From Limnephilus marmoratus (Eukaryota > Arthropoda > Insecta > Trichoptera > Limnephilidae), in the NCBI GenBank assembly GCA_917880885.1, contig OU862919.1, forward strand, positions 51,683,058 to 51,747,057: a DNA stretch of 64,000 nt, written 5' to 3'. The stretch's first letter is position 1; every line of letters starts with the position of its first letter. The notes under the pieces are model-generated. The model saw nothing but the letters and a program-made list of their open reading frames with translations, had not been told where the DNA came from and ran no database searches. Positions 1 to 64,000 of the stretch are shown here, in pieces. The translations under genes and the position numbers were made by a program.

Positions 1-334
1 CATACATGTAATATAATTTTATATAAACAGATAATAAAATATAAGAAGAGAAAAGAAAAAAATAACATATTTAGGGATAAATAAAACTAAAAACAGATAA
101 AAATATAAGAATTGCAAGTTATCTAAGAAATAAAGAAAATTTAAAGAGTATTGAAATAAACATTGGTGAGCATTATTCTTCTTGAAATAAAAATAGAAAT
201 AAAATTTGGTAAGTAATCTTCTGCACGAGAGTACATGTTTGTAGTCATTTTTGATATTCGTTCTATGAAAGAAATTGGAAAGAATGTTAGAGAAAGTAAT
301 TTTTTGTTTGGAACATGACACTATCAGACAGATG
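1..334. other. AT-rich spacer, nothing recognised
   Basis: Low-complexity A/T-rich DNA. The long minus-strand reading frame here is K/N/F/Y-rich low-complexity sequence and is not believed to be a gene. Confidence 0.6.
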
Positions 335-337
335 TTT

Positions 338-588
338 TTTTTACGCTAACTCCACACAGGAGACCCTGACGAAAACAATTCTCCTCGGGGCCTATGTCAT
401 CTTTGAGGATCCTGTGCGGAGGGTCTTTTTAGGAAAATGAAGGAGAGGAAGTTTAAAGGGAAGGACAAGGGGTATAAGGGGTGGGTAAGAATCTGGGGTC
501 GGTTTATCCAAGAGTGACGGACGTATGAATCTATCCTTACTACTGCGGTGCAAGGTGAACTATGGCAGAGGTGTTGGTTAACCAATAA
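338..588 (-). repeat. Repeat A copy (LINE/SINE 3' part)
   Basis: Reads on the minus strand as the 3' portion of an interspersed repeat seen again at about 21175, 21455, 31800, 34985 and 58152. Shared words are the end 'cctgtgtggagt', 'gaaaattattttcctc', 'gatgacataggcc' and a C/T-rich middle. The 31.5 kb copy joins this tail to a Jockey-like reverse transcriptase C-terminus, so the tail comes from a LINE; shorter copies without coding sequence may be SINEs using that LINE. Confidence 0.7.
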
Positions 589-922
589 ATGTTTCGGGAT
601 TTTAAGGAATTATTGGAGTACGGGGTCATACACAAAGCTTGTAGTTATGCAAACGGTAGAAATGAAATATTTATATATTATATAATATTTACATATTTAT
701 ATTAATCATAAAGGAAAACGTTTAGATAACTTAGAAGCTTTGGAAATTAAAAAAATCCCTTAGAAATAATAAATCTATTATTATCAACAAACAAAAAATA
801 TTGTCTTATAGCCCAATCGTGGATTTATTCCCCTACCCACCCACTCTACATTAATAACTAGCAACGGCTCCACCCCTACCATAATAAAACATTGTTCGAA
901 ACTGTCAAATTAGTATAAGCTT
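589..922. other. AT-rich spacer, nothing recognised
   Basis: Only A/T-rich unique-looking sequence; no motif or coding potential seen. Confidence 0.5.
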
Positions 923-960
923 TCCCTGAAGAAGGAACGTTTGTTCCGAAACCGCTAGGA
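923..960 (+). ncRNA. Hammerhead-ribozyme-like motif, variant helix III
   Basis: Self-cleaving RNA fold candidate. CTGAAGA at 926-932, one extra A at 933, helix II GGAAC (934-938) / GTTCC (943-947) with loop GTTT, GAAA at 948-951, then CCGCTA with the cleavage position after A957. Helix I is TCC (923-925) with GGA (958-960). Helix III should read ACCGGT as in the copies at 33032 and 53513, but G955 is replaced by C, giving one C-C mismatch. The core is otherwise complete. Probably a diverged copy with weak or no activity. Confidence 0.6.
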
Positions 961-1360
961 TTTACGCATTATATAAGTAGTTTATACAAAGTTGAATTGT
1001 TTCATTTTTCTATAATGGATAACCACAAAGTTATAGCTACATTCAAAAATATAAATATTTCAAATAAGGAATTATACCAATTGTCAAAATAAACTTAACT
1101 ATCTCTATGTCAATTATTTTTTCTACCTTTATCCTGGCAGGTAGGTAACATAATATTTAAAAAACAATGTTTATCAGAAAATCCAAATAAACACGACGAT
1201 TTTACATTTGAATAAAAATAATATTAACTTAACTATTACTATGGCCACTATCTTCAAACGGAACGTAAAAACAAATTTACAGAGAGCCGAAATGCGCAAC
1301 TGTAGAGTTAAAATTGGACTCAGTCAATAAGTATTAAGTGCAGAATATTATAAAAGTGTA
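961..1360. other. AT-rich spacer, nothing recognised
   Basis: Sequence following the hammerhead motif; no coding or repeat signal that I can name. Confidence 0.4.
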
Positions 1361-1362
1361 TG

Positions 1363-1620
1363 CATAAGAGCACTGGAGGTTTCCAACCGCATACCCACCC
1401 CGGTATAAGTAACTTATGGTTACTCCTTCAGGGCTCTCACAAGGAAGCTAATTTTTTTTATTTGAACGTCTCTACATTTAATTTGAACAAAGCTAGACCC
1501 CCAATGTCCCCGCATACGGTGTTAACGAGCAGTATGCAAGTGCTTTATATGTACAGGTTAGTAACTAATAAATATAAATATATACATTACCTCTTTCATT
1601 GGGGAAAATCAGAGGGGAAA
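1363..1620 (+). repeat. Repeat H copy
   Basis: Interspersed non-coding repeat, also found at 16243-16425, 58505-58700 and (minus) about 43570-43774. Shared words are 'ggtataagtaac', 'atggttactccttca', 'gggctctcacaag' and 'ctagacc'. At 58.5 kb it directly follows repeat A, so A and H may be parts of one longer element. Strand is given relative to the 58505 copy only. Confidence 0.6.
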
Positions 1621-1699
1621 ATAAAATAATTACATGTAGGCGATATGCCTACTCAAACTGTTTAATGTACATAAATAATAACTCAATTTTAACGTTGTT

Positions 1700-2100
1700 G
1701 CTGGTAGGGAGCGAGTGTGTCACAGGTACGCCCGGCAGTCCTGTTGAGAGGTGCATGTTTTCAGGAAAGCCAAGCGCGAGGGTCGGTTTCCGCGCCCCTT
1801 AGCCAACTTCTCGGTGATGCATCGACGACACTGCTAACGGATGCGGGTGGCAGAACGCCCAAAGACTCTAAGAAGGATCAGCGCCGGGTTGTCGGAGGCA
1901 GGGCGGAGGGTCCCCTTACTCGCGCGAGACATCCTTACGACCCACACCTCCCCCCAGGGGAGGCGCGGGCCATCCATGAGACATCGCTCCGGGTCGTCCT
2001 CACTCCGGTGTCCACATGCAGGGACGGGGTCACAAGCCACCCCCAATGGAGGGGATAAGGACGAGACACATTATATGGTTCAGTTCTCGTCTCTGTGACA
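1700..2100. other. GC-rich block with open frames on both strands
   Basis: Abrupt rise in GC content in an AT-rich setting, with overlapping open frames in several phases. No protein family is recognisable in any of them. It resembles the GC-rich 5' region of a LINE, but I could not tie it to a specific element. It is followed directly by the satellite array at 2199. Confidence 0.35.
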
Positions 2101-2198
2101 TTGCTATAAAGAAGTGTTCCGCTGCCATGTTACAGGGTATCCAACACCTTGCAGTTACACAACGATTAGAAAAGAAAAACGATAAAAAAAAACAAAAA

Positions 2199-2876
2199 TA
2201 ATAACTAATAAACCTAAAGAATAACGAAGATAATTTGGGTGCATTCCATACATGAAACCGGTTTTTCAAATTTTGATAAGCCAGGTGGGACCAATAACAC
2301 GTGTTTACTGCCTCACGAACCTGGAAGCGTTGGAAATGCTCCTCCTCCCATTATAGGAAGTAACAAATAATAACTAATAAACCTAAAGAATAACGAAGGA
2401 AATTTGGGTGCATTCCATACATGAAACCGGTTTTTCAAATTTTGATAAGCCAGGTGGGACCAATAACATGTGTTTACTGCCTCACGAACCCGGAGGCGTT
2501 GGAAATGCTCCTCTTCCCATTATAGGAAGTAACAAATAATAACTAATAAACCTAAAGAATAACGAAGGAAATTTGGGTACATTCCATACATGAAACCGGT
2601 TTTTCAAATTTTGATAAGCCAGGTGGGACCAATAACATGTGTTTACTGCCTCACGATAACCGGAAGCGTTGGGAATGCTCCTCTTCCCATTATAGGAAGT
2701 AACAAATAATAACTAATAAACCTAAAGAATAAAGAAGGAAATTTGGGTGCATTCCATACATGAAACCGGTTTTTCAAATTTTGATAAGCCAGGTGGGACC
2801 AATAACATGTGTTTACTGCCTCACGATAACCGGAAGCATTGGGAATACTCCTCTTCCCTTATAGGAAGTAACAACA
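2199..2876. repeat. Tandem satellite, four 169-170 bp units
   Basis: The word 'attccatacatgaaaccgg' recurs at 2243, 2412, 2581 and 2751, giving periods of 169, 169 and 170 bp. Each unit runs from 'taataactaataaacc' through 'gaaaccggtttttc' and 'gtttactgcctcacga' to 'ataggaagtaacaa'. Units differ at a few per cent of positions, so the array is fairly young. Each unit holds a GGAA...TTCC hairpin followed by GAAACCGGT, reminiscent of the hammerhead motifs in this window (see findings). Confidence 0.9.
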
Positions 2877-3060
2877 AACATATTTAATAATAATAAGAAA
2901 AAAGTGGTTGCATACCACACCTGAAATTGGCTTTGGATTTTTGGGGAGATAAGTGAAGGATCCGAGGTAACGATTTTTACGGCACGCCAATAACGGAATG
3001 CTTAAGTGTCAATGAAAACCGATTTCAAGTGTGGTATATCTAAAGTGTACGAAAGAATTT
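2877..3060. repeat. Diverged inverted pair related to the satellite
   Basis: At 2911-2940 a segment reading 'gcataccacacctgaaattgg' in pieces resembles the satellite core, and at 3013-3037 the same core appears in reverse complement ('gaaaaccgatttcaag' then 'tgtggtata'). A third relative lies at 4684-4710. Together they bracket the CxxC-module region. Confidence 0.5.
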
Positions 3061-3430
3061 TACATAGTGCATCAGAGGTCATTGAACTTTATGCTAGTGC
3101 GAGACAAAATACTGTTTTAATGCCTAAAGATTAGATTAAATTTCGGACTAATACACGGCAACATTCAGGGATATTGCCATGATACAATACAGTCCTCAAG
3201 CGATCTACTTTGCTTCATTGTGTGTTGGAGTGCCAGAAAGTATAATAAATTACTCATTTTACCATAGACAATATATAAAGTCCTCATAGAGTTTTAAGAA
3301 ATTCCATAGACTAAGCCCCGTTGTCCATAGACAATAATTATTCTGAACATGTCATTGGTGGAAAATAGCCAAATAAATATAGATAATACGAATTTATAGA
3401 TAGTTAACAATAACCAAGAAATTTATCTGT
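3061..3430. other. Spacer with repeated 'ccatagacaat' words
   Basis: The word 'ccatagacaat' occurs near 3258 and 3318, again near 4409, and inverted near 9700. No coding potential. These may be short repeated units of the array region into which the R1-clade element inserted. Confidence 0.35.
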
Positions 3431-3434
3431 GGTT

Positions 3435-4612
3435 TTTTAGCAAACCACTTTCATGTTCAGTATGCATCTTTTGTATAGCCCACTCGATTATATCCCAATC
3501 GCGGGAAGACCATACCAATGTGTGCACAGCAACATAACTCAAATTGTTGTATATCTGCGCCTTAAACGGGAAACCGTTTACGTGTTTGTACTGCAACCTC
3601 CTATTAGAGAACGATCACATCTTTGGTTATGAACCACTTCAATGTAATGTATGCAACTTCGACCATGTGGCGACTATCGGAAGTGTCCCAAGCTGGAAAA
3701 CAATTCCAATGTCATGACTTCTGTCCTCTCCCTAGAGGTTGGATCTGTGTCGCGCTACTGGAAAACCGTCTCCATGTTTGTACTGCAACTACTAATTTAC
3801 AAAATTTTATCCGTGGTTTTTTCAGCAAACCACTTTCATGTTCGGTATGCATATATTGTTAGGGCCACTCCAGGGCCTCTCACAAGGGAAAAACCATACC
3901 AATGTGTACACTGCACCATAATTTAAGTTTTTCTATAACTGCGCCTTAAACGGAAAACCGTTTGCATGTATCTACTGCAACCTCCTGTTAGAGAAATAAA
4001 ACACATAATTGGTTTTGAACCACTTCATTGTAATGTATGCAACTTAGGGTGGCGACTTTCGGATGTGTCCCTAGCGGGAAGACCATTCCGATGTCTTGAC
4101 TGCTGTCCTCTCCCTAGAGGTTTGAATCTGTGCCGCGCTACTGGAAAACCGTCTCTATGTTTGTACTGCAACTACCTGTAAGAAATTTCCAGATCTGCAT
4201 AAATCCACTTTCATGTACAGTATGCATACTCCGTATAGCGACTATCAGCAGAGTCCCAAGCAGGAAAACATTATAATGTCTTTTTTTGCTGCACTCTCTC
4301 CAGTGGTATGGATCTGTGCCACGAATCAGGAAAGTCATCTCTATGTTAGCGCTTGAAAACCTTATATAAAAATTTCAATTCTACATAAAACGTAGATAAA
4401 ATCAGTTGACCATAGACAATGCTTGTAGAGTAAGAGAAAAGAGCAAATAAAATATAGATGCCGTGAGATAATAGATAGTAAACAATCTTCAAAAAATTTA
4501 TTTTTGCGTTCTCAAGTAAACCGTTCACTTGTGATGAATGCATCTTTAGTATGAGTAGATTTCATACGGCTCCCAAGTGAAAGAAGCCATTCCGATGTGA
4601 TTAATGCTACAT
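3435..4612 (+). repeat. Modular repeat of CxxC (half zinc-finger-like) units
   Basis: About 17 modules spaced 55-70 bp, each decoding as G-K/R-P-F/L-x-C-x2-C in some frame; starts near 3441, 3509, 3570, 3630, 3700, 3770, 3825, 3886, 3953, 4011, 4078, 4143, 4203, 4262, 4330, 4516 and 4578. Six module types repeat in the same order, so there is a higher-order unit of about 380 bp (3441 to 3825 to 4203). At 3966-4181 three modules stay in one frame: CNVC, then CLDC, then CLYC, with a 22-residue period. The finger linker (KPFxC) and first cysteine pair of C2H2 zinc fingers are visible, but the histidine half is absent. Stops and frameshifts break every longer frame. Best read as a decayed or satellite-like derivative of a zinc-finger array, not a working gene. 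Confidence 0.6.
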
Positions 4613-4659
4613 AAATATAATATAAGAATAAAAAGAAAAACCATTGCATAAAATAAAAT

Positions 4660-4850
4660 ATTAAACGATGGGTGAGTATAATTGCATGTCACACCCGAGA
4701 TCGGCCTTTGTGCTGTGAACTAAAAAAAAAAAAAAAACCACGATGACTGGTTCTAGCGTGAGTACTGATGGTACAGTGCAGAATGGTAGCGACAGTGAGA
4801 GGTTGCAGGTATGGCAGCAATTAGTACATAAAACTGGTTAAACAGGCATA
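4660..4850. other. Junction region with satellite relative and A-tract
   Basis: A satellite-like core near 4684-4710 decodes as HTRDRPLCC, like a zinc-finger linker. It is followed by a run of A at about 4723-4738. This probably marks the downstream limit of the array and lies just past the 3' end of the minus-strand R1-clade element, whose exact end I could not fix. Confidence 0.4.
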
Positions 4851-4953
4851 TATGAATAATAGTAAGAAACAAGGCATAAACAATAATAAGGTAAGTTCAA
4901 ATCGTAGTCAGTGGGTCCAGGAGCTAGTACACCTGGTATCTATTGATTTTACA

Positions 4954-7900
4954 CTAATCTTCGACTCTAAGAGCAGACCATCTTTCAACCCATCTTCTTG
5001 TGAACTTCTTCAGACACTCAAAATTAACCTTGTTCGATACGAGATCGGAATTCCAAACCGGTCTCGTGACCACTTGCAAACCATCCAGTAATTCGTCTCT
5101 GGCATCCGTCATGATCTCGCAATGCCACAGAATGTGCTCGGCAGTCTGATCCGTGCTTCCGCAGGTGCAGTTCGGATGGGGGGATAGGGAGAGTCTATGC
5201 AGTCTCCCCCTGAACTCCCCATGCCCGGACAGTAGCTGGACCATGTGATGGTCCAGGTTGATGTACGCCCCTTCCATTCTGATCTTAACTGATGGGAAGA
5301 AGGAGAAGGTCCATCTTCCCATATTCGATCTAATCCAGCGAGATTGCCACTCATTGAGTGTAAGCTCTCTCATTCGTTTAAGTAGCCCAGGGAGAGTCCC
5401 GACTCCACTTGGTGTGATGACAACACCGAGGTGGGTGGCAGGGAGTCCCCTGGTCAACTTCTTCTTTGTTAACACCTCCCTAATTTCTAAATCGATTGGC
5501 AGAACACCTGCCAGCACGGGTAATGCGTCCGAAGCTACCGTTCTGTAGGCACCAGAAAGTGCCAGCAAGGGAGTTCGCTGGCCTCTTTTGAGCGCCGAGA
5601 GTATTAGAGAATTATCCAGGCGGTGCTCCCACACAGAGGCGCAGTACGCTACTTGCGTAACGTACACTCCCCTATATATCAAACGGAGAGCCGGACTTCT
5701 CAAACCCCATTCAGATGTGGAGATTCTCCTCAGCTTCAAAAAGAGTGCCTGGGCCTTGCTGGAGACTTCCTTAACATGGGCAAGAAACGAGGACGATCGA
5801 TCTAGAGTAACTCCAAGGTATTTAGCTGTCTCAACAAATTTGATTCTGGTGTCTCCCATTCTGATGGTTGGGTTTCTCTCTCTGCTGAGATAGCCCTTAA
5901 TCAAGAGACCCATGGTCTTCTGGGGAGCGAAGGTCATTTTGTTTCTATCACCCCATTGAAGGAACATGTTCAGACCTTCCTCAGACTTACTTTCTATCTC
6001 TCTCCTGCTGTTCCCCGAGACCAGATACAATTTATCATCAGCAAAATCGACCGCGATACAACCTTCAGGCAAGGGCAACCTGGAGGAGTCATCAAACAAA
6101 ATCTTCCAGAAATCTGGACCGACGTTGGAACCCTGAGGGCAGCCCATGTCAACCTCCCTTTCAATGGAAAAGTCACCGAAGGAGAGTATGACTGTTCTTT
6201 TACTCAAGTAATTTTCACAGGATTTAAAAAGTCTAGGAGGACACTTCCTATTTTTCAGTTTGATGAGTATCATGGCCCAAGATGCATAATCGAAGGCACC
6301 TGTGATATCTAAGAAAATAGCAATAACATACTTCTTAGTGCAAGCCTTCACCCATTCGAGCGCAAACGTTAGGGCGTGCTCCGTGGACTTACCGGGGACG
6401 AAACCAAATTGAAGCGGGCTGGGGGGGGACAAGGTACGTCGTAGCCTCTCCTTAATTAGTTTTTCTAAGATTTTTCCTAGAACAGGCAGCAAGGTGATGG
6501 GACGGTAGGCTTTCACGTCCGATTTCGGTTTTCCGTTCCCCTTTGGTATAATCCTGAGCACGCCCCTCTTCCATTCAGAAGGGAAAACTCCTCTTCTCAA
6601 ACATGTCTCCATCACCTGGAAAAGTTCTTCTTTGGCGTGGACCCAGACTTGCTTCGCTATCACGCCATTGAGCCTATCGTGCCCAGGTGCCTTCTTAGGA
6701 CCCAAACCCTTTATTATATTTTCAACTTCTAATCTTGTTACTTTCATACTATCCTCCTGGGCGAGGTTTCTCGGTGGAAGCCGTGACAGGATTCTGACCT
6801 GTTTGTGGTGGTCGCTTTCCCCAGTGACTGATTCTAATGGGACTAGCTTGCCCAGAAGCGTTTGGAGAGTGGTCGCCACGTCCACAGTCTCAACATCCCT
6901 ACCCTCAAAATTTGATATTACGCTAGAAAGATACCGGTCAGAGCCTTTACCCGTCTTTTCGACAGCGCTGTGGGCATCCCACGGGTTGGCGTTACCCACT
7001 TCTGAAACCCACTTATGCCATTCAGCTCGTTTCGCCGAGAGCACGGCTAATTTGAAAGCACTGCGAGTAGCCCTGACGCGCACCCTCCGAGCAGCAATCT
7101 CCTCCTCCATCAAGCCGCCTCGTCTGGTAGCGCCAAAAGCCCTGCAGGCCCTCTTGTAAGCCCCCTTGAGCGAAGTCAGCTCTATCGACCACCACGGCGT
7201 CCTGATAGTCTTCTTTGGGTTTACTCTTCCCAGAGAGGACTCTGCGGCTGATACTACAGCCGCGTTAAAAAAGTTCCCCAAATTATCCGGATCGTTTGCC
7301 GCTACGTCATGGAATCCCCTTAAAGTATCGCGTAGGGCTTCCCCAAAGTTATCCCAGTTCGCCTCTGTGGTTTTGAAGCTCCAGGAGGATCTTGGGGCTC
7401 CGGTCTTATTGACACCCACTTTGAAGGTAATGAGCCTATGGTCGGAGGCTATAGCGCATTCGTGTACCTTCCATTGCATTATCTTGGCTGCAACTGATCC
7501 AGAGCAGAGAGATAGATCTATGTTGCTCTCACCATTGGTATTCGAAAATGTGCTTAATGAGTGAGGCTCATTTAGTACAACCAGACCTTGCGCCGCAATC
7601 AGGTCCTCGACGGCGTCTGATCGTTCCGTTCTATGTCTAGCATCAAAATCGAACCATAAAGGTGAGCGAGCGTTAAAGTCTCCTCCGATAACTACGTTAC
7701 GACCTTTAAGCACGTTCAGAGCGCGTGTCAAGCTCAAGATATGCGGTCCAACCGGGTTCCCATACTTAAAATAGACCGAGATCAGTACAATCTCAGTTTT
7801 GCCAAATCTAAGGGATACACAGGTTTGGTACTCGTCTGACAGGCCCACCAGCAGGAGGGGACTGATCAATGAGGTGTTGACCAGGACACCCGCCTGTGGT

Positions 7901-8082
7901 GAGTTGCCAACCTCGAGCACCACACCCGGATGACTTACTGGTGTCTTTCCTGACCTGGTGTACTGCTCCTGGATAAGCAGGATGTCGATGTGGAGGTCAG
8001 ACATGACCCGCATGATGTCCAGTGTGGCGGCCCGGGAACGCTGCAGGTTTATCTGACCTAGGGAGAGGGGATTAATTGCCAT
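4954..8082 (-). CDS. ORF2: endonuclease / reverse transcriptase (R1 clade)
   Basis: Predicted 1042-residue enzyme that nicks target DNA and reverse-transcribes the element RNA at the nick. The APE-type endonuclease fills roughly residues 1-222: QINLQRSRAA near the start, catalytic-type E39 in IQEQY, D135 and N137 in GGDFNA, D189 in SNIDL, and D214-H215 in SDHRL. The reverse transcriptase spans about 450-770: AYRPITLLP (525-533), QFGFVPGKST (558-567), LDITGAFD (591-598) with D592, GCPQGS (647-652) and the FADD box (680-683), then KYLGVTLD. The C-terminal zinc motif is C972, C974, H983, C988. No RNase H domain follows. The ATG at 8082 lies inside the last codons of ORF1 (11 nt overlap), suggesting coupled translation. 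All catalytic residues are present, so this copy could be active or only recently silenced. Confidence 0.9.
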   Translation of the reverse strand: MAINPLSLGQINLQRSRAATLDIMRVMSDLHIDILLIQEQYTRSGKTPVSHPGVVLEVGNSPQAGVLVNTSLISPLLLVGLSDEYQTCVSLRFGKTEIVLISVYFKYGNPVGPHILSLTRALNVLKGRNVVIGGDFNARSPLWFDFDARHRTERSDAVEDLIAAQGLVVLNEPHSLSTFSNTNGESNIDLSLCSGSVAAKIMQWKVHECAIASDHRLITFKVGVNKTGAPRSSWSFKTTEANWDNFGEALRDTLRGFHDVAANDPDNLGNFFNAAVVSAAESSLGRVNPKKTIRTPWWSIELTSLKGAYKRACRAFGATRRGGLMEEEIAARRVRVRATRSAFKLAVLSAKRAEWHKWVSEVGNANPWDAHSAVEKTGKGSDRYLSSVISNFEGRDVETVDVATTLQTLLGKLVPLESVTGESDHHKQVRILSRLPPRNLAQEDSMKVTRLEVENIIKGLGPKKAPGHDRLNGVIAKQVWVHAKEELFQVMETCLRRGVFPSEWKRGVLRIIPKGNGKPKSDVKAYRPITLLPVLGKILEKLIKERLRRTLSPPSPLQFGFVPGKSTEHALTFALEWVKACTKKYVIAIFLDITGAFDYASWAMILIKLKNRKCPPRLFKSCENYLSKRTVILSFGDFSIEREVDMGCPQGSNVGPDFWKILFDDSSRLPLPEGCIAVDFADDKLYLVSGNSRREIESKSEEGLNMFLQWGDRNKMTFAPQKTMGLLIKGYLSRERNPTIRMGDTRIKFVETAKYLGVTLDRSSSFLAHVKEVSSKAQALFLKLRRISTSEWGLRSPALRLIYRGVYVTQVAYCASVWEHRLDNSLILSALKRGQRTPLLALSGAYRTVASDALPVLAGVLPIDLEIREVLTKKKLTRGLPATHLGVVITPSGVGTLPGLLKRMRELTLNEWQSRWIRSNMGRWTFSFFPSVKIRMEGAYINLDHHMVQLLSGHGEFRGRLHRLSLSPHPNCTCGSTDQTAEHILWHCEIMTDARDELLDGLQVVTRPVWNSDLVSNKVNFECLKKFTRRWVERWSALRVED

Positions 8083-9568
8083 AATCAGTCATTTTGACCT
8101 GTACGTCGACTGCCGCCTGGTGCGCCGGGCATGATCGGTCCCCTGTGGGATGGTTTGAAGGCTTCTTGAACCTTGTGCATGTTGCACAGACAGCGGGTTG
8201 TACCTTCTTGGGGCAATCCTCAACGTCGTGTCCGTTTTCGGCGCAATGCCGGCAGGTTGCAACCACCTGCGTGCAGGTCTTGGAGATATGGCCATAAAGG
8301 TGGCATTTATAACATCTAGTAGCTCCTGAGTAGTCCCTGACCCGACAGGCATTCCAGCCTAGAAAGCACAGACCGCTGTCTCTAAGAAGCCTTCTTACTT
8401 CAGGGTGGCACGTGATTATCATGTGCATATTACCTGTGTCCCGCTTTCCAAAGAGGGACACACGCCTCATGGTCCTCAGGTGGTCCTCCTTGGATAGTGA
8501 GCAATTACCTTCTACGTTATTTTCATAGATTTCGGTGAACAGGGCGGCGTCCGCGGAGGGTTCACCTCTGGGGACGTCATATATGACTATCTTCGGGAGG
8601 CGTCCTTGTGGAGATATCATCTTGATACCGGCTGCGGCCAGTTTTTCTTCGGCCTTCTTAAGATTTGCCACTCCTCCTGGTGTTGTAGTTTGGATGGCGA
8701 CACCGGCACCCTTGATTTTCCTTGTCCTAACAACTTGGAAACCGTCCTTCCTGGGGTCAAGGACTGTAGGAAGGAGTTTCTCCAACTGCTCTGAAGTTTT
8801 ACCCTCCGGGGTGGTCGGGTACAGGAGCACCGTTGGCTGCCTAGATGGTAGAGGTCTTTCTTGACCACGCACTACGATGGTCTTCGACGGAGGTCCTCCC
8901 GACGCAGCACTAGCGTAAGATCTCCTAGCTGTGGAGGTGGGGATGATGTTTTCGCCAGTGCTATTGTAGATTTTTTCGAACTTCTTCGTTAGTTCTGCAT
9001 TGTTCTGGAGTGCAGCCGACAGGGCCTCTGCCTTACCCACAGCCGCTGAGTGCGCCATTGCTGTGTTGTGGAGGTGCTTCTTTATTTCCTCGATGGCTGC
9101 GCCGATGGTAGCTCGATCCTCCTTTTTTAGCTTATTTTTTGCATCGCTACATGTCTGGTATATATTATTTAGTAGTCCCCAGATCGGGAAGATCAATTCA
9201 GAGCTTAATGAGCTTGCCGAAATTTGTTGAATGCTAGCCTCGTCTTCCTCTCTCTGGCGCTTTCTGTTAGCTTGGTTGGGAGAATTTGATGTTCCCGGAG
9301 CATTTTGTGTTTCAGCATTCTTTGAAGTCTGGGGAGCAGACCACACATTCGTAGGTGCTTGCACCTCTTCAGCTTCCTGCTGATAGACCATGGCAGGGAG
9401 CCCAGCCTCACCCATCAGTTGGCTGCTGTGCAGACTTCTGAATGGTGACCCTGCACGTCCCTCCCTACCCGCCTTAAGATCAATGATAATTGATTTCAGT
9501 TTTCGGTTCTCCTCCAAGATTGAGCGTTGAAAACATTCAGAGTCTGAGTCGTCCGAGTCAGAAGGCAT
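8072..9568 (-). CDS. ORF1: gag-like nucleic-acid-binding protein
   Basis: First ORF of the R1-clade element; such proteins coat the element RNA and guide it to the target. I chose the ATG at 9568, giving 498 residues beginning MPSDSDDSDSE; an in-frame ATG at 9613 would add 15 residues with no family-like features. The N-terminus is acidic and serine-rich. A basic stretch (NRKRQREEDE) and a helical, alanine/lysine-rich segment that may form a coiled coil follow. The conserved gag core ends in three zinc knuckles: CYKCHLYGHISKTC and CRHCAENGHDVEDC (both C-x2-C-x4-H-x4-C), then a longer C-x2-C-x8-H-x6-C. Three knuckles are usual in R1-clade ORF1. No frameshift or stop is present. It ends at TAA 8072, overlapping ORF2. 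Confidence 0.85.
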   Translation of the reverse strand: MPSDSDDSDSECFQRSILEENRKLKSIIIDLKAGREGRAGSPFRSLHSSQLMGEAGLPAMVYQQEAEEVQAPTNVWSAPQTSKNAETQNAPGTSNSPNQANRKRQREEDEASIQQISASSLSSELIFPIWGLLNNIYQTCSDAKNKLKKEDRATIGAAIEEIKKHLHNTAMAHSAAVGKAEALSAALQNNAELTKKFEKIYNSTGENIIPTSTARRSYASAASGGPPSKTIVVRGQERPLPSRQPTVLLYPTTPEGKTSEQLEKLLPTVLDPRKDGFQVVRTRKIKGAGVAIQTTTPGGVANLKKAEEKLAAAGIKMISPQGRLPKIVIYDVPRGEPSADAALFTEIYENNVEGNCSLSKEDHLRTMRRVSLFGKRDTGNMHMIITCHPEVRRLLRDSGLCFLGWNACRVRDYSGATRCYKCHLYGHISKTCTQVVATCRHCAENGHDVEDCPKKVQPAVCATCTRFKKPSNHPTGDRSCPAHQAAVDVQVKMTDYGN

Positions 9569-9640
9569 GCTAGTTTCAATGGTAATCGTAGTTAACCATA
9601 GAATAGTGCACAATTAAGTGTTAATAAAAACCGGTGTATT

Positions 9641-10645
9641 CTGCACTCTGAGAATTGTCACAAAATGAGTTTCTATGGATTACTCTAGGTTAAATTTAAA
9701 ATTGTCTATGGTTCGCTGAATTGAATTTGCAAAATTTAATCAGTTTTTTTAACTTAAAAATACGGATTATACATACTAAAACACTTATAAACTAGAAAGG
9801 GCACTTAAATTATACTAAGAAATGTTTTTAACACTTAACCCTACGAAATTCGCGGCTAAAATTTACGATGAAAATTTAGCCATAGTTTTGACACTTCGAA
9901 TTTAAAGTTGTCTGTTTTCACTATTATAAGGAATAATCTCACCGAGATAACGTTTGCCGGAGGGTAGCCGACCGAGCCGCACCCGATGGATATGTTTTTG
10001 GTATTCTGCGAAGATGTTTTGATTTTTTATGTGGTAATTTGAGAGAGCAAAAAATTTTTTGACAGGTCTTGTCATGGACGAGAACTGAACAGGAATGCAT
10101 AAGAGCAGTTGGGACTTGGGCGGTATTCACATTAAAACTTTAATTTGTTTTTTTAAGAAAATTTAAAATGAATGTCCGAATGGATCCTCATCAGCCAAAA
10201 TAATTATCATATTGATATTATGAATCTTTGTGATTACGAATCCTTTTTGATGGGTACCATTTCTTTTTAAAATGCCCTTAACGATACAATACTGATGAAA
10301 ATAACGATAGTGTTGGACTCGAAATTACTTGTTGACTGCCATATCGAAGCAATTCGCAATGGTTGCAAAAGTTTAAAGCTTACTTATTAAATAACCTGCA
10401 AAGATTTAAAAAAAGGAAATAGGAAGAAACGCAATATTTTGGAGTATGTCTCTCAAGTTTCGAATCCCGAGTACCTACGTATCGCACATCATCTACATAT
10501 AGACATACATCTACGATAGATACACACGTGTTCGGGGCTATCGTCCTTATCTGAGTTATGAACCAGGTCGTCAATAATTAACAGTCATTTTCAAAAATTT
10601 CGTCACAGGAAAGTTATTGAATTTTTGAAGACGTTATTTTATTAT
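9641..10645. other. Spacer, possible 5' UTR remnants, nothing firm
   Basis: AT-rich DNA upstream of the R1-clade element. It includes a short imperfect stem near 9853-9880 (ggctaaaattt / aaaatttagcc) and a moderately GC-rich patch at 9936-10130. No protein family is recognised. Confidence 0.4.
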
Positions 10646-10797
10646 TCTTTTTTTTTTTAAAAGAAAGTCAAACATTCCCGGGTTACGAATAGCCCGACAA
10701 TATTTTAAAATCTCCTACTACCACCAAAGTAAGCCGAAAATTTTGCTTCGACCCAAACCCGATGCCAACTCAGCCACTGACCGGACCCACTATTGAG
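10646..10797 (-). repeat. SINE B copy, internally deleted
   Basis: tRNA-derived SINE on the minus strand. The tail side ('aaagaaagtcaaacattcccgggttac') and 'ctcctactaccacca' are kept, but most of the tRNA-like head is deleted; only 'ccactgaccgg' from its 5' end remains. Full copies lie at 21784 and 41668. Confidence 0.8.
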
Positions 10798-11480
10798 AAA
10801 CACCAGTGAAAATTTATTTCTTCTAACACAGCATACTTATTTTGTGGCACCATTTTAATTCAAATTAACAAAATACCAGCCTTACTAAAAAAAAACCACA
10901 GCACGCCAGATAACCCATGTTGTTGTAGCAACATGAATAAAACAAAAATAGGAAATATTACTAATAAGAATTGATCTTAAAACGTATTTTAAATCTGGCA
11001 ACAATGCGCATTTAAGTACTAAATTGTGTTTTCCTTCATAACCGCTAGGTGGCAGTGCCTGCGCATTCGGTGTTCGCGCTCGTAAACGACGCTGGAAGCG
11101 CGAAATATTTTTGTGTGTGCCATATTATTTATGTGATGGTTAATTTCTATTAATATGAATAATTTACTCTTATATTTATATCAGTGATATATTTACCGTG
11201 TTTTTTGTGGTTTTTCATAAGTTTTAGTCAAGTTATAAAACAATAATCGTACTTTGAAAATTGAAGTGTCAAAAACGATATTATGATATTATACGATACA
11301 AGAGAATTTAAATTTACATTTTTACGAGATTTTATTTTACGAGAATTTTATGAAAGTGGTGTTTTTTTAAATAATAATATCTAATACATGTGTTCCTAAA
11401 TGCATCAAACAGATTAACGTCTTTAGAAATGCAAGAAATCTGATATAAAAGACGGTATAATTTTTAGGTTAGTTTTTTAG
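10798..11480. other. Spacer containing a CTCF-like site
   Basis: AT-rich apart from a GC-richer stretch at 11036-11110. Apart from the motif listed separately, nothing recognisable. Confidence 0.4.
11042..11057 (+). promoter_or_regulatory. CTCF-like binding site
   Basis: CCGCTAGGTGGCAGTG matches the conserved CTCF core (CCxCxAGGxGGCAG type) at nearly every informative position. CTCF is an insulator protein conserved from insects to vertebrates. It is a single motif in AT-rich surroundings, so this is suggestive only; there is no flanking gene in the window to interpret it against. Confidence 0.4.
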
Positions 11481-11660
11481 CAATAAAAAAACTTTGAAAT
11501 TTTTTATTATTTTTTTATTGTGTGCACGAGGAAAAAGTGAGGTGATAGTTTCCTTCCAAATTTATTACATAAAAGGACTGTGTTTTTGAAATTTTAATTT
11601 TTTTTTAATTTCTCTACATTTTGGTCAAAAATGTTTGGGTAAGAATTTTTTTTCCACTTT
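11480..11660 (+). repeat. Repeat E, partial copy
   Basis: Shares 'ttttttatta', 'aaaaagtgaggtga' and 'ataaaa' blocks in order with the longer copies at 30955, 45850 and 52425. A non-coding, AT-rich interspersed repeat of unknown class. Confidence 0.5.
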
Positions 11661-11969
11661 TTTCCGAGTTTGGATCTTAAAATATGGCAGTTTTTGAAAA
11701 CTAAAGTGTATTTCAAATACACAAATCTAAAAGGTAATTTTATCTAGTTTTCATAAATGGTATTTGTTTTTACGAAACCTTCAAAAATAAGAAATATATA
11801 GAACATTCAAAATACTTCAAATTTCGTTAGGATATCATTACAAAAACAGAGATAAACTACCCCCTCAGGCCGTGTAAACCAGTATTTTTTTCAATGAACA
11901 ATTTTTTAATTAGTAATGTTTTCACATCCGCGGCCGTTTGTCAATTGAATAAAATTTTCACTGGGTTTT

Positions 11970-12120
11970 TTAGTAAGGCTGTTAGTTTTTACCACTGTTA
12001 TTGTTTCCAAAAACCTACATGTTTTATCATCAATAAAACCCTGAAGAAGTGAGCGTTGCTCACGAAACATGTTGGTTTTTGTATACAATGAAAGTGGTAA
12101 AAACTAAGTATTTTATTAAT
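11970..12120. mobile_element. Inverted pair of PLE-like terminal repeats
   Basis: Two arms in opposite orientation meet near 12030. The left arm has 'ttagtttttaccact' and 'ccaaaaacctacatg'; the right arm has 'catgttggtttttg' and 'agtggtaaaaactaa'. The right arm carries a complete hammerhead motif; the left arm keeps helix I and III words but has lost helix II. Such inverted repeats are typical of the pseudo-LTRs of Penelope-like elements. No coding sequence lies between them. Confidence 0.6.
12035..12079 (+). ncRNA. Hammerhead ribozyme, complete core
   Basis: Predicted self-cleaving RNA. Helix I is AAAACC (12035-12040) with GGTTTT (12074-12079). The core CTGAAGA is 12041-12047, followed by an extra A (12048). 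Helix II is GTGAGC (12049-12054) / GCTCAC (12058-12063) with loop GTT. GAAA is 12064-12067. Helix III is the palindrome ACATGT (12067-12072), and the GUU triplet puts cleavage after T12073. Every invariant core base is present. Helix III has no loop, so cleavage would need two molecules or tandem copies pairing. It lies in one arm of an inverted PLE-like repeat. The antisense intronic copy at 61328 shares helix I and helix III but has a different, equally paired helix II. Confidence 0.75.
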
Positions 12121-12944
12121 TTGAATGAAAATTTATTGTTGGTTCATTTATCATACACATTTTATAAAATATTGTCACCGTCGGTTTTACCATTAAAATA
12201 AAATAAATGCCTACTTATACAACATTTCCACTACCCCAAACCTAATTATGCCTATGATAGATAACAGCTACGACATTTTTAACATATTTCCATTTAAAAA
12301 AAAAAACGGAATAAAATCCACCACAAAATATATTGGTACATCAGTGCACTATTTTGCCAGAAACTGAGTAGCGTGTGTCAGCTATCCGTTCCCATAACTC
12401 ACTTGTCTTCTCACAGACTTTACCGTCTAATTTCTACCCTGCCTGCCACCGAATGGTCCAAGCGTTCGATATGGGCACCACCCCAAAACCCACCCTCTAA
12501 AACCTCCCTCTACCCTAACTCCCTCACCCCCCTGCCACTCCCCCCCCGCAACCTTAACAAGCTCTGCGTCAACTTAAACTTAATTATAATTAATTAATGC
12601 GAATGGCGAACACTGTCTGTTCGGCTCTAGTTGTTTGTAGATGTGTCGGATGATGAAAGGGGTCGCATCGGACTTCGGTTTCTGTAAATTATAGATTCGG
12701 AATAAGCCAAATACATTATACAATCACAACAGAGAGAATTCGCTGTGAATTTACACCGCGGACATGCTTCAACATCAGTGGCCTCACTGCCTATGTATGT
12801 ATATTGTATATTGCTGCGATTTATAATGCCTAAGCTACTGCGATCAAATAAAACTCACAATGAACATAAAAAGCAGAGGCGGGCCCTGAATATTATTGTG
12901 AATTATTTTTGAGCAGTGGCGATTTTTTAAGGTAAAAAAATCAG
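12121..12944. other. Spacer, nothing recognised
   Basis: AT-rich with a C-rich patch at 12480-12560. The short open frame at 12373 is proline/leucine-rich low-complexity sequence and not convincing. Confidence 0.4.
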
Positions 12945-13260
12945 AGTGTGCAATTCACACGCAGTAGAATAAAAACTAGAAAGTTGCTAGACGTCGCTTT
13001 CTTTTCTTTTGCCTGTTTATTTTAAAGCGGTTTGAAGATTGAATATTGATTTCACAAAAATAAAAATGTTCATTTTTTTTTAAATTTGGTAGGATTCGAA
13101 CCTCCTTTCGCTAGATGTCTGTCTCTCTGGCCGCTGAGACTTGTCGTTATTACGAATTTATCGCATTGTATTAGAACCGAGGACCGTCAAAAAATAATTT
13201 TTTGTGACACATTCCGTTTTATCTGTATTTAAAATCGTTAACGGGGCTAAACATCTAAAT
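12945..13260 (-). repeat. SINE I copy (tRNA-derived)
   Basis: Reverse-complement relative of 32470-32770. Shared parts: the tRNA-like head with B-box type 'ggttcgaatcct' (rc of 13092-13105), the upstream part 'gacggtcctcggttctaat' and the tail 'agcgacgtctagc'. Two copies in opposite orientation support an interspersed element. Confidence 0.65.
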
Positions 13261-13539
13261 CTAAGACGTATGTATACTAATGCTTATAAGTACTGACTTC
13301 AAACTAGTGGCTTATTGACATTCATATTTACAACTATGGTTTAAATTAAGAGACTTACAACAAACATTTATCTAATATCCAAAAATATAAGTTTTGAATT
13401 TTTCCGGTGTTGTTAGTAATAACTGAATAAAAGAAAAGCCATATGGATCCAACAAAATACTTCCTTTCATCGAACAATTTTATATCGGTTTATTTTTAAA
13501 TCGCTGGGCTTAAAAAATTGCTTTAAAAAGGGTATTTAC

Positions 13540-14520
13540 CGTACCACAAATCTTCTTGTTGGTAATACTATAGCCACTAGTGGTGTGCCTCGGGGTTCGC
13601 ACCTTGGTCCAATATTGTTTATACTATTCATAAACGATGTCACTTCCATATTCTCTGATGTTAACATAATATATTATTATTTGCTGATGACATGAAACTA
13701 TATAAAATCATAAAAAATATATACGACTGCTTGTCCCTTCAATCCAATTTAAAAAAAAAACCGCAGAAAGGTGTACCATTGACAAACTTACACTTACAAA
13801 CTTAAACTTAACATTAAAAAATGTCGAATCATGAGTTTCTTTAGAATAAAAAACCCCATCAATATAGTTATTCACTTAACTATCACAGTTTAATGTCAGT
13901 ACCTGTAATAAGGGACCTCGGAATTACCTTCGATACTAAACTACTATTTACAAACCACTTTGATATCATTACTAATAAAGCTATGAAAATGCTGGGCTTC
14001 ATTCAATGACTATGTAAAGATTTCAAAAACATCCATACATTTAAAATACTATATATAACTCTGGTTAGGAGTAATTTGGAATATAATTCCTCCATATGGA
14101 ACCCTTTCTACAAAAGCCACGAAAGAATCCAACGCAAATTTCTCAGATCAATTAATTTCAAACTAGGGATTCCCGCGGATAACATAAACTATTATTCTCT
14201 ATTACAAAAAGTGCAACTCTTATCGTTAAAAGATAGAAGAATACTCAATGATCTTATTTGTTTGTATCTAAAATAAACAATAACTGGTTTGACTTCCGTG
14301 AATTGGTCTCGTTAATAAATTATCATGTACCTAGTAGAACAACCCGACTCAAACACCTTATTATAGCAACAATACTCTCAGAAATGCAGAAAAAATTCAA
14401 TAATACATCGTTTACACACTTTAGGTAATGAATTTGCTCATATCGATCATGCCGGAAGACTGTCATCATACAAAAGATGCATTAAACACAATTTATCCGC
14501 TAGTACTACCACTACGTAAT
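13540..14520 (+). pseudogene. Decayed LINE reverse transcriptase (Jockey/CR1 type)
   Basis: Broken second half of a non-LTR reverse transcriptase. At 13562-13660 it decodes as SGVPRGSHLGPILFILFINDV, the conserved box before the catalytic loop, followed by a damaged FADD region ('ttatttgctgatgac', frameshifted). Then DLGITFDTKLLFTNHF, KAMKMLGFIQ, and an open frame from 14076 reading LEYNSSIWNPFYKSHERIQRKFL, typical of the thumb and C-terminal region. Several stops and frame changes separate these blocks, so it is inactive. The 5' half, including endonuclease, is missing. It is a different lineage from the R1-clade element and from the RTE fragments at 20 and 26 kb. Confidence 0.8.
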
Positions 14521-14983
14521 CATAATATAATCATGTAACCATAATATTATATCCTACCAGTATGCACTCTAATATCTATGGATTAGAAACATATCATAGG
14601 TACCTAGTTTAAAACTTATCCTTATACCTTCCTTTTATTTTTTTAAATTTTATATTATCTTCAATATTTGGCTCCTAAGAGTATTTCCTACTCTTTACTT
14701 GTCATACTTTTTTATATTTATATCTTTTGTACTTTCTATTATATATAAAGGTAACTTATAGTCTATATATACATTCTACTTTTCACTATATTATTTCCTG
14801 CATTTTAACTTTTTACTTTACATTATACTTTATATTTTATAGTTTATACTTTCATTTTATACTTCTTAATACCATTTACTAATTATTACCTTAACTCCTT
14901 TTTTTACCTTTTGTTTTTAGATTTAAATTTTCTATATGTCACTTTCTTTATGTTATTGTATTATAATATATATATATATTTTT
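14521..14983. other. T-rich spacer
   Basis: Strongly pyrimidine/A-rich low-complexity DNA ('tatacttt', 'ttatact' words), possibly the 3' tail region of the decayed LINE. Confidence 0.4.
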
Positions 14984-15167
14984 AAAAGAAAGACAAACAT
15001 TCCCGGATTACATATAACCCAACAATGTTTGAAAATCTCCTACCACCACAGAAAGCCGAAAATGTTGCTTGTGAAGTGATGGAGGACTTAGCCAGCCGAG
15101 GAATCGAACACGCGATGCTCGGGTGGGACCCAAGCGCTATGCCCACTCAACCACTGACCAATCATTG
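14984..15167 (-). repeat. SINE B copy
   Basis: Near full-length tRNA-derived SINE on the minus strand. The head carries an A-box-like 'tggttgagtgggcatagcg' and a B-box-like 'gtgttcgattcctcgg'; the tail ends in 'tttgtctttcttt' plus A-rich sequence (left end here). Confidence 0.85.
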
Positions 15168-16139
15168 ACAAATAGACATATAAATATAATGATGTCAATG
15201 GCGCATGTTTTGTCATATGTTTTGAAATAAATAAATAAATAATACTCGAATGTATCTTGTAATGATCAGATGGTAGCAAGCGAGGAAAAAATTATATGAA
15301 AATTATAGACGTTCACCATGTTGTAGGTAGGTGCATAATAAATAAAGGGATTTTTAAAAAAATCTTGCTACGCAAACAAATTGTTTTTAAAGGGGTACGT
15401 AAAATAATTCAAAGCATGTCATATTTTAAAATTTAGAATTACATTCTGATCAAAATCATCCTGCAGGGCAACGATTTCTTCAACGACCAAACGAATAATT
15501 CTAACTCAAGGAGGTTTTGTAATAGAATTGAACCCTTTGGAAAGCCTCGGGTTTGGAGGTAAAAGGCCTCCCCCCCACACTCGCACAATACTCGGCCGTG
15601 GAACTTTACATTTATTCACTATTGTACAATTTCCATGTTGTAATATAAACTTATGATAATTACATTTGAATGGGGTGTGGGGTGTGGGGTGAGGGGCTTA
15701 AAGCGATTATGTTCTCTGGCGGCGAGAAGAAGGGCAAGGGAAAGGCATGTATTTGGTAGAATTTTCGAAACCCTATTAACTTTCAATTAATTATATCATA
15801 ATTATCATAAAAGATGTTTTTATTTTATTTTACCACCTTCAAAAGCGTGTAATTAAAAATGCTGTAGTCATGAAAAAAAAAAAAAAAAATAATCACTTTT
15901 GATGTATGTAGGTCTATATGTCTGTCCAACTTTATCTAAGTGTCATTTAAAAAAAAATGAAACTGAATGCGTGAAGAATTGAGACAAGCGATAGGTACCT
16001 AAAAGTACATGGTTAATTTCTTAACTTAGGTTTTTTAGCTAAAATATGGAAAAGTTATCAATCGCACAACTGTAATATCCCGCGATTTTTTACGGGATTG
16101 CGCTTGTTTGTATTTAATATGTATCTAATAGTCGTCAGA
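15168..16139. other. AT-rich spacer with G-rich patches
   Basis: Includes a short tandem 'ggggtgtg' run near 15672-15695 and a poly-A run near 15870-15890. No gene, RNA or repeat family is recognised. Confidence 0.4.
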
Positions 16140-16560
16140 AATGATTTTAGATTTTCACGGCCAAAATTACATATTTTCGTTATTTATTTTTGGGGTGTTA
16201 GGCCGTGTTTCGTTAACGTTTCGAACAGTGGAGGTTATCCACTTTTTACCCGCCCTGGTATAAGTAACTGATGGTTACCCCTTCAAGGCTCTATTTTTTT
16301 TGTTAAACGAAGCTACATATTTATTTTGAACGAATCTAGACCTCCAGTGTCCTTGCATACGTTGTTAGTAAGCAGTATGTAAGTGCTTAACGGGGAAAAA
16401 GCAAAATTAAAAAAAAAACCTTTCGAACAGCGTTACAGTGTCCATCATCTGCCCTGATAAGGACACTGTAACGCTGTCAGAAACGTTGGATTAAGAAGGA
16501 GGTAGCGCAACACGGCCCAACACCCCAAAAATAAATAACGAAAAAGTAATGTTTAAAACG
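16140..16560. mobile_element. PLE terminal repeats in inverted pair, with repeat H inside
   Basis: The left arm (16140-16240, minus orientation) and right arm (16450-16560, plus) share 'ttttcgttatttatttttgg', 'gccgtgtt' and the helix II hairpin words of the 17.4 kb PLE. A repeat H copy (16243-16425) interrupts the left arm. At 16425-16480 two hammerhead-like hairpins sit head to head and partly overlap. The plus copy reads CTGATAA instead of CTGANGA and has an altered helix II base, so it is probably inactive. Confidence 0.65.
16243..16425 (+). repeat. Repeat H copy inserted in a PLE arm
   Basis: Shares 'ccctggtataagtaactgat', 'ggttaccccttcaaggctct' and 'ctagacctccagtgtcc' with 58505-58700. 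It ends in an A-run at 16405-16418, so its tail is on the right. Confidence 0.7.
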
Positions 16561-16644
16561 AATTCCTTTTTTTATTTTCATTTAAGTCACCGATTTTACA
16601 CTTTTTTTTAAAATTCTTTATTAACCAAATATGCTTGTATGTAC

Positions 16645-16790
16645 TTATTATCATCATCATCATCTTCTGTCCCTTATCCTATTCGGGTCGGGGACCCACT
16701 GCATCGACAAGGCTCCTCCATGCGTCCCAGTCTTGTGCCGCTTGTTCGGCATCCGTCCATGGCAATCCCATCCTCTCCATTTATTATAAA
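16645..16790 (-). repeat. LINE 3'-end-like fragment with (ATC)n
   Basis: A microsatellite 'atcatcatcatcatc' precedes 'tattcgggtcggggacccact', a layout common at the 3' ends of insect RTE-like LINEs read on the minus strand. No coding sequence can be assigned with confidence. Confidence 0.4.
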
Positions 16791-17397
16791 ATACATTTTT
16801 CTACCAACTCACTAGGCTGGCTTACTAGTTTGAAATGAGTAAATGGGTAAATGGAAATGACTCATTATTCATTATCAATTAACAGTGACTAGGAGAAGAA
16901 ATGTAATGAGTCATATCTCATTACTCATATCAATTATTCATGACTAGAGAAAGGGACGTCACGAAACATTGCAATTGCAAAACGATTGTTTTTTTAAACA
17001 TGTTGGTATTATAAAGAAGATCGATAGATTTGCGGGTAGAACATTTACCTAGGTGTCAGGAATAACTAGTTTGATAGATACACTTATCGGCTACGCACTT
17101 ACTGTCTTTTCAGATCAAGTTACGAAGAAATTATGAAAATTAACTAAATATTTTTAAAGCACAATGAAATATTAATGTTTTTAATATTTTTGTTAATTGA
17201 TTGCTACATGTCGCAATGCGTGCCAATCACAAAAATGTGTGAATTTGTTTATGAAGAAATCGATGGTGATGATATGTTATTTATTTGAGCGGTCCAACGA
17301 CTAACGCTATATGTATCAAATCAGGCGTCGGGTGTTCAATACTTTGCTAGCCCTCAATCATTCGCAATCCACAATAGTATGAGAAATTCAATAGATA
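16791..17397. other. AT-rich spacer
   Basis: Contains loosely repeated 'aatgagt/tcattac' words at 16835-16935. No other feature seen. Confidence 0.4.
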
Positions 17398-17540
17398 CGA
17401 TTTTAGATTTTCACGGCCAAAAGTATTTTCGTTATTAGTTTTTTGGGTATTATGCCGTGTTGCGCTACCTCCTTCTTTAGCCAACGTTTCGGACAGCGTT
17501 GCAGTGTCCATAGTTAGGGGTGATGTTTGTACTTATCTAC

Positions 17541-17867
17541 TTAGGAGCGATACCATATCGCCAGCTCCACTCCTCTACGAGCTGGAGCTACAATATACTT
17601 CAACATGTTTTTTTTGCGTTTAGCCTTGATGTAACCGTCAATTACCGGATACCAAGAAGTATTGAGCTTAGCTCCGTCGTCTCTATTAATATTTATAGGA
17701 TTTTTGTGAATTTCAATTGCCTCCGTAATCAGGAATGCTCTATGAGTTTTGGGTCTTCCCAGGACCTCAGGGACAAATCCAAAGTAATGGCCGGTTTCGA
17801 TTAAGTGCTCGGCGATTGCCGATTTGTCAGGGTGGCCAAGTTTACAGGCACGAAAGTGTTCCCCTAA
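17541..17867 (-). pseudogene. PLE polyprotein C-terminus (GIY-YIG endonuclease part)
   Basis: The minus strand decodes from 17861 to the stop at 17541 without interruption. Key blocks in order: EHFRACKLGHPDKSAIAEH, IETGHYFGFVPEVLG, AFLITEAIEIHKNP, INRDDGAKLNTSWYPVI. This order (xCKxG..DKSAIAEH, then GH, then EAIEI, then NRDDG.xLxxxWxPV) is characteristic of the GIY-YIG endonuclease domain at the C-terminus of Penelope-like polyproteins, which nicks DNA for target-primed reverse transcription. The N-terminal GIY-YIG residues and the reverse transcriptase are absent, and an in-frame TAG lies just upstream at the pLTR junction. The fragment is therefore non-functional, but it identifies the surrounding repeat as a PLE. 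Confidence 0.85.
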
Positions 17868-17880
17868 CTATTACACATCT

Positions 17881-17921
17881 GTCCTGATGATGGATACTGC
17901 AACGCTGTCCGAAACGTTGGC
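17881..17921 (+). ncRNA. Hammerhead ribozyme in PLE terminal repeat
   Basis: CTGATGA at 17884-17890, extra T at 17891, helix II GGATA (17892-17896) / TGTCC (17906-17910) with one G-U wobble and a nine-base loop, GAAA at 17911-17914. Helix III is the palindrome ACGT (17914-17917); the GUU triplet gives cleavage after T17918. Helix I is GTC (17881-17883) with GGC (17919-17921), one G-U pair. PLE pLTRs are known to carry hammerheads with minimal helix III. This one belongs to the same element as the GIY-YIG fragment at 17541-17867. Confidence 0.7.
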
Positions 17922-18084
17922 TAAAGAAGGAGGTAGCGCAACACGGCATAATATCTCAAAAACTAATAACAAAAAAGGAATTTAATAATTTAATATAGGT
18001 TATTAGTTGGAATATGTATATCAAAAAAAATATATACATTATAAAATATATGTATACTTTAAAGTACATAAGCACACATTTCAC

Positions 18085-18235
18085 TACTAACAATAACACA
18101 TCTGCCCTGATAATGGACACTGTAACGATGTCCGAAACGTTGGCTAAAGGAGGATGTAGCGCAACACGGCATAACACCCTAAAAATAAACAACAAAAATA
18201 CTTTTGGCCGTGAAAATCTAAAATCATATCTGATA
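18085..18235 (+). mobile_element. Solo PLE terminal repeat
   Basis: Single right-type arm of the PLE at 17.4 kb: 'ctgccctgataatggacact', 'gtccgaaacgttggctaaag', 'gtagcgcaacacggcataac' and 'ttttggccgtgaaaatctaa'. No partner arm is close by. Confidence 0.75.
18104..18144 (+). ncRNA. Hammerhead motif, core-mutated copy
   Basis: Same fold as 17881 with perfect helix I (GCC/GGC) and perfect helix II (GGACA/TGTCC), GAAA at 18134-18137, palindrome ACGT and GUU. The core reads CTGATAA, replacing invariant G8 by A, which is expected to abolish or strongly reduce cleavage. Confidence 0.55.
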
Positions 18236-18385
18236 TTAAAGAAACTTTTTTTCTCGTATTTTATTTTTGACCGTGACCGGTTCCAGCCTATTGTGGCCAC
18301 CTTCAGACAGGTACAATTAATAGTGAAACTATGGTTTATACACAAAACATTTGGGGAAAGGGTATTAACAGGGGTGGTATCCAAT

Positions 18386-18782
18386 GGTTCCATGCCAACT
18401 CAGATTGAAACCAAATCAGAATTATCTCAGAAAGGTCATTAAAAGTTATGAAAAAATCATTTTAAAATAGCCGGTCAGTGATTGAGTGGGCATAGCGCTT
18501 GGGTTCCACCCGGGCGTCGCGTGTTCGATTCCCCGGCTGTCTAAGTCCTCCATCACAACACAAGCAACATTTTCGGCTTTCTGTGGTGGTAGTATGAGAT
18601 TTTTAAACATTGTTTGGTTATTCGTAATCCGGAAATGTTTGTCTTTCTTTAAAAAAAAAAAGAAAAAAAAGCCGGTAACCCTAATCTAACTTAACCTATT
18701 TAACCAATTTTTTTATCATCGCTCTTAATGACCTTTCTGAGGTGGTTCTGAGTTGGTCACATTCTGAGTTGGCCGGTCACCG
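18386..18782. mobile_element. hAT-like MITE F with 8 bp target duplication
   Basis: Flanked by an identical 8 bp TATCCAAT at 18378-18385 and 18783-18790. Terminal inverted repeats share 'GCCAACTCAGA', 'ctcagaaaggtcatta' and neighbouring bases over about 60 bp. An 8 bp duplication is typical of hAT superfamily insertions. It has no coding capacity. A SINE B copy occupies the centre. One end of another copy of this family is visible at 54888-54945. Confidence 0.75.
18472..18669 (+). repeat. SINE B copy inside MITE F
   Basis: Head with A-box-like 'tgattgagtgggcatagcg' and B-box-like 'gtgttcgattccccgg', tail 'tttgtctttcttt' plus an A-rich run. A short AGCCGGT word lies on both sides (18469-18475 and 18670-18676) and may be the target duplication, partly overlapping the SINE 5' end. 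Confidence 0.85.
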
Positions 18783-18965
18783 TATCCAATAATTTTATTA
18801 AAAATAAATTGAATTAAAATTATTTTATCCCACCCCAGTCCACCCCCCCCCCCCAAAGTTGCGTATATATAACTAAAACCATAGTTTAAGAAATAAATGT
18901 AACAGTCTGAAGATGGTCATAATAGGCTGAAACCGGTAATGGTCAAAAATGAAATAACTGTAAAA

Positions 18966-19949
18966 AATTGTTTTAACATATTATTACGATGTAATTCCAC
19001 CACGAATTATTGGTATCAAAAATAGCTTTAAGAAAAAAATAACAGTAATAAATAACGTTTCTAATTGAACTACTTCAAAGGTTGCTAGATCGCACTAATG
19101 ATGTAGTTTTTTTAATATACATAGCAGATAAATGTGTCGATCTGCTGTTCAGTCAACAAGATCGCTAATTAGCCTTAATTCTGAATATTTTCCTTACAAA
19201 TCTGCGGCTCTGCGGATCGTAAGAATCACGAAAATTTCCCCAGAAAGGGGGAGGCCGGGGCGCGACGGTTCGCCGAGAAATGTCAAAGGGTGTGATAGAT
19301 AAGTAGAGCTCGCTAATTTCCATACTTCTTTCCATATTATATTTATGGTAATGACGGCCCCCTACAACCGCCCGCTACGAGCGCCGCTGTTGTTTCTAGT
19401 TAGTACAATAAGACCTTCTCGCCGTTGTGCCCCCGTCTCCTTCCCACCCCCGTCTACTCGCCTACCCTTGGCCCGGTAGGGACTTGTCGCTACCCCTCGC
19501 TACCCCTTCTGCAGGGTGTTGGGACAGTGACTAAACTGAAGCACGCACACGGTGGGGGGTGAATGATGCTTTTTTAAAGGTGCTCAATTATCGATTCGTT
19601 ATTTATTGCATTGAAAAGTTAGAACAAAAAAACATATTAAAACTTCTTTTGGCCATCGAAATATGAGAATTTTACCGTTATAGGACTGCCGAATATAAAT
19701 TGCACCACCTCATAACCTGGTTGCAATTAACCTGCGTGCAACCTAACCTAACCTATTTTTTTCTGCTCTGGCGTTATGAATTTTGATCAGTTACTTATGT
19801 GAGCAAGGCCAACGATGGTATTTTCAGAAGCCAGAGTCCTTTTTATCAATAGCCAACCAGCTTTTATAAATCACAAAACTTTTAAAATTATACCGAGATT
19901 GCAGACTGACTGTTAATCTAGACTGCTATTCAGAAACACGAAGATATTA
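18966..19949. other. Spacer with GC-rich, possibly conserved patch
   Basis: A GC-rich stretch at 19195-19520 contains 'gggggaggccggggcgcgac' and 'cgcccgctacgagcgccgct'. It has no open frame of note and no repeat relatives in the window. It could be a conserved non-coding element, but comparison with other genomes is needed to say so. Confidence 0.35.
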
Positions 19950-20395
19950 GTGTACAAAGCACTTATCACTTATCTTGAGGCAGGGAATGAGCGAGCACTG
20001 GACGTTTTTGAAAAGAAAATTTTGAGGCGCATCTTCGGACCTGTTCTAGAAAATGGATTTTGGCGCAGACGTTATAACAATGAGGTCTAAACTTTGTTTA
20101 AGGAGTTAAACGTCGCAAAATTTATAAAACTGGGAAGACTTCGGTGGCTGCGTCACGTGGAGAGAATGACCGAGCATCAAGCGCCAGTCCCTGCTGAACT
20201 CAAGAGTCTCAAGACCAATAGGGCGAAGGAGCCAAGATTAAGAGCGACAACGTCCTCAAAGACATCTTGGAGCTTCTAAACTGGAGAGACCTGGCACAAA
20301 ACCGAGATGAGGAAGACTCTTGAGGAGGCCAAGACCCACCAGGGGTTGTAGAGCCTATAGTGATGATACTGATGATGATGATGACCGAGATTGCA
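19950..20395 (+). pseudogene. LINE 3' end (RTE-like reverse transcriptase C-terminus)
   Basis: Decodes with frame breaks as VYKALITYLEAGNERALDVFEKK, ILRRIFGPVLENGFWRRRYN, then FIKLGRLRWLRHVERMTEHQAP and later EAKTHQGL. This is the conserved C-terminal tail of a non-LTR polymerase (RRIFGP..., LRWLGHV.RM...). It ends in 'tgatgatgatgatg', a microsatellite tail as in RTE-type LINEs. Stops (for example after YNNEV) make it inactive; the rest of the element is missing. Confidence 0.75.
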
Positions 20396-21174
20396 AATAA
20401 AAAAATATTTGTATTAAATATGCGGTAGTTAAAAAAATATCTAAATAATAGATTAACAATAGTTGAGCTCGCCGATCTGTCATTTGAATTAAACAATTTC
20501 AAAGTTGAAAAACTATTACTCGTTTGTTACGAGTCTCTGTGATCATTTATAAATCCTTCGCTAGAAAGCGTCCGTATTTATTTACATACCCAAAACGTTT
20601 CCTTTATTACTAAATTTAATAAAGCTTAAAATATAGTGAAGATACCCACACTTCACCCTTTCTCTCCCTCACCTACCCCCCCCCCCTCCCCCCTCTTGGC
20701 GCCCCGCCCGCACTGAGCGTCTTCTGTCTCATTAGCATAATTAATTAGAATCTATGTAACTCGGCGCGTTTTGCAAACCAGCCTGCGTATATCTGTTAAA
20801 CTCAGTTGTGTAAATAGATAAGGTTTGAGTTAAGTTCAGTTGAGTTTGTGTAAGTGAACAAGTGGCCCCGCGGGGTGAGGGGAGGGGGTGGTTGGTTCGG
20901 GTGAGGGGGGGGGGGGGGAGGTGGCACAAAAGGGGTGATTAAGAACCACGTGACAACTGACTGAATCGGTGAAATTAATCGTTATTAAGTGATTGCCGAA
21001 GATTTTGTGGCGACAACTTAAGTTTGACCAGATTTAAGCCTCGAGAGAGTTTTTTAAACAGTTCCACATTATAATTCGAATATTTATGTCGAGAAAGAGT
21101 CGTCACAGTTGAATTTGTGATACATGTACTAATATACTGAAGCGACACGTATCTGTGTATAATAATATAGGGTT
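20396..21174. other. Spacer with GC-rich homopolymer patches
   Basis: 20650-20720 and 20865-20920 are C- and G-rich (runs such as 'ccccccccc' and 'gggggggggg'). Two TCAGTT initiator-like words lie near 20802 and 20836, but neither has a downstream promoter element at the right distance. No gene is supported. Confidence 0.35.
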
Positions 21175-21325
21175 AGGTTGGCATAGGTCTTGGCGGCGAA
21201 CGCGTCTGCACGCATTGCGGTGGCTCTTCAGTTTTCCTTTAAAATACCCACCACACTGCATTCCCAAAGATAAAATAGTCCATGACGGAAATTATTTAAT
21301 TATGGAGTTAATGTAAAAAAATTAT
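21175..21325 (+). repeat. Repeat A copy, deleted
   Basis: Short copy containing 'aggtcttggcggcgaacgcg', then 'cccaccacactgcattccca', and the terminal 'ggagttaatgtaaaaaaatt'. The middle of the repeat is missing. Confidence 0.7.
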
Positions 21326-21454
21326 GTAGGCCGGAATAAAGAGATAATATTTAATGTAGATACCATGCTTTACAGTTTTACAAAAATGTTGAATTACTTT
21401 AAAATAGATGTAATAAGTGGTTCGATAGGTTTGGTGACTAGGTATTTGGTGTTT

Positions 21455-21770
21455 GTCTAGGTCTTGGCGGCAGATGAGTCTGTCTATTTACTGCGTGGCG
21501 GGCCGGATCGGGAGAGACTGGTTGAGGGAGATCATTTGGCCTCTCCAGTAAGATTCTCTCATCCCATCGCCTTGCACCGAAGTGGGAGGGATGGATTCAT
21601 ACGTTCGTCACTCTTTGTCCGACTGACCCCTAGATTCTCACCCACCCCTCATACACTTTTCCTTCCCAGAACATTCTCTCTTTCATTTCTCTTTAAAAGA
21701 CTCTCCAACAGCATCTTTAAAGATGACACAGGCCCCGAGGGAAATTATTTAAATAAAATGGCGTGAAGAA
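21455..21770 (+). repeat. Repeat A copy
   Basis: Begins 'gtctaggtcttggcggcaga', has the C/T-rich centre ('ctagattctcacccacccct') and ends near 'cacaggccccgagggaaatt'. It is the closest in structure to a stand-alone SINE-like version of the family. Confidence 0.75.
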
Positions 21771-21783
21771 CATAATTAATTAG

Positions 21784-21975
21784 ACTGGTCAGTGGTTGAG
21801 TCGGCTTAGCGCTTGGGTCCCACCCGAGCGTCGCGTGTTCGATTCCTCGGCTGGCTAAGTCCTCCATCACAACACAAGTAACATTTTCGGCTTTCTGTGG
21901 TGGTAGTAGGAGATTTTCAAACATTGTTGGATTATTTGTAAGCCGGGAATGTTTGTCTTTCTTTAAAAAAAAATA
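21784..21975 (+). repeat. SINE B copy, near full length
   Basis: Good reference copy: A-box-like 'tggttgagtcggcttagcg', B-box-like 'gtgttcgattcctcgg', body 'taagtcctccatcacaacac' and 'ttctgtggtggtagtaggag', and tail 'tttgtctttctttaaaaaaa'. RNA polymerase III promoter boxes imply transcription from the left. It inserted immediately after a repeat A copy. Confidence 0.9.
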
Positions 21976-22239
21976 AAAAATAAAAATGCGCTTTGATGGT
22001 TTCGACACGGACGCACATCCGATGGATGGGTAAAGGAGAGTAAGGAAAATGTATAACGGGCGAGCGAGTGCAAAAAGAAGTCGGGTATGTCCCACAGAGA
22101 CGTAGCATGGTCAAATGAATAAAATATTTGGATCTCTTCTTGCGTCGAAATAACAAGATTTTTTTAAAAATACAATAGCAAGAGACAGGTATACGTCAAG
22201 TCTGATGTTTTGCCTACCCCTAAGGAGAAATGGAACGAA

Positions 22240-22510
22240 GGTAAAATATTTTATTTTTAATTTTTAACTTTATGAGTAAAAATATTAGCGAAAATCAATC
22301 GAAAATCCGAAGAAAGAAAATCAGAAAAAGATATTGGCTCCACTGGGATTCGAACCCAGGACCCTTTGCTTAATGGCAAGTGTTTTACCAACTGCACTAA
22401 TATTGTCTTCATTTAATTAATATTATAATTTAAGATGTTACTCATAAAGTAAAAAATTAAAAATTAATAATATTCATCTCAGACTTGCATAAAAGTCAAT
22501 AGAAGTCGCG
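22240..22510 (-). repeat. SINE D copy (tRNA-derived)
   Basis: On the minus strand the head has A-box-like 'tagtgcagttgg' and B-box 'ggttcgaatccc' with an intact T-arm (ctggg/cccag), but no matching acceptor stem, so it is not a working tRNA gene. The outer flanks 'ttaactttatgagtaa' and 'ttactcataaagta' are inverted to each other. Confidence 0.75.
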
Positions 22511-22529
22511 TATCATCATCATCATCATT

Positions 22530-23097
22530 ACATAGTATAAAATGAAGTCGCTCAAAATGTATGTGCGCGTTAATCTTTTAAACTACGCAACGGATTTTCA
22601 TACGGTTTTCACCAATAGATAGAGTGATGGAAGAGGAATGTTTATATGTATAATACACGTAAATTATATTAGAAAAAAACCAGAAATTTAAAGAAAACAT
22701 ATTTTTGTGTGATTTAAAACGGCTGGCGGGCCGTACTATAGTCACTTTTGAAATTCGTTCTACGGAAGAAATTGGAAAATAGATGTCCTAGAGTAAGTAG
22801 GTATTTGATTTGAATTATTTTATTTGATGAAGTTGCTCAAAATGTATGTGCGCATAGATCTTTTAAACTACGCAACGGATATTCATGCGGTTTTCACCAA
22901 CAGATAGAGTGATTCAAGAGGAAGGTTTATATGTATAAAAACATGCTTATTATAGTAAAGAAAAGTCGAGAAATTTAAATATTCAAATCAGGCAGCGGGC
23001 AGCGGGCAGCGGGCAAGCGGGTGGTGTGGATTTTATAAAGGTTGGGTAATGGCGTTGTGTTTCGTTAGCCACAGCAACGTGTGGCCGGGTCTGCTAG
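22530..23097 (+). mobile_element. Helitron-like element with internal duplication
   Basis: The 3' end has the Helitron signature: hairpin GCCACA (23068-23073) / TGTGGC (23080-23085), a short spacer, and CTAG at 23094-23097 followed by T. A block containing 'aaactacgcaacgga', 'ggttttcaccaa' and 'agatagagtgat' occurs twice (about 22545 and 22832). A 'gggcagc' minisatellite lies at 22983-23020. No Rep/helicase coding sequence is present, so it is non-autonomous. Confidence 0.75.
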
Positions 23098-23139
23098 TTA
23101 AAAATAAAATCGTTAAAAATTATTCAGACACTATCTAGA

Positions 23140-23370
23140 TAGCGTTCAGTTCGAGTTGAATCTTGCAATCATATATAAAGATAGCAGCCAATAATATGTG
23201 CGTTAAGAAAATGAAGATAATGTTGGTAGTTTTTGGTCGAAGTATGATACAGTTAAATGTAAACCGAATTGGACGTAGGTTCCGTAACTCGGTTGGCAGA
23301 GAGCACTTGCCGTGTAAGCAAAGGGTCTTTTTCTGATTTTTCTGTCTCCAGATTTTCAAAGGTTAAATAG
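23140..23370 (+). repeat. SINE D-related copy
   Basis: Plus-strand head 'gtaactcggttggcagagag' and 'gtaagcaaagggtc', then 'tttttctgatttttctgtct'. The B-box is missing. The upstream part 23140-23280 is the reverse complement of 27490-27640, linking it to the long D copy there. Confidence 0.65.
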
Positions 23371-23389
23371 TTTGTTAGTTAATTTTCTA

Positions 23390-23565
23390 CTAGATATGAT
23401 TTTAAATTTTCATGGTCAAAAGTATTTTCGTCGTTTATTTTTGGGGTGTTATGCCTTGTTACGAATCTGCCCTGATGATGGACACTGTAACGCTGTCTGA
23501 AACTTTGGTTAAAGAAGAAGATAACGCAACACGGCATAACACCCTAATAACGAAAAAAAATTGAA
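23390..23565. mobile_element. Compact inverted PLE terminal-repeat pair
   Basis: The left arm (23390-23462) and right arm (23465-23565) are inverted copies of the PLE repeat with almost no spacer: 'ggtcaaaagtattttcgtcg' / 'gcataacaccctaataacga'. The right arm holds a hammerhead core at 23469-23509. Confidence 0.7.
23469..23509 (+). ncRNA. Hammerhead motif, helix III mutated
   Basis: Intact CTGATGA (23472-23478), extra T, helix II GGACA/TGTCT (one G-U), GAAA at 23499-23502. Helix III reads ACTT instead of ACGT, breaking the C-G pair. Helix I GCC/GGT still pairs. Likely impaired. Confidence 0.55.
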
Positions 23566-24601
23566 AATTATGTGTGTTAGAAATATTATTTTACTAACTT
23601 ACATAACTTTTTTCGATTTGAATTTTAAAACCCACAGAAATGTTATTATCCATCTATCATACAAAATATTCAAAAAATATTGCTATAAGGCAACACAAAT
23701 CCGCCTTTCCAAGATACGAATCAGTCGATACAACTTAATAATTACACCAAATGATGTCGTCACTAATATCATTGAAGCTAAGTTATAGTTTGAGGGGGAG
23801 GGGAGAGGCGGGTGGGTGGTGTTTTCCTCCCCACTAATGATGGGGTAGATTGGGGTGGCGGCCGCGGGCACACCCTTGCAAGGTTCCTTATTTAAATGTA
23901 AATTAGGTTCATTTCGCAAAATTAATGTTCTAGGATGCCCCCTCTCGCCCGCTCTACCCCCAGTCGTGGGGCGATCGACTATAGAAATCAGTTTTTATTA
24001 GAACATTAATTATATAGCTTATTATTTAAATTGGTTGAATACCGAAAATAATATAAGTGTGCTAGAAGTACGGTAGAATTCATTTTTGAATTCTTTTGGA
24101 TAGATTAATCAAACATTTTCAAATATCGAAATTCTTTCTCAAGCAGATAAAAAAACTGTATTGGACGATTTGGAGTCTAGGGTTTAACTCTCGATACGTC
24201 AAGATGCCAAACATAACGTCCGTAACCAAGTGGGTCGGCCAATGACCTCATGCAATTTTTTTGGGCGTTTAAACCATGGAGATCTTTTTTTTGTTATTTG
24301 TAAATTTTTTGTACATGTAGTATTACCTATATTTGACAAAATATTTTTTCCTGCGATAAACGATTTTTTCACATTTTTTTTAAACGGCACATTATGTATT
24401 AATCCTTTGCGCAAGAATACCTAAAATACTAAAAATATATTTCATGTATTTAAGTAAATATGAGAAGGAAAGAAATTTTGGGGTCCACCTTCAACCCCAG
24501 TTGGCTGCGGGAGAGTTAAAAACTCTAACGACGACACTAGTTTTCTTTCATATCATCTATATTTTATATTTATTCTTTTCAGCGTTAAATTTATTTTTAT
24601 T
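23566..24601. other. Spacer with G-rich and C-rich patches
   Basis: 23790-23870 is G-rich and 23930-23975 is C-rich. The remainder is AT-rich and none of the open frames resembles a protein I know. Confidence 0.4.
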
Positions 24602-24985
24602 AAATTATTATCGTCTATTTCCGATAGCTGATGGTTTTTGAAATTTGTTATTACAAATTTTCTTTCGTATGGATTTGCGAGTGACATTATAACAACTTAT
24701 TTTTAAATTTAGTATAATCCACTAATGTATTACAATATTTTGACCACCTAATTTATTGGTATTTTTTTGTTGACCTACAAATTGAAGAAAGATAATATGA
24801 GCGTATTTCATGACTCCAGAACTCCCCTATCAAGAATTTTTACTCGTTGAGACAGATCTGTCAACAGATTTCACGCTTTATGGTTTAAAATTAATGATTC
24901 GCCGTGAGATTTAAATAAATCACAACAATCGCAATGATACAAGTGTATCGCCCACTCAACCCTTCATTGTCCAGGGGCCAAGTCA
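24602..24985 (+). repeat. Duplicated block, copy 1
   Basis: Roughly 90% similar over about 385 bp to 28012-28410, in the same orientation and 3.4 kb apart. Shared words: 'atttccgatagct', 'cttcattgtccagg', 'agttt' and 'ccgtgagatttaaataaatc'. It ends at 'ccaagtca' in both, after which the sequences diverge completely. Non-coding. Confidence 0.8.
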
Positions 24986-25850
24986 CCCCCCGGCCCCCAC
25001 CCGGGGGGAGTGGGGTTTGGGTGCACCCCTGATTATAATTACTGTTTGTGATATCGATCGGCCGAGCCGCGTCTTACTTGTATTACCATAAATGTATAAT
25101 TATGACTCGCCACCCCCCCCGACACCCGGCTGCCCCCCTCTCCACTCACCCACACCCTTACCCTACCGAAACAACCCATTTTCGGTGTATTGAGGGGTTT
25201 CGTGATTCGTGAAAGGGTTAAGCGGCAACTGGGGTAATAATAATAAATGCATTAAGTAGGCTCTGCAATGGTAGGAGGCTGCTTTCCTTTGAATCATAAT
25301 GTATCGAATCATTTTTAATTGCGTTTTACGAAAATGCTAAATAAAATATGATAACTTTGGAAATTTGTACTTCTTAAATGGAGACTCATGGACGTCAGTA
25401 AGTAATACTCTCAGGAATTAAATAAGGATGTGACTGATGATTTTCATGACACTGTATTTTCAACTAATGTTAGCCATTGAAAATCGTTTTAACTAAAAGT
25501 TAAGCAAATACACTTGTAATAAAATTCGTTAGGTATCTATGCTTTTTTTAAGTTAAACAATAAAAAAATAACTAGTTTTCTAGATATAGGTATCAATAAG
25601 CGCTCTAGATGATTTTTTCATGGAATTCAATTTTTTTTCACTCCATTTTAACCTGTCTTTTTGTTTCATGGGTTTAAAAAAGGGATAGATTACAGCGGAT
25701 CTATCAGCGGTATTTCTTTAGTTAGTTAGTTAGCTTTCGCCAAAGTTTTAACACTTGCCGTTGATTGAAAAATTTCAGACTGAAAACCCTGTGCAAATTT
25801 CATCGCGCGAAAATTCTACATGCCCACGAGAGTTTTTCGAGCTATGTACA
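24986..25850. other. GC-rich patch then AT-rich spacer
   Basis: 24986-25020 and 25105-25165 are rich in C and G; the region 25200-25850 is AT-rich. No gene or repeat family is recognised. Confidence 0.4.
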
Positions 25851-25859
25851 ATCTTTCTT

Positions 25860-26648
25860 CTTCTTCTTCTTCCTTGCGCTGTCCCAACTCATTGCCTAGG
25901 TAGGCTGTTGGGGTCGGCTCTTCTCGTTCTCAGGTTGTAATTTCTCCTGTTCTGGGTATCGCCTTCATCCAGGCCGTTTTTCTGAAGAATTTTGGGGCAT
26001 TGAGTCATCCAGGAGTTGTTCGGTCTTCCTCTGGATGACTGTCGATGAAGCTCCATAGACATTGCCTGCCTCACTGTGTGGTTCGATGGTCTCCGTCTTA
26101 TGTCTATACCATCTCAACTGTCGTTCCTCCAGCTTACTATTTATGTCTGTGATACCCAGGCTACCACGAATGCGTGAACTTTTGATCTTATCTTTTAATG
26201 ATACTCCTGCCGACCATCTAAGCATTCGCATTTCTGCTGTTTCGAGTTGCCTAGAGTAGGAGTTGTACATAGTCCAGCATTCGGAGCCATACATTATTGC
26301 GGGTCTTACAATAGTCTGGTATATCTTTCCTTTAAGTTTTATAGGCATTTTGGAGTCACACAATATTCCTGTTACAGATCTAAATTTAATCCATCCCACA
26401 CCTATTCTATGGATGACATCCGCTGCACATCCTCCGTCTCTATGGATTAGTGAGCCCAGATACTTAAATGAATCAAAGTTGGCTAATGTTACTCCATCCA
26501 GTTGCATCGAAGGAGTTACAGCATTTGTGTCTTCAAATGGCAAATACAAATATTCAGTCTTTTTTCTGCTAATTTTTAGGCCATTATCCTCTAGAATAGC
26601 TATGTACAATGTACATACAAAAAGATAATCTACTTTATTGAGGTCCAT
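25860..26648 (-). pseudogene. RTE-type LINE reverse transcriptase, 3' fragment
   Basis: A continuous minus-strand frame of 227 residues (26648 to 25965) covers the reverse transcriptase thumb and C-terminal region: NGLKISRKKTEYL, FKYLGSLIHRDGG, VGWIKFRSVTGILCDSKMP, LKGKIYQTIVRPAIMYGSECW, TAEMRMLRWSAGVSLKDKI and LEERQLRWYRHK. This succession is diagnostic of RTE-clade LINEs. A second frame continues it to about 25890 (RRNYNLRTRRADPNS), so one frameshift lies near 25970. The 3' tail is a (GAA)n run on the minus strand at 25855-25870. The endonuclease and polymerase palm are missing (5' truncation, usual for LINE copies). Confidence 0.85.
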
Positions 26649-27304
26649 GGTTGGCCGAAAGATTTTTTAGTGACCCATATATCATTTATGTAGCCTAATA
26701 TTTATAAGCAACTAACCATATTGTTACAATACATAATAAAATATTTGTTTATCATATAACAGACCTGTTCCGTGGTATTATATATGAAAATGTAAGCCAC
26801 AACAAAATGAACAACGCAGAGGCGCGAAATTGGGGTAAAAAGAATACCCCCAGGCAATAATAATTTCCGTTCCAACACTAACGGAATCTTCGTATTCAAT
26901 TCTATTATTTTTCCATCCATTCCAAAACATACTTTATCGTTTTAATATTAATCCAATTTGCCGGGGATTAAATATGTAATTATATTTTTTCGGTTGTTTC
27001 GAAGCACGTACTTAAGTATCGCTTGTGTGTATATATTGTGTGAATCGCGCTTTAATTAAATTTGGTTCTTAATGGGGAGCAAAATATGCATACTCCGTAA
27101 TACAGTTGAGAGGTATTATCTTTTTTCGCTTTTATAATTATATAAGCTCATTGTTGTTTTAAAGGATGGCTGCAGTGTAAAATATTACCAAATTAAAATT
27201 TCCCTGTTTGTGTTGGAGATAGGAATTGTGTGGAAGTATGTGTTTGATGTTGCTAGCATGACATGTGACATTTTTTGTGATGTGATAACTTTTGTCTACT
27301 TAAT
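26649..27304. other. AT-rich spacer, nothing recognised
   Basis: No coding or repeat evidence. Confidence 0.45.
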
Positions 27305-27690
27305 TCGTTTTTTATTTTTATTTTTAACTTATTGAGTAAAACCTCTATTGTAATATTTAATCAATTGACAATGTTAGCGAAACTCAATCGCAAATCTGAA
27401 ACATAAAAATCAGGAAAAGTTACGGTCACATCTAGGACTCGAATCTAGGAAATTGACTTGCCGGTCAGTGCTCTACCAACTGAGCTAATGTGTCCCTTAC
27501 CAATTCGGTCATATTTGACTGTTCTTCGACCAAGAATTTCCAACATTCTCGTTATTTTCTTAACGCATATTTTTATTTATGTACGATATCAAGATTCAAC
27601 CAGAACTAAATGCTATCTAAAAAGTGTCTTGGATAAATTTATCCACTTTTTATTTAATATGCGACATCTATTGACTTTTCTGCAAGTCTA
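27305..27690 (-). repeat. SINE D-long copy
   Basis: The minus strand has a tRNA-like head, 'ttagctcagttggtagagc' as D-arm and A-box and 'gattcgagtcc' as B-box, at 27425-27490. Six of seven acceptor pairs can form, so this is the most tRNA-like head in the window, but the anticodon and T-stems have mismatches. The left flank 'ttaacttattgagtaa' matches other D copies. I call it a SINE head rather than a tRNA gene. Confidence 0.65.
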
Positions 27691-27750
27691 GAATGAATAT
27701 TTATATGTTTATTTTAAACTTAATGAGTAATACTTCAAATTGTGATTTTT

Positions 27751-27906
27751 AATTAATGAAGACAATATTAGCGAAACTCAATCGACAATCTGAAACAGAA
27801 AAATCATAGAAAGAGGTCAAAATCAAAAATTCCGGATTCGAGTTCCATATATGACCTGTGTTTCAGATTTTCGACGAGTTTCGCTAACATTGTCTTCATT
27901 TAATTA
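27751..27906. repeat. Fold-back element related to SINE D
   Basis: Arms 27751-27798 and 27856-27906 are near-perfect inverted repeats ('gaagacaatattagcgaaac' / 'gtttcgctaacattgtcttc'). The loop contains a B-box-like 'ggattcgagttcc'. Confidence 0.8.
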
Positions 27907-28011
27907 AACTTAAATTCATTATTCTGCAATACGTCCACAATATTAAATAATGTTACCAACTTATTTATCTTTATAAGGTAGAATTATATATATTTTTTTA
28001 AATTAAATTAT

Positions 28012-28410
28012 TAATTAATTATTGTCATCTATTTCCGATAGCTTATGGTTTTCGAAATTTGTTATTATAGATTTGTTTCTTATTGATTTGCGAGTGGCAT
28101 TATAACCACATATTTTTAAATTAAGTATAATGCACTAATATTGTATTACAATATTTTGACCATCTAATTTATTGGTAATTTTTTTGTTGACCTAAAAATT
28201 GAAGAAAGATAATATCAGCGTATTTCATGACGCCAGAACTCACCTATCAAGAGTTTTTTTCTCATTGAGGCAGATCCGTCATCAGATTTCACGTTTTTTA
28301 GTTTAAAATTAATGATTCACCGTGAGATTTAAATAAATCACAACAACCGCAATTGCCAATGATAAGAGTGTATCGCCCATTCAACCCTTCATTGTCCAGG
28401 AGCCAAGTCA
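28012..28410 (+). repeat. Duplicated block, copy 2
   Basis: Partner of 24602-24985 in the same orientation; ends at the same word ('ccaagtca'). Confidence 0.8.
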
Positions 28411-29712
28411 ACGTATTTTACATGGTCAATAGAATTTGCAGTCTACAATTTTAAGCTGGTGCGAATTCGATAATAAAATAAAATAAAATGTTTTTCGAGT
28501 AATAACAATAGTTTAAATGTTTAATCAAAAGAAAAATGATATACCAATTTTTGTCAAGAAACACATGTACATATATATTTTTTTATGATTTTATTTAAAC
28601 TAAAATTAAAATTCCGAAACATGCGATACCCAGATAATGTATAGATTTATTTTACTGAAACTTTTTTTTGAAATGGGTGTTGTTTATTACAAAATATTTT
28701 TTTGAAAATTTAACAAATCTGCCAACGACCTGTGGTCGGTATAACCTTATTATACTAAAAATAAACATTTTTTCTCAAAATTTAAGACATTCGTTTCCTA
28801 GATAAAAGAACATATGTATGAACATATAATTTTGTTGTGGAAAAGAGTCAATACGTCTAAAATCTGATTTAAAAATGACACATTTCTGGTTGTCTCTGCT
28901 TATACCCTCTTGTTATATACTCTTTTCTGGTATCACACCATATTTTTCAATATATATTTCTTATGCACAAGGGTAAAAGTAATTTTTAACATTAAATAAC
29001 TATAAGTAAGTCTTCAAAACACATACTATTGTAATCATTAACACACTGTGTAGTTTCAAATTGATTTCTATCTAAAATCTGGATAGGTACGCCGCGCTAT
29101 AATTAAATTATCACAAATTTAATGATTTCGGTGTTCGCCTTTTGTATTGATTCAAATGAACCTCCACTATCCAGCCTCACCTTTCTCACTCCTTACTCCA
29201 GGCGCACATAAATTATGAACACTTTCTGCGTCCCGGACCATAAATTATCCCTTTCTCTCCCTATCGTCTTTCATCTTAATAATCAAGCACTGACCTGAGG
29301 TTCATCCATCCCACAGTGTGTTCCTTCGAATCTCCGCAAAACTAATCAAGTTCTGGAATCAACTTCTGTGTAAGGAATAACAATAGATATCCGTTTTCAT
29401 TGAATTTGTAATATGCAATACACGGTAGCCACGGGCCACGAACCTAAAACCACGGGATTGGTACGAATAATAATAATAATTAAGGTAAACCCACCTTCTA
29501 GAACGTACAATGTACTTCCTATTCAACATGCCTTCTTGAATAATTATTTTAAGACGCGAAAGGTTTATTTGAAAATGCTTATTTATTATGCATATGCATA
29601 GATTAAAAATTTATATATAAAAAAATAGGACCAACTCAAAACGTCGGTATAAAAAAAAATATTTTTTCGCGTTTCAAAAAAAAATAACCCCCATTTCATT
29701 ATAATATACTTT
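28411..29712. other. AT-rich spacer
   Basis: No gene seen. 29095-29350 is less AT-rich and lacks repeat relatives in the window, so it might be unique conserved sequence; there is no direct evidence for that. Confidence 0.4.
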
Positions 29713-30856
29713 GGGTAAAAGCCGGATACTTGCCTCAGTGGGATACAAGCCCCGGTATTGAAAACACTATGTTAGGGTGGTTGGTAGCATTAGCGCTTTA
29801 CTATAATTAGAAGTGCCCCTCTCGTAGGCCTCAGTGACATATAAACCATCGGGGTAGGCGCATGCGTTTTATTTGTGTGAACAAAAATCTGCAGCGGCGA
29901 AGCTTTGACGGGCGTCGAAATTATATTGGCATGTAATTTCTATTGAATATTTTTATTACTGTTTGTGGTTTCGGTCAACTTTTTGTTTTAATGCATGCAT
30001 TAGAGTATAAATTACACTGGTTATTACGTTTTATTGTTGAAATTTTTTATTTAATTCGCAAATAAAAAGGGCAAGAATCCGTGTCAAGAAGGATTGTAGC
30101 CCTATTTACTTTTGCGAATAGTCACCCTAGGGGAATCTTGAATTATTAAAAGTGAAAAACGCTAAAACGAATAAAAAAGTTTCAGTTGATGATTATTGCG
30201 CAGAATGTTTTGAGAATTAAAATTTTACTAACTCAAAATCCGATTGGATTCAATGTGACATGGTCGAACATGGTTGCATGAAACTTGTACCACATTCGAA
30301 AACCATTGCACGAGATGTGGAAAGTTGTAAACCCTGGCTTCTTTTGATAATTTGCTAATGCCAAAGCTAACTACCATATTCTTCTATATTTAAGATAAAT
30401 AATAATATTTTACTAATAACTTACGTAACTTAAGGTTTGGAGGATATTTTTGTTGTATTTTTATAGCTTAAAACGTTTAAACTTAATATTATTTTATGAT
30501 GTTGATTAATCTCAGTAAATAATAAAGACTGATTACTTGAATTGATATAAATTTTGTTTCCATCTAAAAAAATCAAAGTGAGCCGTTTATCCCCGCATAA
30601 GGCATCTATCCCTCGAAGCATTTTTAACGTTAGGATCGGTACTATCCGCTACAGTAGTAGGCAACTTTCCCTCTGTTGAGATGTCAAATAAAACAGAATT
30701 TACTGAAAACCTATATTAATTATATTCACAAAAATAGGCTCACGTAAAAGATTAAAGACCCACACTTTAATATACAAGTTGCATTATTCTTAGAAAGTAA
30801 ATATTTTTTAATAATGGAGCTTTTTGGAAAGTGGCGCAACTGTCCGGCTTTTACCC
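29713..30856 (+). mobile_element. TIR DNA transposon relic (element J)
   Basis: Inverted ends 'gggtaaaagccgga' at 29713 and 'tccggcttttaccc' at 30843-30856; the similarity extends inward imperfectly. It encloses a degraded PHD-finger-like segment at 30180-30340. The superfamily is uncertain; a pogo/Tigger-like origin is possible because some of those transposases end in a PHD-type finger. No target duplication was resolved. Confidence 0.6.
30180..30340 (+). pseudogene. PHD-finger-like remnant of a transposase
   Basis: With one stop it decodes as VDDYCAECFEN, NFTNSKSDWIQCDMVEHGCMKL and later RDVESCKPWL. The pattern C-x2-C ... SDWIQCD...HGC resembles the PHD-type finger found at the C-terminus of some insect DNA-transposon proteins. 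Several cysteines are lost. Placed within the TIR element 29713-30856, which supports the transposon origin. Confidence 0.5.
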
Positions 30857-30954
30857 TAACCAGATACATTTGAGAACATGACATTATATGTTATGTTCAA
30901 AAAACACATATTTTGAATCTGTACCTTTCCTCCTACTTAACCCTCATGTTATTT

Positions 30955-31440
30955 TTTTCGCTTTTCGGAACAACTCATACAGGTCTCGAAATCGTTGTGT
31001 CTCCTTTACGATCGTAGTGAGAAGCATGATATAAACGGTGTTCAAAACACTACTCTTTATTCTTTATGTTCAATTATAAAAGTTAACCACAAAATAAGTA
31101 AAATATACACATCTATGAAACCAAAGTTACGGGTCGCAATTTGAAAAAAAAATTTAAAACTTTAGGAATTTTTTTATTAATTATTTTTAAATGGAACTAC
31201 AAAAAAGTGAGGTGACAATGACTTTTATAATGCATTTGTCTAATAAAACATATAATTTTTTATTTACTTTTTTTCGTTATCAGTAATTTTAGTTTAAAAA
31301 AACATAAGGTGGGCCATTTTTAAAACTTTTTTTATGTTTGCACGCAAAATTTTTACACTTCCAAACACCTTTCAAATACGGGTAGTTTTCGGTTATTTTC
31401 AGAAATATTCCTTTTTATATGGATTTTATTACAAAGCGGC
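30955..31440 (+). repeat. Repeat E copy
   Basis: The most complete copy of this AT-rich repeat: 'acaggtctcgaaatcgttgt', 'ttattaattatttttaaatg', 'aaaaaagtgaggtgacaatg', 'gttatcagtaatttta' and 'tggattttattacaaagcgg'. Relatives at 11480, 45850 and 52425 in the same orientation. No coding sequence. Confidence 0.7.
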
Positions 31441-31519
31441 AAAATATGATCCAGGCCTTAGAGGTTAAGTTTCCTGATACGTTTCATTGAAAGCGTAAAA
31501 CTTCAGATCTCAATGATCT

Positions 31520-31996
31520 TTCTTTTGTAGGTATTTTTAAGTAATATCCCTCTACACCCTCGACTCTGTGCAGAAACGGGCGGTCCTATTGATAGATTCT
31601 CCCATTTTAACAGACGGATTGCAATCTTTAGAGCACAGGCGTCGGGTGGGAGTGCTATCCTTGATCTACCGGTATTACAATGGAAGATGATCCGAGGAAC
31701 TAGCGTCATTAATCCCTTCGGCACCGGTGCATAGTCGGGAAACACGCCAAACGCGTGCCCAACATTTGTACACGGTTGACATTTGTCGCTTCTTCGACTC
31801 GTTCTTGTGCTAAACAGCTCAACTGTGGAATGCTTTGCCGGCCTCTGTGTTTCCTCCTTCCTTCAACATGGATCTCTTCAAGACATTCCTTCATTTCATT
31901 CCTTCCTCTCCTCCCATACAGCATCTCAGATGACATAGGCCCAGAGGGAAATTATTTTCCTCAGGGCCTCCTGTGTGGAGTTAATGCAAAAAAATA
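31520..31996 (+). pseudogene. Jockey-like LINE, C-terminus and 3' UTR
   Basis: Frame-broken decode: SVQKRAVLLID, LTDGLQSLEHRRRVGVLSLIY, EELASLIPS, RFFDSFLC, LWNALPASVFPPSFNMDLFK. This matches the end of Jockey-type LINE polymerases (VQ.RAVRLID ... LEHRR.VGSL..FYR.Y.G ... LWN.LPASVFP..Y....FK). The coding end runs directly into the repeat A tail ('gatgacataggcccagaggg', 'cctcctgtgtggagttaatg', A-rich end). Several stops make it inactive. It identifies repeat A as the 3' end of this LINE or of SINEs that borrowed it. Confidence 0.8.
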
Positions 31997-32449
31997 AAAA
32001 TAAAAAATAACGTCGGCGTTGTTATCTAACAAACTAACAACATTTCTGTATTCTTTGTGGATGGCTGGTGAAGGGTGATTCAAATTGTGCCTAATCTTTA
32101 AATGAAAAAAAAAATTTTCTGTGAGTACATGCACATATTAACTTAAAATAATTTTAATAATGAACTATGAAAATGGTAATAATTATTTACGCAATTTATC
32201 TCAAACCTAAGCACAGTGTAAATATAAACAAAACAAGCTTGAACGGACGATAAATTGGCAACAACAACCTATGTGTTATATACTTACGTTGTTCGATCCC
32301 CTATTAAGACAAAACTGCAGTACGTATATTGAATTCTCATCAACCCCAGGAGCGTCCAATGATATAAATGTTCTCACGTGCATTAAATGTGCATGTTAAT
32401 TTCTAGTACATACCCGTTAGTAGTTTAGGCCTTATAGGTTTCTTTCGAG
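31997..32449. other. AT-rich spacer, nothing recognised
   Basis: No coding or repeat evidence. Confidence 0.45.
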
Positions 32450-32990
32450 GGTTTTTTGAAGTGTAACTTTTTTAGCCCCAATAGCGATTTAGCCGATGAA
32501 ACGGAAATGCGTCATTGAAATTTATTATTTGACGGTCCACGGTTCTAATATAATGCGGTAAATTCACGACTATGCACGGGCCCTTAATAGCGCCGCGGTA
32601 TAAAGCGTCTGACTCACAGCGCCCAGAGAGTCATCCAGCGAGCGGAGGTTCGAAACCTACCACACCCAAAAAAATAAACACTTTATTATTTTTTGTAAAA
32701 TCAATTTTCAATCTTCAAACCACTTAAAAATAAACAGGCAAAAAAAAGAAAGCGACATCTAGCGTCTTTCTAATTTCATTTCTACCACGTGGGAGTTGCA
32801 CACACAGTTTAAAAAAATCGGATTTTAATGTCATCAAAGACGCAAATTGAAAAGAGTTACATAAAATGTGGCTTTGAATTTTAAACTCATTGCATAATAA
32901 GGGTACCAGCTTCCTACAAGTAGATCTATACTTTTGGGTTTTAGGAATATTCACAGTTTTGAAAGAGAAGGAAAGTTCTTACCTCCCACT
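32450..32990 (+). repeat. SINE I copy (tRNA-derived)
   Basis: Head 'tagcgccgcggtataaagcg' (A-box-like) and 'ggaggttcgaaacctacc' (B-box-like), followed by a body with 'agcgacatctagcg'. Reverse-complement partner at 12945-13260. Confidence 0.65.
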
Positions 32991-33031
32991 CAAACATCTA
33001 ATATTCTGTATTATAGGTTAGTTATAATATT

Positions 33032-33069
33032 CTCCTGACGAAGGAAGGGTGCTTCCGAAACCGGTAGAG
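33032..33069 (+). ncRNA. Hammerhead ribozyme, complete core
   Basis: CTGACGA at 33035-33041, extra A at 33042, helix II GGAAG (33043-33047) / CTTCC (33052-33056) with loop GGTG, GAAA at 33057-33060. Helix III is the palindrome ACCGGT (33060-33065); the GUA triplet gives cleavage after A33066. Helix I begins with CTC (33032-33034) / GAG (33067-33069) and can continue after a mismatch. All invariant residues are present. The next 45 bp are shared with the copy at 53513. No coding sequence is associated. Confidence 0.75.
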
Positions 33070-33094
33070 TGTTTATAAAATAAAAGTGGTCTTC

Positions 33095-33168
33095 AACAAA
33101 TTTATATGTATTTTTATTCTGAAAGAAAGTTCTCTTTATATGTATTTTTATTCTGAAAGAAAGTTATG
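33095..33168 (+). repeat. 33 bp tandem duplication
   Basis: 'atatgtatttttattctgaa' with the following 'agaaagtt' occurs twice in direct succession just downstream of the hammerhead motif. Confidence 0.8.
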
Positions 33169-33170
33169 AT

Positions 33171-33329
33171 GCGTATACATGTACCTACGAACATGAACGC
33201 GACCCGATCCAAGAATAATGGAAAAGGAGCGAAGTAAGTGCAAGCGGCGTTGCGCGCCGTTTACGCAAGCTTTGTTCCTTTCCTATAACTCGCTGCTCAG
33301 TTCGCTTTCATGTTTGTACACGTATACGC
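33171..33329. mobile_element. Fold-back MITE-like element
   Basis: The 159 bp segment has inverted ends: 'gcgtatacatgtac' plus 'aacatgaacgcga' on the left, and 'tcgctttcatgtt' plus 'gtacacgtatacgc' on the right. The centre is also partly self-complementary ('ggcgttgcgcgcc'). Confidence 0.65.
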
Positions 33330-33800
33330 AGCATTCGTAGGTACGCTCTGTATTTACCATTTACCCCGCAGTAGTCCTACGATTCAGCAAATCACTACAC
33401 AGAATTTCTAATATTTCTACTGTACTTTCCTATAGATAGGTACTCGAGAATTTTATTTTGCTTTAACAAGAATGTAAAGGGAAAAGGAATTATGGTGTAT
33501 GTTTGAGGTTTCGTTTTAAATATGCACCCTTCTTTTCGGTCCCGACGATCTAACAATAATCCTCCGAAAAACCCTGCAACTTTGGACCCAGGTTTTGTGA
33601 ACCCTGACTTTGAATCCTGGGTGCAGAGTGCAGAGCCTCCGGGCTTTGTGTTATAGACACGAATCAATATTAATTCCCTGCATTAGCTGCCGTAGTGGGC
33701 GGTAATGGTCAGAAATTCTACTTTGCGAAGCCATTGTTCAAGATGGCCGATCAAAATTAGCAAGATTATCTGAACTTTAGCTCTAATCACCCGTAAATTT
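33330..33800. other. Spacer, nothing recognised
   Basis: A minus-strand frame of 90 codons at 33395-33667 has no recognisable motif. Confidence 0.4.
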
Positions 33801-33805
33801 ATGTA

Positions 33806-34559
33806 CGAGGGTTGTCCAAGAATTAAACATCTTACTAATAAAAATTAATTACAAATTTATATTTACAAAAAAAGTTCAATATTTTAGGTAAATATCCTAA
33901 CTAGTTTTCAACATAGTACCCGTTACGATCGATTCACTTGGTGAGCCGTGGCACAAGGTCCTTGATTCCCTTATCGTAGAAATCCGTCGCCAAAAATGCT
34001 AACACCTCTCCCTCCGCGTCCTAGCCGGTCTCCAAAGGTTTTTCGACCATTATGTTGCTTCAGGTGAAAAAAAAGATGCAACTCATGTCATTGATTGTCT
34101 TTTTGATTCCGGGATTAGGAGGTGAACCCATGTTTCAACCCAAAAAGGCCTCGCCTTGGTTGGAAAAACGGTTCGAAGAGACCCGAGCACTTTCCACACG
34201 GTTTTGCTCTTCAGCATTTTGAGACACGAGCACGCAATTTGCATACGCCATTTACCCCTCAAAATCGTTTGTGTGGTAGACTTTCTGACGTCTGGGATCA
34301 AAATTGCGAGCTTACGAGCAACAACAGGGCGGACTCCTTCTTAGTTGAAAAAGCGAGAAATTGAGTGCACCTCACAGGTGGCGGGATCCGACAGCGGAGA
34401 GTCCATCTCAAACGGACGCAAAGATCGCACTGAAGCAGCTACCAAGCCGAATCACCGCTCGCTTTTTAGGGGAAAGCCTGAGCTACAAGCTAATGCTGCC
34501 ATATTTTGAAAAATAATGCAGAAAATAAGGTAAGGTCTTTAACTCTTGGACAACCCTCG
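33806..34559 (-). mobile_element. Internally deleted mariner-like element
   Basis: Inverted ends cgagggttgtccaagaattaa and ttaactcttggacaaccctcg differ at one position and are flanked by TA on both sides, the Tc1/mariner target. Minus-strand relics of the transposase remain: a helix-turn-helix-like DVRKSTTQTILRGKWRM near 34240-34290 and the C-terminal segment DFYDKGIKDLVPRLTK near 33940-33990. The catalytic centre between them is missing, and frameshifts are present. At 754 bp it is well under the usual 1.3 kb. Confidence 0.8.
34083..34301 (-). pseudogene. Mariner-like transposase remnant
   Basis: The clearest coding relic within the element: a 72-codon frame beginning IPDVRKSTTQTILRGKWRM, resembling the second DNA-binding helix-turn-helix of mariner-family transposases. 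The frame then drifts. No DDD/DDE catalytic motif is visible. Confidence 0.55.
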
Positions 34560-34844
34560 TACCTAGAAGTATATACAGATGCAAGCCCAAAATTATGCAT
34601 GCGCAAATTTAGAAATAAACGTCTATTTGTTAGTAGGGACATCTGCCTTGTTGACGCGCTGTCGGTTCCTGGTCCCAGGTATTGCGGGTTCGAACTTCAG
34701 GAGAAATGTAAAAAAAACATTTTTACAATTTTTCAGGATAAAACAACATGTATTAAAGAAATTTAAATATTACCAGTAGTTCTTTGAACAAGACTTTGCT
34801 TTAATATTGATTACTCCCACTTGTGTGAGTATTAGATACGCAAG

Positions 34845-34920
34845 TAAACCGGTGAGTGGAGTCCCACCCAGGAGTCGCCTTATTCGTAACCTGAGAATGT
34901 TCGTATTTCTTTATAAAAAA
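34845..34920 (+). repeat. SINE B fragment
   Basis: 'ccggtgagtggagtcccacc', 'aggagtcgccttattcgtaa', and tail 'gtttcttt'-like 'gtatttctttataaaaaaaa'. The centre of the SINE is deleted. Confidence 0.6.
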
Positions 34921-34984
34921 AACTTAATTGATTAATGTGTGTTATTTCAGATGTTATTCATTTAAATGAATATATTAGGTAGGC

Positions 34985-35294
34985 GGAAATGGGTACCGCC
35001 GCCCCGGGAACCTTTATTGGATAACCAACACCTCTGCCATAGGTCACCCCAAGTGGTTCGCTACGTTTGGTGATTTAGCAGGGGTGCCCGGGTTCACGGG
35101 TTGAGGTTTGTCTAGGTCTTGGAGGCGGATGACCAGGACACACTGAACCCCAGATTCCTACCCACTGCTTAAAGCCTTTTCCTTCCCAGAACTCTCCTCT
35201 CCTTCCTTTCCTTAAAAACCCACCACACAGCATCCCCAAAGATGACTTTAATTAGAATTATTTTCCTCAGGGCCTCCTGTGTGGAGCTCATGTA
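34985..35294 (+). repeat. Repeat A copy
   Basis: Extends further 5' than other copies ('cctttattggataaccaaca', 'ctctgccataggtcacccca', 'gtctaggtcttggaggcgga') and ends 'ggcctcctgtgtggagctca' plus an A-run. This copy shows the family consensus well. Confidence 0.75.
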
Positions 35295-35307
35295 AAAAAA
35301 AATTTGT

Positions 35308-35590
35308 ACATTTTCAGCACTTTCCAGAGTGGAAGATAATCTCCTTTTCTCCCTGGTGTACCTATGACCATCATTCAGAATTTTAACGTTGCTTGAAATG
35401 GCTTTTGGCAAGTTTTGTGATCAGATCTGCATAGCCAGTAGGTACTTCTCCACTACTACTTCACTTACTACTTCCTCTTCACCATATTCATCCTGTCTCA
35501 AACTCCTTCGACATCACAAGCCCCAGCCATCATCCCACTGGCTCTAGTCAATTGGGTCTCTTGTACAGTAATCGCATTAAAAAGTATACT
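35308..35590 (+). repeat. SINE C body, headless
   Basis: Starts in the SINE C body ('cactttccagagtggaagat') and runs to 'actggctctagtcaattggg' and 'gtctcttgtacag'. The tRNA-like head is absent. Confidence 0.75.
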
Positions 35591-35596
35591 ACTGAC

Positions 35597-35957
35597 CAGT
35601 AGCGTAGCGAGGGGGGGGAACGGCCCGCCCCGGGTGCCACCCGAGAGGGGGGTGACACTCGACCGTGGGAAAAAATTCACGAAGGATATTGTCACCAAAG
35701 TATTGTATACATGAACACGGTCTGGTACTTTCTTTCATATGTTCCTCGTGGAATGCCCCGAATATTGTGTCTAGGTCTTTTTATAGGCGAACTTAGCCTA
35801 TGTATATTTGTGGATAAATCTGAAATTCTCTAGCCACCCAACCCCCCCCCCAGGATGGACCAATTTTATGAAGTCAAAATTAGCGCTTTCAACTTTGATA
35901 GGGCGGGGGGGGGGGTGACATCCGCCCCGGGTACCACCCATGCTAGCTACGCCACTG
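35597..35957. mobile_element. hAT-like MITE with perfect 8 bp TSD
   Basis: The 361 bp element is bounded by CAGTAGCGTAGCGAGG on the left and the inverted CTAGCTACGCCACTG on the right. An identical 8 bp CTACTGAC flanks it at 35589-35596 and 35958-35965. The interior is G/C-rich near the ends ('gccccgggtgccaccc', 'gccccgggtaccaccc') and non-coding. 8 bp duplications and CAG-type ends fit the hAT superfamily. Confidence 0.85.
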
Positions 35958-35965
35958 CTACTGAC

Positions 35966-36497
35966 CCATCAAACAGGACAATCCTGGTTTAGTTTATATT
36001 ATTAATGTGATTAATATACAAGGTGAAAAAATTATGTTTGTTCTAAAACACAGTGCCTTTATCGTTGAACAGTAATGTGAGGTAGTGTCTGTGTGTGCAC
36101 AACTTATGACTCCTGAAGTACAACAGCGGTGTCCTATTCCGTAATGTGTCGTACATTCGGCTTAACCGAGTAATTAGATTTAATGAAACAGTTCTCTACA
36201 CTACTGTACCGGAAACGGAGACTCACTTCGGGTGTATTGGGGCGGAGGTACTACTGAAAAAAGGGTAAGGCTGCAACTTCTGTAGTTTATTTATTACATC
36301 AGGTGATAGTGGGTTGTTTAAAATGTCGTTTATATGAATTCGTTCTGATTCTTGGATCAGAAACGTAATCAGTCATCGTAAAGTTGAAACCAGTTGAAAG
36401 TTGAATCAGTCATCGGAAACCAAACGCAGTCCGAATATTAACTTCAGTCATTTCGCTTTTGTGAAATAAGACGTCAAAGGAAAGCAATACATCCAAT
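35966..36497. other. Spacer, nothing recognised
   Basis: No coding or repeat evidence. Confidence 0.45.
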
Positions 36498-36720
36498 GTG
36501 ACCAAGACGCGTACCTCATCCATTGTGACAAAGACATACTGGTCATCCAATGTGACTAAGACGCGTAAGACGCGTACCTCATCCAATGTCACAAAGACGC
36601 GTATCTCATCCAATCCAAATACGCGTACCTCATCCAATGAGACAAAGACGCGTATCTCATCCAATCCAAATACGCCTACCTCATCCAATGTGACCAAGAC
36701 GCGTACCTCAAAAATTTTAA
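36498..36720 (+). repeat. 27 bp minisatellite, open on both strands
   Basis: The unit 'tcatccaatgtgaccaagac' plus 'gcgtacc' is repeated about eight times with 24 bp variants ('catccaatccaaatacgcg'). Because 27 and 24 are multiples of three, it stays open: the plus strand encodes TSSNVTKTR repeats (open 36498-36782) and the minus strand LDEVRVFVT-type repeats (open 36410-36766). There is no sign of either being a gene (no family, no conserved context). Confidence 0.85.
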
Positions 36721-38172
36721 TAAGTTTTCTTTCCCACGCTTTCTCACAAAGTAGGAATGATTTCACAGCTCGACAACTATAGAATATTTGTTAATAGAAT
36801 ATTTTGTTTGTTTTATAAAGTTCGTTGAAGTTGTTATATTATTTTCACAATAGTTTGTTATAATAATATATCTTCTTCGATATTTTAAAGTAATGGCCCA
36901 GCTGAAAATGGCCGAATATTATTATTATAATAGCATGACTGTAAAGATCTACTTACACCGTATTATAAACATAAACACCGTCGGTTCTGCTTTTGTTATT
37001 TGGAACCACGAGAAAGTCATTTTAACTTTTCACCGAGATCTTAAAAATACAATATGACTTTCAATCTACAATTCGTTTAATTTCAAAACATTTTCTCAGC
37101 AATGCGAGCGGCATTAATTTATTAAATAAACGAAACATCTAAAGTAATTGCTTTCGATTTACAAGATCTGAATTGTTTCCCCAATTTAATTGCCAGATTA
37201 GAATATTTATACTGCTCATTACCATTTCGTGTCTTTGAAAGTTGTACAAAAATACCTCTTTCTGGTTCCCCCTGGCTCCTTTCCTCTGCACCCCGTTCAC
37301 CTTTCAACCCCACCACCACCCCCTGCCACCTCCCTCTATTTCTCCCACCCTGGTATTGGCACCCTCTACCACCCGACAGGGTTTCGGTAAACAATAGAAT
37401 CCATTCTCATTATTATTGGTCCTCTCACTCTTGCAGTGCCTATATTTCAGGGGGTGCCAACTGTTTGACCGCAAATTATTCTCACTGTCTACCCGTAATA
37501 CGTACACCTTATTTAACTTTTGTCAAAATTTGCGTACATTCACTAAGCAACGAATTATTTTTATTACCACCGATCTAGGTACAATCGTTGAAGGTAGTGC
37601 AAGCTTTATTACCTTCCGACGTCATTGTACCTTTAACACGGCGTGTCCTTCTGGTTTGAAATGTTTGTTTTCATCAGCAGACTTTTGAGACTCCAAAGTA
37701 AACTACCGGTTTTCTACATTTGTATATTAAACTGCACATGTTATTTTCTGCGCACTTTCTAGGAGGATGATCAAATCAATTGTAATGAAATATCATAAAA
37801 TTAGAATGCCAATGACTGAAAGATATCTCTATCGCGAATTTATTACCTATATAAACCGCACCGTAGTATTTAAATCCATTTTTTTAAACTCTTCCTTCCC
37901 ACCTTGATTAACTTAACACGGGTATTAGCCTAGTATCGTAGTAAAAAAAACATAAAAGTGTACTTTCAAGAATTGTATGAAATAATAAAAAAAAACCTAG
38001 CACTTACTTGGTAGAAAAACATTCAGAGAATGGGCAATATATACGAAAGTACCTAATTAATAGGAATTCATTTTATTTAGAGTGTATTCGCTAAAACTCT
38101 CGCCAAAAAATAAAATTATTTGAAAAATCACGTTGCGTGCACCCAAAAAATATTATATTTACGAGTATATAC
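36721..38172. other. AT-rich spacer
   Basis: 37255-37385 is C/T-rich. No gene, RNA or repeat family is identified. Confidence 0.45.
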
Positions 38173-38713
38173 TCGTATATAAAAATTTCGTGTCACGGTG
38201 TTTATGGTCGCACTCCACCGAAACGGCTCGACCGATTTTTATTAATTTTTTATGTATATTTGGTAGGTATGAGAATAGGCCTTAAAGTGTATTTCATATC
38301 GGTAGGTGATTAGGTTATTAATCCAAAAAATTAATTCTTTTTTTTTGACAATTTTTTGTTGTTGTATTTTTTTTATTTGGCCACACAAAATACCTATAAC
38401 CCCAAATGTTCACCCTCTTATCCCCACCCTCCTATTTTTTAATCGCGATTTTAGTATTTTTGTACGAACAAATTTAACCGTCGTTTTTTTCACTTTACGG
38501 GGATCAAACAATAGAAATACATTGAATTGTGAAAATGGTTGTTTTTTTATTTGTTTTTTCGGCGGTCATCGTTTACAGCGCTCCATTCCTCTTTCTATCA
38601 TAGATGCCATCCCCGCAAACTTACAATACATTCGTTATTTTTTTTATTTAACAATCAAAATATTCACTAGAATTAATTTATGTGCCAGAACAACGTTTTT
38701 CCGGGTCAGCTAG
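38173..38713 (+). mobile_element. Non-autonomous Helitron
   Basis: The 5' start reads TC followed by 'gtatataaaaatttcgtgtc' and 'acggtgtttatggtcgcact', a 5' end common in insect Helitrons. It ends with 'ccgggtcagCTAG' followed by T, as required. No helicase ORF. The start overlaps a 16 bp perfect palindrome (38161-38176). Confidence 0.75.
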
Positions 38714-39617
38714 TAATCTATAATAATTTAATAAAATCTCGACAGCGATGACAATAACTTTTCTGAGAACCTATGAATTAACCTGCTAAAATTATTATAA
38801 GTTACATTCACCGGCTTAAGCATTACAACAATCATGAATTTATGAAAGCTCGCCATGAAAGCTAACCACCCCTGTTAGACTGTTCTCTTACCCCGCTATG
38901 AGGCTAACTAATTTAGCACGTAGAAACGTACATATCGATGTGAGGGGCGTTCGGCGGGCTACAGCGCCCTACTCGTACCTACATATTATATGCGCCAAAG
39001 GCCGGCTACTTAGTACGAGGGAATTTGCATATATTTGTGAATTACGTATTTCGCAAGCTAGCCGTTAAATTAAGGCGACGTTCCTTGCGATAATTTATTC
39101 CTCTTGTTACACGGTTGGGATACATAGCTACCATGATTATTGAGGAATTCACTGTTTTGTTAATGCCTGTTTTGGAATAAGTATATATACAGAATACCAC
39201 AGTGTTTATTTAATTAAGCAAACAGAAAACGTATTTTCATTATGCAAGTAATTTTAACAATGAATTTCACTATACTATTATGTTTGCGGCGCCCTTGTAC
39301 AAATTATCCAATTATTATTATCATTCTTCAACATATATTAGAATAATTAATATTCATTAAGAAAAAAATATTATGTCACTTGTAGGTAGGTATCAGAAGA
39401 GTAAAAGACGATGTACTGATGTGAATAAACAAGAAGGCTGTTCCGATTCGAAGTAGTGTTGCAATTTAATAACATTAATTTTTTGTACTGATGTAATCTA
39501 TTTGTAAACTAAACATTTAACATGTACCTTTTTAGATATACCTAATGTTGCCAATTTCAATTATTATTATTAATTTATATATTCATATTTATTAAGAAAA
39601 CTTCATTGTTCATATTG
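38714..39617. other. Spacer
   Basis: GC-richer segment at 38930-39130 without relatives in the window. No gene recognised. Confidence 0.4.
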
Positions 39618-40340
39618 CAGGCACAGGTTCTCAAACTTATTTCGACCACTGTCCGCTTTGAGATTTATAAAAATGTAGAGCCCCCCATGTTTTTTAACTT
39701 ACGTTTTTACATTACAATCTAGTACGTATCTTAAAAACAGTTATTGCAAATATATATTTTTAAACACGCAATATTGTATGGTTAGGATAGATAGTGTGTG
39801 ACCTATCGTATTTCTGAGATCAAAGAATGTTTCAATGAGAGGAAATAAAACTCACACTAAATCAGATTTAGAAGTTTTTTAATAACACTAAAAGAACGCT
39901 TTGAACTTACAACATGACTAATGTGAAGGATGAATCTGATGCATTTCGACGAAATAGACAATATCAGTCTTGAATTCACTTAAAAACAAGTTACCACGTT
40001 CAGTAACTTGCAACCGATTTCTCTTTTTAGTTATGTAGTATCGTTGCTACAGTACTAAATCCACGTTCACACAAATATAACGAAGGGTATGCTATCAGAA
40101 ATCGTTGAACATCCTACCATAACCCAGAGTCAGGGTACAGTTCTGAGATTCGCTCCCGTAGTTAAAATTCTTGGTAGCCATTCTTGAATTAATTTTGAAT
40201 TCTTCGTTTGTTGTTAGTTCTATGAGTTGTTCTTCTGACTGGGGTAATTCTACCATTTTGACATTTGAAAAGAATCCAACACCCAGTCCGGTATATCCGT
40301 TTTCAAAATGTCCTGGAATGGTTCCTTAAAATCAATGCCC
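39618..40340 (-). mobile_element. hAT transposon relic
   Basis: The left end 'caggcacaggttctcaaact' has the sequence form of hAT ends in the Charlie/ZBED group (CAG.GGTTCTCAAACTTT). The minus-strand transposase C-terminus lies at 39915-40335. The other end was not located, and the element may reach to about 41000. Confidence 0.6.
39915..40335 (-). pseudogene. hAT transposase C-terminus, frameshifted
   Basis: Minus-strand blocks in order: PFQDILKTDIPDWVLDSF, QSEEQLIELTTNEEFK, then CERGFSTVATI and KKRNRLQVTERGNL, then SEFKTDIVYFVEMHQIHPSH. This is the conserved dimerisation region of hAT transposases of the ZBED/SCAND3-like group. Blocks lie in three different frames with stops between them, so the gene is dead. 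The catalytic N-terminal half is not recognisable upstream (40340-41000). Confidence 0.75.
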
Positions 40341-41149
40341 TACTAATTTTACTGCCCCCTTGAAAGCCTCCAAGGGGCGTTATCGTCCATTTTGAGAAAG
40401 AATGCTGCAGAGTGTCCATATATAGTACCCTTACATAGTTACCATTAATGAGCTTTAATTCTTTAACTAATTACATTGATGCACTACAGTGTAACCGGAT
40501 CGAGTAACACTGTTCGTAAATCATTCGCATTATCTAAAATCAGTCAGAAACAATGCCTCTTCAGGCATCTATTCATAGTATCAAAATGCATTCCTAGAAA
40601 CGGCCTCACTGCAAAAAGGAACGAATCATTACTGAAATAGTTCGATTCGCTAATAGTAGAAATCGTGCCGTTTTTATACTTGCCATATCCGTTGAACGTA
40701 GACATTGCAAGAACGCTTTAACTTCTTTTATAAAATCAAGTCTCACTGCTAAAAAATCAATCGTTTCCCCTTTGATTTAATCTGAGCTAAGCCGATGTTC
40801 GTATTGTTTTACCTTGTGCCTTGTTCGTCGGATCAACTACCTTCTAACGTTGCAGGACGTACGAACCGACCAACAAAACTTTAAGCCGAGATCCATGTTA
40901 ATTATCGTCCCGTTATACCAGGAAGGAACTTTAGCACAACAAACAAAGGGCGGAAATAATATTTATAGAAAAATCTTAGAATTTTATCAACGACCCTCAT
41001 GAACATTTTGAAGAAATAAGTTAATAGTTTGATGTATTTTCCCTGCGCACAAAATAAATTACAAAATTATAAAAAAATAAAAATTAGTTATAAATTTATT
41101 CATAATATTTCAAGAAATTGTTTAACAATCAGTAACTTCTACACACTTC
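40341..41149. other. Probable remainder of the hAT relic
   Basis: Less AT-rich than its surroundings and next to the transposase C-terminus. The minus strand may hold further decayed transposase, but I could not recognise conserved blocks. Confidence 0.35.
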
Positions 41150-41340
41150 TTTTTTTAAAAGAAAAATAAACATTAACGGGTTAAGTATAAGATTTTCATT
41201 CTCAATAAATAAAAAATTTTCGTCCTACCACCACAGAAAGCGGAAGATGTTGCCTGTGTCGTGATGGAGAACTTAGCCATCCGAAGAATAGAACTCACGA
41301 TGCCTGGGTGGGACCCAGACGCCATGCCGCCGGTCACCTT
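41150..41340 (-). repeat. SINE B copy, diverged
   Basis: Minus orientation: 'cctaccaccacagaaagcgg' body, head 'gggtgggacccagacgccat', A-rich tail at the left. More mutated than the copy 330 bp downstream. Confidence 0.8.
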
Positions 41341-41667
41341 ACTTCTACATCTTTGAAACATCTCACCCCATTGTAAAAAATGATTCCCAACGTAATTACG
41401 TTCTTAGAATTATATGAAATCTATTATAAAGCATTAGGTAAGTGCATTTATTTCATATAATATGATAGTTTTATTCCAAACACCACTGAAAACTGCTTAA
41501 AAATGTAAATATTTTTAAAATCTATCCCATTTAAGAGTCCGCCAATTACATTCTTAAAACTTTATTATTTTAAGTCTAAAGTAAATTATGTAGTAAGTAT
41601 GGAATATATTTTTTATTAAATATTGTTTGTGAATAAGATTGTGGTGTAATGCGAGATATATGTTTTT

Positions 41668-41853
41668 TTTAAAGAAAGACAAACATTCCCGGGTTACGAA
41701 TAACCCAACAATGTTTGAAAATCTCCTACTACCACCACAGAAAGCCGAAAATGTTGCTTGTGTTGTGATGGAGGACTTAGCCAGTCGAGGAATCGAACAC
41801 GCGACGCTCGGGTGGGACTCAAGCGCTATGCCCACTCAACCACTGACCGGTCC
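41668..41853 (-). repeat. SINE B copy, near full length
   Basis: Minus orientation with intact B-box ('gaatcgaacac' = GTGTTCGATTC) and body; 'aaagaaagacaaacattccc' is its tail end. Confidence 0.9.
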
Positions 41854-42248
41854 AATGATACTAATGTTTGGATAATTTCAACAGCGCCATTTTCGTGAGA
41901 AAATCACCTCAAGGGCACATTACACATTCATTTTTACGTTTAACCTGTATATATAACAAGTCGTTTATAACTAAGATTGATAACTAATGACTTACAACTG
42001 CGACTTTATATAACTGGTGACTTAAATCTATCCTTAATTTTATAACCTTGTGAGTATTTACACAATACTGCATTACTATTACTTACTGTCTTAAAATTAG
42101 TTATTTACGGCTAACATATTTATTTACATTAACAAACACATGTTATTATGATATCGTGCTATCAGTGGTAAGTTATGAAAAATATTACAAAAAAAAAGTT
42201 TACGCATTATAAATTGTTTAATAAGTATAAAAAGATGTGCAGCAAGAT
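41854..42248. other. AT-rich spacer, nothing recognised
   Basis: No coding or repeat evidence. Confidence 0.45.
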
Positions 42249-42655
42249 GACGGCCGGTGTAGTGCAGCGGTAAGGCGCTTGACTCGCATTCCGAAGGTAG
42301 CGGGATCGAATCCCGGTGTGGCAAATAAAATTTTATTTGATTAAATTGTGTGTTTCACAATTTATTCATTTAAAATAATGAATAGTATATTTGGGCCACA
42401 TTCCAGAGTGGAAGATACTCTCAGTATCGCCCTGGTGTAAGACCACCATTCAGAATTGAAACGTTGCTTGAAATGGCTTCTGCCGTGTTTGGTGACCAGA
42501 TCTGAATAGCCAGGTACTTCCCCACCTTCCTCTTCCCTATCTCTTTCCCCTCCCCACTGCCTTCAGCCTCACAACATACCCCAATTGGGGATGCCATAGT
42601 CCCACTGGCTCCAGATGGGAGCATTTGAGACTCTTGTGCGGTATTCATGTAAAAA
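42249..42655 (+). repeat. SINE C, full-length reference copy
   Basis: tRNA-derived SINE of about 405 bp. Head: A-box 'tagtgcagcggtaaggcgc', B-box 'ggatcgaatcccgg'. The body includes 'cattccagagtggaagatac' and 'ttgcttgaaatggcttctgc', and the end 'gagactcttgtgcgg' plus an A-run. Six copies occur in this window. Confidence 0.9.
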
Positions 42656-43319
42656 AAAATGACCTATTTATAATGTGACTTTTCTTGAACAATAATGCTT
42701 ATTTAAAAAATTGTTATTATTTATTCATTTGTATTATAAACGCCTTTTGTCTATTACATGATTCTAATAAACTTACATATATATTTGTGGAAGTAACTGT
42801 TTGGACGAGGTTACAAAAACAATTTCCAATCAAACAATTAAATTAAGAACACCTGTAAATAACATAGCAATAATAAAACCTTTTGTAGGTAGATACCATT
42901 AAAAATTTAGTTCAGATAATTTTTTTTTTTTAATTTTACAGGTCGTACGAATTATTATATAAAGGGTCAAAACGTCTAAAGGGATGTAATTGACTTAATT
43001 AAACCAGTGATTTCTGACATCTCCGGTCACTTTTTTTTATGAAAAATTCTTCCACATGTCGTCACTGGCCACTCAGTCATGTAACCGCCCAACCTCTCAC
43101 CACGCCTCTAACTGTCCAATACCTACAGATTATTTAGGTTATTAGTTAAAAAAAAAACAAACATCAAAAATGTCACTGGAGATTAAAATTTTATTTAACA
43201 TGTTATACTGCAAATAATGTCATAAATCACTGGTTTAAGTAAGGCAAGTATGTATCTACCCTAACACCCTGTAAATTTTTAATTATCCGGCACGTGCCTT
43301 AAAGCGATATGTATTTTTT
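42656..43319. other. AT-rich spacer, nothing recognised
   Basis: No coding or repeat evidence. Confidence 0.45.
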
Positions 43320-43800
43320 TATGTGAGTATCTCACAAGAATCTCAGCTGCTCCTGTCTGGAGCCAGTGAGACTATGGCATCTCCAATTAGGGGATGTTGT
43401 GAGGCTGAAAGTAGTAGGGAGGGGAAGGAGACGGAAAAGTACCTCGCTATTCAGATCTCGTCACAAAACATGGTTAAAGCCATTTCGAGCGACTTTTCAA
43501 TTCTGAATGGTGGTCTTACGCCAGGGCGATATTCCTTTATAGATTTCAGAAGAATTATTCCACGGGCTGTCACATTTATTATTCTTTTGTATTATGTTAA
43601 TGTAAGTACCTGAATACTGCTTTCTAACCCCATATGCATGGACATTGGAGTGTCTAGAGTCATTCAAATAAATGTAGCTTCGTTCAATAAAATAGAGTCT
43701 TGACCTGTGCGGTGAAGGAGGAAACCATATGTTTCCTTATAACGCTATTGGGAAAGTGGTGGGGTTCCCTCCAATGAGAGTATCTTCCACTCTCTATATA
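43320..43800 (-). repeat. SINE C split by a repeat H insertion
   Basis: 43320-43535 is the 3' half of a minus-strand SINE C ('gagccagtgagactatggca', 'gaatggtggtcttacgccag'). Its continuation 'gagagtatcttccactc' resumes at 43776. The 240 bp between includes repeat H words in reverse complement ('aaatgtagcttcgtt', 'gaggaaaccatatgtttcct'). Confidence 0.7.
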
Positions 43801-43852
43801 CTTGTATTTAGTTTTTTGTCTGGCATGTTAACTTGTATAAGTTAACATTAAT

Positions 43853-43902
43853 TATTATTTCGTCCTGACTAAGAAAGGGTTGTTCCTAAATCGATCGAAA
43901 TG
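43853..43902 (+). ncRNA. Decayed hammerhead motif
   Basis: 'cctgactaagaaagggttgt' followed by 'tcctaaatcgatcgaaat' lines up with the 33032 motif, but CTGACGA, GAAA and helix II all carry substitutions. Not expected to be active. Confidence 0.35.
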
Positions 43903-44039
43903 GAAATAAAATGCTTGAAACACGACAATGCATATTTTTTTTTACATTAAGTTCGAAAATATATATTTTTAAATTAAGTTAATTAGTTTTTAACCATAAA
44001 CGTGCTGCAATCTACCTTCCTCGATGTATTGTAAAATTA
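43903..44039. other. AT-rich spacer
   Basis: No feature seen. Confidence 0.4.
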
Positions 44040-44480
44040 TAATTAAATTGGCTACTCATTACCAGCGAGAGAGGCGAAAAAAAGCACTTCATCAAAAATA
44101 ATTAAGAGGGCTGTGGTTAGGTGATCGATTGTTGGTTTTATTACGTCGCGACGCGGGAAACTGAAGCTGCGGCAAAAATCCTCGTAAAAATGACGACTAA
44201 TTAGACAAATTAATTGATTACCCCAATAAGTCCTCATCACGGCGCCCCACTGGATCGACGTATAGAATATAGAAGGACGCCGAACAGTAGTGAATAGCCA
44301 TAGAATTTATAATTAGACATAATGGAACTAATATACATATTCTAATTAAAGCCCACCCGTTTGCCAGAAACGTCGAGTCCAGAGGCAGGACTGGTAGAAG
44401 GCGGGAGGCGGGTGGTTGCTCCTGGGTGGGGGTGGGGTGTACCCCGACCCCCTGCACCCCCCTTGTACCCCACCACCCCG
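44040..44480. promoter_or_regulatory. Candidate conserved non-coding element
   Basis: 44100-44225 is a less AT-biased stretch with clustered homeodomain-type cores: 'gactaattagac', 'aaattaattgatta' and 'ggttttattacg'. It is followed by a G/C-rich patch (44395-44490). There are no repeat relatives in the window. It may be an enhancer; this is inference from motif clustering only. Confidence 0.3.
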
Positions 44481-45294
44481 CTGCAGGGGCCTGGGGGTTT
44501 TCTAAAGCGACGGACGAATAATTTACCGGTTATTTGATTGATTCACGCATTTTTTATCGAGAAAGGGTTGAATCAGTGCAAGGGAGATTTGGCATGGCGG
44601 AAGATGTGCTGGGAGAATTATAAGTATCTAGGAGTGTTCGATTGTTAATGGAGGATGGTGAATTAATTCGTCATTTAGTTTTTTCAACATTTGATTAGTG
44701 ATTAAGTCTTGACGTCGAAAATATTATGTTTAAAACACTAGTAGATTTATGAACATATGGCCCCGTTTCAAAAAAAGTATGATTCTAATTTTTTTTTATT
44801 TTAATAAATTAAAACCAAAATTACCTCGAGAATCATAAAATTTCTTAGAAGGTAGGTACTTAAATTCCAACTTAATTAATATTTTTTTATTATTATTTCA
44901 ATTAAGGTTTACACAGTTTGGCCAAAGAAATGTCAGCATTTCATTGGCAATTCTTTATTCAATCTTTTTTTAGGCCAGTGAGAACCATAATATTGATTAT
45001 TCCTATTTTACTCTGCAGGGGAAAAAAATGTAGTATCAACCCAACTACCATCTTAAATCAGAATCGGAACGTAACAAATAAATCTACAGATAGATGAAAT
45101 ATTAAATGATCGAGTTACAACTTGACTTTGCTCATTAATAAAATTTTTACTTATTCGAGAAATCGTAGGAACACAAGATTATGTATGTAGGCATCTATTT
45201 TCATTATACCAAATACGTATAAAAAAATATCCTTAATTTTTTGGCATGTGGGTATTGGTCTAATGCCTAGTTTTTATTTTATCTATCTTCTATT
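44481..45294. other. AT-rich spacer, nothing recognised
   Basis: No coding or repeat evidence. Confidence 0.4.
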
Positions 45295-45480
45295 AATAAA
45301 AAAGAAGAGTGTCTGTGGCGAGCGGGCGACGTGGATTTGATTTATACACAAAGCTACAGTTTTATTCCGAGATTAATGAAATTTTGCATACTAAACCTTA
45401 ATAACAATGGACAGTTTACTGTTTATATTAAATTTTGAAAAATTCTGCAATAATCCCGGGCAATGCCAGGGACTATTTTG
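45295..45480 (+). mobile_element. Possible Helitron remnant
   Basis: Contains 'gagcgggcgacgtggatttg' and ends 'cccgggcaatgccagggact', resembling decayed Helitron 3' regions, but no CTAG terminus is seen. Confidence 0.3.
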
Positions 45481-45849
45481 TAATAAAATATTTTGGTATT
45501 TATTTTTTTTAATATTAGTTTAATGAACATTTTATCTAATTATGTGAATTAAAAGGTTGATTAGTTTATCACGCGAAAAAAAGAAGAACAACACATTAAA
45601 AATAATGATGTATTTTTAATTAAAATTAAGGTAGCACGATAGGGGACATACGTGTTGTAAAAAAACTTAAAATTTGTGTGCAAAGCGATATAGCATTTGT
45701 CAATAATGTTAATTAATTAATCATCATAAAAGGATGTCAATAATTATATATCAATTCTATTTATAATATATGTTGTTGTTGGTTGGCATTAATGATTGTA
45801 AATTACACTTAATACCAACACGACTGTTATTATAATTTCTTCAGCCTAA
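45481..45849. other. AT-rich spacer, nothing recognised
   Basis: No coding or repeat evidence. Confidence 0.4.
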
Positions 45850-46560
45850 TTTATTCGGTTTTCGAAACAACTAATATAGGTCTCATTGAAATCGCTGTGT
45901 CTCCCTTTTACTATAAGGGTTAGAAGTATGATCTAAACAGCGCGCGTTAGAAAGAAAAAATACCACGCTTTATATTCAAATACCATAAAATAATTTAAAT
46001 GCATTTAAACGTAATAATAATAATAATTACTTAAATGTAACTATATAAATCCGAAGTTTCCTACCGTAATTTGAAAAAAAAAATATAAATCTTTGGGAAT
46101 TTTTTATTAATTATTTTTAAATGAAACGTCAAAAAAGTGAGTTAATGAAAATGTTTATAATATATTTGCATAATAAAATGTACATGCGTTTTTATTTTAT
46201 CGTTATCAGTAATATTAATTAGAAAAAACGTAAGGTGAGACATATAAAAAACAAACAATTTTTTTTAAATTAAAAAGTTTGATGTTTATTTCGTATTATA
46301 AAATTTGAAACCATAATATGGTTTCATTTCGTATTATAAAATTTGAAACCATAATATGGTTTCAAATTTTATAATACGAAATAAACATCAAACTTTTTAA
46401 TTTAAAAAAAATTGTTTGTTTTTTATATGTCTCACCTATTATGTCATCAACTTTCGAAAACAGTTTTAGTTTTTGATGTCTTCAGAATTGATCCATTTAT
46501 TTGGATTTTATTGCAACGCCGAAATTTTTACCTTCTAAAAAATAGGATCGAGTGGTTAAT
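45850..46560 (+). repeat. Repeat E copy interrupted by a palindrome
   Basis: Left part 45850-46232 matches 30965-31310 ('ttattaattatttttaaatg', 'gttatcagtaat', 'aaaacgtaaggtgagac'). After the palindrome the match resumes ('ttatttggattttattgcaa' at 46497, compare 'tggattttattacaaagcgg'). Confidence 0.65.
46233..46437. repeat. Perfect palindrome with 81 bp arms
   Basis: 46233-46313 is the exact reverse complement of 46357-46437, with a 43 bp spacer (46314-46356) that itself repeats 'tttcgtattataaaatttga' from the left arm. Lies inside repeat E. It could be a recent fold-back insertion or a local inverted duplication, or an assembly artefact. Confidence 0.85.
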
Positions 46561-47342
46561 AAAATCTGCCCGAATAGTAACTGTTATTATATAGATGCCA
46601 TCTGTAAAGGGGCAAACGCGCTGCGAATCAAAAAAAGAAATCAATATGGAAGTTGACATTATTTATGTATAGGTGTGTATGGTCTAGGTACCTGCCTACA
46701 TCCTAGATAGGTAATCAAACATAATTATTTCGAACGTCTGTGCTGCGCGTTAGTCCTGCGTGAAATATGGTTCAACGGACTCAAATTTGCTTTGCATTTA
46801 AGATTCATTTTCAAAATTGGAACCGATTGGGTGAAGAATTCAGATAAGCGATAGAGTAGGCAGGCAACTACCTACCTGTAATATAATGTTTTATTAGAAA
46901 GTTATTTTTTAACCCCTGGAGCGACAGCGCAATTTAAAACTTTTTTCTCCGATTGCTCGATGCTGATTTTTTGGTGCTTATTTTGAATATTTTCTGCCCA
47001 CATTAAAAAAAAACATAAATCAGGATTTTAATACGGAGACATACAAACTGATTATAGTTCTAAATAGCCAATGAATTCACCTATCTTTTTTCAATTATCA
47101 CATATTCGTAAGATTTACAAAAAAAATATAAAATCGTAAACTTCTACTTAATTACTTACAAATAAGGGAAAATTTGCCAAAATTGTCAGCAAAGCAATCC
47201 GAGGTGTTTTAAATAGTGCCATATTGTGGCAAAAAGCGCTCCAGTGGTTAAAAAAATGGAATTATATTAGTCCGTAATTTTAAGGGTATGAGCTAATAAG
47301 AAAAAAAAAGATTTAGCAGAGAAAATGTTAATCTTACTAATA
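46561..47342. other. AT-rich spacer, nothing recognised
   Basis: No coding or repeat evidence. Confidence 0.4.
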
Positions 47343-47510
47343 TTACACGCGAATGTTTGTATGGAAATAGATATTTATTACTCTTTCAAGTTTTGTTACT
47401 ATTTCACGCAAAAACTACTGAATGGATTTAAATGAAACTTTACAATAATATAGCTCATACATCAGAAAAACATATAGGCTACATATAATGGTAAGCTCTA
47501 GTGTTGTGAA
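47343..47510 (+). mobile_element. Helitron 5' fragment
   Basis: 'cttactaatattacacgcga', 'atgtttgtatgg', and 'tttcacgcaaaaactactga' with 'atggatttaaatgaaact' are the standard 5' words of a widespread insect Helitron family. The 3' end is missing. Confidence 0.6.
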
Positions 47511-48884
47511 ATTTGTATAAATGAAAATGTGCGTATTTCATATATTTTAGCGGCAGGGGGAAGGGTAACGGGGGAGGTGGGAGGGGAAAGACGGAGAAGG
47601 TGGAAGGGAACGGGGACGCACGGCAAAGGACATCCAGTGAGAATCAATTTATTTCTTTGAATGGTACAGCAACGCATGCCGGGAACCATCGAGTTCATTA
47701 TATTTTCAAAAATTCTTTTACTAGCTACAGCGCATAATTCAGACAAATAAAACATATATTTTTACCTGAAAGGTTTATTTGCCTTGAAAACTTATTCCTA
47801 GTAGAATATTTTCAGTTGAAAGTATTAAAATGTTTTTACTTAATTATATTTAACCTTTTTTCGTTCATTTATATGGCTTTAAAGCTGTATTGGGAGAGCC
47901 TTAGAATTTTGACATCGATTTTTGCGGCTACCTTGCAACCATTTAATATCTTTGAGGCAGTTCTTTGGCAACCACAAAATTGTTATATATTTTACTATGC
48001 CTAATCAAGATTTATATTCGTAATACCACGAATAATAATAAAACTCGTATCACGTACGATTTTTGCTTATACGTTCTCCGTGCCATTTTATTTCTTCGAT
48101 TGTTAAGTATTAACATCAATTATATTCGCAATACTCTTCCACCCCTATCTTATTTTATGTTCAGCGCCTATCAAGGTTGTTTGGGGTAAAAAGGGGGTTT
48201 AATGCAGTGGCGACTAGTGAAAGTTTGTGTACACGCTTAATATTTAGATTGAAATCGTGATGCAATTTTTGTCACTGTATTTAAAAGTGATTATCAACTT
48301 AACCTTGTCTGATTTACCTGGATAAATTCTTTGCAAATAGGTAAATAAACTATGCCATCAACCTACATGTATATTTTAGACGCAGTTTCATTGCTTGGTA
48401 AATAAATGAGTTCGTAGGAATACAAGATTATTCATTATTAAAGTACGTATTCAAACTATTTCAAATGTGTGCGAAACAACTTTGATCAAATCGGCTCAAC
48501 CTAGATCCATCGCGAACGGCTACCACACCGAGACTAAGCGTCACAAAGAGTGCATCGTGGTGGGGATTTGGCAAGGTGAAACCAAGCTACACGCCAGTGT
48601 TAAAAGATTGCGCGTAAAATCGTTTTTCGCGACTTCAGCACCTTGAAGACCTTATTTTACGGACAGCCCAAGTATTTAATTATTTTGATATGGGTTTAAA
48701 GAATAATTAATTATTATAATGGTTCGGTTTAAAAATATATGTTTTTTGATAAAAACATCGTAACAAGCGTTTGTACCTGTATTAAAAATTAAATTTTAAG
48801 GTTCAGTTTTCTTACTAGAATGTACAAAGTCAAAATAAACGCTTACATACCTCTTTTTTAAAATGTGAATACCGTAGAAGAATA
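47511..48884. other. Spacer with G-rich patch
   Basis: 47552-47630 is a G/A-rich run ('gggggaggtgggaggggaaa'). The rest is AT-rich without recognised features. Confidence 0.4.
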
Positions 48885-49220
48885 CCAACTGCTCGAAACG
48901 GTCTGAAGCCAGTAAGACTATGGCATCCCCAATTTGGGTATTGTGAAAAGCACAGAGATGGGGAGGAGGAAGTACCAGGCTATTTAAATCTGGTCACCAA
49001 ACACAGCTGCAGTCATTTCAAGCAATATTTCAATTCTGAATGATGGTCTTTCACCAGGGCTATACTGAGAGTATCTTCCACTATGGGATGTGCCGCAAAT
49101 ATACTAAACTTACATATTTTTTAAGAATTAATTATTATGAAAGAGTACAAATGAATTACTTTAAATTTACTGGCGCGCGCCGGGATTTGAACTCGTGACT
49201 TCCATATTCGTAGTCGAGGG
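48885..49220 (-). repeat. SINE C copy, diverged
   Basis: Minus-strand copy: 'gccagtaagactatggcatc' at the left, 'gagagtatcttccactatgg' in the middle, and a head with B-box 'gagttcaaatcccgg' (rc) near 49180. Confidence 0.75.
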
Positions 49221-49394
49221 GAGGTCGTCAGACAAACATACTTAAATGTTTGAAATACACAAAATCCGTATGATGCCCCCTTCCTTCACTGCACTTAATC
49301 TAGTCTCTGAATCCACCGTCTAAATTCACATGCCATTTTCACAGCAACTGAAAAAAAAACTCGTAAATAGTATTTAATCGAGTCCATTTTTTGC

Positions 49395-49680
49395 TTTGCA
49401 GGAGTTTACGGCATTCAAGTATTGCATATGAACGAATTGCCAATGAAAGAGGAAAGTAGTTTAAGAAGAATATACGACGCGAATGTGAATGGTAGAAGAA
49501 GTCGTGCACGCCCGAGGAAGACATGGCACGATCATGTGAATCAGATACTTGAGTCGGGCCATGTCAAAAGTCAGAATAATAGAAGAGAATGTATGAGACG
49601 ATGTATGAATGTGAGTGAGGCCAAGTATGAATGTGAGTGAAAAGAGTGTGTGCTGATGGTTAGTTAGTTATTTAGTTAAG
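49395..49680 (+). pseudogene. LINE polymerase C-terminal tail, copy 1
   Basis: Open frame containing RIYDANVNGRRSRARPRKTWHDH, NQILESGHVKSQNNRREC and MRRCMNVSEAK. This is the terminal segment of a non-LTR polymerase (RGRPRK.W.D.V ... MNV.EA). It ends prematurely compared with copy 2. Followed by 'gttagttatttagttaag', a (GTTA)n-like tail. Confidence 0.7.
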
Positions 49681-51516
49681 TATTGCATATTTTGTAGTAG
49701 TCATTTTAGGCAGAAAGATAAAAGAAACTGTATCAAAGCTCCTAACTAATGAAATTATTTTATTATTTATTTAGTGATAATATATTACAAAATCATATCT
49801 ATAATACAGGATACAATTAAAGGGTAATTATTTGTACACAAGAACACGAATTTATAGGAGAGTTTGAAAACTACATAAATTTTAAAACCGACTAGACACA
49901 CTTGATACAGTTGGTTGAAGAATATTTCATAAACAATATTTCTAACTTAAATAACTGCATTTTTTTAGAGTTAGTTTTAATAGTTAAAATAATTGTCAAA
50001 GTTTTAATTTTACAAGATCCCCGAAAACCACCGTATGTATGGTGAATCGTGTGATGTCATCACTCTTGAAAAGTTACTATAGGATCGGGCAATCAGCTGA
50101 TCAACTGCCGCCATTTTTAATTTCTTTGTTCGAAGTATTCTCCCTAGAAGTAGCATTACTATTTTTTTGTGCAGTTTGAATATTTTCAATAATAGAGATA
50201 AACTAATAAGAGATACCTTTATTACAACAACTAAATCTCTATAAACAGTAGGTATGTAAATTAACGAATAAATTAATACGAAAGTAGTGTAAGAAGAATA
50301 TACGACGCGAATGTGAATGGTAGAAGAAGTCGGGGACGCCCGAGGAAGACGTGGCACGATCATGTGAATCAGATACTTGAGTCGGGCCATGTCAAAAGTC
50401 AGAATAATAGAAGAGAATGTATGAGACGATGTATGAATGTGAGTGAGGCAAAGAGTGTGTGCCAAGACCGAATTGTTTGGCGGTCCGTCCTCTCTGCCTA
50501 CCCCTGCGGGGAAACGGCATGATGGTTAGTTAGTTAGTTAGTTAAGTATTGCATATTTTGTAGTAGTCATTTTAGGCAGAAAGATAAAAGAAACTGTATC
50601 CAAGCAACTAACTAATGAAATTATTTTATTAGATATTTATTTAGAGATAATATATTACAAAATCATATTTATAATACAGGATACAATTAAAGGGTAATTA
50701 TTTGTACACAAGAACACGAATTTATAGGAGAGTTCAATGAAAACTACATCAATTTTAAAACCGACTAGACACACTTGATACAGTTGGTTGAAGAATATTT
50801 CATGAACACTTAGAAAGATATACAATAGTTACAAAGAAACATTGCTAAATGTGTTACTGGTTAATAAAGCTGTTGAGAAAAGGTTAATAAAGCTTTTAAA
50901 ACTTTTGACAACGTTTTTTCGTTTGATGCTGGAAGTTTTAAGTTAATGCGTTGTATTGCGTATGTGTGACTTATTGTAAGGAGTTGATTCCAAATTTAGT
51001 CGTGCGAGTAGATGACGATAAGTGTATTTGAGTTTGTGATCGTGTTTTCTTCTGGTGTTTATCGAAATTAAAGGCTGGTTCAGTGTTGATGTGTGAGGAG
51101 TGTTGAATTATTTCTGGAATGGCAATAGAGAACTCCAGTCCAATTTTTAATATTTTTTTTAATGAATAATGACCTTCTAACTTAAATAACTGCATTTTTT
51201 TAGAGTTAGTTTTAATAGTTAAAATAATTGTCAAAGTTTTAATTTTTCAAGATCCCCGAAAACCACCGTATGTATGGTGAATCGTGTGATGTCATCACTC
51301 TTGAAAAGTAACTATAGGATCGGGCAATCAGCTGATCAACTGCCGCCATTTTTAATTTCGTTGTTCGAAGTATTCTCCCTAGAAGTAGCATTACTATTTT
51401 TTTGTGCAGTTTGAATATTTTCAATAATAGAGATAAACTAATAAGAGATACCTTTATTACAACAACTAAATCTCTATAAACAGTAGGTATGTAAATTAAC
51501 GAATAAATTAATACGA
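49453..51516 (+). repeat. Local tandem duplication X-Y-X-Z-Y
   Basis: Block X (49453-49930) recurs at 50281-50802; block Y (about 49940-50281, 342 bp) recurs at 51175-51516. Both pairs are about 97% alike in the parts compared. Z (50803-51174) is present only in the second unit. Simplest reading: a tandem duplication of X-Z-Y, then loss of Z from the first unit. Confidence 0.8.
50283..50560 (+). pseudogene. LINE polymerase C-terminal tail, copy 2
   Basis: As copy 1 but complete to the end: RSRGRPRKTWHDHVNQ, MRRCMNVSEAKSVCQDRIVW and RSVLSAYPCGETA, then stop. 'DR..WR..V.AYP.G..A' is the usual terminus of a group of insect LINEs. Followed by four 'gtta' units. Confidence 0.75.
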
Positions 51517-52424
51517 TGGCTTGTGTCATACCTACATTCCTATACATTTCCCATACAATGACTCACGACACGAGGTACAGTGACGTCACCACTAAACATT
51601 TCAATAATGCCAACTTGACGGCGTGTTTCTACGACCCGATTAAAAATTGACTTTTTAATATTTTTTAAAAACTCTGCGTTTAATATTATTAAATATAACT
51701 TATATATTCAGAATCAGCGTTTATTGGTCTATATGAACATATTTTTTTAAAGCCATAATATTTTTCACTGGAGTTCCTTATTGTCATGGTAGAATCGTAA
51801 AGGGAAGTATTTGTGTCAGTTAGTATGTATCTTTGACATGTGTATCTCACAGTAGATTGTATATTATGCCTTATGGCTCTATTTTGGATGAGTTTTATTT
51901 CAGATATTAAACTAGTTGTCCGCCTCTGCAAGTTGCACGATGCGGCCGTAAGGGAGGTTCGACAGTATAATAAGGGAAGATGACGTAGCGTGTGCTGCTA
52001 AATTACACCCAATCGTACTTCAAATGCACTTGCGCACCACCACCACCACCACTGGCAATAATTAGCCCTCATTTCCGTAGAACGTAATGCATTTTTGTTT
52101 TATCCGCCATTGCACATTACCCAACCAAAGTGCAGCTGTACAAATATACCTAATTAGTAGACTACGAACAGCTGCGAACAATTATTTTTTTTTGAATTAT
52201 CAACATAAAGTTTGATTATATTAAAATTTATATCTTACCAACAAGTTGTAAACTGATAAAGCAATAAAGTAAACCACTATTTTGCATAATACTGGTTTGT
52301 TCGCAATACGCGGATTTATTGTTTTATTGCGCCTTCTTATTATTATTATTATTAGCAATAATTCTAAATTAAAATATTTAATAGAGCAGACGTAGGCAAA
52401 TGTAGAAGTCGAGTATGCTTAAAT
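51517..52424. other. Spacer
   Basis: A minus-strand frame at 51689-51931 (IKLIQNRAIRHNIQ) faintly resembles LINE polymerase ends but is not convincing. 52320-52345 is a (TTA)n run. Confidence 0.4.
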
Positions 52425-52735
52425 GGGACACATCGGTATTCAAACGTTTTGACCCAAAAGAGCGGCTCATGGTCATGGTGAGACATTTGATCTAAAATGT
52501 GTTAGAAAGAGAAAACACTACGCTTTATATTCAAATCTAAAAGTTAAGCACAGTAGAATTTAAATGTACACAAATATGAAACCAAAGTTTATGAAAGCAA
52601 TTTGTGAAAAATGTATTAAGCTTTATGATTTTTTTATTAATTAATTATTTTTACATAAAGCGACAAAAATTAAGGTGACAAGAACGTTTATAATACATTT
52701 ATCTAATAAAATACGAATGTTTATAATTAAAGGAT
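52425..52735 (+). repeat. Repeat E copy
   Basis: 'acgctttatattcaaat', 'gaaaccaaagtttatgaaag', 'ttattaattaattattttta' and 'aaggtgacaagaacgtttat' align with 30955 and 45850 copies. Confidence 0.65.
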
Positions 52736-53512
52736 GGAAAAAAGTTAAGTTTAATGAGCTTTTTATAAGTGTACATTTATTCGAGTTTACTCGAATGTGT
52801 TTTTATACTTTACAAAATTTTTGATTACAGAAAAATATGTGATTCGATGCAATGCGAATTTTGTTTAATTATATTGTTTTTTAAGCAGGGACATGAAGGG
52901 AGACTTCCGATTATTTTTATTTGTTGTTTTATGTAATTATTTTTAATATAAATAAATATTCTTTGAAGGTCCCCCTTCATTTTTCTGCTGCAAAATTGCC
53001 TTTTTTCTTCTCCTACAGAATACTTTTTTTTCACATTAAATTATTTATAATCCAATCCCGAAAAAATCGCTTCTCCTCTAATCACCCGCGCCGCAAACTG
53101 CACGCCTAACCTTATAAACTAAAATTCGCTTACTGAGACGCATTTTGCATTGAATTCATATCGAGATTTGTTCAATTTAACGGAACGTTGTCCCAGATAA
53201 CCGAAGTAAATTAGTATTAGTTTCTTCATTTGGTTTCTGTTGTTTGGGTTTTGTCCCAAATAACCGAATGTCCGGTTAAACCGGCGCGGTGGACTAATTA
53301 AGCAGAATCGATTGTATAAAATTGAACGCTCGATTTCTTCCTCATAATTAAAGCTGCAATTAATTATGGCGTGTGATTTTATGGAAGACTTCGTTCAAAA
53401 TGATTGAACCTGCAACACCTGTATATGAACCCGATAATAATGATAATACCTTTATTGTAAGAAATTTACCACTATAACTAAAAATACATAAGTATATTAG
53501 AGTTATAATATT
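52736..53512. other. AT-rich spacer, nothing recognised
   Basis: No coding or repeat evidence. Confidence 0.4.
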
Positions 53513-53550
53513 CTCCTGACGAAGGAAGGTTGCTTCCGAAACCGGTAGAG
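53513..53550 (+). ncRNA. Hammerhead ribozyme, complete core
   Basis: CTGACGA at 53516-53522, extra A (53523), helix II GGAAG (53524-53528) / CTTCC (53533-53537) with loop GTTG, GAAA at 53538-53541. Helix III ACCGGT (53541-53546); GUA triplet with cleavage after A53547. Helix I CTC/GAG (53513-53515, 53548-53550). It is 20 kb from its close relative at 33032 and identical through the core; loop II differs. The downstream 45 bp ('aaaatgaaagtggtc', 'aacaaattt') are also shared. Confidence 0.75.
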
Positions 53551-54885
53551 TGTGTATAAAATGAAAGTGGTCTACAACAAATTTCTATGTGTTTTTTATG
53601 GTAAAAATACATATTATTGTATTGCACATAATGCACAAGGTACACCAGCTTATACATTAGATAAGTAGATAAAGTTAACAACAGACAATAATGCATGTAC
53701 GTATAAATGAAATGTGTATCTAGGTATAAGTTGAGCTTTCTCGTAACCCATCTCACTAGACTAGCCTGTGTTGAGGCAGTAATTTTACAAGTTTGTTTAT
53801 GATAACTTTGAACATACCTACACTTGTATTAAAATATATTCACTGTATAGTTTGGTTACATTAATAACTTTGAATTTGAATGAGTGCACCGGTAAAGATC
53901 ACCTTTGCACCTTTAGATCCAAATATTTGAAATAGCTTTGTGAATCACATTTTTTTTATTCTCTCTGGGAAAATGTCCTGTCGCAATGTATCTAAAGTGT
54001 CGTTGACCGAAAGCATTATGAGTTGCAGAAATTATGTATTATACAGTAGTATTTGTGTATAGATGAGTGAGGATTGTTTTGGCTTATATCTACAGAACGT
54101 CAAACACTTTCATAATAAAGGTATATGCTTTGTACAAACCGGTCTCACATACTATTATAATATGCAATTACATATAATATATATATATTTTTTTTAATAA
54201 ATAAATTTGTACGCCTCCGTGAATTTGGAATTGATGAAAGAAATTTTTAATAAGGTATTTTTTATTTATTATTATCGTAAAGTTGTGTTTTAGTTGGTAT
54301 TGAAAAACAAAGACTGCACATTTGCTTTTACTTTTGATATTTAGTATGTTTCAATAAAAAAAGTATAACAGCATCCACCGTGCTTATAATATATTTCACT
54401 AACATCGTAATAAGGCAAATGATTTCAGAGTGCGCATGTTTGAATGTATTTGTGCACATCGATAGTTGGACCACTGGCCCGCTGTCCCCTCTTACCCCAA
54501 AATGAAGAATCCTTTTAAAATAACGCTACTGAAAGTAATGCATTGTGTTAATTCGGTACGCTAATCTGATAACCTATAAATAATGTAAGATTATTAAAAA
54601 ATAAGGTATTTTTAATATATATAATATTTTTATTATTTTCGTATTTTTTTTAAGTGAAAACTTCTTTAGCACCTTTATGATTTGAAACTCGATGAAACAA
54701 AAAATGGCAACACTAAAAAAGACAAGCATTTACATCTATAGGATTTAGCCTGCGAGAGAATGAGATAGTATAATCGGTCTCCTCTTTGTGCGGTGCTTCG
54801 TAGCCTACTCTTGTCTACTTTTATTTTCTGAAGGTTTAGTAAGAAAACTTTAATTTTTTCAGTTTTCGGTGTATGGAGGAGTATT
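53551..54885. other. AT-rich spacer, nothing recognised
   Basis: No coding or repeat evidence apart from the start of the hammerhead-associated repeat tail. Confidence 0.4.
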
Positions 54886-54887
54886 AT

Positions 54888-54945
54888 CTGGTGACCGGCC
54901 AACTCAGAATGGAACCAACTCAGAACCACCTTAGAAAGGTCATTA
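54888..54945. repeat. Single end of MITE F
   Basis: 'ggtgaccggccaactcagaa', 'ccaactcagaaccacc' and 'agaaaggtcatt' match the right terminal repeat of the MITE at 18386-18782 in reverse complement. Confidence 0.65.
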
Positions 54946-55029
54946 TATGAGTGGTGTTAAAAATTGGTTAAACAGGTTCGTTAGGTTAGAGTTAACGGGA
55001 AACAATTGTATCAAAAAGCATAGCAACAA

Positions 55030-55131
55030 ACAATATTTTTTTTAAGAAATATTTTAATTTTATTATTAATTATTCCAGTTCGAATTGAATATTCATAGCT
55101 AAGACAGGACAACGTCTGTCGGATCAGCTAG
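55030..55131 (+). mobile_element. Helitron 3' end
   Basis: Hairpin GACAG (55103-55107) / CTGTC (55116-55120), then 'ggatcag' and CTAG (55128-55131) followed by T. The body is truncated. Confidence 0.65.
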
Positions 55132-56039
55132 TTTTTAATAAAAATATCGTATGGAATTCCAATATATTAAAATAATATTTACTTTATATTTCTTATAAAC
55201 GTATTCCACATGTAAATTTTAAAAATAGTTCACACTAAGTATAGAATAATAATAATCAATGAAATCACTCGATTATATCCCAGTAAATTCCGAAGATAGA
55301 TTCACTCAATAATTCAAGCACCTAGTGCAGGACGTGTAGTACCCTCATAGAACATAGGTACCTAGTAGAACTGGTAGAATTGTTTCGAGTCCGCCGCGCG
55401 CCGTACCGCCTAGTCTACACTCTGGTAGCAGTAGGCAGTAGGCAGTAGGTACCGCCGTAATTAGCGCTGGGATATTGGGTCATTATCGTTTAATTTCCTT
55501 TTTGCGTCCCTAATCATACAACTCTTGGAACGATGATCAATTGAAGTCATTAGGGCTAATTCTTTCCTCACCCCTCCCGACCCCTCCCCTCTCCCCACTC
55601 GTCGCAATAATCAACGAACAAGTTTTCTGACAGTGGTAGTGTAAACAATTCATTAAACTCTCACACACACGCAGCGGCAGTCCTTGTAATGTGCACGGTA
55701 GAATCAAACATTAATGATTTCCAGCGGAGGTCTTTTTGTGTTTCATGTAAGGTGTAAGGTGTTCGAATCAAGTGGTTTTGTTTTAGGTTTTTACTTTTTA
55801 CATGCTTGAACTAAATACGTAAATAACGATTAATATTTTAAAACAAAACAATTTTTTAAAACATCTTTTGTTCGTAAGTAGATTCTATTTAGGCATTTAC
55901 ATATCTTTGCAATTTTGACTAATGAACGATAACATTAAAATAATGTGTTGTAATGACCGTCGATTAGACCGATTCAATGTCTCTTGTGAACAATGTATTG
56001 CTAATAATCTATGCACATATAATTATAATAATAATAATA
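55132..56039. other. Spacer with GC-richer, possibly unique segment
   Basis: 55385-55500 contains 'ccgccgcgcgccgtaccgcc' and a 'gcagtag' triplication; 55570-55600 is C-rich. No gene recognised. Confidence 0.35.
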
Positions 56040-56335
56040 ATAATAATCTTTATTCCAGGATGTGGGGAGGGTAGTGCAATCCCACACGTTCCATATAGTT
56101 ATACATATTTATATATTTACACAGTAAAGAAATAAGAACAAAAAAAAATAGTACTAATAAAAAGTAATAATAACAAAAATAACTAATCAATTATTATGCA
56201 GGGCGTGATCTTGAGTGCGCTCGTGCCCATCGCTCACTCAGGAGTGGAGCTTGGTGCTGGAAGGCTGCGGTCACCAACGTGTTGTCGGAGGCCATTAGCC
56301 GCAACATGGCATATAATAGGCACTTGTAATGTTTT
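56040..56335 (-). repeat. LINE 3' end with short terminal frame
   Basis: Minus-strand (ATT)n end preceded by 'ggaataaag', a poly(A)-signal-like 3' terminus of many insect LINEs. Upstream (plus 56200-56340) a minus-strand frame reads EFRKHYKCLLYAMLRLMASDN and SERWARAHSRSRPA followed by two stops. The protein family is not recognised. Confidence 0.5.
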
Positions 56336-56371
56336 CTGAATTCGTCGCCTTAGTTCTAGTACCTAATACCT

Positions 56372-56762
56372 CACAGGAGTCTCAGCTGCTCCCGTCTGGA
56401 GCCAGTGAGACTATGGCATCCCCAATTGGGGTATGTTGGCGACAGAAAGTGGGGAGGGGAAGAAGATGGGAAAGAGGAAGGTGGGGAAGTACCTGGCTAT
56501 TTAGATCTGGTCACCAAATACGGCAAACAACGCTATTTCTAGCAACGTTCAATTCTGAATTGTGATCTTACCCCAGAGCGTTACTAAGAGTATCTTGCAC
56601 TCTAGAACGTGCTGCAAATATACTACACATTATTTATAAATGAATAAATTGTGAAATAACACAAATTATTAAAATAAAATTTATTTGGCCACGCCGGGAT
56701 TCGATCCCGCGACCTTCGGATTGCGAATCAAGAGCCTTACCGCTAGAACACGCCGACCGTCA
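56372..56762 (-). repeat. SINE C copy, near full length
   Basis: Minus-strand copy. The head at the right has B-box 'gggatcgaatccc' (rc of 56697-56709) and A-box-like 'ctagcggtaaggctc' (rc). The left end is 'aggagtctcagctgctcccg'. Confidence 0.85.
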
Positions 56763-56850
56763 AATTAAATTTAAAATAAAGTATAAAAAATCGAGTGCAG
56801 TTCACACGCGGTAGAAGCGAAACTTTACCAAAACAATCTCAATCAAAAGA

Positions 56851-57020
56851 AACCTTGAAAAGTGTGGTCATAATCAAAGTGACCAATAAGCGCAGACCTG
56901 GCGTCATTTCCGTTTCATATCTCAACCAATAGGAGCCTTGAAAAGTGACACCATAATCAAAGCGGCCAATGAGTGCAGTTTGCACCTTCGTAGGTGCTAT
57001 AATGCGTAATTTCCGTTTCA
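56851..57020 (+). repeat. Imperfect tandem repeat with CCAAT words
   Basis: 'ccttgaaaagtg' followed by 'cataatcaaag' and 'ccaat' occurs twice, about 88 bp apart. Three CCAAT pentamers and two 'tttccgtttcat' words are present. It may be promoter-derived repeat sequence. Confidence 0.55.
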
Positions 57021-58151
57021 TCCGAATTCCAAATCACAACGGGGCTATTGAAATTTCACTTCAAAAAATTATAGTTAATCACTTAACTAAGAATTATTTA
57101 AACTAATGAGACCTTTAACTTTACGGAAACAGCTTTATCTTAAACAGCTATCAAATGTTTCATTGAAATAATGAAAGAAACCTTCTCCTCCTGTAAAATT
57201 TTCTACCTAATGTTCGTTTGGACTATTAAGAACTTGGCGACGAATTGAGTAAGTTTTTCGTACAATGAATTCATGAGTAAGTGGTTTAACGATGTCCTAC
57301 ATTAGCCCATTTCTTCTGAATATGTATGTATATTGTTCACATGAAAAAACACTTTGCTTAGGCGTAATAAAACAGCTTAATTGAAACATTTTGTTTCAGT
57401 TGTCAAAACACAAACTTTCAATGTATTTGATCGACTTCTAAATAGTGTATTTATTGCTTTACAATAATTCATCGGAGTGCATTTACAAATGTCGTGTTGT
57501 TTCTCGTGGTGCTTCGTTTAAAATTGTCATTGTTGAATGTGTGTAACGAGTATTAGAGGTAATGCAATATCGCATGTATGTATAATCATGAACATCAATA
57601 AGTAATAAATAGATGATGAAAAAATGCAAACTTAAAAAATAAAACTGTAAATTGAAGTATTTGTTATACGGCATTTTACCTACAGCCCTACCAACTACAA
57701 GTTTTGACATCCGTTTCATTCCAACGTAAAATATTACTAAGAAAAATAAAACAAAGCATTTGTTAATTGCCCTCTCAAAAATATTTGACTTTAATTCAAA
57801 CGGTCTGTACTATGTAGTTATTCTTCCGAAATTTGGGAATAGATTTTATTCCACAAAGATACACTATAAAATTAAATAATTGCATACTATGTTTAACAAT
57901 TAAGCAATATAGTTTAATACTTGTGCGTACGAGTGTCAAAATTGGTTTACTAATCAGGTTTTTCAGATCCACACAAGTGGTAAAGAAATTACTTGTAATA
58001 ATTATATTATTTTACAATAAGTTATTTTTTTATTTTTTTTAAATTGTGTAAGATTTTTTGATCTTATGGAAACAAAGTTTCTCATTTTTCATCTTTGCAA
58101 GTCAACTTACATCCTGTGGTTTTCACGGTTGACACCTTTTTTATTTCATTA
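57021..58151. other. AT-rich spacer, nothing recognised
   Basis: No coding or repeat evidence. Confidence 0.45.
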
Positions 58152-58504
58152 CCTCCACATAGGAGTCCCTGAAGAAAATAATTCTCCCCAAAGCCTACAT
58201 CATCTTGGAGATGCTGTGTGGAGGTACTATTTTGGAAAGAATGGAGAGGAAGTTCTGTGAAAGAAAAAGTTACGAGGAGTGGATAGGAATCTGGGGGTCA
58301 TTGTATCCAGAAGGGACGGACATATGAATCTATCTCTCCCACTGCGGTACACGGCTATATTCCTGCTGGAGAGGTCAAAAGGTCTCCCCCAGTGTTTCCC
58401 GATCTGGTTTGCCACGCAGTCGGTGGGCAGACGCATCCGCCGCCAAGATCCGGACAAACCTCACCTCATGAAGCGTAGTAAACCACTTGCCGCGACCTAT
58501 GGCA
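58152..58504 (-). repeat. Repeat A copy, long
   Basis: Minus-strand copy starting 'cctccacataggagtccctg' and running through 'gtggataggaatctgggggt' and 'cgcatccgccgccaagatcc' to 'gcgacctatggcag'. It shows the 5' part missing from most copies. Confidence 0.75.
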
Positions 58505-58700
58505 GGGGTGGAGGTTATCCACCACTTACCGGCCCTGGTATAAGTAACAGATGGTTACTCCTTCAAGGCTCTCGCAAGATTCTAATTTTTTTGTTAAACG
58601 AAGCTACATTTATTTATTACGAATCTAGACCTCCAGTGTCCCTGCATACATATAGGGGTGTTGGTTATCCAATAAACGATACCCATAGTCGCCTCCCAAA
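58505..58700 (+). repeat. Repeat H copy joined to repeat A
   Basis: 'ggtggaggttatccaccact', 'ggtataagtaacagatggtt' and 'gacctccagtgtccctgcat'. Direct junction with repeat A at 58504 suggests both belong to one composite family. Confidence 0.7.
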
Positions 58701-59689
58701 TTGAACCAGTTTTTTTGTCATATTTTTCACTGACCAACTGGTTCGTCTTAGATCTTTTATTCTCAACGATTAAGATTGCATGACAAAAATACAAAATATT
58801 ATATTTTTTTAATTACTATAATATAATAAGTACGTTATACTTAAATATGAAAACACTATCGCACCAATGTAAAATGCATAAAGCTTAGCATGGTACTTGG
58901 AAATCATTTCCTGGAAGGGCTAATGAACATTCGTAGGCGATTGCTGATTAATAATGTAAATATAAGTGTATAAAGTGGGTGTCCAAATGGAACTTTTAAT
59001 TATTCAGGAGCTTTCGTTCAGGAAATAAAGAGTTTAAAAGAAGTTAAGTGTCTGTGTATGGCCGTGCGGACTACGGAGGTAACTGAGGATGGCGTGATGG
59101 CTATTGAGTGACTTGTAATCAGTAATTATATTTCGTTGGTGCGTGCTCGTACTATGTCGCGTGCTACTATCATTTGCTGGATATGTCGGCTTATCATAAA
59201 TTTTGTCTAATTCTTTCTCTTTCTTTACGATTCAATTAGACAAATAATACTTAATTGTAGCGGGAACGAGGTAGGAAATAATTTGGACTAATGTATAATC
59301 ACTTGTACAATTAAGCTATAGAATTATGTAATTTCCATTAAAGTAAGATATGATCACTCGTTAAATTATACGTCTGTGATGTAGAGAATAATTATTACAA
59401 ATGGATATTAGCATAATCTTTTTTCTGTGTATGCGCGACTTGCGGCTTTTTGCAGCGCGTTTTAATGTTTGTTTTGTTAATTTATTCATGATATTTTCAG
59501 TTGAATTCTTGAATTGATTGAATAGTAGTAACGGATTCAGTGGGCGATAGATTCAGATTTCGGTTGTTTCCGTAGTTAGAATGTTCCTTGAGTGGGTTAG
59601 GTTGTTATGTTAACGACATGTCCGGGAAATCCCCCGCAATGGTATTTGTATTTGATCGATTAATCTGAATATTAGAGCGCACATCGATT
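58701..59689. other. AT-rich spacer, nothing recognised
   Basis: No coding or repeat evidence; sequence becomes less AT-rich toward 59690. Confidence 0.4.
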
Positions 59690-60376
59690 CAGAGAAACGT
59701 TGCACTCTGGAGTCTGCAGGGCCACAACTCATCTACGCCACCCACTAGAAAAAATCCCCCCACACTATAGAATGGGGGGCGGGTGGGGAAGCAGGGGGAA
59801 ATTCGGGGAGAAGGGGGGGTCGAGTTCGCGGGGTGGCGATGGGTGGCGAGGCTCGAAAAAATCCCCGAAACAGCATCGGCACGATAATGGCGAGAGCCGC
59901 GAATTTAAAGCTTTGACAGTGGAAAAATCGCCCGCTTTCCATTTGACGGGGAGGGGGTGGTAGGATGCAGATACAGCGCCGGGGAGGCACAATCGACCCC
60001 TTTTTTCGATTTTTAATTATATTTTTTCTCCCCCACCCCCCACGCGTGCAGACCCGTGCAGACCAATCTATTTAACTCGCCTCCCGCAGCCGCCCTCTGC
60101 GGAAAAAACCGGGCGTTTTAAAATTAATGAGTAAAATCTACCCACACTCTGTTACGCGATCGTGTGTGTATGTATTCACCCCTTTTTCCATATCCGTGTT
60201 TTTTTTTTGGACGAGAGGGGGAGCACCCGTCCTCCCCGCCTCCAGCGACGCACCGAGGGGTTAGGTTTCCTCGCTGTGTGTGTATATGTGTGTCTGTGTG
60301 TCCGTGTCCGCACGATTGTATTCGTGTTAAAGGGGATGGGCGGCCGCTTGATTTTTCAAACTGATGACGCGCATTC
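59690..60376 (+). promoter_or_regulatory. GC/CpG-rich upstream region of a gene
   Basis: The richest GC stretch of the right half, with many CpG dinucleotides ('gtcgagttcgcggggtggcg', 'cgcacgattgtattcg') and a GT-rich run at 60275-60305. It lies directly upstream of an Inr+DPE promoter candidate. The open frames inside are arginine/glycine/proline-rich on both strands and look incidental. Confidence 0.45.
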
Positions 60377-60409
60377 ATTCCGTAGCGAGTGAGGTTTACT
60401 TATGGACGT
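60375..60409 (+). promoter_or_regulatory. TATA-less core promoter (Inr + DPE)
   Basis: Initiator TCATTC at 60375-60380 matches the arthropod consensus TCAKTY, placing +1 at A60377. GGACGT at 60404-60409 matches the downstream promoter element RGWYVT at exactly +28 to +33. This spacing is strict in arthropod promoters. There is no TATA box at the expected place, as usual for DPE promoters. Confidence 0.5.
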
Positions 60410-60575
60410 AAATATAGCCTCGCGTTGTGTTATATCATTACGCCGCGCGCCCGAGGGACGACCAGCATCAGCGGGTCGACTGCGCAAGTCGCTACCTACT
60501 ACTCTACTGACTACCAAAGTTCTACTAAAACTTTTACAACTCAAGATTGTTTTAAGACATTCGGAAAATATGTGA
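60402..60575 (+). CDS. Upstream ORF in predicted 5' UTR
   Basis: 57 codons from the first ATG after the predicted start site (60402) to TGA at 60573-60575. Basic, leucine- and threonine-rich (MDVNIASRCVISLRRAPEG at the start), with no recognisable domain. If the transcript model is right, ribosomes would meet this ORF before the main start at 60689, and it could reduce translation of the downstream gene. It may equally be chance. Confidence 0.3.
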   Translation: MDVNIASRCVISLRRAPEGRPASAGRLRKSLPTTLLTTKVLLKLLQLKIVLRHSENM

Positions 60576-60688
60576 AGAATTCATTTTCTTACCGGTTTAT
60601 GAAAAGTTTGTTAAAAACTTTTACAAGTGGTGTGATTCGTGCGTGAGAGTGAAAAGTGATAATCGACTTGAAATCATATCGAAATATA

Positions 60689-60703
60689 ATGACTCTATCT
60701 TAT
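60689..60703 (+). CDS. Candidate first coding exon (MTLSY...)
   Basis: ATG at 60689 with A at -3, encoding M-T-L-S-Y, followed at 60704 by GTGAGTAT, a strong splice donor that would leave the exon in phase 0. It sits about 310 bp downstream of the Inr+DPE candidate, in sequence with the look of an insect 5' UTR ('gtgcgtgagagtgaaaagtg'). The rest of the protein lies outside the window, so its identity is unknown. Alternatively the exon is wholly non-coding. Confidence 0.4.
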
Positions 60704-61327
60704 GTGAGTATAACCTACTCTTCAATATACTAACTTAATCTTTTAGTTTTCTGTTTTTTGTTTTCATTTCACATTGCGTAAAAAATAAAAGAATAGCTTT
60801 TCAAACCTTCACCCTAAAAATTAATTTAGTTTTAATTAATTAAAAAATTCTGTAGTTTAAAAGGTACACTTTTAAATATATTTGTGTTGATATTTAATGT
60901 CACAAAGTGCATCAATTTTTTGGTTAGTTTGTCATTTTTATTAAAATTATTTTAAGGACCTGTATCATTCTTAACTTAAGTTTTTCTTCTGCATCGTTTT
61001 CTTAACACTTTACGAAAGAAAGGTTTTTAGGTCAAAGATCTTCAAGTTTTGCAGAAGTTCCTTGCTTCAGTCCACTTCTTATTTCCAGACTTTGAAAAAA
61101 TTTCCTTTCATAATTAATGCGCATGACAATTATTTTAAAATATGTTGACTTAAATCACTAATAGATAAATTATACGGTATTAAGCGAAATTAAATTAATG
61201 ACAACTACAGGAAAGAAATAAAACGCTTCTTTTTAATCACTTCTTCTACTAGTGCAAAATTATTTTGTTGTAACATTTTAAATTCAAATTAATAAATAAC
61301 GTTGTATTAACCACTTAATTATTTACA

Positions 61328-61372
61328 AAAACCGACATGTTTCGTCAGCAAAGCTGACTTCCTCAGGGTTTT
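61328..61372 (-). ncRNA. Hammerhead ribozyme, complete core, GUC site
   Basis: Minus strand, in transcript order: helix I AAAACC (61372-61367), CTGAGGA (61366-61360), extra A (61359), helix II GTCAGC (61358-61353) / GCTGAC (61349-61344) with loop TTT, GAAA (61343-61340), palindromic helix III ACATGT (61340-61335), GUC triplet with cleavage after C (61334), helix I GGTTTT (61333-61328). All invariant residues are present, both helices I and II have six Watson-Crick pairs, and GUC is the preferred triplet. It is the best motif in the window. It lies antisense within the candidate first intron. Confidence 0.8.
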
Positions 61373-62082
61373 GACAGAACTAATTTTTAAAAATAGACAT
61401 AAATAGGTAATAGTATTGCTTCTTTTTATTTCTTTCCTGTGGTTTGTTGCGTTCTATTTGTTTGTTGGAATGATTTTTTCTATTTTACATTCAGCTTCAT
61501 TTATGATCTGACACCGAAGAAAAAAATAATAAATCTATCATTCTATATATAAAAAGCGTAAGTCAAAAAAATTGCTTTTTGGTATAATTCTTAATTAATG
61601 AATGATTATAATTAATCAACTAATCTAATTTATAAAGACTTGTTTCATGTACAAGCCCTATGAGCATAAATGAATATATGAATAGAAAATAATTATTTTT
61701 TGAAATCTCTGGATTAAAATTTTCACATAGTACCTGTCTAAATTAAAAAATATATATTTTATTTAAATATCTGCAGTTGTTTATAATAATATAACTGATA
61801 TGATTTTTTTGTTAGTTTTAGAAGAAAGAGTCAAGTAATACTATTAATATCAGACGACACCCTAGTAATTTATTTTTTTATTTACTTAAAAGGTTAATTG
61901 CTAAATAATATATTTTTTAATTTACTGTAATCACCCACAAAGAAATCAAAGTTTATTTATTTGAAATCGCTCTTTAGAAAAGTTCGTGTTTTTGACTTCG
62001 ACATTTTATACTTACCATTGTAGATATAATATTTTAACTTTAACACAAACGAGTATTTCATCCATATTATTTAACTTGAAGA

Positions 62083-62412
62083 CGGCCTCCATCAGGGGTA
62101 AGGCTCTTGACTCGCAATCCGAAGTTCGCGGGATCGAATTCCGGCGTGCGCAAACAAATTTTGTAATTAATTAATTAAAAATAATATACACTTTACTTGC
62201 GGCACGTTCCAGAGCGGAAGATACTCTCAGTGTCGCTCTGGTGTTAGACCATCATTCAGAATTGAAACGTTACTTGAAATGACTTTAGCCGTGTTTGGTG
62301 ACCAGATCTGAATAATAATCACTTTCCCACCTTCCTCTTCTTCCACATCTACTTCCTCTCCTCACTACCTTTAGCCCCACAGCAAACCCAAATTGGGGAT
62401 ATAAAATGAAAA
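62083..62412 (+). repeat. SINE C copy
   Basis: Partly damaged head ('aggggtaaggctcttgactc', B-box 'gggatcgaattccgg'), then body 'cgttccagagcggaagatac' and 'cgtgtttggtgaccagatct'; the last 60 bp before the A-run are missing. Confidence 0.8.
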
Positions 62413-63384
62413 AAAATTTAACCATATTCTCATAAAGGATCCTGACCTGACGACGCTACTTTCGTTAGCAGGTCGTATGAGAATGGGCACCCTCTAGGTA
62501 TAAATATATACTACGATTTTGTAAATTTTAGTATACCGATATGGAAAGATTGACGGTACCAGGTAGTACTCGTACTCTGTACACAGTTGTGAATAATAGT
62601 ATCAATGTATATATTACATATGACGTCATTGGCCTGTCGCGGTTAATTTGGTGACTAGCTATCACTGGATCACAGTGGATCCGAGGAACGGGCAATTTTT
62701 GGAACCAGTTCCTATTGGATTTATAAAATGGTCACCAGCACTAACTGGGTGAAGTCGAACCAAAAGCCGCCCTTAGGACCTATCAGCAAAAACCTGCGAA
62801 GCGGATTTTTAACTGCTAGTTAATGGATTATTGCGGGTCTTGAAGAGACTTACACAAAAATGAGTAGAGGAAACGAACCGTTCTCATGAAGCCAACATAA
62901 TTTATATACGAGTGTTTCGTTCATGTCTAACAGTGCTTTTGGCTCCTTAGAGCAAGCTCCATTATAATACTTAGTAGAACAGACTCACCATGCTCACATA
63001 GCTTTTGTGTATTCAAGACAGTAATCGGTATGTTAATAGACAATCAGACGAATTCATTGCACAGAATCAAGTAGGTATATTAAGTATTGTTGGGCTCCAA
63101 CCCAGAGGTGGCTCCCAAATTAAATTGTTGGGCGTACTTGAGATTTGTACAGCGTTAACAGCCGATCACTATCGACGAATCTACTAGCCCTGTACAAAGT
63201 GCCCAGTTTCTTGGAAGCCAGATTTACTCGGACTTCTACGGAGCTTCTATACTTGTGGTGATCTGATGTACTCACTGCAAGCATTTTATTTCTCTAGTTC
63301 CTGATTTCAAAGCCTTTTGGATGTGGATTTATTTTTTTACTAGTGGCAACAAAAATAAATGAAAAACATACATAACGTCAAGAT

Positions 63385-63540
63385 AAAGATTCTTGAAGAA
63401 GAAGATACTTAACAATAATAATCTAAACGAAAATATGAAAGATAATCAGACACAGAAAAACAGAAAAAAGACAATGGTCGCAACTGGGACTCGAACCCAG
63501 ACCTCTCGTCTAACCTTCCGTCAAACCGTCGTATTTGTCA
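63385..63540 (-). repeat. SINE D copy
   Basis: The minus strand holds 'ctgggttcgagtcccagttg', an intact T-arm and B-box, followed by 'tctgtttttctgtgtctgat'. The D-arm is not recognisable. Confidence 0.65.
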
Positions 63541-64000
63541 ATCTCATATTTAAAATTTTAGAATTAACAATATTATCTTCAACTAATTATTTTTTCCGTT
63601 TAACCTTAAAAAGTTATAAAAAGAGAGTTTTTTTTATAAAAAAATGATAAACATTCTATTTAATGTACCTGCGCCCTCTTCTGCCCAGTTCAAAGTAGAT
63701 CAATGCGAAATAAATTGTAAACAAAAATCCTGCCTGAACAGACTATGCAATAATTTCAATCACATATTATCCAAAGTTGACATTTTCAATTGCGAACTTC
63801 CCAATATAAAAAGTCCTTACAGGAGTATTTCTCTGATGTTTCGTGAATAATGTTATGTTTCTATTGTTCATATTTATAATTCTTTTATAATTGGATTTCT
63901 AAGAACAACCTGTCTTTTTATTGTTACCCTTGTATCGATAATAAATGTATTGTGTTTTATGTAATTTTTCTTTATAATATACGTTTTGGCTTTATTTTCC

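Follow-up and report, generated by a model that had tools for sequence, protein, structure and literature searches.

The hammerhead motif and its insertion

On the minus strand, positions 61372-61328 of the window (the whole 64,000-nucleotide stretch of Limnephilus marmoratus DNA that was analysed) read AAAACC, CUGAGGA, A, GUCAGC-UUU-GCUGAC, GAAA, CAUG, UC and GGUUUU, a succession with the CUGANGA, GAAA and NUH boxes, helices I and II and the open end at helix I of a type I hammerhead (Table 1). The parts named in the initial annotation, namely CUGAGGA, a six-pair helix II, GAAA, the ACAUGU palindrome, GUC and a six-pair helix I, were all present where it had placed them, and its predicted cleavage position, between 61334 and 61333 of the minus strand, agreed with the letters read. 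The core had also been described as complete, which holds for all boxes and the GUC triplet, but it is not letter-perfect, as an extra A at 61359 keeps helix II from directly adjoining A9. The 6/6 pairing bears out a well-formed motif, but the rank of best-formed is shared with the plus-strand motif at 12035-12079, which likewise pairs 6/6 and has ACAUGU.

Helix III lacks the closed loop of type I, and ACAUGU is acceptable only as part of a double hammerhead. A very short, palindromic helix III is a feature of the hammerhead variant of Penelope-like elements (PLEs) as defined in the accessible parts of PMC7761336 and PMC6466107. Since ACAUGU leaves no room for a loop, a monomer would form at best a strained helix III, and efficient cleavage of the monomer is doubtful because of the missing loop. 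The hammerhead architecture on this strand is confirmed as real at the level of sequence, and from it we infer self-cleavage.

Table 1. Features of the 61328 hammerhead motif and of the insertion that contains it, in window coordinates
Feature	Position	Strand	Basis
Type I hammerhead motif (variant: additional A in the core, helix III a palindrome)	61328-61372	-	Pairing, shuffles, profiles, 45-mer copies
Helix I, 5' strand AAAACC	61367-61372	-	Pairing-preserving CG/TA and AT/CG/TA changes in sister units
Core box CUGAGGA (C3-A9)	61360-61366	-	Sequence
Additional A at position 10, after A9 and before helix II	61359	-	In all five aligned window units of this type, 61328 included
Helix II GUCAGC-UUU-GCUGAC, six pairs, 3-nt loop	61344-61358	-	Two-sided TA/GC, CG/GC/AT and GC/CG changes in sister units
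GAAA (G12, A13, A14, A15.1)	61340-61343	-	Sequence
Palindromic helix III ACAUGU, overlapping A15.1	61335-61340	-	Predicted self-duplex, -6.0 kcal/mol
Predicted cleavage site, after C17 of GUC	61333-61334	-	Predicted from sequence
Helix I, 3' strand GGUUUU	61328-61333	-	Sequence
5'-truncated PLE insertion, element 3' end (positions 5-182 common to other copies)	61236-61417	-	Direct repeat, copy alignments
Start of PLE reading frame forming the 3' tail of the insertion; ATG 61276-61274, 13 codons MLQQNNFALVEEV	61236-61276	-	
Target-site duplication, upstream copy TAAAAAGAAGC	61418-61428	-	11-base direct repeat
Target-site duplication, downstream copy TAAAAAGAAGC	61225-61235	-	11-base direct repeat
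21-nt inverted repeat, one arm	61203-61223	.	Forms a hairpin with flanks joined (pre-insertion site)
21-nt inverted repeat, other arm	61424-61444	.	

The 11-base repeat around 61236-61417 had a chance of 1.8% per locus in this geometry. Joining the flanks restored a hairpin of 17 + 5 pairs (-22.3 kcal/mol), which suggests that an older inverted repeat received the insert in its loop. At the sister units of the window, direct repeats of 12 bases (53513, TAAAAATACATA) and 9 bases (33032) were found, with only a distant one at 12035 and none of at least 9 bases at 926. An inverted tail upstream of 61328, like that at 12035, was considered and was unsupported (p = 0.54).

Shuffles, profiles and covariance models

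The loose pattern CTGANGAN{8,25}CGAAA matched eight times in the window against 0.48 expected. The core with a stem II of at least five pairs also occurred eight times, versus a mean of 0.06 in 400 dinucleotide shuffles, and the core with stem II and a palindromic helix III occurred four times, versus 0 in the 400 shuffles. Outside the window, the letter pattern was present at 0 and 1 loci in viral contigs and at 31 in prokaryote genomes; all 32 were rejected as chance because none has a stem II of five pairs or a helix I of three. A blastn search of phages gave no match.

Five units of the window could be aligned (61328, 12035, 33032, 53513 and 926), and a profile of the other four detected 61328 with E = 1.6e-10 for the unit and E = 4.3e-6 for the core; the tail of 61328 alone was not detected by the profile of these four. 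Helix I covaried across the units at position 2 (CG or TA) and position 3 (AT, CG or TA), and helix II at positions 2 (TA/GC), 3 (CG/GC/AT) and 5 (GC/CG). Helix I mismatches were present in the 33032, 53513 and 926 units, the last of which had also lost the helix III palindrome. A covariance model built from these three units found 12035 at E = 1.5e-6 and 61328 at a rough E = 0.0065; across 32 unrelated loci totalling 232 kb it reached no better than E = 0.27.

The initial annotation had named beforehand the lack of a significant Rfam covariance-model score as grounds for refutation, and no Rfam hammerhead family matched 61200-61500 or the whole window, either at the gathering score or at E <= 10. 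This result is outweighed, in our assessment, because profiles from the other window copies detect 61328.

Copies of the insert in the genome

A search of the animal's own genome (1.63 Gb) with the 182-base insert listed at least 46 matches, six of them partial. At least 40 copies, the window's included (so at least 39 others), were 99-100% identical over at least 176 of the 182 positions, these counts being lower bounds from the scoring of 40 of 1460 candidates. The 40 listed copies ended at query position 182 (28 copies), 181 (10) or 180 (2). Among 20 copies that were retrieved, the match began at query position 5 and ended at 182 (17/20) or 181 (3/20), and the sequence beyond the 3' end differed from copy to copy. 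Upstream of the unit, reading of the same 20 revealed a common sequence in 15, an inverted piece of the unit in four and an early departure in one. From the copy ends and the upstream continuation, the window copy is taken to be a 5'-truncated one whose 3' end is nearly fixed.

Direct repeats of at least 11 bases between the 3' flank and a partner anywhere within 6 kb upstream were found for 13 of the 20 copies versus 20 of 400 control positions, where the element end may contribute up to three bases to a repeat. For the remaining seven copies no 11-base direct repeat was found.

The 45-nt hammerhead was letter-identical in all 20 retrieved copies. A blastn search of own-genome loci placed the 45-mer at 66 places (230-nt context), of which two with contexts cut by the locus end may be double counts; 56 were letter-identical and 10 carried one to five changes, including one copy whose extra residue is U and some altered in the core or helix III. 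Decayed copies are under-represented among these places because the loci were chosen by similarity to the insert or the protein. Between two subfamilies, identity was 96% in the hammerhead, 88% in 100 bases of the pseudo-LTR (pLTR) and 70-72% in the tail, and this small comparison suggests a constraint on the hammerhead beyond youth. The PLE family was apparently active recently, in a young expansion. Hammerhead-like motifs of other sequence were also observed near PLE copies at L086:3599 (+) and L087:661 (-), both with the extra A, which the search pattern required.

The coding element

No PLE gene of the 61328 family was seen beside 61328 in the window, and the motif had been annotated as having no associated protein gene. 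Genome-wide this claim is not supported, as the unit forms the 3' end of a PLE with an RVT_1 and GIY-YIG frame, which lies upstream in long copies. At locus L065 a single ORF carried both the reverse transcriptase (RVT_1, 1.6e-6, 28.4 bits, cut-off 29.6) and the GIY-YIG endonuclease (6.7e-5, 23.5 bits, cut-off 22.6), and this was the only one of five frames scanned to have the two domains together, with RVT_1 just under its cut-off. RVT_1 was found at L072, L073 and L082 (2.4e-9 at L082, with no GIY-YIG), while the 825-aa open frame at L097 had GIY-YIG and no RVT_1. A genome search with the PLE protein gave at least 101 rows (100 of 24,097 candidates scored), many with open frames of at least 400 aa and a good number with internal stops. 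In 19 of the 20 loci examined from this search the hammerhead shared the strand of the frame and lay 137-163 bases beyond the end of that frame; at L081 the family hammerhead was found on the other strand only.

At L099, a related copy, an ATG lies 52 bases after helix I of the hammerhead, where the frame starts MVPQNKFAVLEEV and opens MVPQNKFAVLEEVIVAS.... The ATG of the window insert is likewise 52 bases after the hammerhead and reads MLQQNNFALVEEV before the insert ends. As the ATG distance matches that of L099 and MLQQNNFALVEEV stops there, the 3' end of the insert corresponds to codon 14 of the element's own frame. The 61328-type hammerhead is therefore situated in a PLE pseudo-LTR, and the family has the tail into the ORF start, the 5' truncation, the target-site duplications (TSDs) and the inverted copies (the 4/20 with an inverted piece upstream) that characterize PLEs. 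We regard it as almost certain that the hammerhead at 61328-61372 on the minus strand belongs to the 3' pseudo-LTR of a Penelope-like retrotransposon of the endonuclease-containing kind and was left by a 5'-truncated insertion of 178-182 bases. Its membership among PLE hammerheads is well supported because the window unit fits the published description, as given in the accessible portions of the sources.

Alternative explanations

The initial annotation had placed the motif in a candidate first intron. A domesticated intronic ribozyme, in which an antisense or intronic self-cleaving RNA regulates a host unit like the conserved amniote intronic hammerheads, is very unlikely. An intact motif and a donor-like GTGAGT noticed by eye near 60.7 kb would speak for it, but the integrity is attributed to the youth of the copy, and 61328 belongs to a set of at least 40 dispersed, near-identical copies whose 3' end is defined by the element. 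A Pfam scan of 10 ORFs, out of 31 listed in the 56-64 kb region, gave no match above cut-off and so supported no gene nearby. The intron accordingly stays a candidate, dispersed insertion explains the position without host function, and a host-intron role for the hammerhead is itself unsupported.

We consider it similarly improbable that the unit is a non-autonomous metazoan retrozyme, that is, a type I hammerhead tandem repeat making circular RNA. Such an origin would accord with the type I fold, the low GC content and the length of about 180 bases, which falls within the 170-400 nt given in the available text of PMC7229834, but there is no tandem array at the 61328 locus, longer copies run upstream into the PLE frame, in contrast to the non-coding 170-400 bp tandem repeats of a retrozyme, and helix III does not form a looped stem. 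The missing Rfam match and the occurrence of the bare letters at 32 loci in large collections are in keeping with a chance hairpin resembling a hammerhead. The architecture was reached in 0/400 shuffles, however, helices I and II carry compensatory changes across units, and the motif is conserved in multiple copies, so that chance can be set aside almost entirely.

Other elements in the window

Further hammerhead units were located at 33029-33072 and 53510-53553 (the 33032 and 53513 units), both with ACCGGU as helix III, and degenerate ones at 920-963 (the 926 unit) and 43855-43907. The second hammerhead of the 61328 type (12035-12079, +) lies in 11982-12107, immediately preceded by its own 3' half and tail in inverted orientation, and the RNA of this region is predicted to form a long hairpin (-54 kcal/mol) that would hide the core. 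A tail-only fragment of the same PLE group at 10818-10872 (-) matches the tail of the 61328 insert and ends 5 bases before the insert end, so that the two end points are less than two codons apart in the reading frame. The sequence TTTTTTAGTAAGGCTG was seen by eye to be common to this fragment and the stretch just upstream of 11982.

A second PLE family occupies 16135-23600 and includes several hammerhead units and an endonuclease (EN)-like 108-aa fragment at 17544-17867 (-). For this fragment no protein homologue, viral locus or Pfam family was found, and it matched the EN region of L065 with E = 9e-5 in a single comparison. In the units at 17884 and 23472 (+), CUGAUGAUGG overlaps the ATG that opens a PAc-like start (MDTATLSETLAKEGGSATRH; PAc is described below) and U is the extra residue; the other units of this family are decayed.

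A 169-bp tandem repeat in four copies at 2196-2874 has a unit that by eye resembles a decayed hammerhead (ACGAAGGAA...TTCC...GAAACCGGT) and is possibly a dead retrozyme-like satellite. The region 4954-9613 (-) contains a non-LTR retrotransposon with a 513-aa ORF1, which had no Pfam match and has zinc-knuckle-like cysteines by eye, and a 1042-aa ORF2 (endonuclease and RVT_1); the two ORFs overlap as in the R1 group. A palindromic repeat at 46280-46390 matched Rfam MIR5512 on each strand, with E values of 4.4e-7 and 1.3e-6 that fall short of the gathering score, and is probably a miniature inverted-repeat element. Positions 27424-27494 were tRNA-like according to Rfam, but not to ARAGORN, and are perhaps the head of a SINE.

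Comparison with known systems

According to the accessible parts of PMC7761336, PMC6155905 and PMC6466107, PLEs bear in their pseudo-LTRs minimal type I hammerheads without helix III that are thought to cleave in dimeric form, and these sources refer the small PLE variants to Cervera & de la Pena 2014 and Lunse, Weinberg & Breaker 2017. The 61328 hammerhead shares with them the type I core, the short palindromic helix III, the location in the pLTR of a PLE with RT and GIY-YIG and the many dispersed copies, and differs in that the extra A after A9 is explicit at 61328 and that 61328 is known from sequence alone. For PAc (Poseidon, Anolis carolinensis), the available part of PMC11167929 describes reverse transcription that is initiated internally on the template, close to the ORF start, and so produces a genomic tail, a hammerhead that cleaved only with added protein, and catalytic mutants without effect on in vitro insertion. 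PAc and the 61328 element both have the hammerhead at the pLTR-ORF junction and insertions ending within the N-terminal coding region, whereas the start codon lies at stem II in PAc and 52 bases after helix I in the 61328 type. A PAc-like overlap of hammerhead and start codon is present in the second PLE family of the window (16-24 kb).

Penelope of Adineta vaga, as presented in the portion of PMC3846280 at hand, has pLTRs, inverted partial copies, TSDs of 8-10 bp and an optional tail, where pLTR and tail together reach into the first 12-22 codons. The 61328 family has the same pLTRs, inverted partial copies, TSDs and tail into the early codons, but its direct repeats are 11-14 bases long in 13/20 copies and it has at least 39 near-identical 3' units. 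The extra A between A9 and G10.1 also occurs in the plus-strand hammerhead of CChMVd (chrysanthemum chlorotic mottle viroid), a viroid RNA and not a retrotransposon; there, from what is accessible of PMC3705267, the extra A caused a moderate loss of trans-cleaving rate, its replacement by U raised the rate, and C or G was harmful. Metazoan retrozymes are described in the available text of PMC7229834 as type I hammerheads in tandem non-coding repeats of 170-400 nt with circular RNA, and resemble 61328 in having a type I hammerhead in an animal repeat, but the 61328 unit belongs to a coding PLE. Within the library searched, no paper treated Penelope, hammerhead and Lepidoptera together.

Proposed working of the element

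Reverse transcription of the element RNA would begin within the first, N-terminal codons of the frame of the following copy (the tail) and would often stop early, leaving short 3' pieces like 61236-61417. Two hammerheads, on the same transcript or on two RNAs, could pair through their ACAUGU palindromes into a shared helix III, and the double hammerhead would then cleave after GUC and divide tandem element RNA into unit lengths, in which case cleaved RNA at PLE copies would show GGUUUUUG ends. Cleavage as such a dimer is rather favoured by us, and on its own the window copy probably has little or no ribozyme activity, short of pairing with a second hammerhead RNA. The predicted ACAUGU self-duplex is at most compatible with a dimeric helix III (-6.0 kcal/mol), and when two copies were cofolded the ACAUGU-paired double hammerhead was not the minimum. 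In the folded 182-nt insert the predicted probabilities were 0.16-0.25 for helix I and 0.95-0.97 for helix II. A processing role is not established, because in the available account of PAc cleavage occurred only with protein and catalytic mutants still inserted.

In a further proposal, the PLE hammerheads of this genome make up a distinct sub-class in which an additional A or U is always required after A9 and helix III arises only between two RNAs. As many near-identical copies lie scattered in the genome, RNAs of dispersed insertions, including those antisense in host units, could pair via ACAUGU and cleave in trans. We hold this to be unlikely; if trans-cleavage were true, host transcripts with a copy would become targets of, or partners for, element RNA.

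The 61328 hammerhead is part of a mobile element, with nothing to indicate a stand-alone regulator of a host gene, and PLEs are already known to carry such motifs. The Rfam hammerhead models did not report the 61328-type variant in this window. The family offers a natural PLE case with many copies at 99-100% identity, a sharp 3' end in the element's own frame and long direct repeats in most copies examined. With the hammerhead better conserved than its surroundings between the two subfamilies, the question of why PLEs keep a hammerhead becomes testable.
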